A stretch of DNA of 64,000 bases, taken from positions 744,001 through 808,000 of the forward strand of contig JBBPEB010000002.1 in assembly GCA_039096225.1 (NCBI GenBank), in the 5' to 3' direction. Under the pieces are notes generated by a model that searched no databases, was not told where the DNA came from, and saw only the letters and a list, made by a program, of their open reading frames with translations. A program made the position numbers and the translations under genes. Numbering within the stretch: the first letter of the stretch is position 1; the number at the start of each line of letters is the position of its first letter. Source of the DNA: Blastocystis sp. Blastoise (Eukaryota > Sar > Bigyra > Opalinata > Blastocystidae). Shown in pieces: positions 1-64,000 of this stretch.

Positions 1-735
1 CTATTAGAATTCTAAATTTGAAGAAAACAACTTATTTGTAGTTGATAGATATCCTAGTTGGATTTTATTGTGTTTTGGAACACAAATAAGGAAATTAATT
101 TTTTGGGTAACTTAGTCAAAATTTTGAAAAAGTGAAAAATATCATAAAAAATGAAATTTTCAGAATCAAAATTTGAATGATAAATAAACCAAATATAGCT
201 CAATACAAGATGTTTGAGGTATAATAGAGCCTATAAGACCATCTAGAAGGTAATGAAAAATCGATTTTAGAGAGGACGTCTATGTGAAAATGTATATATA
301 AAAGTATATATATATTCCAAAACATAAATTGATTTCCTGATTCCATTAGAGTTCGAAATTTAAAAATTTCAATTGATTATATATATATAAATATAATATC
401 AACTATTAATTGTGTTTTGGGACACAATCATAAAATTTTGAATAAAATTAATAATTAATACTATATGTAAGGTATATATATAAAATCTAGTAAAATTGAA
501 GACTTCATTTAACATAAAGATAATTACATATAAATCGTAGATATTTTAATAGAATTGATAATAGAAGAATATAATGAAGAAATAAGAAGAAAATGATTGA
601 TTTTGAGTATATATAGAAGTATGAATTATTAAAATAATATAGAATGAATAGTAGAAAAAGAGAAGTTGAAAATAAAAGAAAGTAAATGAATAAAATATCA
701 ATAAAAGATAAATTAATATGATATATTAATTTAAA
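1..735. other. AT-rich non-coding flank
   Basis: No supportable gene. Two diverged copies of a short motif with a TGTGTTTTGGAACACA-like palindrome occur near 70-95 and 410-430. The (ATT)n run at 748-805 belongs to the end of the retrotransposon ORF, where it encodes a C-terminal Asn tract. Confidence 0.6.
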
Positions 736-746
736 TTATTGAGATA

Positions 747-805
<59 letters not shown>

Positions 806-1990
806 GAATCTCTTAAATGAGTAGAAATAGTATGACTATCAGGAAGAGATTTTAACCAGAATTTATATGACCAATCTAAGATAATATTATTTAATATAGA
901 AGCATAATAAGATACATTCTTCTTAGAAATATCTAATATCTTTCTAAGATTAGTTAAAGTATCTTTAGGAATAACTCCAGAAGAACCAAAGATTAAAGAA
1001 TAATTACTCACTCTATAACCATTATTATTCAATATTTCTATTACATTATCATAATCATGATCTTTCTTCTGTTTCATTGTTTGAAGAGGATCTATTTGAT
1101 TAGAAGATCCTTCATATGCTATACCTACATCTGCTATTATTATATCTTTGTTATTTGGATTTGTAGGAATAATTACTATATCAGGACGAAGATTATTCAT
1201 ATTTCTATTAAATATATCATTACCAAAGGAAGTTGATAATGATTTATCTATACTTATTCTATATTCTCCTAATTTATATTTTCTTATTAATTTCTTATAT
1301 AAGTTATTTAATATTTGATTATGTCTATTTGTAATTAAAACACCTATTCCATTATTATCTGTAATTCTATCACATGTAGTAAGAATATGATTCAAATTAT
1401 GAATAGCTCTCTTATTATGTTCTAAACAATAAGGACAAAGAGCTTCAGTATCATTAATCTTAGGAGATCTCTTCTTATTATATAAGAAAGATTGAGAACC
1501 AGTAAATGCTGTTCTCATTCTTATATTGATTAAAGCAGAATATTTCATAGGATGACATCTCTTACCATTAAATAACCATCTATTACTTTCTATATTATTA
1601 TCTAAATATTTATAATAATAAGTATTCTCATAATTATTTAATAATTGTTTTGAATGTTTCTTCTTCAACAAATTATTAATTTCTTTACATATCATTCTTC
1701 TTACTTTCTCATAAGGAATAGTAGTATTTAATTCAGGAATATCTTTATCTATTAATTTTATTTTAATACCTAAAGATATATCATTAGGATCTATATAAGC
1801 TATATTAACACCAAGTTTATAAGCAGCATCTACAGCTTTACGAAGATAAGGAAAGAAATTTGTTAATGATTCATAAGGAGTATCATGTATTATTATATTA
1901 CCATTTTCTATTCTTCCTTTTACTATTTTATGATTATCATTAATTAACCATTGAAAGAATAATAAATCATTCTTATGATTTTCAGGAATA
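736..1990 (-). CDS. LINE C-terminal domain: zinc knuckle and restriction-like endonuclease
   Basis: This is the frame-shifted continuation of the reverse transcriptase ORF. It stays open from about 1990 through the internal ATG at 1695. It contains a CPYC...H...C cysteine/histidine cluster (about 1375-1430), the nucleic-acid-binding knuckle found between RT and endonuclease in R2-type elements. It then has RPDIVI, a spacer, IIIADVG and a KKDHDY segment, matching the acidic and lysine residues of the PD-(D/E)xK nuclease that nicks the target for target-primed reverse transcription. The protein ends in about 20 Asn encoded by (AAT)n. The join to the upstream RT needs a frame change at the (ATT)n tract near 1985-2010. 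Family assignment is firm; activity is doubtful. Confidence 0.7.
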
Positions 1991-4382
1991 TTTTATTATT
2001 ATCATTATTATTATTATCTAAGTAATCAATAGGATTAGGTATCATAAATAAATCATTAGTTAATGAAGATTTATTAATAGTATATTGAAGAATATTTCTA
2101 ATTTGAGGATCATCAGAAACAGCCATTCTCGTAATTAAAGATATCTTTCCTATATAATATCTATCAATTAATTGCATAATACCTAAACCACCATTATTAA
2201 TAGGAGTACTAAAGAAGTGAGAAGGTAGATTAGTACCAGTTCCTAACCAATTCATTATATATTGTTTTATAGTAGTATCAATAAGAGTAATATCATTTTT
2301 ATTCATATCACCATTTCTAAATAAGAATTCTAAACAAGGTAAGATATATTGTTTTACTACATTAATTTTTTGACAAGGAGTTAATAAACTATTATTTAAA
2401 CAAGATAATCGTTCACTTACTTTCTTTATATTATCTACCCAAAATTCTCTTCTTTTTGTATATATATAAGAAATAGGACAACCAAGATATCTTACAGTCT
2501 CTTCTTCATTCATTATAGGAATTGATTCATTCTTATAAATAGGAGGAGTAATAGTATATTCTAATTTTCTATTTCTATCATCACTCATCTTCATTCCCAT
2601 ACATTTACATTTTGAAACACTCAATTTCATAGAATAATAATCTAATACTTCACCTACTCTTTCTAATAAAATATTATTATCATTAGTACAATTTGATAAT
2701 AATACTATATCATCAGCATAAGCATATGCATTTGATTCTAATATTATAGTATCATTATCTTTTATTTGTACTTTCATATTATTATTATTATTAATATATT
2801 TAAGAAGAGGATCTATAATAATATTAAATAATAGAGGAGAAAGAGGATCACCTTGACGAATACCTCTATGAAGATGAATAGAAGAAGTATATTGATGATT
2901 ATCATATCTAATTTTAGTAGAAGCATTATCATACCAACTCTTTATTATATTAATAATATTATTAGGAAAATTCATCATATGAAGAATATTTAATAATATC
3001 TTATGAGGAACAGTATCATAAGCTTTTTCTAAATCTAAGAAATTAATTAATAAATTAGAATTTCTTATTCTTTTTAATTTAAAATCAGCTATGATATTAC
3101 TAAGAATATAATTAAGATCTTCACAACCAGCTACATTAGGAGTAAATCCTTTTTGATAAGAAGATATAATATGATAAGAATTATTAATGTTATTAATATA
3201 ATCTACTATAAGAGAAGAAAATATTTTTGATTCTACATTTTGAAGACATAATGGTCTCCAATTATTTAAAGAAGATTTATCATCTTTTCCTTTATCTAAT
3301 AACCAAGTAATAGATTCATTCCAACTATTTAACGTAATTTCATTATATCTACATACTTCTAAGATATAAGTTAATAATAATCTAGCAGAAGTACTTCTTT
3401 TATAGATTTCATAAGGAATTCCATTAGCACCAGGAGTACTATTATTAGGAAGTTTCCTTAGAATTCTAGTAACATCTTTAAATTTAATAATATTGAAAGA
3501 AGAAGAATTTTCAGGTAGAGTAGAAATATTAGTAGATAACCATAGAGGAGGAGGAGTAGAAGTAGAATTAGTATTAGATTCATGAGAGGAATATAAATCA
3601 GAATATAATTGAGTAAGAGTATCAGGAGGAATAGTACAATGTTCTCCAGTATTATTATTCCATATTTGAGAACGAAGAGTAGATTTAGAATTAATTTCAA
3701 AATCTTTTCTTATTTTAGATGCTTCTCTATGATTCTTTATATTCTCTTTATTCTTTAATAAATCTTCAATCATTCTTTTTGAATTATCATAAAAATGATT
3801 TAATGAATTCTTACTATCATTCCATAAATCTATATTCATTATATTAATAGATTCATTAATATTTGATATATTTAGATTTTCTAATATTGTACCTAATATA
3901 GGTTCTTCTGTATTCATTTCATATATTTCTACTAATTTACCTATAAATATATTTATAGAAGATTGAATAGAAATAGAATTATTATTATTCATCGATATTT
4001 GAGAAGTAAATGTATTAATAGATTGAATACATTCATTAAGAAGTTTAGATACTTTCTTATAATATTGAATTTCTGAATTTATTAATTCTTCATTCAATTC
4101 ATTCTCATCATTTATATTATAATTAAATCTATTATTATTATTATTTGAATGATAATTATTATTTCTATTTCTATTATATCTATTATTATTATGAGTATTA
4201 TTATTAGAATGAGTATTAGAATTATTATTAGAATTATTATTAGAATTATTAATATTAGATTCTCTTTCTGATTGAGTATCATTATTAGAAGAATTAGAAT
4301 TAGAAGAATTAATTTGATTAGAATTATTATTAGTATTATTAGTATTCTCAGATTCAGTTTCAATTTCCATTTCATTATTCAT
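1944..4382 (-). CDS. LINE reverse transcriptase ORF (frameshifted before the endonuclease)
   Basis: An 812-residue ORF. After an Asn/Ser-rich N-terminus (residues 1-90) it shows ordered RT motifs: TPGANGIPYE (motif 1/2), NWRPLCL, FLDLEKAYDTVPH (motif A with catalytic Asp), RQGDPLSPLLFNIIIDPLL (motif B), AYADDIVLL (motif C, the YADD active site) and the thumb region. This makes cDNA directly on nicked chromosomal DNA. The last about 20 residues are out of frame: the next frame continues without a stop into the zinc knuckle and endonuclease at 736-1990. The Met at 4382 may not be the native start; Asn-rich sequence continues upstream beyond a stop-containing stretch (4383-4440). Confidence 0.85.
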   Translation of the reverse strand: MNNEMEIETESENTNNTNNNSNQINSSNSNSSNNDTQSERESNINNSNNNSNNNSNTHSNNNTHNNNRYNRNRNNNYHSNNNNNRFNYNINDENELNEELINSEIQYYKKVSKLLNECIQSINTFTSQISMNNNNSISIQSSINIFIGKLVEIYEMNTEEPILGTILENLNISNINESINIMNIDLWNDSKNSLNHFYDNSKRMIEDLLKNKENIKNHREASKIRKDFEINSKSTLRSQIWNNNTGEHCTIPPDTLTQLYSDLYSSHESNTNSTSTPPPLWLSTNISTLPENSSSFNIIKFKDVTRILRKLPNNSTPGANGIPYEIYKRSTSARLLLTYILEVCRYNEITLNSWNESITWLLDKGKDDKSSLNNWRPLCLQNVESKIFSSLIVDYINNINNSYHIISSYQKGFTPNVAGCEDLNYILSNIIADFKLKRIRNSNLLINFLDLEKAYDTVPHKILLNILHMMNFPNNIINIIKSWYDNASTKIRYDNHQYTSSIHLHRGIRQGDPLSPLLFNIIIDPLLKYINNNNNMKVQIKDNDTIILESNAYAYADDIVLLSNCTNDNNILLERVGEVLDYYSMKLSVSKCKCMGMKMSDDRNRKLEYTITPPIYKNESIPIMNEEETVRYLGCPISYIYTKRREFWVDNIKKVSERLSCLNNSLLTPCQKINVVKQYILPCLEFLFRNGDMNKNDITLIDTTIKQYIMNWLGTGTNLPSHFFSTPINNGGLGIMQLIDRYYIGKISLITRMAVSDDPQIRNILQYTINKSSLTNDLFMIPNPIDYLDNNNNDNNKIFLKIIRMIYYSFNG

Positions 4383-4435
4383 TCTTCTTTCATTTCTATT
4401 TGTATTTAATGTTTCTAGTATTTCTATTATTCATA

Positions 4436-8929
<4,494 letters not shown>

Positions 8930-8937
8930 AGAATCTA

Positions 8938-8960
8938 AAAAAATAAACAAAAATAAAATT
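8938..8960 (-). terminator. RNA polymerase III terminator of tRNA-Phe
   Basis: On the minus strand directly after the tRNA there are three T runs (TTTT, TTTTT, TTTTTTTT) separated by single bases. This is the usual oligo-T pol III stop. The LINE ORF begins right after it. Confidence 0.6.
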
Positions 8961-8962
8961 AC

Positions 8963-9034
8963 GCCTTGACCCGGGATCGAACCAGGGACCTTATGATCTT
9001 CAGTCATACGCTCTCCCGACTGAGCTATCGAGGC
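8963..9034 (-). tRNA. tRNA-Phe (GAA)
   Basis: Complete cloverleaf on the minus strand: acceptor GCCTCGA with TCAAGGC, D arm GCTC/GAGC, anticodon stem TATGA/TCATA with loop CTGAAGA (anticodon GAA, Phe), and T arm CCTGG-TTCGATC-CCGGG. Internal promoter boxes A (TAGCTCAGTCGG) and B (GGTTCGATCCC) are intact and there is no intron. The acceptor stem has one C-A mismatch (pair 5-68), and the base after the stem is G rather than the usual A, so it may be a mildly degenerate or atypical copy. Confidence 0.93.
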
Positions 9035-9193
9035 TTATATTCTTTTTTATCTTATTTACATATACTATTAACTTATATCACTTCTATTTGTTAATTTATT
9101 TCTCTTTTCTTATTCACTTATCACTTATTAAATATAATATATTATTATTTTATATAAATATATCAATTTTCTATTAAAAAATAAAAATAGCTG

Positions 9194-10033
9194 CACTAAT
9201 ACACGTTTTCACTGGATTAATAATTTTCATTAATGAGTAGTCTTTATTTTTTTTAGTCAGACCTTTTTAAATACAAAAAATAAAATTTCAAAAAAAAAAA
9301 ATGGTTTTGTGTCTGATATGTTTTGGGGTTTTTATTTGTTCATTACTTTTTAAAACATCATTTTCTCATTTATTTAATCCTTATTTTAATGATAATTAAA
9401 ATCTTGTATATAAAGAAAGATTGATAGCACACAAATTGAACTGATATAAATGGACCGATTACTTTTTTGTGTTACGTATCTATGTTACACTGATAACATA
9501 TTAAGATACTACATGAAAAATGTATTCTGACGCGCTTTTAAAATTTTCAAAAATTCCACGTCTAAGGGCCTAAAACGGTCAGACAAAAAAAAATTTAACG
9601 GAAATGCCCCAAATAATTGGTGAAAATTCAAAATTTGAATTTTTATCCAATAAACATATTTCGTACATAAAATTTCTATCTCTTTTTCATTTTCTCAGAA
9701 ATTCCTTCATTTTTTACATTTTTCTACTTAAAAATTTCTTTTTATATTTTTTCATTAAATAATTTTTATAATTTTTTTTGACTTTTATTTTTCTTTATGA
9801 TGTACTTTATATTTGTTATTAATTATTAATATATTTTATTTTAAATACATAACATTTTTCGTCACATGTATAAACTACTTTTTAAACTTTAAAAAGACAA
9901 TTAGACAAGAATTCTTTTACGAAGTGACTTTAATTGATTAAAATTAACTTATATACGTAAAATAACCTAAATAATGATAATTCATGATACTATTAAAAAA
10001 TTTCATCCACAGAGTTTTGAGATATCGGACATA
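9194..10033 (+). mobile_element. Partial CACTA-like element (left end only)
   Basis: It begins CACTAATACACG and aligns for about 45 bp with the left end at 10034. Its first about 220 bp resemble the left subterminal DNA of the element at 31039. No gene lies inside. The second half (9530-10033) is a diverged direct copy of 14980-15548. It probably represents an internally deleted relative that was cut by the neighbouring insertion; this is inference. Confidence 0.45.
9530..10033 (+). repeat. Degenerate direct repeat, copy 1
   Basis: It shares landmarks in the same order with 14980-15548: TCAAAAATTCCA, ACATTTTTCG, ATAACCTAAATAATGATAAT, ATCCACAGAGT and GAGATATCGGACA. Non-coding. It ends exactly where the CACTA left end at 10034 starts (ATA target triplet at 10031-10033). 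Confidence 0.7.
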
Positions 10034-10439
10034 CACTAATAGGCATTTTTACGGGACTAATAAAACGACTAACGAGAAATTAGGTGTTGAAATAAATTCA
10101 GTTGTATTCAGAAAAAATACTGAAAATTAAATCAGTGAAATTAAGATTATTTACAGAAAACGAAAAGAACTTCCAGTTTATATTATATATTAATTACGAT
10201 ATTTTAAAATGTTTTTTTTTAATACTTAAATTAATAATAAAAATTCAATAACAAAACAACATAGACTAATTTCATTATTATTTACAACTTCAATAGCAAC
10301 AATTTAAAAAGGGAAAAAAAAGAAAAAATGAATGAATTGCAAATATGTTCTTTATATTTTAATTGAGATATATATTACTAAAAATATGTAGCAGAAACAT
10401 CATAAAAAATACCTAGAAATTATTGAAGATAGTTATTCC

Positions 10440-10800
10440 ATTAAAAGCTTATAATGGAGAAAAAAATAATTAAAACTAATATATACCTTATAAATAATTG
10501 ATAACTATTTCTATATAAATATAATTATATAATATAAATAATAATTTTAAAAATACCCAGAAATAATTTAGAATTCGATTTCATATGAAACCTATAAAAT
10601 AATTAGAAATGAACTAATATTTATATATACCTTATTAAATAATGGAATACTATCTATATAAATATATAATATAATAAAAAAATAAATAGAAATAACGTAG
10701 AATTCGATTTCATATAAAACCTATAAAATATTTAGAAATGAATTGATATTTATATATACTCTATAAAATAATGGATACTATCTATATAAATATAAATAAT
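10440..10800 (+). repeat. Subterminal tandem repeats of transposon 1
   Basis: Three diverged copies, about 110-125 bp each. The two clearest (about 10569-10665 and 10691-10793) share AGAATTCGATTTCATAT, AACCTATAAAAT, ATTTATATATAC and ACTATCTATATAAATATA. They lie between the left TIR and the accessory gene, the place where CACTA transposases bind repeated subterminal motifs. Confidence 0.65.
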
Positions 10801-11214
10801 ATGATAGTTAGAAAAAAATACCTAGAACCGATTAAAAATCTAGTATCATTCATCTATATAATGATAATTTAGTAATTCATTAAATAAAAAAATAAAAGAA
10901 AACATTTTTATAAATATTGATATAAGATCATAATAAAAAATAAGGAAACAAAAAATATATATATTATTGGTTAAAAAACAATAAAAATAAGAAACAAAAA
11001 ATATATCAATAAAGAAGAAACAAAATAAAATGATTAACCAATAAAAAGAAGATTATTATAGGAGATTATTGTTTCTAAGTTCGTCATATATATTTTGTAA
11101 ACACAAAATAAGTTTTTGATTGGTTTTGTATAAATATGAATCTTGTTTTAGTATTTCATTTTTATAATTCCATTGGTGTGTCTATATATATTGTCGTATC
11201 AAAAGAGGTTTTAT

Positions 11215-11944
11215 TTAATATAGAATAATATATATATATATATATATATATACAAATATATCATTTTTGTTTTTGCAATGATAAACTGAAAAATCATCAC
11301 CAGATTCAAGAAGATTAAATCCAAAGTAAGAATGAAGACTACAATTATTCATTTTATCAACCAGACACCTACTAACATCTTTAATTATTTGCTTATCAGT
11401 AATAAAAGAAAATGCTTTATTTTTTGATAAATATGTTCTAATAATTTTTAAAATCACGACGAATAATTCATTATTGCTATCTAGCTCATTTTTCCATTCA
11501 TTGTGAATATACAATGATTGAGCCTTTTCTTTTAATGATTGAGGTATAATAAAAGGGATGTATTTCATACATTTCTATATAGAAATATTATAAGAATAAT
11601 ATATTTTAAAATATAACAAATATTAATACTTTAATAATACCACTTGTTGTTTTAATTGTTGGAACATGTATCCTATATCGTAGAGCAATAGATCGCAAAA
11701 CATTTTCTAGATCTTGTGTTAAGTATTTGCAAGGTATAGTTCCTAAGAAAGATAACGACATACAATAATGATATATATATATACGTGAATTATTTGAGGT
11801 AATCAAGCTTTTGTAAAACTGCTGCATTGCAATGTTCATATGGACTTTAAATCTTTTTATATTATTCTTCTCAGTTTCTGTGAGCGTTCTTTTTCTTTAT
11901 TATAACAGAATAACTACAATATATATATACTTAATTTTAACCAT
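11215..11944 (-). CDS. Transposon 1 accessory protein (divergent partner of the transposase)
   Basis: Spliced minus-strand gene starting at the ATG at 11944, only 55 bp from the divergent transposase start. Introns are inferred just after the first codons, at about 11738-11780 (GTATATATAT...TTAG) and at about 11571-11615. All splice in frame with the next coding block. Key residues: QDLENVLRSIALRY, a middle Lys/Leu-rich segment, and SYFGFNLLESGD near the C-terminus. It is homologous by eye to 39599-40360 in the second large element (SNMESFLRHRALECGIPV; TYFGFKLKDISIEEF), with the same orientation relative to the transposase. There is no recognised domain or membrane segment. A TnpA-like DNA-binding partner is a reasonable guess but is not shown. 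Confidence 0.6.
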
Positions 11945-11999
11945 TTTCCAGAAAAATAGAATAAAATATTTTTTAAACCATATTTTTTTTAAGATTAAA

Positions 12000-14809
12000 A
12001 TGAGTTCTGAACAGACTAACAATAATGGATTCAAATCAAAACGTTTGCGTATTTTTAATAATACTACCAGTAATATAATTTTCAGATATATTTGAGAACA
12101 ATGATGCAAATGATTTGAACATACAAATATCACAGGAAGAATTAATGAATTCATTTAACGTACCTGATAGTGATAGAATCGAAATTAATAGCGAAACTAG
12201 CATTATTGATCAATTAATGAAAAGTATAAAAGATAAAGTATATATTGTATATAAGCAATCTTTTCAATTAACAGGACTATTGTCAATGATTTATCAATAG
12301 GAGATTTCAAGGCATAATGATAATAATGATGATATGACAATACAGAAGATAATATACGCCTGCTGGTGTTCTTTGAGAATTAGTAAAGAGAAAATAAAAA
12401 ATCTATATCAACTCGTTAGTGATATAATAAGCTTCATTGCTCCAAATCATGAAAAAATAAAGATTCCAGCAAGAGGACAAGATGTAATAAGAAAATTTTG
12501 CAATTCAGTTCCAGAAAAGCCTCAATCAAGAAATATATATCTATGTAGTGAATGTAATAATATTATTCAATATAATTCTGGAAGGAGACTTCTTAATGAA
12601 GATAGTTTATCTTGCTCAACAAGTAGCTGTAATGGAGAAGGTATATCATAACTATATATAACTATAATATAAGTATAGATAATAGAATAATATATAATAA
12701 TATGTAATATATAATATGCGTATAGATAATAGAATAATATATAATATAATATATATAATATAATAATATATAATATAATATATATAATATAATAATATAT
12801 AATATATAATATATAATAATATAATATATATAATAATATAAAATATATAATAATATAATATATATAATAATATAATATATATAATAATATACTATATATA
12901 ATATATAATAATATAGTAACTAAAATAACGTTTCTACCACTAATCTCAAGAATAAAATATCTTCTATCTTCTAAAGAATTAATAGAAGATATTAGTTATT
13001 ATACAAAACAAGAAATAGTAGCAATTCTTGGTAATAATTTTAATTCTTCAGTGGATGTTCCAGCCTATATGAAAGGTAATAACTTTAAGCGTTCTATCTC
13101 GGAAGTATTTCAAAAAGGAGATATTTTTCTTACCTTCAATATTACATGTGATGGTGTATCCATGGTTGATAATGGTGTAGCAGATATAAATAAAACATCG
13201 TTTCCCGTTCTAGTTCAACTTCTTAATTACAATAAAAATAGAAACTTAGATAAACGCGTATTCTGGTCATATTCAGTTGTAAATGAAAACCAGTGGAAGT
13301 CTATTTTAAAAGTTCTAGTAGAGGAATTTAAGGAGCTTCAAAAAGGTGTTATAATGGATATATGGATACAGGATCATTACGAGAGACAACGTGTAGTATG
13401 TATCTTAAATAATGTATATGGTGACTGTGCAGCCATTTCTATGATTGGCTGTTTCACAGGTTCATCATCATGTTTCCCATGTAGGCATTGTGAGATGGAA
13501 TGGGATAGAAGTAACATGAAATTCCATGAAGGAATCAAGTGTTCATTTATACATATAAAAAAGTATATCAGGTTTAGTAAATCTATAGAAACAATAGAAA
13601 CTATTCATTTTCCTATTATTAGTTCACTAGATACTTCTATTCTAGAAAAAGAAGAGCATATGCAATTATATTCATTAACAGCCAGTAGCAATATAATAAT
13701 AGAAAATTTAGGTTCACAATATATATATAAGGATTCACTAAAGCAGCAATACTATATTCCACGTTCTAAGAATTCGATTCAGCAATGTAGGCAACTATGT
13801 AAAGATGGTGAATCATCTTTTGGTGTCAAACATGATTCTAATCCATTTGAAGAAATATCTTATGTTGACTCATCTACTCTCTTTTCTATTGATACCATGC
13901 ATTTATATAATAATATTGTAACGCTTCTTATGAACCTCCTTTTCAGTTATAATTCAAATGACTATATTAATAAATTGAATAAGAATAGTATTCCAAATCC
14001 TGAAAAAGTAATTAAAACATTTGCATTAAACGAAGATAATATCATTATTTTAGAAACTAGAATAAAGAGTATTAATACCCTATATAATAACTATGAGAGT
14101 GAATTCAGATATATCCTTAATGAGCAGAAATACAGATGCATGAGTTCTCATTCCAGAATCTACTTCTTCTCCTATATTCTTCCAATGTTAGTAGTTGATT
14201 TTGGTGTAAAGGATTCACCAATCATATTGTTAATAGAGCCTCCAGCTACCATAATAAGACAGGCTGATAAATATGAAGGTTCTAAACGTTCAGATATAAT
14301 TAACATCCTTAAAGATCAGTGCTATCTATTTTCATTTCTATGTGAGGTAATATTACCAAAAGAACTAATCAATACTCAAATACATCTTATTCAGCATTTA
14401 TATTTTAGTATAAAAAACTGTGGTTCAACATATTATGGATGTACTTATAAATCAGAGAGATATTATTCATTTCTAAAGCGAGTAACACACGGAAGAAAAA
14501 AAAATCAACGATTCATGTATTATATCGATTATAGAACAGGAAATATATAACTTAATGCCATCATCTAATAACGTAGTTACAATTAATGACATGGAGAATA
14601 ATAGTGATGATAATAATGAAGAACATGAAGAGGAGGAACTAGGTAATAATAATACTATTATTGAGTTTGATATTCTAAAATTTCAGAATTCTTCAATAAG
14701 AACAGTAAGAGGATTAAGAGGAACGATGAATAGTAGACTTTCAATAAAGGATAAAGAAGAATTAATAAATCAATTACTATCATCATGCTCAACATGTATA
14801 TCTAATTAA
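12000..14809 (+). CDS. CACTA-type (Tnp2-like) transposase, frameshifted
   Basis: Starts at ATG 12000, with several short introns, one of them long and AT-only (about 12651-12915). The N-terminal part carries KIPARGQDVIRKF and a C-x2-C / C-x4-C cluster (LCSECNN...CSTSSC), a probable zinc-binding DNA domain. The catalytic part (13051-14550) has ITCDGVSM with its Asp, PCRHCEM, SIDTMHLYNNI (DxMH block) and KSERYYSFLKRVTHGR. These correspond in order to the DG, cysteine pair, DPMHL and ENYLGKLKR blocks of Tnp2/CACTA DDE transposases. At an A9 run (14496-14504) the frame shifts: the other frame continues to 14809 with clear homology to the second transposase. It also lacks about 200 C-terminal residues present there. 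Probably inactive. Confidence 0.75.
12660..12912 (+). repeat. AT-only tandem repeat inside a transposase intron
   Basis: Runs of TATAATATATAATA-type units fill an intron that opens GTATATCATA after the zinc-cluster exon and closes at TATAG near 12913. The homologous intron in the second transposase (about 30680-30913) is also AT-only. Confidence 0.8.
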
Positions 14810-14979
14810 TTATTTAAAGAATTAGAAGGAGTGTCTTTCTTATATATAAAGGCAATAGAAGTTGGACATTTGTGTCTCAAGTTCACGGACCGTTTATTCT
14901 ATGATGGTTAAGACTATGATAATATCCTTTTAGTATGTTATAGATTATGTTCCAAATTTTATTTTAGTTTTTTTAATTT

Positions 14980-15548
14980 TTCAAAAATTCCATATCTAAG
15001 GCCTCAAAATAGTCCGAGAAGTTTTGCCGACCGTTAGCAAGTTGGCCGTCCTATGAAATCGATTAAAAATTTTTGAAAACTCATTCTAATTGGATGAAAA
15101 GAACACAAATATCTTTGTCTATTTTCGCGCCAAAAATTTATTGACATGGTCAAAGTTTATACTTCTAATCATTTTGTCTTCATTTTTTCAAAAAAATTTC
15201 AATTACATTTCTTTTTCTTTTGCAAAACTTTATTTTGTAAATTTGTTATCCATTTTTTTTTTATCTTTTATTTTAAAAATTTCTTTTTCTTTTTTAATTT
15301 CTTCTTTTTATATATTTTATTTATTTTTTTATATTTATTATTTATAAATTTATTTTATAATTTATAACATTTTTCGCCACACATAAAAACAACTTTTAAA
15401 ATATAAGAAACAATTTAGACAAATAATCAGTTATCAAAGTGACTTAATAGACTTAACTTTAACCTATATACATAAAATAACCTAAATAATGATAATGTAT
15501 GAAACTGTTAAAAAAATTGATCCACAGAGTGTTGAGATATCGGACACA
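14980..15548 (+). repeat. Degenerate direct repeat, copy 2
   Basis: Same-orientation partner of 9530-10033, with matching landmarks ending at GAGATATCGGACA. Unlike copy 1 it continues into unrelated sequence (CATTCTC...) instead of a CACTA terminus. No gene is present; short Phe/Leu-rich frames here are composition artefacts. Confidence 0.65.
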
Positions 15549-16021
15549 TTCTCTTTTGAACCTTTTAAATTTTAATGAAAACTATCTGGATCATCATGGT
15601 AACTCATGAAACCATCCTAAAAGTAAATTAAAACCTGTTTTTGACATGTTGAAAAATTAATAAAAAACTTCAATTGCGTGTTCTGTCAACATTTTTTATT
15701 TTATTAAATTTTAAACGTTATAGGGTTTATTTTATCAGTTTATATTTACAAATTATTTGAACACATTTTTAAAATAAAAAAGGTCGAAGAGATATCGAAA
15801 TCATTTTACTCTTAATAAAATATATTTGGACTTAATATTTGATATTTAAACAAAAATCGCCACTCATTGAACCCACCAGGTTTCTTTAAAGACAAGAATG
15901 AGTCGATATCTTTTTGGCTGACCCTCATAAAATCAAAATTTGACTACATTTATGAATACAGTGACCTATATTATACACAAATCTGTCATTATTGCATATT
16001 TATGACAACAAAGTTGGTGTA
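15549..16021. other. Non-coding spacer before the large element
   Basis: Nothing recognisable: no ORF, RNA or repeat beyond AT richness. It ends at the TCG target triplet (16022-16024). Confidence 0.5.
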
Positions 16022-16024
16022 TCG

Positions 16025-16490
16025 CACTGGTAGGCACTTTTGAGTTTTTGAAGGTTTTTGATTGGCTAATTTTCGTTCAGAACTTATTCAGCCAATAAAA
16101 TTTGAATAAAAAAAAGACTTAGGCAAAAAAATGAAAATTTTCACAAAAATTTTAAGACGACTTTTTATTAGACTTTAAAAACCCTATTAGACATATTTTA
16201 ATAAAGAATTGACAATATTTTCTTGTTTTATAAGGTCACACAATATCAAAAACGTTTTTCTTTATTTTAAAGTCGCAATTCTGGCAAATAATGGGGTCAA
16301 TATTTTAAAACCTTTTGTTGCTCTGTTTAAAGTTTAGATCCTCTTAGAGTCACAAGAATGTGTAAAAGTGAATAAAAAGACCTCTATGGGTCAAAACCAA
16401 AATTCAGCCAAAAAGTCAAAATTTTGTATTTTTTCTACACTGAAAAAATGAGACGAGCCTTTTTGTCTGGCAGACAGTTAGACCAGATTT
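16025..16490 (-). repeat. CACTA right-end subterminal repeat, copy 1
   Basis: Begins with the TIR CACTGGTAGGCA. About 460 bp are similar, inverted, to 38480-38944 and, in direct orientation, to 56776-57245. Shared landmarks include TTTTTGATTGGCTAAT, ACTTAGGCAAAAA, AACCCTATTAGACA, AATAAAGAATTG, AACGTTTTTCTTTATTTTAA and ACCAAAATTCAG. This defines the right terminus of a whole family. Confidence 0.85.
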
Positions 16491-17502
16491 TTTGAATTGT
16501 ATTTTATTTACGGGAAAAATTTTGTTGTTCAAATCTGAGTGTATTTATATTTGAGAGCATATCACAGGAGACATGACTTCTAGGATTGTTTTTTTAGTTT
16601 ATTTTATTATGGTAAAAAGGAATCCAACAGAAAAGTTTGTTTGAATTTTAAAATAGACCATCCTTTTCCAGAATCAAATAAGACTCCTTCAAATCAAACT
16701 ATTTAGACATTATTTTACAACCAAGCAGTTGTATTAGTCATAAACAATAGTCTTTTAAAAGTTTTGCATACTGATTAAGAATATAGAGAAAATTAACTTT
16801 TTATTTTTATGCTACAACTCTTGGGATACAATAATAAAGCATCAAACAAATAATTTAAAACTACTTACTCATAAAAATAATTTACAAATCGAAAATTAAA
16901 TGAAAAATAAAATTTACGAAGAAAAGTCTTCGTTTCCGAAAATTCTTCGTGTTAAAGCGAAGAATTAAATATTATTCAAAAATATGTCTTTATATTTTAT
17001 TTGTCATAAAGATTTTCCTCTAGAATATATTGTGCTTTAGGCATGTATGTTTAAAATAGATATGCTATATATAATTCTCTTTGATGTTTATAATTAACAT
17101 ATTTCTATATAGATTCTTCAATTATCTGACAGAACTTATCGTTTTGATTATTTTCTTAGGTCCTAAGATACTGTGAATGTATTGAATGGATTTGTTGTTT
17201 ATTATTATCACAAGGTAATTAGCATTTATTTATATTTTATTTTATAATAGGTTTTTTGCTTCTTCTCTATGTGGATTACTCTAAGAGATGCCTTGGAATC
17301 GTTGTTATTTGTATATATCTAAATTATTTGAATTTTATGCATTAGCACATTTTCTTTTTAGTTCATATTAATATTTATCATTTGATTTTGTCACTTTGTT
17401 TCATTTATAAAATGAAATTCTAACGTATTTATTTATATATAGAATTTTTGCCAAGGTGATTACCATTCATAATGTCCGTAGTTTCTTCTACAATCATTTA
17501 AT
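16491..17502. other. Non-coding subterminal DNA of transposon 2
   Basis: No ORF of substance. From about 17040 short TA-rich intron-like pieces and small TAG-bounded segments appear. They could be 5' exons of the following HEAT-repeat gene, but I cannot align them to anything. Confidence 0.4.
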
Positions 17503-20696
<3,194 letters not shown>

Positions 20697-20716
20697 TAAA
20701 ATTATTATATATATAT

Positions 20717-21215
20717 AGATACCTTCTTAACTCCTTCTCATGCTTATTTATTACCTCGTATTCCTTTTATTCTTCCTTCTTATTCATTCCTTAATATATA
20801 TACACATAAATATAAATATACACATCAAACATTAGAATTATTTTTAAATATAAAGGAATATATAGCTCTATAGTCATGTACTTACATATGTATGCTATAT
20901 ATATTATTATTATATTTATTATTATTACGTTTATATTATTAATTATCATTATATATAGAATAATAAAGATGATTATTATAACTATATATACGAAATATTA
21001 CCGAAAAAAACATTATCTCCTTCACCAAATGAATCTATAGTTAAATATATAAATGGTATTAATTTAGATAATTATTGGAAGAATGGATATATATTAACAT
21101 TTTGCATATTTATTAATGATTAATCGAATTGCCGGAAGATCTTTCTTTGATATCTCACAATATCTTATATTCACGTGGTTATGCCAACAATATGAAGAGA
21201 TAAGATTGATTTAAT
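20717..21215 (+). pseudogene. BEACH-domain protein fragment (captured)
   Basis: The first exon (20717-20905) encodes LLPRIPFILPSYSFLNIYT. After an intron a block reads INRIAGRSFFDISQYLIFTWL, matching the core of the BEACH domain (consensus LN..AGRSFNDL.QYPVFPW), found in large trafficking and autophagy scaffolds such as LYST, neurobeachin and WDFY3. The exons carry a TAG and frameshifts, and only the start of the domain remains. The first exon recurs inverted at 33570-33765 in the nested element, with the same TAG. The BEACH family call is good; which member is unknown. Confidence 0.65.
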
Positions 21216-21332
21216 GTATATATATATATTATTATTATTATTATATATATGTTTATTATTATTAATATACATATTAGTATTATTATACTCTATATTTAAA
21301 TAATATATTATTTTCTTCTAGATGTTAATAAT

Positions 21333-22410
21333 ATGAGTATTGAGCAATATATCAATAAATCAATATTATTTCCTTTATTAACTCTTGTACCTCCTATATT
21401 AAATGCCGATCATACTCCTCCTCCTCTTATACCTTCATCTACTTATACTATTCCTTCATTTCCATTCCCACGATTAAGAAACTGTGATCTCCCCATGGGA
21501 ATACATAATTTAGGAAATACTTGCTATATGAATAGTTTTATTCAATTACTAAGTAATAGTGGTTATATAGATGGTTTATTACATATACCTACAGAAGGTA
21601 TAGTAATAAAGAGAAATGATAAAGATATATATACAGATATTCATGTTTGTGTGAAGAACAACCCATTTACTACAGAAAGAAATAATTTAAGAATTACTTC
21701 AATTCCCCACGGGGGACAGCCTATTGTTAGTCAAGATAAAACTCCTGTTTGTTGTGTATCTCTACATGTTAATGATGCTCTCTCTGTTACTAATAGTATA
21801 GGTACTAATATATATAATCCAGATACTATTAATGCTGTTCCTCATTCTAAAAGTAGTTCGGCTTCTATTCCTGTTTCTGTATTCCCACAGCCTCCTAAAC
21901 TTATTGTTCCAGAACCTCTATTAGCTCCTCTTGGCATGTGCGCATCCCCCTCTATCTCACGTGTTCCTTCAATAGATATACCTATTATGCCTTCTATGAC
22001 TTCAAATGACCATTCTTTAGTTTTACCGCCACCAAAATTATCGCCAACTCCATCATCATTAAGAGCTATACAATAACTTATCTGTGATTTAGGTTATGGT
22101 AGTTATCATTGTGGGGATCCTTCGAAATTGATTGATACTTTAACTGATTTTGAAGGAAATAAAAAGGATAAAAACACAATTTGATTTAAGTGAATTTTGT
22201 AATGTTTTATTTGATAAGATTGAGAAAGAAGGAGGAAATAAATGGATTGAAAACATGTTTTACGGGAATATGTGTAGTTGTACCAGTAGTTTAAAATGTT
22301 CCCATGTTTCTCTTCGTAATGAAACTTTTACTATATTAACTGTTAATATTAATAAAGTTAATGTATATATATATTTTATTTGGTTTTATTATTATTATTA
22401 TTATTATTTG

Positions 22411-22477
<67 letters not shown>

Positions 22478-22822
22478 GTCTGTTGAATAAACATTACAGC
22501 AAACAGTTGCTATAAATGAATTACTTGGAGATAACCAATGGAAATGCAGGAATGTTTTAAGAAAGTTAACGCCTATCGACGTACAGTGATCGATTATACG
22601 AAACCATTACTTATGATTAGTATAAATCGTATTCAATTTGACTATAATACAATGACTAGAACTAAGGTATATTATTATTATTATTATTATTATTATTTAT
22701 ATTATTATTATTATTATTATTATTATATAGATTAATTCTTATTGTTCATTCCCTATGATTTTAAATGTATTTCCATATACATATACTGGTCTGATTGGCA
22801 AGAAATATAATACAGCTGGACA

Positions 22823-22857
<35 letters not shown>

Positions 22858-23659
22858 TTATTATTATTATTATTATATAGACTTGTACATGATTCTCTTT
22901 GGGATGTTAAAGATAATGAAAATCCTCATATGTATATATATATATATATATATGTTCTATTCTATAACTCTATATATATATAGAAATGAAGAAGATTGTT
23001 ATTATGAATTAATTGGTATTCTTGTTCATAATGGTACTGCTGGTATATATATTATATAATATATATATCTTCTTTCTTAATAACTCTATATATATATAGA
23101 TAGTGGACATTACTATTATTTCGGTAAATCAGAGAATCCCATGAATAAGCAACGTTACGGTGACGAATCCGATGATTTTACAACGGATAAAGATCAATGG
23201 TATTTATATAATGATAGTGAAGTACTAGAATTTAATCCTGAAAAAATTGAACAAGATTGTTTTGGAGGAAAAGAAAAGGTATATATATATATATGTAATA
23301 ATTATGATTATATTTTATTCTATTATATGCATTATATTATTACTCAAAATTCTTTATAATTTCTTAATTATATATATATATATAAGATAATACAGAAAAG
23401 ACTTATAGTGCTACTGTACTTCTTTATAGTCGTATTCAGCATCATAAGGATATGACACCCATTCCTTCTTTTGCTAAACAATCAAATGACTCTTATTCTA
23501 CATCTATATCCCCGCGGTTATCAGGATCCTTCTCTTCTATGAATAATAATACTTCTGCTCCTCCTTGTAGTTCCTTATAAACTTATACATGTAATAATAT
23601 TAAGAGAAGTGATACATTATTTGAACTCTATTCACCTTATATTGGTATATATATATATA

Positions 23660-23721
<62 letters not shown>

Positions 23722-24182
23722 AGAATATTTATTTAGGTATAAATATAATACAAATGTTAAAATATCATAAAGAAAAAGGATTTGAAGATATTGAAAAATA
23801 TCCAGATATGCTTAAAGTATATAATTATTATTATTATTATTAGTATTATTGAATATAATTTTGTTTATACTTTATCTTTTTATATATATTTATATGTACC
23901 TATTATATAGGTAGCTGTTCTATATTATATATATATTTTTTCATCTGCTTATGAACCAATTTCTATTTGGTCTCAAACTATAAAAATATGGTATATATAT
24001 ATATATTTACTTATTTATTATTATACTTATTATTATATTTATATAGTTTAATATGTTCACCAAGTGTGTCTCTTTGGTTCTTAACTATATATATAATCAT
24101 ACTTCTATTTATCCTCTTCTCTCTCCTCTTTGTCCTGATAGCTTCTAAAAAGCCACAACAGACTGTCTCTGTAATGCTATGA
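21333..24182 (+). pseudogene. Ubiquitin-specific protease (USP, C19 family), captured and decayed
   Basis: Exon 1 contains MGIHNLGNTCYMNSFIQLL, the Cys box of USP deubiquitinases with catalytic Cys. Later exons give FDLSEFCNVLFDKIE (QxxDAxEF-like), NGNMCSC/CSH zinc-ribbon residues, LLGDNQWKC and PLLMISINRIQFDY, then ELIGILVHNGTA with DSGHYYYF (His box, catalytic His) and WYLYNDSEV (third catalytic position, Asn). The protein would cleave ubiquitin from substrates. Lesions: TAA at 22074-22076, 22488-22490 and 23578-23580, plus frameshifts near 22170 and 22545. Several exons from 23740 to 24182 may belong to its C-terminus. It sits as transposon cargo between the BEACH fragment and the Cys-rich gene. 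Confidence 0.75.
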
Positions 24183-24391
24183 AAAGCATTACTCTTAAAT
24201 ATAAACAAGAGTATATATATATTATATTATATATATATATCATTATAAGTATAATTTATATTTATTATTATCTTTTTAAATTATAAAATATTATTAATAT
24301 TGAGCTATTCTTTATTGTTTTTATATTACATTATTATATATTATTATTATATATTATTATTATATATTTATTATTATATTTCCCTTAATAG

Positions 24392-27300
24392 ATTTACATG
24401 TCCTTCTCCTCTTGTATTATGTCCTGATAATACATGTAAACCTTCATCTTTTTATTGTTTTCAAACACCTCTTTGTCGATCTCCTTATATAAATTGTCCT
24501 AATGGAGGATGTGCTTTATTCTATCAACAATGTAGACCTAGTATCTTATGTACTTTTGAAAAACCTATTCTTTGTGATAATGGTACTTGTGTTGAAAAGA
24601 ATCAAGATTGTTATTCACAAATTCACTTTATTGAAAGAAATCAACAAGGAAGTATATATATATATATTATATATAAAATAATAATAATATATTTTTTAGA
24701 AACAACTACAACTACAAATATAACTATTCCTTCTTCTTCAATATTATTAACATCTCATTGTCCTTCTGCTTATCCATATTATTGTTCTTCTAGTAAAACA
24801 TGTGTACGAAATAGTTTATTATGTTCAAGTCCTGTTATTTGTCCTACTACGAGTCCTATATTATGTGATACTGGTTATTGTGTATCTTCTTATTCATTAT
24901 GTACTGATGAATCTAATTATCATTGTCCATTAGGATTCTATATGTGTGATTATCAAAAAATATGTGTAGAACATTCTTATTTATGTCCTACTATATCTGT
25001 ATGTAGAGATAATGAAATGAGATGTGAAGATGGAGGTTGTTATATGATTGAAGATAGTACTTATGGTGTTACCAATATATTCCCTTATATCTATAATTCT
25101 TTACAAGAATATAATGAAGAATATTTAGATATAACAGAATATCATGAAAAATCAGATTTAAATATAAAACATACTATAGAACAATGTGTTAGTAAATATT
25201 TAGAAATGTATATTGATGTATGTAATATATATAATAATAAAGAAGATATAAATAATTGTATTGATAAAATAAAAGATCGATATCAACATTTATGTTCACG
25301 TAATTATCAATTTTATCCTTGTAGAAGATATAATATACATTATAGTGATGATAGTTATTATATATATAGTATATCTCCCTATTTTATACCTACAGGAGAT
25401 CCTATTGCTTCTATAGAAGGATCTTTAACTTCGATAAATAAATATTATTGGGATCCATTATCTACAGATACATCCTTTCAATCGAATATCTTATCGAATT
25501 CTATTCCTCCTCCTCTTTGTCCTAAAGGTAGTAAACGATGTATAGAGGGTAGTTGTATATCTCAAAGTGAACAATGTCCTTCTTATCGTATATGTCCAAG
25601 AAATAAACCTATTTTATGTAGTGATGGATTATGTCATTATCATCAGAATCAATGTCTTAATACTATTCATTGTCCTATTAATTATAAATTATGTAATGAT
25701 GGTAGTTGTGTATTTATAACAAAGAAATGTCCATTATTATATTGTCCAACTACAAATCCTATATTATGTTGGGATCAATCATGTCATGTTTCTGAAGATG
25801 ATTGTCCACCTATACCTCCTTATGTACCTTCTAATTGTCTTAATGGAAAATGTATTACTACAGGAGCAAGACAAGTTACAAAATTTACTAGTTTTTGTAG
25901 TATTCATGGAGAATATGTTAAAGATCGAAGTGATTGTATTAATGGATATGAAGGTTATTATAGTATGTGTTTATTGTTATTTTATTTTATTTTTTTTTTA
26001 TTATTTGTATTTTTTTTTATTTTATAATAAATATCTTTTTATAGATAAATATTCAATGGAAAGTGATCATTATGTGACTGGTTTTTGTAGTTATGATAAA
26101 TATTTATGTTCTGATGGTACATGTGTTCGTGATTCTTCTTTATGTTCTGAACCTTTATGTCCTATGTTTAAACCTTATAAATGTATTTCAGGATTATGTG
26201 TATCTTCAAAAGAAGAATGTACATCGAATGATAATTGTAATAATGATCAATTTAGTGGATGGTGTCATAATACATTAATATGTTATACAAAAGATAGTTC
26301 AAAGAATAATATAGATATTTATCATTCTTCTTGTGATTGGACTTGTAATACTAATGGATATATACGTTGTTTAGATGGTACATGTCGTCAATCTATAGAA
26401 GATTGTCCTCTTTCGAATGGTTGCTCTTCTTCTAAACCTAAATCATGTTATAATGGTGAATGTATTAAAGAAGATGAAGAATGTAGTCGTATGTTTGTTT
26501 TATTATTTTATTTTTTTATAATAATTATATTTATATTTATAATAATAATAATAATAATAAATATTATGTAGCTTTATGTGTTGCTCCATATAAACAATGT
26601 GAGAATGGTTTGTGTATGATATCTACTTTTTATTGTCCTTATTCTTCTTATTCATTTATTCCTGAAGATACATCTCCTTCTCCTTCTTTATTTGAAACTT
26701 CATTATTGAATACAGATATAAATAATAATAGTTATATAAATAAAATAATGAATAATATAAAATCTATAATAAATACTCTATATAATACAATAATCGATTC
26801 TTTTATGAAATATATGGATAAATCTTTCTTTACAGAAAATAATCTTCAGAAAACATCTCCTTTATTAAATGAATATGAACATAAATTATTTAACAAAAAT
26901 AATAATACTAATAATAAACTATCCTTATTTTCTTCAGAACTCTTTGAATCTCCTTTAGTTTATTTTGTAGATCGTCAATATTTATATTCTTATTTTTCTA
27001 GTCTTCCTTCATTATGTAGTGAAGATAAACCAATTCGATGTGCTATAGGTATATGTGTGAAATCGTATACAGATTGTCCTTTGATTATGCCTTGTAATAC
27101 AAGTAATTATAATACAAATTATATTCGTTGTTCTGATGGTAGTTGTCGTGCTTCTTCTTCTTTATGTACTGATCGAACTATATGTACATCTCCTTATAAT
27201 TATATGTGTAAAACAGGATTATATAATGGATTATGTGTTGAAAAAGAAGAAGATTGTCTTAGTGATAATGGTAGGTTTATTATTATTATATATTAATTAA

Positions 27301-27862
27301 TAAATAAAAATTATAAATAATAATAATATTATATATAGGTTGTCCATTATCTTCTCCTTATAAATGTCCAACAGGTCGTTGTGTGAAATATTCTTATAAT
27401 TGTACAACTGAATATACCTATCATTCTTGTCCTCATGAAAGACCTTATAAATGTATTCGAGGAGAATGCGTAAGGAATGCTAATGAATGTACATTTATTA
27501 ATGGTTGTTCTCCTCTTCATCCTATATTATGTTCTAATGGTACTTGTGTTTCTACAAGAAATGAATGTTCGTCTATTCTAAATTCAAATATTATTTCTTG
27601 TCCTATAAATCAATCTTATATATGTCCAAATGGTCAATGTGTTTCTCATCCTTCACAATGTTTATTATTCAATAAATGTTCTATATATCATTCTCAAGCA
27701 TGTGCTTCTGGAGATTGTATTCCTTTACATGGTCAACGATATTCACCTATTTTATTATCTTTAAATATTATAAATGAAGATCAATCTGATAATTATTATA
27801 ATTCTATAGAAAATTATATATTATTATATAAAAATAGTCTAAATGAATTTATAATACTCTGA
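24392..27862 (+). CDS. Multi-repeat cysteine-rich protein, five exons
   Basis: Exons about 24392-24651, 24700-25962, 26045-26488, 26572-27270 and 27339-27862 join in frame with no stop, giving about 1063 residues to TGA. The first exon begins mid-codon, so at least one 5' exon (start and probable signal peptide) is missing or unseen. The protein is a tandem array of CP-x(3-4)-P-x2-C-x-(D/N)-G-x-C-x5-C modules, for example RPYKCIRGECVRNANEC, resembling extracellular LDL-receptor-A-like or oocyst-wall-like cysteine repeats. Two long Cys-poor inserts occur (about 25100-25480 and 26680-26990). No transmembrane segment is visible. Unlike the other cargo it has no lesion. A secreted or surface role is inferred only from Cys content. 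Confidence 0.7.
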
Positions 27863-28265
27863 TTCTTCGTATATTTTATATAACAATATGAAAACTTCCT
27901 TTTAATATTATGAATACATTATCTATGTATTCTTTATTAGTATATATAATATCTCCTTTATATTTTTTCCGTTAATGTTGTCAACTATTTCCGTATTTAC
28001 AAATTAAAAATAAAATTATATATGATAATTAGAAACTTAAATGAAAGCACGTAAATTTATATATAAACCAAACAAAAGATTATTATATATATTTGGATTT
28101 ATATGTAATACATAATCAATATATGGATATGCTTTTGAGTTATATTATATCACGTGTATATGTTCGTGGAATAAATACTGTGGTGGTTGTAACTTCGTCG
28201 GCACTTGCTAAAGTATCTTGATGTTTTCTTTTAGTTTGGTGAACCTCATTCTATATATATATAAA
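27863..28265. other. Intergenic spacer, tail to tail
   Basis: AT-rich DNA between the convergent ends of the Cys-rich gene and the transposase. I see no gene or repeat. Confidence 0.5.
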
Positions 28266-30673
28266 TTATATAAACATGATGTACAGAATATAATAATAGT
28301 TACATATAGGTTCATATATGTTATATACACAGCAATAATCTTCGTCATTGTCTTCATTTGATTCCTTGAAGTTATGGATATCACATACTATAACATTTGT
28401 TGGAACTATTTTTTTGATATTAATATATGTCTCATCTAGATTATATGGATCTTTATATATTAAATTATTTGAATTATATATTTTAAAAAAAAGACCACTC
28501 TTTGATGATTTCGTATCAGGATAATGATGAGCCTTTACAATAAATAAGTCTTCTATTTGAATGTATTCTAGTGCCTTTACTAAGCAAACATGGCTTGTTC
28601 CATTTATGTAATCATAATACATCAAATAGGAGTTATCTAATTTTTCTACTCCTTCGTCAATGTCTGTGCACGTAAAAGATAATGAATCATTGATCAAAAT
28701 CTCCGAATATCTAAAGATATTTAATTTCTTGGTGTTCTCCATTACATTATGAAAATTACTTGAATCTCTTAATAATTCTATTCTGCTTTCTGTAGTTATA
28801 TCACCAACATTTAGATTTGAAAATAATTTATTATTAATGTATACGCTATTCATTCTTATTATATGCTTCAAGAATAACTCCGTAAATAATTGAGTATTAT
28901 TATTATTAATACTTTCTCTTATGCCCTTTACTGAATAAATCTTCTGATTTTGGTCAGTAACGTAGTAAACACACTCATAAGCATTAAATGTAACAACATG
29001 AGCTGCTATTGAACTACTCTCCGACTCTAATGAACTATTAATTATTGAAGATGCTATATCTATATCTATTATTTCTTTAAAAGCCATGCTAATTATTGAA
29101 GATTTATTGAAGAAGAATCTTCCATGTGTAAGACGTTTTATTGATGAATAAAACCTTTCAGATTCCCAGGTACTAGTATATTGAAGAGATCCGGCATTTT
29201 GAATTGATTTCGTTAAATGAGAGAAATAATGTATCTGACTATTGATAAATTCTTTTGGCAAAACTAGATCACATAAGAAGAGGAATATATAACACTTAGA
29301 GTTTATTATGCTTAAATCTTCTATTGTTAACATTTGATTCTTTAAAGTACATAACATAATTATATCAGCTTGAATTTCTACTAAAGGAACTAATAACGAA
29401 TCTGTCTGATTAAAGTCTGATATTATTAGTGGTAATATATATGAAGCAAAGAAGATTCTACTGTGTGATGTCATTTTATAAAAACTGGTTTCTTCCAAAG
29501 CGAAGCGAAATTGATTTTCACTATCATAGAAAAAAGAATTTACATATTCTAATCTACTCTTCAGTATTTTAATATTATCTGATGATAATTGTAGTCTCTT
29601 TAGTATTTCATCAGGCTTATTGTATTTATGTTTATTTAAAATATCTGTATATTTCATTGTGTCAAATCCTAATAATAATGACAGAAGAAGAACTATGGTG
29701 TTGTTAAACATGTGCATTGGATCAATATTATAGCTCGTTGCTGCATTAAAATATGGAAGTCTTTCGAATACACTTATTTTTGAATTAATACCGTTCATAG
29801 AAGTTCTTGATGAGGTTTCTTCTCTTGCTATCTCAATAGTTTCTTTTGTATTATCTTCACATATTATTGTAGAATATGCATCAGATTGGGTTTCACTCTT
29901 GAAATACTTAGTATAATTTATGCATTTAATACCGTTGATAATACAATCTTCTTTAACTGTTATTAGACTAGTAGAAATAGGATAGAAGATGGTTGTAGTT
30001 GTAGATGAAGGAGAATAATCTATGAATGGCTTTATAATTGAATACGAAGTCTTTATACCCTTATGGAAGTTATCGTTATCTTTTTGAATATGTAAATTAC
30101 AGAATCTGCATGGATAATTTGAAGCTGGTCCCGTGAATTCACCTATTTTCTGAATTTCAGCAGTATCACCATACACTTCTAAGAGAATTCCAACTACTCT
30201 TTTTTCTTCAAGCAAACCATTATTACAAACAAGCATTGGTATTCCATCTTTCAAAAGTAGAAGTTCTTTTACTAATAGCTGTAAAGCAATGCTACGTTCG
30301 TCTGTAGAAGAAACCGTAAATACCCAAAACTTCCTTTTATCATATAATCTTATGGGCTTATAATTTAGTAGTTTGATGAGTACTGGTTGGGAGCTTTTAT
30401 TCTTTTCTATTAATGGAGAATTATATACAGAAATTCCATCTGAAGTTACGGTGAAGAACAAAAATATATCACCGTTGTTATGAACTGTTTTCATGTACTC
30501 CTTAAAATTATCTCCATTCATGTATAAAGGAAGACTTTTATTTGAAACATAATTATCATGTAATGCTGGTTCTATATCTTCTTTATTATATAATTCAATA
30601 TCTTGAATTAATTTTTCGCTTTTGAGGAGTTGCTTAATACGAGATATCAGTGGTAAAACTGTGGTATATCTAA

Positions 30674-30711
<38 letters not shown>

Positions 30712-31038
30712 CATAATATCATATAATTAATATAATATAATTTAATATAATATAATATAATGTATAGATTTTATACATAACGATATTTATATATATTTAT
30801 AACTATGTTCTATTAAATATGTATATATATATATTAATGTATATCATTGAATATTATATATAATATAATATATATTATATAATTATATATAACATATATA
30901 TATAGGTATATACGAGAGCCGTCACAATTTACAGAGTTGCAATTATTTCTAGAATTTGTAGAAATATTTCTACCTGTATTAAAGTCAACTAATATTTTAC
31001 ATTCTTCACACCAAAATATATTTATACTAAATGGCATA
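28266..31038 (-). CDS. CACTA-type transposase of transposon 2, 3' part (interrupted gene)
   Basis: The last exon (about 28266-30680) encodes about 800 residues. Blocks: TVTSDGISV (DG block), a conserved PxRFCN cysteine pair after GEFTGPASNYP, YNIDPMHMFNN (DPMH block), KMTSHSRIFFASYILP, and WESERFYSSIKRLTHGR. All have counterparts in the same order in the transposase at 12000-14809 and in Tnp2/CACTA transposases. About 230 further C-terminal residues follow, without a recognised domain. The preceding exon (30914-31038) holds FWCEECK...CNSVNC, a zinc cluster. At 31038 the coding sequence stops at the ATA duplication of the nested element and resumes at 38948. The reading frame is otherwise open, so disruption is by insertion. 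Confidence 0.8.
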
Positions 31039-31239
31039 CACTGGTAGGCATTTTCACGGATATCAAAAAAGCGACAAATGAGAAAAAGTAAACAAAAAAT
31101 TTTAAGACACTTTTCAGTCATAGCGAATAGAGTGGCCAAAAAATAGACTAATTTTGTCGGGTATGTTGTTTGTTTTTATTCGTTCAGAATTCTTTTAGAA
31201 ACGTCATTTTTTATTTATTTATCGTTGTGTGAATGATAA

Positions 31240-32701
31240 TAAAAATATATATAACAAAAGACAATAGATAATAATAAAAAAATAATAACAATAATAAAGA
31301 TAATAAAATAATAATTATTTATAATATTTTTGAGTAATTTGATATCATTTTGGATCACTATATATACATAAATGATAGAAATGATAATAATATAGATAAC
31401 ATATAAATATATACCTTTATGTATCACTTGTAGAATACCCCTTGAAGAAAAACCACAACTATAAAAATATAATTTATAAAAATAAATATATTATAATAAT
31501 ATACCTTCAACCACCAAACAGACTAGACCAAGAGAAACCTCATGAAGGACCTAGAACCTATATAAAAATAAAAGTAGTTAATTTTAAAAAAATAAAATAT
31601 AATAAAATACCTTCAAAACCAGGGAGTTGTTAACCAAGGAGACCGACAACAACACCTGAACCTATAGAAGATGATAATAATAATAACAAAGAGAATGCTA
31701 AAAATATATACCTTTAATAGTACAAGATTTCTAGTTACATAGACCCCACAACTCATTGTTTAACTATAGAGGATAAAGAAGAATGAAAAGAAACATACCT
31801 TTAAAGAAGAAGACCAATTAGGACCTATTTGAATCTATTTGGATAGACCATGAAGACTATAAAGTTTAAGGCAAATAAAAAATATTATATACATCTTATA
31901 ATATATAAAAAATATCTGAAAAATAAATAAAAATAAAAATAAATATGTGAAAATATTAAATCTTAAAAATAAAGAGAAATTCCCCCTTATAAAATCTTTT
32001 TTTCTATAATAAAAGTTTGTGTAAATTCGTTGTTTCCAGGGGTTAAAACATTTTAAAAATTTCCCTTTTTCTCTTTTATAAAGTCTATTTGAATTTTTAA
32101 TTGATATATAAATGTTATATGTGTACATTAAGCTTAATTATTTAATTATAACAGATTTCCGGACTTAATTAAACAAGAAAATTGTTATTTTAATAAACTA
32201 TAATTACAATTAAATATATTTGTTAGCTATTTTTATATAATACTATTCTATTTATAATAAGAATGCAATAGAGAATCAAAAAATATATTTAGTATAGCTA
32301 TTTATGAAGATACAATTTACAATTGGCAACTTTTGTTTTATAATATGTTTTAGTTCAACGAATCATATATTATTATTAGTGAATAAATAAACTGAGAATG
32401 TCTGAGAGGTTTGTAAGTGGTTTTAGACATTATAAAGAATATCATAAAATATAAATAGAAACTGTATTTATGTTAAACTCCTTTTTATGTTATTCCAAAA
32501 GAATTCTTTTAAAATATTTTTATTCTCAAATACTACAAAACAAAATGTATATAAAAAATAAATATAACACAATAAAAAATAGATAAAATAGATATTAGAT
32601 AATATATATAAATATAAGTAACATATCATTATAATACATATAATATGTATATGTAAGGAACTTCTTTCTATCCTATATATATATATGACTATAAAACTAT
32701 G

Positions 32702-32742
<41 letters not shown>

Positions 32743-33560
32743 ATAAAGAGTAGATTAGTTGCGGCTGTGGGTATACCTGTTCTTTAAGGAGTATGAGAGA
32801 GTAATATATAGGGAGAAAGGAAAGGAGGATACTAGAATATAACGAGAAGAGTTAAGGAATAGAAAGGAAGGGAGAGACACTATGAAGGGATAGAATAAGA
32901 TAGATAATATAATGCCAATTAATAAGTATAATAATAATAATAGCTATAATAACTATAATATATATACAAGATAAATAACCATGCTTCTGATAATCATGGT
33001 TATCAAGGAGAGACATAAAACGCTGGTATTATAGGAGGTATATAGTAAGTATATATATATTGATGTATTTGTGGTTTATAAATATATAATGTCATATCTA
33101 TCATATGTATAGCATTTTAATATCTATATATACATTAATTATAAATATAAAATAGTTAATACTATGTATAATATTTTATATCAAAAGTTTTATAGTGTAT
33201 AATTAAATATACAATTGAGAAATACTGGAGAAGTAATATTCCCCGCGATTAAGGATTCATAAAGACAGCACCCACAATAATACTGGAAGATGAAGAAGGA
33301 GAAATATGGAGAACTGTACATAACCACGGGGATAATAAGTATATCTAAAAAAAATAGAAACTAAATATTATATATATATATACATATTCTATAAATTATT
33401 TAATAAGAAGATCTTGTTTAGTAAGTAGCTGACAGAGGGATTCAAACATCCATAAAATACATAGATTCTATATAATAATAATAGTAATATATAATAATAT
33501 ATAGATTCTATATAAAATAATAATAATAAATATAATAATAATAATAATAAATATCTATAT
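31240..33560. other. Unidentified left half of element 3
   Basis: On the minus strand there are several short segments bounded by AG and AAGGTAT (for example near 31415-31460, 31505-31555, 31610-31660, 31790-31820). They look like micro-exons of 40-60 bp, but every frame contains stops and I recognise no protein. Near 33240-33300 another exon-like block occurs. It is best described as a decayed, multi-exon captured fragment or AT-rich filler. Confidence 0.3.
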
Positions 33561-33569
33561 ATATATAGC

Positions 33570-34074
33570 ATACATAAGGGAAATACATGACTATAGAGCT
33601 ATATATTCCTTTATATTTATAAATTATTCCTAATGCTTGTTATGTATATTTATGTTTATGTATATATATTAAGGAATGAATAAGAAGAAAGAATAAGAGG
33701 AACACGAGGTAATAAATAAGGATGAGAAGGAGTTAAGAAGGTATCTATATATAATAATAATAATAATAATATATACATATATATACAATTTAAATCTTTA
33801 TTTTTTAACTGGACAAATACATATCAATTTATATATATATATATAATTCTGCACAATAACTACATTCAGATGCTAATATATCAATTTATATATATATATA
33901 TAATTCTGCACAATAACTACATTCAGATGCTAATATAATTATTTATATTTGTGATATAGGGTTTCATAAACTATATATTTATAAATATAAATAATAATTA
34001 TAATTATAATAAATATAATAATAATAGATATAATAATAATAATAAATATAATAATAGATATAATAATAAATATA

Positions 34075-34113
<39 letters not shown>

Positions 34114-37100
34114 TAATAATACTAATAAATATAATAATAATAAATATAATAAATATAAATATAATAATAATAAATATAATAAACATAACAATATATACCT
34201 TTTTTATTAGGTTCAAAATTAAATCCAAAATCTCTACTGGCAACTCTCATTCTCCCTCCAGATCGAGGAGGGGGAAGTGGGGGTAATGCTGATGATGATA
34301 TATTCAATTTATTATTATTATTATTATTAATATTATTATTATTATTCTTTCCTAAAGTAATAATATTATTATGATGAGAAATAGCTATTCTATCTTTATT
34401 TGTAGGAGTTAATAATATATTATTAGCACAATGATTATTATGTATATCATAAGTATAATCAATACAAGTATTAAGATCTGAAGATTGTAACGTTGATTTG
34501 ATTTGATTGGCTATTGTTGAAGATAAATGTGCGGATAACGGACTGTTAACATTCTGAGGAATAGTATTTTTATCATTATTATCATTAGTATTATTATTAG
34601 TATAATTATTATCATTTTCAAATAATTCACCATTACTAATACTATTGATTCTCTTTAGAGGAATAGGAGAAGTACTTTTCGATAAGGTGATATTTCTATA
34701 TCATTATCTGCTTCTTTATATATAGTATCCATATTAATTGGACGTATTTCAGAGAATGAAGATGAATTTCCTTGTGTAGTAGTAGTATATATTTCATTGC
34801 GATCACCATCAAATACTATTTCATTAGTATTATTCACTTCATAAGGAGAAACAGATGTAGATGAAGGCATAGGAGTAATAGAAGCTTTTGGAAATGGTAT
34901 TTCTGAATCATATTCTAAAGGATCTAAAGAATTTCTATTCGAACCAGAAAGATGATGAGAGAAAGAATGTATATTATTATTAGTAGTAGTATCAACTTAT
35001 AATTCATTACTATTGATTAATATATTATATGATATAGGAGGAGGAGTAGCCTATTTGATATAGAACTATTTACAATAGGTGACGAAACACAATCATTATT
35101 TTCATGATAGCTACTATTTGAGTCTTGTTTCATCAGGTGGTGTTGACTATTATATTGTAAATTCAAGAGAGAAAGAGGAATAGAAGAAGGTGGAGTTGTT
35201 GATCAAGATGGAGGTATATATGTAGATGTACCTATATGAGTTGAAGGAGTAGATACATGTATTGATGAAGGATATGAATGACCTAATAATTTATTAGCTG
35301 TTATGTTATTATTATTATTATTTATTGAAGATATAAAAGGCATATTATTATTATTATTATTATTATTATGATTATTAGTATTAATACTATTCATACTAAT
35401 TTTCTTTTCTAAGAAAAAAATATGTATTACTTCAGGTTTATAGAAAGGAGTTAATATATAGAAAGCATCAAGTAATGCAGAGGTAAATAATTGCTGTATT
35501 ATATAAGAATTTGAAAAAGATGGAGTTAATAAAGAAAAATAAATTTCTATTATCATTTGTATAGATGCAGAATCTATATAATATTAATAATTATTAGATA
35601 TTATAAATATTTAAAAAAATGAAATTATATATATATATACCTTTATGACATATATTGGCTAATATATATATATCTCTTTGCCACCTCTGTAACATTCTAA
35701 TATATACCTCATCCGATATATGGTCATCCACCAAATTATCTAAAGCCTTCTCTATATATATATTATATAAACATATGTATATATATTATATACTATAAAT
35801 ATATATACTTCTTTTAATATCTAAAGATAATGTTGTTCAATAACCAGTCAATTTATCTTGATCATCTCTATATATAATATTATATACAAATATACATAAT
35901 CATATATATATACAATTTAGTTAAAGCAGCAAGATAAAGTAATAGAATATCTTTAAATAAAAAATATTATCATCTTTTTCATATCTTAAACATTTATGTA
36001 TATAATCACATATTTCTGTATCCATATAATTAGTAATATGTATAATATCATATATAAAGTTGATAATAGAACGATATTGCTTTGTTATTGTAGTATCTGC
36101 AGAATTATCACGATATATATATATATATATCATATAAATGTGTTCCTTGTACTAACATATATATTATGGAAACATCCTATATATTATTATTATTATTTAT
36201 AATATAATAATCTTTATTAAATAATAATAAGAATTAATAAAATAATAATAATAATATGTATATACATTAATGAGTATATCTGGATAGTTCTTATATAATA
36301 ATATATAGATCATAAATGGGTTTTGAGAGGTAGATAATATCTTATAGAGATTCGGAGTAGATGTAACTACTGTATGATAATATTCAAAATATAACCTATA
36401 TATATATAGTACAATATATATTCTATTTAGTATAGTATATAAATATTATAATATAATATTCTGTTATATAATAATAATAGGATAAATATTAATAATATAT
36501 ATATATATATATATACTTAATAGCTTGAAAGTTGATTTTATGAAACATCCAAAAGCATAGGATAATGATTAATAAATATAATTATATAAGAACCATTTTC
36601 TTTATCTTTCATAAATGTAAAGAAAAAACAATACATTATTTTCTATATAAATAATAATCATATAGTATATATTAGTATATATAAATATAATAATAATATA
36701 TATATATATATATACAAATAATGGTATAGTTGTAGAATCTCTTTATTCTCACAGCATAAGTTAATATATAAGGATAATACTGTATCATAATCTTCAATAG
36801 ATATATATTGAGTAATAAAATGAGAAAATAATATATTATTTATATATATATATCTAATGATAAATATAATACAGTAGAAGCACAAAATAATGTACGTGTC
36901 TATATATATATATAATTAATATTAATCTAATTATTATTTAAAAAATAAAGAAAAATAATATAAGAATAATAAGAATAATAATATATAAATATACAAGTAA
37001 TTGAACAGATTTAACAATGAAGAAACTAGATAGTTTCCCTATATTCGGATTTTTATAAATATCAATAATATAATGCTTTCCAGGGATGGGAGGATTTGGT

Positions 37101-37500
37101 TTCTCATAAGGTAATAATGGATTAAATAAACATAAGCAATAAACATTAGGTATATAGGCAAAGAGGAAAGGAAATAAAGTAAATAATCGAGAAGATAAAG
37201 AGAATAGAGAGGCAAAGAGACTGGGTCTATAGAAGAAGTATTATTAGAATAATATGTATATTAATATATATAACAATAATAAGTATAAAAATGATAAAAA
37301 TAAATATAATAAAAGAAGAATAGTAATAAATATATATATGTTGATCTTCAGTAGCTGTAAAACAATCAAAATATATATATATACAAATATAGTAATATTG
37401 ATAGAATGATTCAATCTATATATAATAATAATAATAATAATAATAAATAGACATACCATTTTTATTTGAAAGAATAGTACCATCAATCGGATTTGTAAAT
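33570..37500 (-). pseudogene. BEACH-protein upstream region (captured in element 3, decayed)
   Basis: Minus-strand exons with short TA-rich introns run from about 37486 (FTNPIDGTILSNKNG) through KHYIIDIYKNPNIGKLSSF, an exon ending at 36730, YMDTEICDYIHKCLRYEK and SALLDAFYILTPFYKPEVI. Then come an Asn/Ser-rich linker (about 34230-35400) and the exon at 33570-33765, LLPRVPLILSSYSFLNIYT. That last exon is nearly the same as 20717-20905, which in transposon 2 precedes a BEACH core, so these exons probably encode the solenoid upstream of a BEACH domain. Several TAA and TGA codons interrupt otherwise sensible exons (near 34998, 35200, 35848 and 36545). It is cargo, on the strand opposite to the element's left-to-right direction, as in transposon 2. 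Confidence 0.55.
33820..33937. repeat. Tandem duplication in a cargo intron
   Basis: Two adjacent copies of an about 52-57-bp unit containing ATTCTGCACAATAACTACAT, with only (AT)n length variation. It looks like a recent slippage or tandem duplication. Confidence 0.85.
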
Positions 37501-38479
37501 GGGAAAGAAAAATTCATATTCTATATATAATATAATAAGATTAGCATAAAATATTATAATATTAAAATAAATAAAAATTAAATAAATATTTAATATAGGA
37601 AAATGAAAAAAGGGAAAAATGTTAATGCAAACGAAAAAAAATATATATGATATTTATATACTGTTGATAACATGTTTGGTTGTGGTTTGACAGTGTTTTG
37701 AGTTAGCAGAACCAAAAAGAACCTAAAAAAATAAAAAAAAAGAAATGGAAAAAAATACCTTACCAAATAGATAGATAACAACAATTCTTTTTGACAAACA
37801 CTTCTAATAATGACTAAGGAGACTGTTTGAATGCAGACGGGAAGCCAGAATCAAGAACCTAAAAGAATCAGATAAAAAAATAGGAAATATTCAATAAATA
37901 AATTATGATATAATATATACCTGCATGGAAAACACCTAAGATATGCATAGCAGTCACTAGATCTGCTTGTATACAACAAATTAAAAATAAAGATAAATTC
38001 ATATTTAAAGTCAATTTTTTAGTCAAATACTAAAAATTTTCATAAAAATTCATTTTTAATTTTTTTTAAAATTTTTATGACTCAATACTAAAGTAACAAG
38101 TTTTAACAATTATATATTACACTATTGACACAACATTATTGTATCCCACTACTTTCAGGTTTTAAAAAAATACTCATTTTTGTTGACTCTCTGATCTATT
38201 TATATTCTGTTCTAAAAGCTATTGATTATAACTTGAAACGTTTTTATAATACATAATTAACTCTCAAAACAACTCTTTAAAAGACTTTTCTTTGATTCTG
38301 AGGAAAAGTAGTTTTTTTATAAGTTTTGACATACTCTTTGTATGCGGAACTTTAAGTCATGATAGAATAAAATGAAAAAAGTCTTTTAAAACTCTTATGT
38401 CGTCTGATATATAATAAAATATAAATAGACTCACTTTTAAACAATAAAAATATTCCCGTAAATATTTTAAAAATTCAAA

Positions 38480-38944
38480 ACTCTGGTCTGATTGCCCATG
38501 GAACAAATAGGCTCGGTTCAATTTTTCAATGTAAAAAAAATATAAATTTTTGACTTTTTGACTGAATTTTGGTTTTGTCCCATAGAGGTCAGCTTATTCA
38601 CTTTTAATCATATATGTGACTATGAGAGGGTCTTCACTTTAAACACAACTATAAAATACTTTAAAATATTGACCCCATTATTTGTCGGAATTGCGACTTT
38701 AAAATAAATAAAAACGTTTTGGATATTGGGTGACCCTCTGCAAATAAAAATTAATGTCAATTCTTTATTAAAATATGTCTAATAGGGTATTTGAGTCTAA
38801 ATCAAAAGTCGACTTAAAAATTTTGTGAAAATTTTCATTTTTTTGCCTAAGTCTTTTTTTTCTTGAGTTTTCATTGGCTGAATCAATTTTGAACGAAAAT
38901 CAACCAATCAAAAACCTTCAAAAACTCAAAAGTGCCTACCAGTG
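38480..38944 (+). repeat. CACTA right-end subterminal repeat, copy 2
   Basis: Inverted relative to 16025-16490, with the same landmarks in reverse order, ending TGCCTACCAGTG at 38944. It is the right end of element 3. Confidence 0.85.
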
Positions 38945-38947
38945 ATA

Positions 38948-39465
38948 TATTCATTTCTTGTGGATAATCTACGAATAAAATCTTGTCCTCTTTTTGGTAT
39001 TTTTAACTCAGGCTGATTTGATACTGTTATTATAACATTATTTACAAGCTTTATTAGTTCAATTACAGATTCTTGGCTTATATTCAGTCTTTTCCAAGTG
39101 GTGAAAATCTGTTGATGTAATGAATCTTCTATCGATGTATTTATGTTGTTTCTTTTAAACTAAAGATATTAATTTTTATTATAATTCATTATATGGTATT
39201 AATATTGTAATGGATATAAATAATTTACTTCATGATTTGAAATTTCCTTCATAATATTGCTTAGGATTTGTTCATCATCATTCGAAAGAATGTCATTAAT
39301 GTTTGATGATATATTTTCATTGTCGGGGCAACCTGTTTGGTGAATGTTATTTGAAATCTGCTGATCAGCACCTATAGCTTCTTGAATAAAAGAATATATT
39401 TGAATTGAGTGTTTACCCTTAGGCTTTTTATACCAGTTGGATGGGAATAATCTTTGACCAACCAT
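38948..39465 (-). CDS. CACTA-type transposase of transposon 2, 5' part (interrupted gene)
   Basis: Starts at ATG 39465 (MVGQRLFPSNWYKK), a Gly/Lys-rich start unlike the partner gene. Exon 1 runs to 39229, with an intron 39160-39228 (GTAAAT...TTTAG). Exon 2 (38948-39159) encodes ISQESVIELIKLVNNVI and KIPKRGQDFIRRL, the block that precedes the zinc cluster in transposon 1. It is split from its 3' part by the 7.9-kb nested insertion. The start is 133 bp from the divergent accessory gene. Confidence 0.75.
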
Positions 39466-39598
39466 TTGGAAATAGTGATATTATTTTATGGTTTTTCTTG
39501 AATTATTTCCATTTTGTATATATTTTTTCTATTTATATATAATTATATCTCCTTATAATAAATTCAGAATAGTATCATATTAATATTTTTACTGAAAA

Positions 39599-40360
39599 AT
39601 GAGTAATAATAATGATAAATGGAACGATTTTAGAAAACAAATGATGGGCTGTATTAATGAATTTATAGATTTACAGATTGGTACAAAAAAAATTGGTATT
39701 TTCTTCGTTATGCTTTACTATATTATTTATAGACGAAAAATTAGACTATCTAGATTCTAATATGGAATCTTTTTTGAGACATAGAGCTTTAGAATGTGGA
39801 ATACCAGTAAACTATACAAGATCTGCTACTATAACTATTAGTGTATGTATATATACTTAATATAATATTTTAATATAGAATGTTCTTCGTTATATCCCGT
39901 TTGTATTATCTGTAGATGATAGAATGGATGTTTTTAATTTATTTAGAATTGAAGAAGGGTCTGTAAATTTTAGGTATGACTGTAATTTGTTTAAAAGAAT
40001 GTGTGAATTATGTCTTAAATATTCAAATAAAGTTGGGCAGGTCATGGATTTAACATTGGATAATATCAAAACGATAGTTAGATCAATACTTGTTAATAAA
40101 AAGTTAAATGGAACACTATTTACTTATTTTGGATTCAAATTAAAAGATATTTCTATTGAAGAGTTCAGAAAACAATTCAAAGCTGATAAAAAATATCTAT
40201 TTGTATGTAAATTATAATCTATATATTCTTTTATATTTATATATTTATTTAGAAAACTAAGTGGATATTAATAAAAGATTTTCATCATATGAGACAAACA
40301 AGATATAATAAACACAGGAATATTCTAGAAGATTTAAAGATTATAAATGAAGAATTTTAG
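39599..40360 (+). CDS. Transposon 2 accessory protein (divergent partner of the transposase)
   Basis: ATG at 39599 (MSNNNDKWNDFRKQMMG). Introns inferred at about 39680-39731, 39842-39878 (GTATGTATAT...TATAG) and about 40204-40252 splice to an open frame ending TAG at 40360. Blocks: SNMESFLRHRALECGIPV, NNVLRYIPFVLSV, an Arg/Lys/Cys segment around RMCELCLKYSN, and TYFGFKLKDISIEEF, with a basic C-terminus. It is homologous by eye to the gene at 11215-11944 and has the same place and direction relative to the transposase. No catalytic motif is recognised. It appears intact, unlike its neighbour. It may be a regulatory or TIR-binding protein; this is inferred from context only. Confidence 0.65.
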
Positions 40361-40640
40361 TGGTTCTCGAATTGAGATTTCTTATAATTAGTATATAATT
40401 ATTATTAAATATATTATCACTAAACATAATCTTTTATAGCCATTCATTCTTCATCTTTATTATTTTGGGATATTTTATTTTAGAATATTTACATATTTTT
40501 TTTATTTTCAAGGCAATAATGTATTTATTTATATATATACTTGTTTGTGTACAATTTATATATATGTATATTGTTTATAGGAGTTGATACTTTAGATAAT
40601 CAACAATTTTATTGTGTATTGTATGTTTATTTGAAAAATA

Positions 40641-41050
40641 TTTATAAGATTTTTAGGTTATTAGTTTTTGTATAAAGTGGTTGTTGTTGAGACTAGTATT
40701 CTGAATTGTAATTCTTGTATATATAAAATTTATTATTATCTTATTTATAAGATTTTTAGGTTATTAGTTTGTGTATAAAGTGGTTATTGTGGAGACTAGT
40801 ATTCTGAATTGCAATTCTTGTATATATAAAATTTATTATTATTTTATTTATAAGATTTTTAGGTTATTAGTTTGTGTATAAAGTGGTTATTGTGGAGACT
40901 AGTATTCTGAATTGTAATTCTGTATATATAAAATTTATTATTATTTTATTTATAAGATTTTTAGGTTATTAGTTTGTGCATAAAGTGGTTATTGTGGAGA
41001 CTAGTATTCTGAATTGTAATTCTGTATATATTTAATTTATTATTATCTTT
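40641..41050. repeat. Four-copy about 103-bp tandem repeat near the left TIR
   Basis: Four almost identical copies start near 40641, 40744, 40848 and 40945, each with TTTATAAGATTTTTAGGTTA, AAGTGGTT and GAGACTAGTATTCTGAATTG. They sit between the accessory gene and the left TIR of transposon 2. The diverged repeats of transposon 1 (10440-10800) occupy the same place, so they are likely transposase-binding or regulatory repeats. Confidence 0.85.
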
Positions 41051-41499
41051 AAATTTATGTATTTTATAGTCATTAAAAATTTGTGATTTCAAAAAAGAAA
41101 TACTTTAAATATAATATTTCTTGCTATTATAATTATTATTTACATATTTTTTATAGACACATATCTTGGGCTTTCATTTATAGCCTTTTATTAAATTATA
41201 ATTAATTAGCTTATATTTTATTTTAAAAGTGCATATTTTTTAAATTTTTACTTAATATAGTCATAAATAGTCGATTTTATATTATTTTTGTTATGTTTAT
41301 AAATTAATAACCTATGAAACTACTAATCAAAAGAAATGAAAAGCAAAATTTGTTTTTATATTCTTGAATAAATAAAAATAATAATCCAATCATATAACTT
41401 ATATGAAACCACATCGACAAAATAATTGGATATAAGCGCTATTATGTCCACTCAAATTGTATATATATATTTTAGTATCCATTAACATTGTTGTAAAAA

Positions 41500-41585
41500 A
41501 CGAGCTGAAAAAATCTGAATCAGTCTGATCCGTTCAAAGCTTATGGATCAAACTTTTTGATTCACGGGAATGCCTGTCAGTGTCG
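41500..41585 (-). repeat. Left TIR of transposon 2 with TCG target duplication
   Basis: Read on the minus strand from 41582: CACTGACAGGCATTCCCGTG. It resembles the left ends at 31039 (CACTGGTAGGCATTTTCACG) and 10034 (CACTAATAGGCATTTTTACG), all keeping GGCATT followed by an ACG/CCG-type motif. TCG at 41583-41585 equals TCG at 16022-16024. Confidence 0.8.
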
Positions 41586-43109
41586 GCAGATTTCGACCTC
41601 TTTAATTTCGAGTTTTGACTTCATATTTGGTGTAAGGATGCCTTATATGTTACATTATGATATTTCATATCTTTAAATGCTTTTTAAAAAAGGTTAAAAA
41701 AGTTAATTGCGGCTTTGCACCAAAATAAGTCGTTCTAACACACTTTTTATAAGTCATATTAATAGATAATAAACTATTACATATATATATAAAGTCAAAA
41801 TATAAAATATCGTTGAATCTCGGGGTCAAAAATGAAAAAGAAATTTTGATTTTTTTCAAAATTTTTGTTTTTATCGTTTTAACTAAGGTCAATTTCAATT
41901 ATCATTTTTCTATCAATAAAGTCAATATTTTTATAACATATAATATGTTTTATTCTGATCATAAAATATAAAAAATTAGTTCTTAAAAATAAAAATTGAC
42001 TGAGAAATAAAAATTCAAAGTGGTATGTCTCTCAAAATATTTTTACTTTTTTAATACTGTTTTTTTTATTGTATCCCTATAAACACTACTAATTAACTGA
42101 AAAAAAATTATTCTATAATTATAAGAATTATATATATTTATTTATAATAGTGAAAATTTATATTAGTCAAGCTAATAATTATTTTTAGTATATATGACAT
42201 ATTAAAGTATGAAATATATTTTCTTATCATAAGAATTCATTTTTAAAAAACGATAATGTTTTTTATATTTATTTTTTGTTCTTTTCAAAAGTAGTTTTAA
42301 ATATGTATAAACATAGAAAAATTTAATGACTTAGTTTATAAATTTTTAAAATGTAAAAAAAAATAATTTTATTTCCATTACTTTTAGACATCTTTATTAT
42401 GAAATGGATTCTTTATGAATATAAAAAAAAAATTTATCTATTATTAAAAAAGAAAATATGAATACAAATTCTTATTCATAAACTATCATGCATTTTTATT
42501 ATATATAGATAAGTAGATATTAGTGATATGAAATAGTAGTAGTTAAACTTTTGAATTTTTAAAATTTTAATTTAATTTTTTATCTATAAAATACAACGCG
42601 TTGTTTTTTATAGGAAAAAAAAAGAATTAAAATTTTAAAAATTCAAAAGTTTAACTACTACTATTTCATATCACGAAACATATATATTCATTTAAAAAAC
42701 TATATAATCTAAATAAGATCTATTTAGATAGAATATATGCATGATACCATAAAATCAATTTGATAAATGAATAAATAGAGTAAAGAATATATATAAACAT
42801 TTTGATTTAGTCACTGATAGCATAAAATTATAAAATTATTTTTTTTATATAAAACGAATAAAATAAAAATATGTATTAATAAATAAACATTCCAGAATGA
42901 ATAATTTAAGCAGAATAACTTGAAATAATAAATAGAATTATTGTTTATTTTCATATCATAATAGCTTTCATAGATAAATGTAACTTATATTAAGAAACTA
43001 TTATGATATGTGTCATTAATGAAACTATTATAAACTATAAACTACTTTAAAAAGTATTTTTATGTATCTATATGATAGTATACATTTAAAAAAATATTTA
43101 TATAAATTA
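41586..43109. other. Gene-free AT-rich DNA
   Basis: No supportable gene on either strand; contains the palindrome listed separately. Short frames (for example near 41665-41898) are compositional. Confidence 0.5.
42523..42674. repeat. 152-bp near-perfect palindrome
   Basis: Arms of about 48 bp are perfectly complementary (left GTGATATGAAATAGTAGTAG; right ends CTACTACTATTTCATATCAC). The middle is also largely self-complementary around the symmetric centre CAACGCGTTG. It would form a long hairpin or cruciform. It could be a foldback or MITE-like element; no target duplication was identified. Confidence 0.9.
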
Positions 43110-43117
43110 TAAAGCTC

Positions 43118-43298
43118 CAGTGTCTTCCCTGTCACTGGACGAAATTGCCACGTGGCAATTGTCACCAAAATTTGTGACAAAATATTTATTTTTGACAGTG
43201 TAATTTTATATTTTTATGACTAAGTCAATTTAAGTCTGGCTGAAAGTGACAGTCAGCTATTGTCATGGCAATTGTCACAAAAGTCAGGGAAGACATTG
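43118..43298. mobile_element. 181-bp hAT-like MITE
   Basis: Ends CAGTGTCTTCCCTG and, inverted, CAATGTCTTCCCTG (13 of 14 identical), flanked by the exact 8-bp direct repeat TAAAGCTC at 43110-43117 and 43299-43306. An 8-bp duplication with CARNG-type termini is the hAT signature. The interior has a palindrome, ATTGCCACGTGGCAAT, and no ORF. Confidence 0.88.
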
Positions 43299-43319
43299 TA
43301 AAGCTCTAAAGGTTACGAA

Positions 43320-43348
43320 GCATCGGCGAAGCCGATGCCACCCGCTAG
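43320..43348 (+). mobile_element. Helitron-like 3' terminus
   Basis: A perfect 8-bp GC-rich stem (GCATCGGC / GCCGATGC, loop GAA) lies 6 bp before CTAG, which is followed by T. A hairpin shortly before CTRR-T is the diagnostic 3' end of Helitrons. The 5' end (TC after A) was not located, and no RepHel gene is in the window. Confidence 0.55.
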
Positions 43349-45078
43349 TTATAATAATAATAAATAGAGTCATAATAGAATATAAAATATTAAAAATTAG
43401 TCTAATTAAATATGGTTGACTGTTTGATAGGAATGTTAGAATGGGTAAAATGATTTTAATTGCTTCTAAAACAGTATAATACGTTTTTATGTCACTAAAT
43501 ATAAAAATATTATAGCTTAAAGAATGTTTTTTGTCTTTCAAAAGAACTCATTTTTTGTAATTGTGGCTTTAAACAAAAGAGATTCAAGTTATTCTTTACA
43601 AATTAAATAATAAATTCAATATATATGTATATGAATATAAAATTCGTTTTAATAAAAGTGAATGTGTTTGAAAAAAATGTTAAAAGTTTTTTAGAGTTTT
43701 TTAAAAATAACTTATTTGTTTTATAAACTTTATTTCATGTACAATAGGTAAAGTATTTTAAAGTACTAAATCTATTTATGATATAGAATGTAATTTTTGG
43801 TTTATATTTAGTTTTTCGTTTCATTTAATGAAATGATTTTGAAAACATTATAAAAAATGAATAGATAATTTTTAAAAATAATTCTTTTTTCTTTTATAAA
43901 AAAAATTCTATATATGATAAATATTTATAAAAGAACTCTATGAGTTATTATCGATTATATAGAATAATATATATTTTTTAATTATTAAAAATATTTTTTG
44001 TTTTTAAAAATCCAAATTGAAATAGGAGTAATAAAAAAAGAATAATATTATAAACATTTGAATCTGATAGTATTAAACTATAGCAACTATTACATATAAT
44101 TAAACATTTATTAATACGAAAAAGGGGTATAATAAAATATTAAATATATATATATATAATAGTATATATAAAAAGAAATGATAGAATATAAAAAATCAAA
44201 TAGAGATAAAAATGATAATAATTTAAAATGAAATAAAATAATATATGAGAAAATTCATAAAAGAATAAATAATATTTTTTAGACAAAAGAGTAAGTTGTT
44301 TCTCATAATAATAATTATATAGAATAATTTAAAATAAAAAATAAATACTTAAAGATAAGATATAACTGATAATATTAAGTTTTAAAATAAAAAATTTTTT
44401 ATAATCATAATAATATTGTTTAAAGTATAAAATATTTATAAAACTAAATGAATTTATAATTACAAAAACAGTTATAAATAAATTAACAAAGAAAAGTGAA
44501 TTAATATAGAAATATAAATATAAATATAAATATAAATATAAATATAAATATAAATATAAATATAAATATAAATATAAATATAAATATAAATATAAATATA
44601 AATCTAAACTTAAATCTAAATCTAAATAGAAATCTAAATAGAAATATAAATAGAAATAGAAATAGAAATAGAAATAGAAATAGAAATAGAAATAGAAATA
44701 GAAATATGAATAAGATCAAAAATAAAACACAAGAGCTAATCAATTATTATTAATAAACAATAAATATATATAATCAATAATAAAAATAGCTAAAATGATA
44801 CTAAATAAAAAAGGAAATAATACTCAAAAAAATGTAATATAAAATGTTAAATAGGAATTATCAATAAAGTATGAATTGAATTATTTAGAATATACTAAAC
44901 TAATAACTAAACAATAGAAGATAACAACTAAAACAATTGAAATAATAATTTATAAAATATGAAATAGTCTTCATCCTAAAAATAAAAAAAATAGAAATGA
45001 ATAACAAAAACATAAAAATAAACATAATATTAAAAAAAAACATAAAATATAACAATTAAGAGATGACAACTATCAAAA
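43349..45078. other. Gene-free AT-rich DNA
   Basis: No gene seen. It contains the hexamer arrays listed separately. Confidence 0.5.
44512..44706. repeat. Hexanucleotide arrays (ATAAAT)n and (GAAATA)n
   Basis: About 15 units of ATAAAT (44512-44604), then mixed CTAAAT/AGAAAT units, then about 10 units of AGAAAT/GAAATA to 44706. Related hexamers that mutated stepwise. Confidence 0.9.
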
Positions 45079-45080
45079 CT

Positions 45081-45116
45081 CAAGCGTAGGTGGCGTAGCC
45101 AGTCGTGAAACGCTTG
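45081..45116. other. GC-rich double hairpin at the edge of the viral array
   Basis: CAAGCG...CGCTTG (45081-45086 / 45111-45116) encloses TGGC-GTA-GCCA (45091-45101). It lies exactly where the diverged Rep gene loses homology. Its GC content and hairpin-plus-CCACC context resemble the Helitron-like end at 43320, but CTRR is absent. Confidence 0.5.
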
Positions 45117-46020
45117 TATATATAAATATATTAATATACCATTTTATATCGCTATTCTTTAAATAATATGAACCATCACCTAATTTGTTTGGACCTAATT
45201 CGCAAAGTTTTTTTGCTGTATAGGTTTTTCCCAAACCAGTTTCGCCCCATATATATATAACTACTGGAGATTCTACTCTTTTCTTTTCATTAAAATCATA
45301 GATTAATCTCTTAATTGCTTGTGAATGTAAGAGTGTAAATCCCGGAAATTCGTGCCATATAGCATCGTAAGTATTACCATTCCTTATTGCTGTAGCTACT
45401 TCTTCGGAAATTTTTTTCGGATGTTTTTTATTTTTATAATATTTAACATCTGTTTTAATAAATCTAATAGGACCAGGTGATAACGGAGAAGGTTCACTAC
45501 TTATGTTTCTTGATTCTAAGTTATACAGTCTTCCATTGAAAGTTTGACTTGCAAATAAATCACGATGAGTACCACTTGTTATAGCTCCATAGCCTCTAGT
45601 ATTTTGGTTACGATATATTTCATGTAAATTATTTATCTATATATATATATATATATACATATATATATGTATATACCTCTGATAAATAATATAGTACGTT
45701 TTCACGAGTTCCATCACGAGGTCTAACATCTGTATGTTCCAACTGAAGCATTCTTCGGACCTTATTTCTTCTTCTTCTTGTTGTTAATTCAATGTATAAA
45801 TGTGTATGCGTATTATGTGTTTCGTTATTAGGTTCAGTTACATACGCCACATACATAATTTCCTGTGGTAAACCATTTTCCTCCCAATTAGGTAGAGTCT
45901 CTTGAAAAAAGAAATCTCGGTCATCACCGAATAGTGTACAAAACCAATATTGACTTTGTGGTGACTATATACATATATACATAATAATTATATAAATACA
46001 ACATTATTATTATCACTCAT
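45117..46020 (-). pseudogene. Diverged CRESS Rep gene, 3'-truncated
   Basis: From ATG 46020, with at least two short introns (one near 45970-46002, one about 45637-45675), the product parallels the Rep of the neighbouring units: QSQYWFCTLFGDD (HUH motif I region), HTHLYIEL (motif II), LEHTDVRPRDGTRENVLYYLSE (motif III tyrosine region; kept here as key residues Y-Y-L-S-E), KKHPKKISEEVA and Walker A GETGLGKTYTAKK. Homology ends right after the segment preceding Walker B, at a stop and a GC-rich hairpin. It is clearly a different lineage from the 49341-51066 Rep. Intron positions appear shared. The part kept includes both nuclease and Walker A but no Walker B or motif C. Confidence 0.75.
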
Positions 46021-46340
46021 ATTTATAAAATATCAAATAAATATTAAAATAAATTATAAAATAAATTATAAAATAAAATAAATATAAGCCACGTCAGCAT
46101 AATTAAAAATACAGAATATGCCCTTATATCTTGTCAGGACCTAATCACCAGTCAATAAAAATTAAATTGTACCCATTCCCAAAACTCTTTTTTTGCTATT
46201 TTTAGGGTCTAATTCCTTCTGGATAAAAAGTTATTTCAATTTAAAGGTTTGGGACCCTAATTATAAATATTAAGAATTACACTACAACCAAACTCAACTT
46301 ATCCAATCCGATCGGAGAAACTCAAGATTCCTCCAATCAA

Positions 46341-46382
46341 ATTGAGCGATGACGCATTATTACATCACAATTTGCTCTCAGC
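46341..46382 (+). promoter_or_regulatory. Candidate rolling-circle origin, copy 1
   Basis: CATTATTAC at 46355-46363 fits the CRESS nonanucleotide NANTATTAC. It lies in an imperfect stem-loop: CAAATTG before it and CAATTTG after it, with three more pairs next to the loop. A second inverted repeat, TATTCACGGG / CCCGTGAATA, lies about 200 bp downstream. Confidence 0.6.
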
Positions 46383-46871
46383 GAAACACGAAACAAAGAT
46401 CATCATAAGAGTATTTGACTCGAAAGTCAGAAGTAAATCTTACAATTAGTTGATCTTGATTTTTTATATCTATATTGTCTTTGTTTTCTATTCTTTCGAA
46501 CCACCTTTCTAATATATTACTACTTGAGAAATTCAACTCAATGCACATGTTCATGTGTATTCACGGGAAAGTTTTTTTACATTCGCGGCTTTTACCCGTA
46601 TATACCGTTCTTTATATTTAGCCGCCCCGTGAATATCTTTGTGAGTGAGAGCTGAGAGCAAATGCTCAGTTTTGTGGTTGTATAGTACTCTCGGATCCTT
46701 ATCTTGTTTTATTGTAGAAGTTCACAAAGAGTATGGTCGCGCAGTCGAGTTTGGTGTTCGATTTTTTTTTTTTTTTTTTTATGTTTTTTTTTAAAAAGAA
46801 TTAACAAAACAGTGTTTTTAATTATATATTATTATATTAGACAAGAATTAATGTTTGTAGTGTTAGTATAT
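46383..46871. other. Large intergenic region of unit 1
   Basis: Non-coding, with higher GC than host DNA. It holds the inverted repeat TATTCACGGG...CCCGTGAATA (about 46557-46636), a short hairpin CTGAG-AGCAAATG-CTCAG near 46648-46665, and a T18-T20 run at about 46760-46780. It probably carries promoters and origin accessory sites. Confidence 0.6.
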
Positions 46872-47618
46872 TTAGTGTCGTAATCTATCTGGTAGATGTT
46901 GAGCATAGTATACCATAGGTGATGTTCCTGCTGTTTGTGCAGCGGCAACGTATCTTGTAGCTTCGTCGAACAATGCAGTGATAACGGTATTATATTGTGG
47001 TTCTGTTCTGAAAGTCATTTGTCCTCCTTCTGAAATATTATACATAATAGGAAATGTGTTGATTCCTCCCATTTGGTATATAAAAACTAGTATTGTTTCT
47101 GCTTTTGTAAAATCATCGGATGCATAGTAGATGGGTAGTGTGAAATCATAGGCGAGTTGTTCTGCAGTGAATGGATAGGTATAGAGTAAACCGTTTAGTC
47201 TATATATATATTCTTTTTTGACTCCGTTTTTGTTAATTGTGTAGACTGTGTTTATAATTTGTTTGATAGTAGAGTTGCAGAGTTTTTTAATGTTCTTTGC
47301 ATTTTCGTCGTCACCTGTAGCGCTTGGTATAAATATTTGAATTGGTATAGTATAATCTGTTGATGTTAATAGTGTTCTAGCTTGAGCTACGTACATTCTT
47401 CCACATTTTTTGGCTACAAGCATTAATTGGTGCCTAAGTTTGTGTTTATTTGCGATTCCACCTACGGTAGTATCTTCGGCGATAGTTGCCCAATTTGTTC
47501 TAAAAGAATTAACTGCATTGTTATAAGTGGTTACAGCGTTTGAATTTCTATTATATCTTCTTCTTCTATAATAGGTACGTTGAGTACCTCTATATCTGGA
47601 TGAGTATCTATAAGGCAT
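46872..47618 (-). CDS. Arg-rich capsid-like protein (248 aa), unit 1
   Basis: The N-terminus has an Arg/Tyr-rich tract (residues 3-25, with an RRRR run), the nucleic-acid-binding arm typical of CRESS-virus capsid proteins. The remaining about 210 residues are of mixed beta-like composition without a recognised domain. No intron. It is transcribed divergently from the 412-residue gene across a 198-bp region. By position and basic arm it is a structural-protein candidate. A DNA-binding non-capsid role is possible, because the neighbouring 412-residue protein could be the main capsid. Codon use is less AT-skewed than in host genes. Confidence 0.55.
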   Translation of the reverse strand: MPYRYSSRYRGTQRTYYRRRRYNRNSNAVTTYNNAVNSFRTNWATIAEDTTVGGIANKHKLRHQLMLVAKKCGRMYVAQARTLLTSTDYTIPIQIFIPSATGDDENAKNIKKLCNSTIKQIINTVYTINKNGVKKEYIYRLNGLLYTYPFTAEQLAYDFTLPIYYASDDFTKAETILVFIYQMGGINTFPIMYNISEGGQMTFRTEPQYNTVITALFDEATRYVAAAQTAGTSPMVYYAQHLPDRLRH

Positions 47619-47673
47619 TTATTGTAAATAAAATAAATAAAATATGATATGATTTGATTAATAATTATTAATG

Positions 47674-47776
47674 GAGTCAGTTTATCTGAATATATAAATT
47701 TGTTTTTAGAGACGGTTTATCTGAATATATAAATTCGTATTAGGAGACAGTTTATCTGTATATATAAATTCGTTTT
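47674..47776. repeat. Three direct repeats between divergent viral genes, unit 1
   Basis: Three about 35-bp copies of GTTTATCTGAATATATAAAT followed by TCGT/TTGT. They sit in the 198-bp gap between the two divergent genes; TATATAAA in each could be a TATA element. Candidate bidirectional promoter or iteron-type protein-binding sites. Confidence 0.75.
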
Positions 47777-47816
47777 CTTATAAATATGTTTTGTTATTTT
47801 GCATAAATTATTTTAA

Positions 47817-49055
47817 ATGTCTAGTTTAGGTACTATAATAAATGACAAGTTGTCAATGGCTAGTTCCTCTGCGGGAGCCCTTTATCTTAAGCGTTACGTT
47901 AATCCTTGTGATGATACTTCTATACCTGTTGACGGTGTACCTGATGGCCAAACCCACATGATTTATACTTTAAATAATAAGTTTAATATATCTATAGATC
48001 AAGATACATTTGTAGATCCTAGAGCTGTTGTCCCAGATTTATATAATAATTTTACTATAATTGCAACACCATGGTCTACTTATCCTATTTTGATTTATGG
48101 TACATTTACTTGGTATAATACTGTGGATAAAACATCATCATCTCAAACATGTATTATGGGTGTTAAAGATCCTAATTGGCAGCAAAATCAAGAAGATTTT
48201 AATTTAGGTCGTGGATTATTTCGTGGTTGTACATTAAAATGGGCTGGTAATACTAATAATATGCAAGGTCTTATATATGGTATTCAAGTACCGTATTGTG
48301 TAGATACTATGTATACTACTAGTGGTAGTGTAGAATCTCAAGATTTATCTTATAAAGCTTTTAATAGTTATATGAATCCTTATATTCCTTTAGATTCTAA
48401 TGCTATTACTTCTTATTCTCCAAAATATAAAGTATTTAATGTCCCTGATGGTTGTTATATGCCTCAACATTTATCTTATGGTTATAAGAATTATTATAGG
48501 CCACCTATATTTCAAAAGAAACAACTTGATACAGGAGATAGTTATGAATATTTTATTAATGGATTATTAGGAAGTGCTAGTGCTCAAATGAATATATTTG
48601 ATTATGATACTTGGATGTCTAAAAGAATATTTACTAAGGTTATGTTACCTATAGAAGTAACTGAATATGTTCCTTCTTTCTTACATACTGGATTTAATTT
48701 TGGTATTATTAGAGTTGAAGGTTCAAATTTTAACAATCCATTTACTTTAAAAATATGTAATGGTTATGAGTTAGTTCCTTCTTATAATAGTGAGTATTTC
48801 CCATTATTAAAGAATCCTCCTTTATTAGATGAACAAGCTCTTTATGCTTGTGCTATTTTAACTCAATCATTAGATTTTTGTTATCCTTCTTCTTATAATG
48901 ATTTTCAAACTATGTGGAATGGTGTAGTTGATTTCTGGAATAAATTTAAAAGGTCTTGGAATAGTGAAACTGTTCAAAATATAGCTACAGCTGCTAGTGC
49001 TATACCTGGTGTTTCTCCATGGGTTCAAGGAATAAATACTTTAACTAAATTTTAA
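47817..49055 (+). CDS. 412-residue viral protein, putative capsid, unit 1
   Basis: A single uninterrupted plus-strand ORF. Composition is rich in Tyr, Asn, Ser and Pro with beta-strand-like segments (FTIIATPWSTYPILIYGTF, TKVMLPIEVTEYVPSF), no membrane segment and a C-terminal amphipathic tail (DFWNKFKRSW...AASAIPG). Such a tail is reminiscent of capsid precursors, but I recognise no family motif. Its length is close to bacilladnavirus-type capsids. No Arg-rich arm is present, so one of the two structural candidates may provide DNA binding and the other the shell; this is inference. Confidence 0.5.
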   Translation: MSSLGTIINDKLSMASSSAGALYLKRYVNPCDDTSIPVDGVPDGQTHMIYTLNNKFNISIDQDTFVDPRAVVPDLYNNFTIIATPWSTYPILIYGTFTWYNTVDKTSSSQTCIMGVKDPNWQQNQEDFNLGRGLFRGCTLKWAGNTNNMQGLIYGIQVPYCVDTMYTTSGSVESQDLSYKAFNSYMNPYIPLDSNAITSYSPKYKVFNVPDGCYMPQHLSYGYKNYYRPPIFQKKQLDTGDSYEYFINGLLGSASAQMNIFDYDTWMSKRIFTKVMLPIEVTEYVPSFLHTGFNFGIIRVEGSNFNNPFTLKICNGYELVPSYNSEYFPLLKNPPLLDEQALYACAILTQSLDFCYPSSYNDFQTMWNGVVDFWNKFKRSWNSETVQNIATAASAIPGVSPWVQGINTLTKF

Positions 49056-49149
49056 TTTATGTGTATATATATTTTTATTTGTCTTAAATTAATTTTGTTT
49101 TGTTCAATTTTTATTATTACTACTCACACTCACTGCACTTCAACACAAA

Positions 49150-49227
49150 TATTATTTCACAATTTCACAATTTCACAAAATCACAATTTCACATTTTCAC
49201 AGATACACAATTTCACAATTGCACAAT
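49150..49227 (+). repeat. TTTCACAA tandem repeat after the 412-residue gene, unit 1
   Basis: About eight imperfect 8-10-bp units (ATTTCACA, AAATCACA, TTTTCACA, GATACACA) downstream of the ORF at 49055. Function unknown. Confidence 0.8.
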
Positions 49228-49340
49228 GTGTTGAGTTGCATATGAATTATATAACAAAACAAATAAGTTTTTAAAACAAAGATATAACTGAGAAAAGATA
49301 TGAAATCAGAAAAACTCAATAGATAATAAATATATAGAAT

Positions 49341-51066
49341 TTAGAATTCTTGTTTAATGTTTTGAGAGTCTGGGAGTATACAATAATCATCTTCGCTACT
49401 ATCCCATGAAAGACTTATAGGTTTATTATGATCAGAATATTCTTCATCGTCTTCTTCATTATCAGTGAAAGTGAGATCAATGAGTTCATTACTATATTCG
49501 TTATCTGAAGATGATAAATCTAGAATAGGTATAGGAGTATTAGGTCTTTTGTGACAGAAATTTGTTTTTTTAGGAGTAGTTATTTCAATAGTAGGAAGAG
49601 ATATACGAGGAGTTGTTGGAGGTGAGCTAAGGGTAAGTTCATTATCTAGTTCTATTTGTATGGGTATATTGACTGTTGGTTTGTATTGATTATTAATTTT
49701 CATCATAATATCAGCGGCTTGTATATATTTGGTTTCATCATCTTTATATAGTAGATTACGTCTGATACCTTTGATGTAATCATCTTTAGCTTTGCTATAT
49801 TTGAAATCAATAGTATTATCTTCAAGTAATTCATATTCATTGTAGAATCTTCTGAGTAGTTGTTCTAATTCATCATTTGAAAGTTCTTTGAAATTTTCTT
49901 TTAAGCTTCTATCAGACGTAAATATAATTAGAGGTGAGGTGATTTTTACTGTTGAACCTTTTGTTTCCACTCCTACATCATAATAATCTAAAATACGAAG
50001 AAGGTCTTTATCATTATAGATTTTTCTAAAATCATCAATAATGATGCCAAACTGACCTTTGTATCCATCCCACCTATAAATATAGAATATAATATAATAT
50101 ATACCATTTAATATCTCCATTCTTCATGTAGTAAGATCCTTTACCATCTTCATTTTCGCCTAGTTCACATATTTTTTTAGCTGTATAAGTTTTACCTACT
50201 CCAGTTTTCCCATATAAATATAAAACTATAGGTGCAGTATTTCTTTTTTTGGTATTAAAGTCATAGATTGCTTTTTTTATGTTATTTGAATGTAATAGGG
50301 CAAAGGAAGCATATTCTTCCCATATATCTTCATAAGTACAACCATTTTTTATCATTGAAGCAACTTCTTCAGATATTTTTTTTGGATCTATATATATAAT
50401 ATAAATTATAATGTATATACGTTTTTTGTTTTTAGAATATTTGACTTTATTATGAGTAAAATTCATAGGAGCTGTAGATATTGGGTCTATTCTAGCAAAG
50501 CTATTATTATTATTCATATTATAAAGAACACCATTATAAGTAGAAGCATTTATTAAATCGCGATGCATTCCATTTTGAAAGTTTGCTCCATATCCAAGTG
50601 TATTGCTTGTATTGTAATATTCATCTATTTCATTTATCTAATATTTATAATTAAATAATTAAATTAATATATATAAATATATACTTCACTTAAATAAATT
50701 AAAGTTGCCTCTCGTGACCACTCCCTTGGTCTTACATCAGTATGCTCTAAGGATAGTAATCTTATTATCTGATTTCTTCTTAACCTTTTTTTCATTTCCA
50801 TATATAAATGTACATGAGTGTTGTTTGTAGTCGGAGATACTTCTCTTGATAAAGCAACATAGTTCTATATATATATATATATAATATATTTATATACTAT
50901 TTCAAATGGAAGACCATTACTATTCCAACTGGGTTGGATTACTTCATTAAAATGTAAAAGGTCTTCACCAAATAAAGTAAGAGTCCAATATTGAGACTGA
51001 CGGTTCTATATAACAATAACTTAAATATATTTATTAATATACAGGGTTAGTATTATTATTTTGCAT
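49341..51066 (-). CDS. rep: CRESS Rep (HUH endonuclease-SF3 helicase) with five introns, unit 1
   Basis: Six exons: 51043-51066, 50898-51005, 50685-50864, 50421-50637, 50105-50387 and 49341-50073. Introns are 31-47 bp, all GTATAT...TAG. The spliced length is 1545 nt, 514 residues. N-terminal HUH domain: motif I WTLTLFG (15-21), motif II HVHLYMEM (61-68), motif III region IYLSE with candidate nucleophile Tyr101; the usual YxxK lysine is not in place. SF3 helicase: Walker A GKTGVGKT (236-243), Walker B IIIDDF (281-286), motif C IIFTSD (about 320-325). An acidic Ser-rich C-terminal tail follows. It should nick the origin and drive rolling-circle replication. Host-type introns imply nuclear transcription and splicing. 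Confidence 0.88.
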
Positions 51067-51918
51067 TTTTTTTTTTTTTACTAAAAATTATAAAATAAAT
51101 TATAAAATAAATTATAAAATAAAATAAATATAAGCCACGTCAGCATAATTAAAAATACAGAATATGCCCTTATATCTTGTCAGGACCTAATCACCAGTCA
51201 ATAAAAATTAAATTGTACCCATTCCCAAAACTCTTTTTTTGCTATTTTTAGGGTCTAATTCCTTCTGGATAAAAAGTTATTTCAATTTAAAGGTTTGGGA
51301 CCCTAATTATAAATATTAAGAATTACACTTACAACCAAACACAACTTATCCAATCCGATCGGAGAAACTCAAGATTCCTCCAATCAAATTGAGCGATGAC
51401 GCATTATTACATCACAATTTGCTCTCAGCGAAACACGAAACAAAGATCATCATAAGAGTATTTGACTCGAAAGTCAGAAGTAAATCTTACAATTAGTTGA
51501 TCTTGATTTTTTATATCTATATTGTCTTTGTTTTCTATTCTTTCGAACCACCTTTCTAATATATTACTACTTGAGAAATTCAACTCAATGCACATGTTCA
51601 TGTGTATTCACGGGAAAGTTTTTTTACATTCGCGGCTTTTACCCGTATATACCGTTCTTTATATTTAGCCGCCCCGTGAATATCTTTGTGAGTGAGAGCT
51701 GAGAGCAAATGCTCAGTTTTGTGGTTGTATAGTACTCTCGGATCCTTATCTTGTTTTATTGTAGAAGTTCACAAAGAGTATGGTCGCGCAGTCGAGTTTG
51801 GTGTTCGATTTTTTTTTTTTTTTTTTTATGTTTTTTTTTAAAAAGAATTAACAAAACAGTGTTTTTAATTATATATTATTATATTAGACAAGAATTAATG
51901 TTTGTAGTGTTAGTATAT
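51067..51918. other. Large intergenic region of unit 2
   Basis: Same content as the first intergenic region; differs by one inserted T and one A/C change near 51325-51338. Begins with a T run and three TATAAAATAAAT units. Confidence 0.7.
51388..51429 (+). promoter_or_regulatory. Candidate rolling-circle origin, copy 2
   Basis: CATTATTAC at 51402-51410 in the same CAAATTG / CAATTTG stem-loop context as copy 1. Confidence 0.6.
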
Positions 51919-52665
51919 TTAGTGTCGTAATCTATCTGGTAGATGTTGAGCATAGTATACCATAGGTGATGTTCCTGCTGTTTGTGCAGCGGCAACGTAT
52001 CTTGTAGCTTCGTCGAACAATGCAGTGATAACGGTATTATATTGTGGTTCTGTTCTGAAAGTCATTTGTCCTCCTTCTGAAATATTATACATAATAGGAA
52101 ATGTGTTGATTCCTCCCATTTGGTATATAAAAACTAGTATTGTTTCTGCTTTTGTAAAATCATCGGATGCATAGTAGATGGGTAGTGTGAAATCATAGGC
52201 GAGTTGTTCTGCAGTGAATGGATAGGTATAGAGTAAACCGTTTAGTCTATATATATATTCTTTTTTGACTCCGTTTTTGTTAATTGTGTAGACTGTGTTT
52301 ATAATTTGTTTGATAGTAGAGTTGCAGAGTTTTTTAATGTTCTTTGCATTTTCGTCGTCACCTGTAGCGCTTGGTATAAATATTTGAATTGGTATAGTAT
52401 AATCTGTTGATGTTAATAGTGTTCTAGCTTGAGCTACGTACATTCTTCCACATTTTTTGGCTACAAGCATTAATTGGTGCCTAAGTTTGTGTTTATTTGC
52501 GATTCCACCTACGGTAGTATCTTCGGCGATAGTTGCCCAATTTGTTCTAAAAGAATTAACTGCATTGTTATAAGTGGTTACAGCGTTTGAATTTCTATTA
52601 TATCTTCTTCTTCTATAATAGGTACGTTGAGTACCTCTATATCTGGATGAGTATCTATAAGGCAT
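51919..52665 (-). CDS. Arg-rich capsid-like protein, unit 2
   Basis: Identical in sequence to the 46872-47618 product; see that entry for motifs and caveats. Confidence 0.55.
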   Translation of the reverse strand: MPYRYSSRYRGTQRTYYRRRRYNRNSNAVTTYNNAVNSFRTNWATIAEDTTVGGIANKHKLRHQLMLVAKKCGRMYVAQARTLLTSTDYTIPIQIFIPSATGDDENAKNIKKLCNSTIKQIINTVYTINKNGVKKEYIYRLNGLLYTYPFTAEQLAYDFTLPIYYASDDFTKAETILVFIYQMGGINTFPIMYNISEGGQMTFRTEPQYNTVITALFDEATRYVAAAQTAGTSPMVYYAQHLPDRLRH

Positions 52666-52720
52666 TTATTGTAAATAAAATAAATAAAATATGATATGAT
52701 TTGATTAATAATTATTAATG

Positions 52721-52823
52721 GAGTCAGTTTATCTGAATATATAAATTTGTTTTTAGAGACGGTTTATCTGAATATATAAATTCGTATTAGGAGACAGTTT
52801 ATCTGTATATATAAATTCGTTTT
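52721..52823. repeat. Three direct repeats between divergent viral genes, unit 2
   Basis: Second copy of the promoter-region repeats at 47674-47776. Confidence 0.75.
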
Positions 52824-52863
52824 CTTATAAATATGTTTTGTTATTTTGCATAAATTATTTTAA

Positions 52864-54102
52864 ATGTCTAGTTTAGGTACTATAATAAATGACAAGTTGT
52901 CAATGGCTAGTTCCTCTGCGGGAGCCCTTTATCTTAAGCGTTACGTTAATCCTTGTGATGATACTTCTATACCTGTTGACGGTGTACCTGATGGCCAAAC
53001 CCACATGATTTATACTTTAAATAATAAGTTTAATATATCTATAGATCAAGATACATTTGTAGATCCTAGAGCTGTTGTCCCAGATTTATATAATAATTTT
53101 ACTATAATTGCAACACCATGGTCTACTTATCCTATTTTGATTTATGGTACATTTACTTGGTATAATACTGTGGATAAAACATCATCATCTCAAACATGTA
53201 TTATGGGTGTTAAAGATCCTAATTGGCAGCAAAATCAAGAAGATTTTAATTTAGGTCGTGGATTATTTCGTGGTTGTACATTAAAATGGGCTGGTAATAC
53301 TAATAATATGCAAGGTCTTATATATGGTATTCAAGTACCGTATTGTGTAGATACTATGTATACTACTAGTGGTAGTGTAGAATCTCAAGATTTATCTTAT
53401 AAAGCTTTTAATAGTTATATGAATCCTTATATTCCTTTAGATTCTAATGCTATTACTTCTTATTCTCCAAAATATAAAGTATTTAATGTCCCTGATGGTT
53501 GTTATATGCCTCAACATTTATCTTATGGTTATAAGAATTATTATAGGCCACCTATATTTCAAAAGAAACAACTTGATACAGGAGATAGTTATGAATATTT
53601 TATTAATGGATTATTAGGAAGTGCTAGTGCTCAAATGAATATATTTGATTATGATACTTGGATGTCTAAAAGAATATTTACTAAGGTTATGTTACCTATA
53701 GAAGTAACTGAATATGTTCCTTCTTTCTTACATACTGGATTTAATTTTGGTATTATTAGAGTTGAAGGTTCAAATTTTAACAATCCATTTACTTTAAAAA
53801 TATGTAATGGTTATGAGTTAGTTCCTTCTTATAATAGTGAGTATTTCCCATTATTAAAGAATCCTCCTTTATTAGATGAACAAGCTCTTTATGCTTGTGC
53901 TATTTTAACTCAATCATTAGATTTTTGTTATCCTTCTTCTTATAATGATTTTCAAACTATGTGGAATGGTGTAGTTGATTTCTGGAATAAATTTAAAAGG
54001 TCTTGGAATAGTGAAACTGTTCAAAATATAGCTACAGCTGCTAGTGCTATACCTGGTGTTTCTCCATGGGTTCAAGGAATAAATACTTTAACTAAATTTT
54101 AA
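52864..54102 (+). CDS. 412-residue viral protein, putative capsid, unit 2
   Basis: Identical to the product of 47817-49055; followed by the same TTTCACAA repeat tract (about 54197-54274). Confidence 0.5.
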   Translation: MSSLGTIINDKLSMASSSAGALYLKRYVNPCDDTSIPVDGVPDGQTHMIYTLNNKFNISIDQDTFVDPRAVVPDLYNNFTIIATPWSTYPILIYGTFTWYNTVDKTSSSQTCIMGVKDPNWQQNQEDFNLGRGLFRGCTLKWAGNTNNMQGLIYGIQVPYCVDTMYTTSGSVESQDLSYKAFNSYMNPYIPLDSNAITSYSPKYKVFNVPDGCYMPQHLSYGYKNYYRPPIFQKKQLDTGDSYEYFINGLLGSASAQMNIFDYDTWMSKRIFTKVMLPIEVTEYVPSFLHTGFNFGIIRVEGSNFNNPFTLKICNGYELVPSYNSEYFPLLKNPPLLDEQALYACAILTQSLDFCYPSSYNDFQTMWNGVVDFWNKFKRSWNSETVQNIATAASAIPGVSPWVQGINTLTKF

Positions 54103-54387
54103 TTTATGTGTATATATATTTTTATTTGTCTTAAATTAATTTTGTTTTGTTCAATTTTTATTATTACTACTCACACTCACTGCACTTCAACACAAATATT
54201 ATTTCACAATTTCACAATTTCACAAAATCACAATTTCACATTTTCACAGATACACAATTTCACAATTGCACAATGTGTTGAGTTGCATATGAATTATATA
54301 ACAAAACAAATAAGTTTTTAAAACAAAGATATAACTGAGAAAAGATATGAAATCAGAAAAACTCAATAGATAATAAATATATAGAAT

Positions 54388-56113
54388 TTAGAATTCTTGT
54401 TTAATGTTTTGAGAGTCTGGGAGTATACAATAATCATCTTCGCTACTATCCCATGAAAGACTTATAGGTTTATTATGATCAGAATATTCTTCATCGTCTT
54501 CTTCATTATCAGTGAAAGTGAGATCAATGAGTTCATTACTATATTCGTTATCTGAAGATGATAAATCTAGAATAGGTATAGGAGTATTAGGTCTTTTGTG
54601 ACAGAAATTTGTTTTTTTAGGAGTAGTTATTTCAATAGTAGGAAGAGATATACGAGGAGTTGTTGGAGGTGAGCTAAGGGTAAGTTCATTATCTAGTTCT
54701 ATTTGTATGGGTATATTGACTGTTGGTTTGTATTGATTATTAATTTTCATCATAATATCAGCGGCTTGTATATATTTGGTTTCATCATCTTTATATAGTA
54801 GATTACGTCTGATACCTTTGATGTAATCATCTTTAGCTTTGCTATATTTGAAATCAATAGTATTATCTTCAAGTAATTCATATTCATTGTAGAATCTTCT
54901 GAGTAGTTGTTCTAATTCATCATTTGAAAGTTCTTTGAAATTTTCTTTTAAGCTTCTATCAGACGTAAATATAATTAGAGGTGAGGTGATTTTTACTGTT
55001 GAACCTTTTGTTTCCACTCCTACATCATAATAATCTAAAATACGAAGAAGGTCTTTATCATTATAGATTTTTCTAAAATCATCAATAATGATGCCAAACT
55101 GACCTTTGTATCCATCCCACCTATAAATATAGAATATAATATAATATATACCATTTAATATCTCCATTCTTCATGTAGTAAGATCCTTTACCATCTTCAT
55201 TTTCGCCTAGTTCACATATTTTTTTAGCTGTATAAGTTTTACCTACTCCAGTTTTCCCATATAAATATAAAACTATAGGTGCAGTATTTCTTTTTTTGGT
55301 ATTAAAGTCATAGATTGCTTTTTTTATGTTATTTGAATGTAATAGGGCAAAGGAAGCATATTCTTCCCATATATCTTCATAAGTACAACCATTTTTTATC
55401 ATTGAAGCAACTTCTTCAGATATTTTTTTTGGATCTATATATATAATATAAATTATAATGTATATACGTTTTTTGTTTTTAGAATATTTGACTTTATTAT
55501 GAGTAAAATTCATAGGAGCTGTAGATATTGGGTCTATTCTAGCAAAGCTATTATTATTATTCATATTATAAAGAACACCATTATAAGTAGAAGCATTTAT
55601 TAAATCGCGATGCATTCCATTTTGAAAGTTTGCTCCATATCCAAGTGTATTGCTTGTATTGTAATATTCATCTATTTCATTTATCTAATATTTATAATTA
55701 AATAATTAAATTAATATATATAAATATATACTTCACTTAAATAAATTAAAGTTGCCTCTCGTGACCACTCCCTTGGTCTTACATCAGTATGCTCTAAGGA
55801 TAGTAATCTTATTATCTGATTTCTTCTTAACCTTTTTTTCATTTCCATATATAAATGTACATGAGTGTTGTTTGTAGTCGGAGATACTTCTCTTGATAAA
55901 GCAACATAGTTCTATATATATATATATATAATATATTTATATACTATTTCAAATGGAAGACCATTACTATTCCAACTGGGTTGGATTACTTCATTAAAAT
56001 GTAAAAGGTCTTCACCAAATAAAGTAAGAGTCCAATATTGAGACTGACGGTTCTATATAACAATAACTTAAATATATTTATTAATATACAGGGTTAGTAT
56101 TATTATTTTGCAT
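54388..56113 (-). CDS. rep: CRESS Rep with five introns, unit 2
   Basis: Copy of the 49341-51066 gene shifted by 5047 bp. The exon-intron structure and encoded residues that I can compare are the same. All motifs are intact. Confidence 0.85.
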
Positions 56114-56143
56114 TTTTTTTTTTTTTACTAAAAATTATAAAAT

Positions 56144-56757
56144 AAATTATAAAATAAATTATAAAATAAAATAAATATAAGCCACGTCAGCATAATTAAA
56201 AATACAGAATATGCCCTTATATCTTGTCAGGACCTAATCACCAGTCAATAAAAATTAAATTGTACCCATTCCCAAAACTCTTTTTTTGCTATTTTTAGGG
56301 TCTAATTCCTTCTGGATAAAAAGTTATTTCAATTTAAAGGTTTGGGACCCTAATTATAAATATTAAGAATTACACTTACAACCAAACACAACTTATCCAA
56401 TCCGATCGGAGAAACTCAAGATTCCTCCAATCAAATTGAGCGATGACGCATTATTACATCACAATTTGCTCTCAGCGAAACACGAAACAAAGATCATCAT
56501 AAGAGTATTTGACTCGAAAGTCAGAAGTAAATCTTACAATTAGTTGATCTTGATTTTTTATATCTATATTGTCTTTGTTTTCTATTCTTTCGAACCACCT
56601 TTCTAATATATTACTACTTGAGAAATTCAACTCAATGCACATGTTCATGTGTATTCACGGGAAAGTTTTTTTACATTCGCGGCTTTTACCCGTATATACC
56701 GTTCTTTATATTTAGCCGCCCCGTGAATATCTTTGTGAGTGAGAGCTGAGAGCAAAT
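56144..56757. mobile_element. Partial third copy of the viral intergenic region
   Basis: Matches 51097-51710 up to the octamer GAGCAAAT, where unit 2 continues GCTCAG but this copy continues TGTGATG. It contains the origin nonanucleotide at 56449-56457. Confidence 0.85.
56434..56476 (+). promoter_or_regulatory. Candidate rolling-circle origin, copy 3
   Basis: CATTATTAC at 56449-56457 with the same flanking stem. Confidence 0.6.
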
Positions 56758-56771
56758 TGTGATGTAATAAT
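56745..56771 (-). other. Inverted origin arm at the right junction of the array
   Basis: These 27 bases are the exact reverse complement of 56450-56476, from the nonanucleotide through its downstream arm to CTCTCAGC. The inverted copy ends within the nonanucleotide (GTAATAAT at 56764-56771) and is followed by ATAT and a CACTA terminus. Confidence 0.85.
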
Positions 56772-56775
56772 ATAT

Positions 56776-57245
56776 CACTGTTATTCTGGTTTCATCATTT
56801 TAAATCATATGATTGGCTTATTTCAGTTCAAAATTTGTTCAGCCACTAAAAATAGAGTAGTTTCATGGACTTAGGCAAAAATCGTGGATTTTGACAAAAT
56901 TTTGACACTTTTTTCAGTCGACTTTTGATTTAGACTTTAAAACCCTATTAGACAAATTTTAATAAAGAATTGGCATTATTGTTTATTTACAGAGGGTCAC
57001 ATAATACCCAAAACGTTTTTCTTTATTTTAAAGTGTTAATTTTGTGAATTCATGGTGTCCAAATTTTTTAAATTTTATAGTAGTGTTTGAAGTTTAGACC
57101 CTCTTATAGTCATAAATGTAATTAAAAGTGAATAAGCTGGTCTCTATGACTCAGAACCAAAATTCAGTCAAAAAATCAAAAATTTATTTCTTTTTACACT
57201 GAAAAATTGAGCCGAGCCTATTTGTATCATGGACAGTCAGACCAG
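56776..57245 (-). repeat. CACTA right-end subterminal repeat, copy 3
   Basis: Begins CACTGTTATTCTGG and then follows the right-end sequence seen at 16025 and 38944: ATTGGCTTATTT, GACTTAGGCAAAAA, AACCCTATTAGACA, AATAAAGAATTGGCA, AACGTTTTTCTTTATTTTAA, ACCAAAATTCAGTC. Its left partner is not found in the window. It abuts the viral array within 5 bp. Confidence 0.8.
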
Positions 57246-57452
57246 AGTTTTCCATTTGAGATAATTGACTCAGGACGCTTTAAATTGTAAAACTTGACTC
57301 AGGATAGTCTATTTCTATCTCATACACGCTTTTTTGTCAACTCATACACGGTTTTTTAGCATTTCTTTTTACTATTTTTTTAAACATTTCCAACGTTAGA
57401 AACAAAGAATAGGATTAGCAGGGTCTCGATATACTTTTCATTTGTGACTACA

Positions 57453-59857
<2,405 letters not shown>

Positions 59858-60457
59858 ATATACAAATGCATATAATATATATAATGTATTAATATAGATT
59901 AAATCAATTTTTGTTTATTCATTTTCCTGTTATCAATTCTTATGCAGTCTAAACCTTGTTTTTATAATTAATATCAATTGTGCTATGTACTAATGTTGTT
60001 TTTCTAATTTGACAAAGCTTTTTTAAAGATGTTATTTACAATTAATTGCGACAAGACAAACTTTATTTTGCTTCAAGAAATTATCAATGAACACTATTGA
60101 TGAGTACATTATATTATTTTAAATGAAATGTATTAAAGAAATAATAGTTAGCTTCGTAATTGTCACGAATGCTGACAACATATTTTCTTTTAGATAAAAT
60201 AAAGCATTTTTTAAATTATACAGTTGACTTTGTATATAACGTACATTTTAGAATTATTTATTTTATGACAATAAGAAACTATTATAGTTTTTAAAATTTC
60301 TGAAGCAAAAAAAAAGCGTGTATGAGTTGACAAGAAAAGTGTGTATGAGATAGATTTTTCAGTACTATTATTACCGCGATAAACTTGACAAAATGGCAGT
60401 GTTTTTATTGTTGTAAATTATAGAGAAAATAATTAAGGGGAAAAAATACACAATTCT

Positions 60458-60930
60458 TTGTTTATATTAATTATTCTATATTTGACGTTGTTGACGAGTG
60501 TTATGGAGTCTTATGACGAGATTTATAATGCAATAGTTGACAGAGTTCAAAGTATGAATTTTAATAAGTTTATCAAACAGATTTCAAACATAATTATTGT
60601 AAGGACGTTTTATCTAATTTATAAACTCTTTAGAAACGATCAAAAGACACCAGAGTAATAAACCCTTTAACAAAATCATCTTTTATACGAGTCCCGTCCA
60701 ATTATGTTACTGATTATGTGTCGTGGGTAGCTCAAAACAATTGTAATGGGTTTTATGACAAAGATGATGACTATATCAATGTTATTTTAACAAATATTGC
60801 GTGTTCAAAACATTTTGGAGTTAATGATGTGCTCCATTCACGACAAGAGATGTATATATTCATTGGCTACTCCTGGAGTGTTAGTGGTCAAATTATTATT
60901 ATAGACAGAGGGTTAGGTACCTCTATTTGA
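60458..60930 (+). pseudogene. Unidentified short coding remnant
   Basis: Two adjacent plus-strand frames: one from ATG near 60503 (MESYDEIYNAIVDRV) to 60658, and one open from about 60660 to 60930 (YVTDYVSWVAQNNCNGFYDK; WSVSGQIIIIDRG). Composition is protein-like rather than low-complexity. The frames could be one gene with a stop or an intron between them. No family is recognised; possibly a remnant of the element whose right end is at 56776. Confidence 0.35.
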
Positions 60931-61059
60931 TACCGTTGCCCAATTCAAGAATGTAATTGCGTCTATCAATATAATTTTTACGATGATGGTTATCACCTCG
61001 AATACTATCATTTTCATGATACAAATGTATGTTATAAAATAATTATCATTATTATATTT

Positions 61060-61500
61060 ATTATTATAGAAATACTATTATATATTATTATATATTATTA
61101 TATATTATTATATATTATTATATATTATTATATATTATTATATATTATTATATATTACTATATATTACTATATATTACTATATATTATTATATATTACTA
61201 TATATTACTTATATTATTATATATTATTATATATATTATTATATATATTATTATATATTATTGTATGTTATTATATATAATTTTATATTATTATATATTA
61301 TTATATATATTTTTATATTATTATATATAATTTTATATTATTATATATTATTATATATTATTATATATTATTATATATTATTATATATTACTATATATTA
61401 CTATATATTATTATATATTATTATATATTACTATATATTACTATATATTATTATATATTATTATATATTATATATATTATATATATTATTAAATTAATAA
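61060..61500. repeat. (TATATATTAT)n satellite
   Basis: About 40 near-identical 10-bp units (TATATATTAT, with TATATATTAC variants). Likely inside an intron, since a TATAG acceptor and coding-like sequence follow at about 61538. Confidence 0.85.
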
Positions 61501-61537
61501 ATGTAATAACTATTATTATTAACAAAAACTTTTTATA

Positions 61538-62213
61538 GAAATGTTCAAAATATGATGCTGATTATATAGAATTATTTAAACATAATACTATAAGAGAATC
61601 ATCATATGACTACTATAAAGATATGATATCAGATTCAATCAATAATCAAACAAATGATACTAATGATAGTATAAATTCTAATTATACTTCTATTACAATA
61701 ACTCAAGAAGAATGTAAAACTTCTCAAAATCTGAAAAAAATATTCATGAAACAAATGAATAATCAAAGTTTACTAAAATAAATACTTTTGACAAAGAAGA
61801 GGAAGTATATATAGAACAAGATATAGATGATAATTTAACAAAAGATGAAGAAGAATTAATTAATAAAATTAAAGATTCTACATCTTCAGTTGATATTACT
61901 AATTCATCATATATAGATAATCTTCTACAGATTCACAATAATAGAGATAAAAATAATATAGCTTCTATTAATTATATTCAACATGAAGATTATATAGATG
62001 AAGAGAAAAACGATATTAGTGAAGAGATATATGGCAAATGATATGATTCAAGCTTTATTAATAAATACAGAAATTGTATATACTGTTGACATAAATAAAC
62101 GTCAATCATTATTGGATCAATCTACTTATACAATTAATATAGTCTTTATAAAAACAGAATATAAACTAATGCTCTCTGATCCATTAAATGATACATTTGT
62201 TCTGAATTATTAA
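61538..62213 (+). pseudogene. Unidentified acidic protein remnant
   Basis: After a TATAG acceptor, coding-like sequence (YDADYIELFKHNTIRESSYD; acidic blocks EEEVYIEQDIDDNL) runs to a single TAA near 61778, continues in frame, then shifts frame near 62030 to MANDMIQALLINTEIVYTVD and ends at 62213. Asn, Asp and Glu dominate. No domain is recognised. Stop plus shift indicate decay. Confidence 0.4.
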
Positions 62214-62580
62214 AGAGTCATTCAGAATTTAAGACCATATCTATAGGTTAAGCTAAGAAGAGGATAAGAGAGAGATTTCCTAGAATCAACTACAACTATA
62301 TTCATTATACTGTTACTAATATTATACTTAATGAAAATTTATATAGTTATATCGTTTTAATAATAGAAGTAGTTAATAAAATGAATATAAATAATTAAGT
62401 ATTCTTCATGTTATTTGGTAAATAGAAAACCAATAATGAAATAGCTTTGAATAGTCACAGTATACCTAAGGATCTTCGTTTGTTATCATAGTATACCATG
62501 ATAGTAGGTAACATAAGTCTATTAACTCTATCTCCATCAGTAATCCTTCTTTGTGGTCTTTCATGGGTCTCAGTAGTGTA
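62214..62580. other. Non-coding DNA
   Basis: No gene or repeat identified. Confidence 0.4.
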
Positions 62581-62584
62581 GCTC

Positions 62585-64000
62585 TTGTCATTACAGGTAT
62601 ATATATGATATATAATATATATATATATGTAATGATAAGGATATATATAAAGATGTAGATGAGTTATATATTGATGTATATGGTTTTTGAATGTATTTGT
62701 GACATAATGTTATATATATAATATATATATTCTATATTAGTACTATATATAGTATATACATCTATATATAGTATATTATAATACTTATATAGAATATATA
62801 TATTATATAGAGTATATATAGTACTTATATGGAACATATATATATGATATATAGTATATATAGTATAGATATAACCTATATACATAAAGATATATATAAC
62901 TAGTATATAGAATGGTTTTACATAAAAAAATAATATCTCTTCGTAGTTATAATAATTTAGCATCTTTATAATACAAGTTATATATATCTTTATGTATATT
63001 GGTTATATATATACTATATATTCTATATAATATATATATGCTATATAAGTACTATTTATATATTCTATATAACATATATATTCTATATAAGTACTATATA
63101 TACTATATATAGAATATATATATGATATATATAACATTATATCACAGATGAATCTAAAGACCATTTACATCAATATATAACTCATCTACATCTTTATATA
63201 TATCCTCATATCATTTTACATATATATATAATATATGATATAATTTATATATACATTATATATATACCATTTATATATATCATTTATATATCATCTATTC
63301 CTTCTATGTATTATCTATTCCTTCTATATATTATCTTTATACCATCTATTCCTTCTATATATATCACATATATAATATCTATATATATCATCTATATATT
63401 ATCTATATATATACCATCTATATCTATATATTACTATATATTACTATATATCATCTATATATGACCTATTCTTTCTATGTATTATCTATATACCTTCGAT
63501 TCATCCTATATACATTATATGCATAATATCTATATATTATATATATATATCTATATGTCATATATATATTACCTATATACCATTTATATATCATTTATAT
63601 ATCATATATATATATCATTTATATATCATATATTCATTCTATATACATTATATACATAATTTCTATATATTATATATATGTTATCTATATATATTTTATA
63701 TATTATCTATATATCATTTATATATCATCTATTCATTCTATGTATTATCTATTCATTCTATATATTATCTATATACCATCTATTCATTCTATGTATTATC
63801 TATTTCTTCTATATATTATCTTTATACCATGTATTCCTTCTATATATATCATATATATAATATCTATATATATCATCTTTATATTATCTATATAATATCT
63901 ATATATTATCTATATATCATTTATATATTATCTATATATCATTTATATATCATGTATATATCATGTATATATCATGTATTCATTCTATTTACAATCTATT
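62585..64000. repeat. TA-rich satellite region
   Basis: Largely TATATATCATTTATATATCATC- and CTATTCCTTCTATATATTAT-type units of about 10-24 bp. An earlier part (62690-63180) is roughly inverted-symmetric (TATATAGTACTTATATAGAATA and its complement around 62950). No coding capacity beyond Tyr/Ile runs. Confidence 0.75.

What the first reader, a model, noticed from the sequence alone, without database searches (positions are those of the whole stretch)
49341..51066. CRESS-virus-type Rep gene split by five tiny host-style introns
Seen: joining six segments at GTATAT...TAG boundaries (introns 31-47 bp) restores a 514-residue HUH-SF3 Rep with motif I, motif II, Walker A, Walker B and motif C in order; the unspliced frame is full of stops. 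Known: most CRESS viruses have compact Reps with no or at most one intron. Inference: a circular ssDNA virus or plasmid adapted to the nucleus of an intron-rich protist, with splicing possibly controlling Rep expression.
Basis: partly seen in the sequence, partly recalled or inferred. Interest (0 to 1): 0.9.

Follow-up and report, generated by a model that had tools for sequence, protein, structure and literature searches.

The report
Five-intron viral Rep in Blastocystis chromosome
A gut protist's chromosome carries tandem copies of a small virus-like DNA element whose replication gene is cut by five tiny introns with the host's own splice signals, an unusual case of a minimal virus apparently relying heavily on host splicing.

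Summary
The minus strand 51066→49341 has six Rep exons and five introns of 37, 33, 47, 33 and 31 nt. GTATAT…TAG occurs five times in the sense strand, exactly at the introns, against 0.62 in shuffles. Homologues support the junctions. A related Rep 3.3 kb away (Rep B) lacks introns 2 and 4 with contiguous protein and has introns at sites 1 and 3; intronless Reps support intron 5. The host is the stramenopile Blastocystis sp. Blastoise. The Rep lies in a 5047-bp unit repeated head to tail in a chromosome, with a 412-aa ORF weakly matching noda-like capsids and a basic 248-aa ORF. A second locus has one unit. The insertion's right end falls at a CATTATTAC nonanucleotide. 'Host-style' is half right: splice signals match, but all five introns are shorter than any of 47 host introns estimated (73–550 nt). 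Best reading: a recently integrated, probably spliced CRESS virus whose Rep intron content changes between relatives. Endogenous Reps in Blastocystis and CRESS Reps with predicted introns were known; five compact introns and the gain/loss series appear new. No RNA evidence was available.

The parts
51043..51066 (-). Rep A exon 1 (8 codons)
51006..51042 (-). intron 1, 37 nt, phase 0; Rep B has an intron (35 nt, donor GTATTT) at the same site
50898..51005 (-). Rep A exon 2 (motif I region YWTLTLF)
50865..50897 (-). intron 2, 33 nt, phase 0; absent from Rep B with contiguous protein
50685..50864 (-). Rep A exon 3 (HUH motif HVHLY; Tyr motif IYLSE at its end)
   Evidence: (weak Viral_Rep match, E 0.15, below cut-off)
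50638..50684 (-). intron 3, 47 nt, phase 0; shared with Rep B (40 nt there)
50421..50637 (-). Rep A exon 4 (linker)
50388..50420 (-). intron 4, 33 nt, phase 1; absent from Rep B with contiguous protein; stop-free if retained
50105..50387 (-). Rep A exon 5 (Walker A GKTGVGKT)
50074..50104 (-). intron 5, 31 nt, phase 2; tblastn pieces of intronless relatives P0003 and P0005 meet here without a missing residue
49341..50073 (-). Rep A exon 6 (Walker B IIIDDF, motif C, Arg finger, acidic tail; stop TAA)
54388..56113 (-). second, identical Rep A gene (offset 5047)
45120..46020 (-). Rep B: divergent 5' part of a related Rep, introns at sites 1 (45999-45965) and 3 (45676-45637), none at sites 2 and 4, cut off near the site-5 donor at the border of a dispersed host repeat
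46035..51082 (.). unit 1 of the head-to-tail repeat (5048 bp)
51083..56129 (.). unit 2 (5047 bp)
56130..56757 (.). third, partial copy (628 bp, intergenic block)
56745..56771 (.). right end of the insertion: exact 27-nt reverse complement of 51403-51429, ending at the nonanucleotide
51402..51410 (+). candidate origin nonanucleotide CATTATTAC (copies at 46355 and 56449)
   Evidence: no significant hairpin
47817..49055 (+). 412-aa ORF, probable noda-like capsid protein (copy at 52864-54102)
46872..47618 (-). 248-aa ORF with Arg-rich N-terminus, perhaps a structural protein (copy at 51919-52665)
   Evidence: no usable match

Best explanation
This is an integrated CRESS-type DNA virus (provirus or endogenous viral element) in a chromosome of Blastocystis sp. 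Blastoise. Its Rep gene carries five genuine spliceosomal introns. Shown: anatomy, tandem units, homologue-supported junctions, host-type splice signals, and purifying selection between Rep A and Rep B. Inferred: the nuclear transcript is spliced at GTATAT/TAG sites to give a 514-aa HUH-SF3 Rep. Rep would nick CATTATTAC and drive rolling-circle copying. The 412-aa noda-like protein (perhaps with the basic 248-aa protein) would form the particle. A Rep-nicked molecule integrated with one end at the origin, and the 628-bp direct repeats then allowed one unit to become two. I think it likelier than not (about 0.6) that the introns were already in the infectious lineage, kept tiny by genome-size pressure, and that introns 2 and 4 were gained after Rep A and Rep B split.
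For: GTATAT..TAG hits equal the five introns, 0 of 500 shuffles reach 5. Rep B is 147/257 aa identical over exons 2-5 and contiguous across sites 2 and 4, with introns at sites 1 and 3. Intron 5: pieces of P0005 (114-191, 192-267) and P0003 (95-127, 128-204) meet without a missing residue; those of P0134 (101-187, 187-263) overlap by one. dN/dS 0.26, with dS 1.50 near saturation. Host donors: GTATAT in 15 of 28 resolved CCT introns. Two uninterrupted further ORFs, open in all three units, one matching 'Capsid protein alpha' at E 3.6e-6. Tandem units 99.9% identical. The right end is a 27-nt exact copy ending at the nonanucleotide.
Against: No transcript data. No exogenous relative: none confirmed in four viral-contig scans, which find close relatives only. 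No single exon passes a Pfam cut-off, and genome searches with PF02407 and PF00910 find only Rep C, not Rep A. The capsid match is weak, its two main aligned blocks scoring only E 0.3-0.4 each; the fold attempt failed (pLDDT 29.5). No significant origin hairpin, and the nonanucleotide pattern is not enriched in the window (41 found, 46.9 expected). Only one insertion event of this unit is seen, so post-integration intron gain is not excluded.
Confidence: 0.72

Rival explanations
1. The introns were gained by the host lineage after an intronless virus integrated; Rep A and Rep B are domesticated or long-endogenous genes that now use host splicing.
For: 61 of 66 Rep relatives carry both Rep domains in one predicted protein (gene predictions blind to introns, so biased); Rep C on the same contig is an intronless endogenous Rep. 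Splice signals are the host's. No free virus found.
Against: Intron lengths 31-47 nt (35 and 40 in Rep B) lie outside 47 host introns estimated at 73-550 nt. The two other ORFs are open in all three units, which is odd for an old domesticated locus. The three Rep A copies do not differ, introns included, so the integrated copies look young relative to the Rep A/B divergence.
Confidence: 0.27
2. The introns are not spliced; Rep A is a decayed pseudogene with AT-rich insertions.
For: No RNA data.
Against: The five insertions all have host-type GTATAT/TAG ends, sit where homologues are contiguous at sites 2, 4 and 5, leave every exon open, and dN/dS between A and B is 0.26.
Confidence: 0.05
3. 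The tandem is an assembly artefact or contaminating viral contig.
For: Units are 99.9% identical.
Against: The same insertion with the same flanks occurs once more on C15 with one unit and 13 differences. The left flank belongs to a dispersed host repeat listed at 38 further places. The exact number of units is less certain.
Confidence: 0.04

Closest known systems
Endogenous Rep-like sequences of Blastocystis hominis ST7 (PMC3198968, passages seen)
   Same: CRESS-type Rep in a Blastocystis chromosome; 7 listed there
   Different: Here a whole unit with capsid-type ORF, tandem, and five introns; the word intron does not occur in that paper's main text
Whole CRESS virus integrations in Entamoeba and Giardia (PMC7493932, passages seen)
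   Same: Rep plus Cap integrated in a gut protist, including a 10-kb tandemly repeated element in Giardia
   Different: Different host group; the word intron does not occur there; about 5-kb unit with probable noda-like capsid here
Bacilladnaviridae (diatom CRESS viruses with nodavirus-derived capsid; Kazlauskas 2017, seen only as a reference title; host from PMC7493932)
   Same: Stramenopile host, HUH-SF3 Rep, probable noda-like capsid gene; genome of about 5-6 kb is recalled
   Different: Rep phylogeny not tested; five introns; no direct sequence comparison made with a named bacilladnavirus
CRESS Reps with predicted introns (PMC7077246: two introns, passages; PMC7468197: 36 crucivirus Reps with predicted splicing, passages)
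   Same: Spliced Rep in a small DNA virus
   Different: Five introns here; maize-streak-virus-type splice sites in cruciviruses, GTATAT sites like this host's here
CRESSV1 group, predicted to infect Blastocystis (PMC11281440, passages seen; original Kinsella 2022 not held)
   Same: Predicted host genus
   Different: Membership not tested; no CRESSV1 reference sequence was available by name

Membership tests
Cressdnaviricota-type Rep | HUH endonuclease fused to SF3 helicase with Walker A, Walker B, motif C | tested here: met
   Exon motifs HVHLY, GKTGVGKT, IIIDDF, TSD in order (motif names recalled); the exon-6 ORF matches solved Reps at E 7.5e-9 and 11 of 364 candidate proteins, best E 3.8e-8. 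No single exon passes a Pfam cut-off: HUH exon E 0.15, helicase exons E 0.0052 and 0.00098. Motif III reads YLSE, not the recalled YxxK.
Cressdnaviricota-type Rep | circular single-stranded DNA genome with nonanucleotide in a stem-loop | tested here: inconclusive
   5047-bp head-to-tail unit fits a circle; CATTATTAC lies at the insertion end; no significant hairpin (z -0.69)
Spliceosomal introns of Blastocystis | GT-AG ends with host donor and acceptor motif | tested here: met
   GTATAT..TAG at 5 of 5; host donors GTATAT in 15 of 28, best candidate taken per intron
Spliceosomal introns of Blastocystis | length within this host's range | tested here: not met
   31-47 nt against 47 host introns estimated at 73-550 nt, Mann-Whitney p 1.4e-4; other Blastocystis subtypes have mode 30 bp (PMC5608401, passages)
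Bacilladnaviridae | noda-like capsid protein | tested here: inconclusive
   E 3.6e-6 and 6.7e-6 to 'Capsid protein alpha' of 7xpg/7xgz over two blocks; that these are nodaviral is recalled
Bacilladnaviridae | Rep groups with bacilladnavirus Reps | not tested
CRESSV1 | Rep groups with CRESSV1 | not tested
   as above

The most novel reading that the evidence does not exclude
A CRESS virus lineage of Blastocystis has turned its Rep into a multi-intron gene while still infectious. It gains spliceosomal introns one by one (Rep B lacks two of Rep A's five) and keeps them near the minimum size the spliceosome accepts, so that splicing ties genome replication to a permissive nucleus. This would be intron gain caught in progress in a roughly 5-kb virus.
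Probability: 0.4. Interest if true: 0.8.

Novelty: new variant of a known kind. Interest (0 to 1): 0.64.

Why it matters
The genome has three related Reps: five introns (A), introns at sites 1 and 3 plus a donor at site 5 (B), and none across both domains (C). That makes recent intron gain or loss directly visible in one small gene with known protein homologues. It would show a minimal DNA virus depending on many splicing events, and the 31-47 nt size against an estimated 73 nt or more in the host tests whether genome-size pressure shrinks introns. It also gives Blastocystis an integrated CRESS unit with a capsid-type gene, strengthening the case that Blastocystis is a natural host. A practical point: introns hid this Rep from domain searches of the assembly (PF02407 and PF00910 found only the intronless Rep C), so screens for endogenous Reps may miss such genes in intron-rich protists.

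Tried and rejected
Free plasmid or virus: rejected for this assembly, since the unit sits in a contig with flanks shared by a second locus and the left flank is a dispersed host repeat. Alternative genetic code: not tested and not needed, as the exons and the two other ORFs read under the standard code. Rep C as a close intronless ancestor: rejected; exon 6 is 44% identical to it, against 37-52% for the 22 other relatives among the rows printed (25 of 79 rows, 77 relatives run), so C looks like a separate acquisition. Strong origin hairpin: not found. Relatives in IMG/VR: none confirmed in four scans with six peptide patterns each. Capsid fold: pLDDT 29.5, not used; the job for the 248-aa protein had not finished. 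A genome search with an Rfam rRNA family did not complete and was not needed. Three paper searches returned nothing. Searches listed no paper that, from titles and abstract starts, describes a five-intron CRESS Rep; Kinsella 2022 is not held. Host-intron caveat: lengths are estimated from profile continuity and introns bridged inside one match are missed; two adaptin matches are longer than their profile stretch and could hide short in-frame introns (C24:685915-686691, about 51 nt extra, with stops; C19:586424-586633, about 45 nt extra, no stop). In one search my script gave wrong coordinates for intron 3 of Rep B (a failed string search); one search gives the right ones.

Full report
WHAT IS THERE. 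The window lies at contig C15:744001-808000 of a 33.3-Mb, 34-contig eukaryotic assembly. Its beta-tubulin is 100% identical to WA158_006881 of Blastocystis sp. Blastoise. Another protein of the same contig, WA158_003499, is recorded on a contig of exactly the length of C15, so the host is Blastocystis, a stramenopile. The minus strand 51066 to 49341 shows six open exons of a CRESS-type Rep, separated by five segments of 37, 33, 47, 33 and 31 nt.

ARE THE INTRONS REAL? Four lines of evidence agree. (a) The pattern GTATAT-N19-60-TAG occurs 5 times in the 1726-nt sense strand, all at the five proposed introns. It occurs 0 times in the sense strands of the two neighbouring ORFs (1986 nt) and 2 times on the Rep antisense strand; 500 dinucleotide shuffles average 0.62 and none reaches 5. 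(b) A divergent Rep fragment (Rep B, window 46020-45120, minus) aligns to exons 2-5 with 147 of 257 identical residues. It reads straight through sites 2 and 4 without an extra or missing codon at the junction, while it has its own introns of 35 nt (donor GTATTT) and 40 nt at sites 1 and 3 and a GTATAT donor at site 5 near where it is cut off. (c) For intron 5, I ran six of the 77 relatives against the gene by tblastn. The pieces of P0003 and P0005 meet at the intron without a missing residue; those of P0134 overlap by one residue. For P0137, P0004 and P0006 the exon-6 piece starts at the same place but the exon-5 piece stops short, so they neither support nor oppose. (d) GC is 4-11% in the introns against 25-33% in the exons. 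Introns 1, 2, 3 and 5 carry an in-frame stop if retained; intron 4 does not. For introns 1 and 3 the support is the shared site in Rep B and the stops, not an intronless homologue. No transcript data were at hand, so splicing itself is inferred.

HOST-STYLE OR NOT? I estimated host introns from gaps between adjacent exon matches of conserved genes: 30 in nine chaperonin-family genes (10 further pairs skipped because too much profile was missing) and 17 in adaptin genes (29 of the 31 matches given, the two left out being single-piece genes; 5 pairs skipped). They range from 73 to 550 nt, median 133. In the chaperonin set 28 of 30 have a GTA..TAG solution, the best candidate's donor being GTATAT in 15 and GTATGT in 6. 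So the splice signals of the Rep introns are the host's, but the lengths are not: all five are shorter than all 47 (Mann-Whitney p 1.4e-4; with Rep B's two, 1.2e-5). In published Blastocystis subtypes ST1, ST4 and ST7 the intron mode is 30 bp (PMC5608401, passages seen). Two readings fit: genome-size pressure in a packaged virus, or an origin in a Blastocystis lineage with 30-nt introns followed by a host change. The caveat is that introns bridged inside one match are missed; two adaptin matches might hide in-frame introns of about 45-51 nt.

THE ELEMENT. Window 46035-51710 equals 51083-56757 at 99.9%: a 5047-bp unit present twice head to tail plus a third partial copy of about 628 bp. Each unit has Rep A, a 412-aa ORF on the other strand and a 248-aa ORF on the Rep strand. 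The 412-aa protein matches solved 'Capsid protein alpha' chains (7xpg, 7xgz) at E 3.6e-6 and 6.7e-6, mainly through an N-terminal and a C-terminal block; that such capsids are nodaviral is my recall. The 248-aa protein starts with an arginine-rich stretch and matches nothing usable. The same insertion, with the same flanks but one unit, lies inverted at C15:154.5-165.2 kb, so one insertion was probably copied by a segmental duplication. Units 1 and 2 differ at 5 alignment positions, all at or before window position 46294; unit 1 and the other locus differ at 13, none inside the Rep A gene, introns included. Protein searches of the whole assembly, whose counts are lower bounds, find the two further ORFs only in these three units and the helicase exon in these units and in Rep C. 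Searches with the Pfam families PF02407 and PF00910 find Rep C alone, so Rep A, split into exons, escapes them.

ENDS AND ORIGIN. The right end of the insertion, in both loci, is 27 nt exactly complementary to 51403-51429, reaching back to the nonanucleotide CATTATTAC at 51402-51410. The switch happens at a 13-nt inverted repeat (51417-51429 with 51698-51710). An end at the presumed nick site suggests Rep-linked integration; this is inference. Against over-reading it: the nonanucleotide pattern is common by chance in this AT-rich window (41 found, 46.9 expected) and no significant hairpin is predicted. The left end lies in Rep B at the border of a dispersed host repeat listed at 38 further places (40 of 250 candidates scored).

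SELECTION AND HISTORY. Between Rep A and Rep B dN/dS is 0.26 over exons 2-5, with dS 1.50 near saturation, so both appear to have evolved as functional genes after they split. Introns 1 and 3 (and the donor of 5) are shared; 2 and 4 differ. Since 61 of 66 Rep relatives hold both domains in one predicted protein (a list biased against introns), gain of 2 and 4 in the Rep A line is the shorter story, but loss in Rep B is not excluded. Rep C (C15:605027-603804) is intronless over both domains, has 38-43% GC in the two 500-nt bins inside it against 14-33% in the rest of the 9-kb stretch, and its first ATG is followed by TAA, so it looks like a relic. It is about as far from Rep A as other CRESS Reps are (44% over the helicase exon), hence probably a separate acquisition.

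HOW IT PROBABLY WORKS. Nuclear transcription, removal of five tiny introns by the host spliceosome, a 514-aa Rep, nicking at CATTATTAC, rolling-circle copying, and packaging with the noda-like protein. Anatomy, homology and selection are shown; the steps are inferred from the recalled biology of CRESS viruses.

WHAT IS KNOWN. Seven endogenous Rep-like sequences in Blastocystis hominis ST7 were listed in 2011 (PMC3198968, passages). Whole CRESS genomes, and one tandemly repeated element, are integrated in Entamoeba and Giardia (PMC7493932, passages). CRESSV1 viruses are predicted to infect Blastocystis (PMC11281440, passages). CRESS Reps with predicted splicing (36 cruciviruses, PMC7468197, passages) or two predicted introns (PMC7077246, passages) are reported. 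I saw no report of five; the searches were made, in an open-licence library only. I rate it a new variant of a known kind.

Noticed in passing
G000 C15:603804-605027 (L022:3804-5027, minus): Intronless endogenous Rep (WA158_003499) of clearly higher GC than its surroundings; ATG followed by TAA; the public gene model differs from this frame at its 5' end.
   Followed up: partly
window 43352-45123: End of a dispersed host repeat (38 further places listed at 83-98% identity, a lower bound) whose border truncates Rep B.
   Followed up: partly
window 736-9034: Retroelement-like stretch: reverse transcriptase ORF 1944-4382 and a 1523-aa ORF whose start overlaps a tRNA-Phe gene (8962-9034), suggesting insertion at a tRNA gene.
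   Followed up: no
window 13051-14550 and 28266-30722: Two ORFs with weak DUF4218 matches (transposon-associated by recall), below the Pfam cut-off.
   Followed up: no
window 49341-51066 versus C15:154.5-165.2 kb: No difference in Rep A, introns included, between two loci whose nearby flanks differ by several substitutions per kb in places; possible gene conversion or very recent copying.
   Followed up: no
window 61031-64000: Dense repeat arrays, direct and inverted.
   Followed up: no
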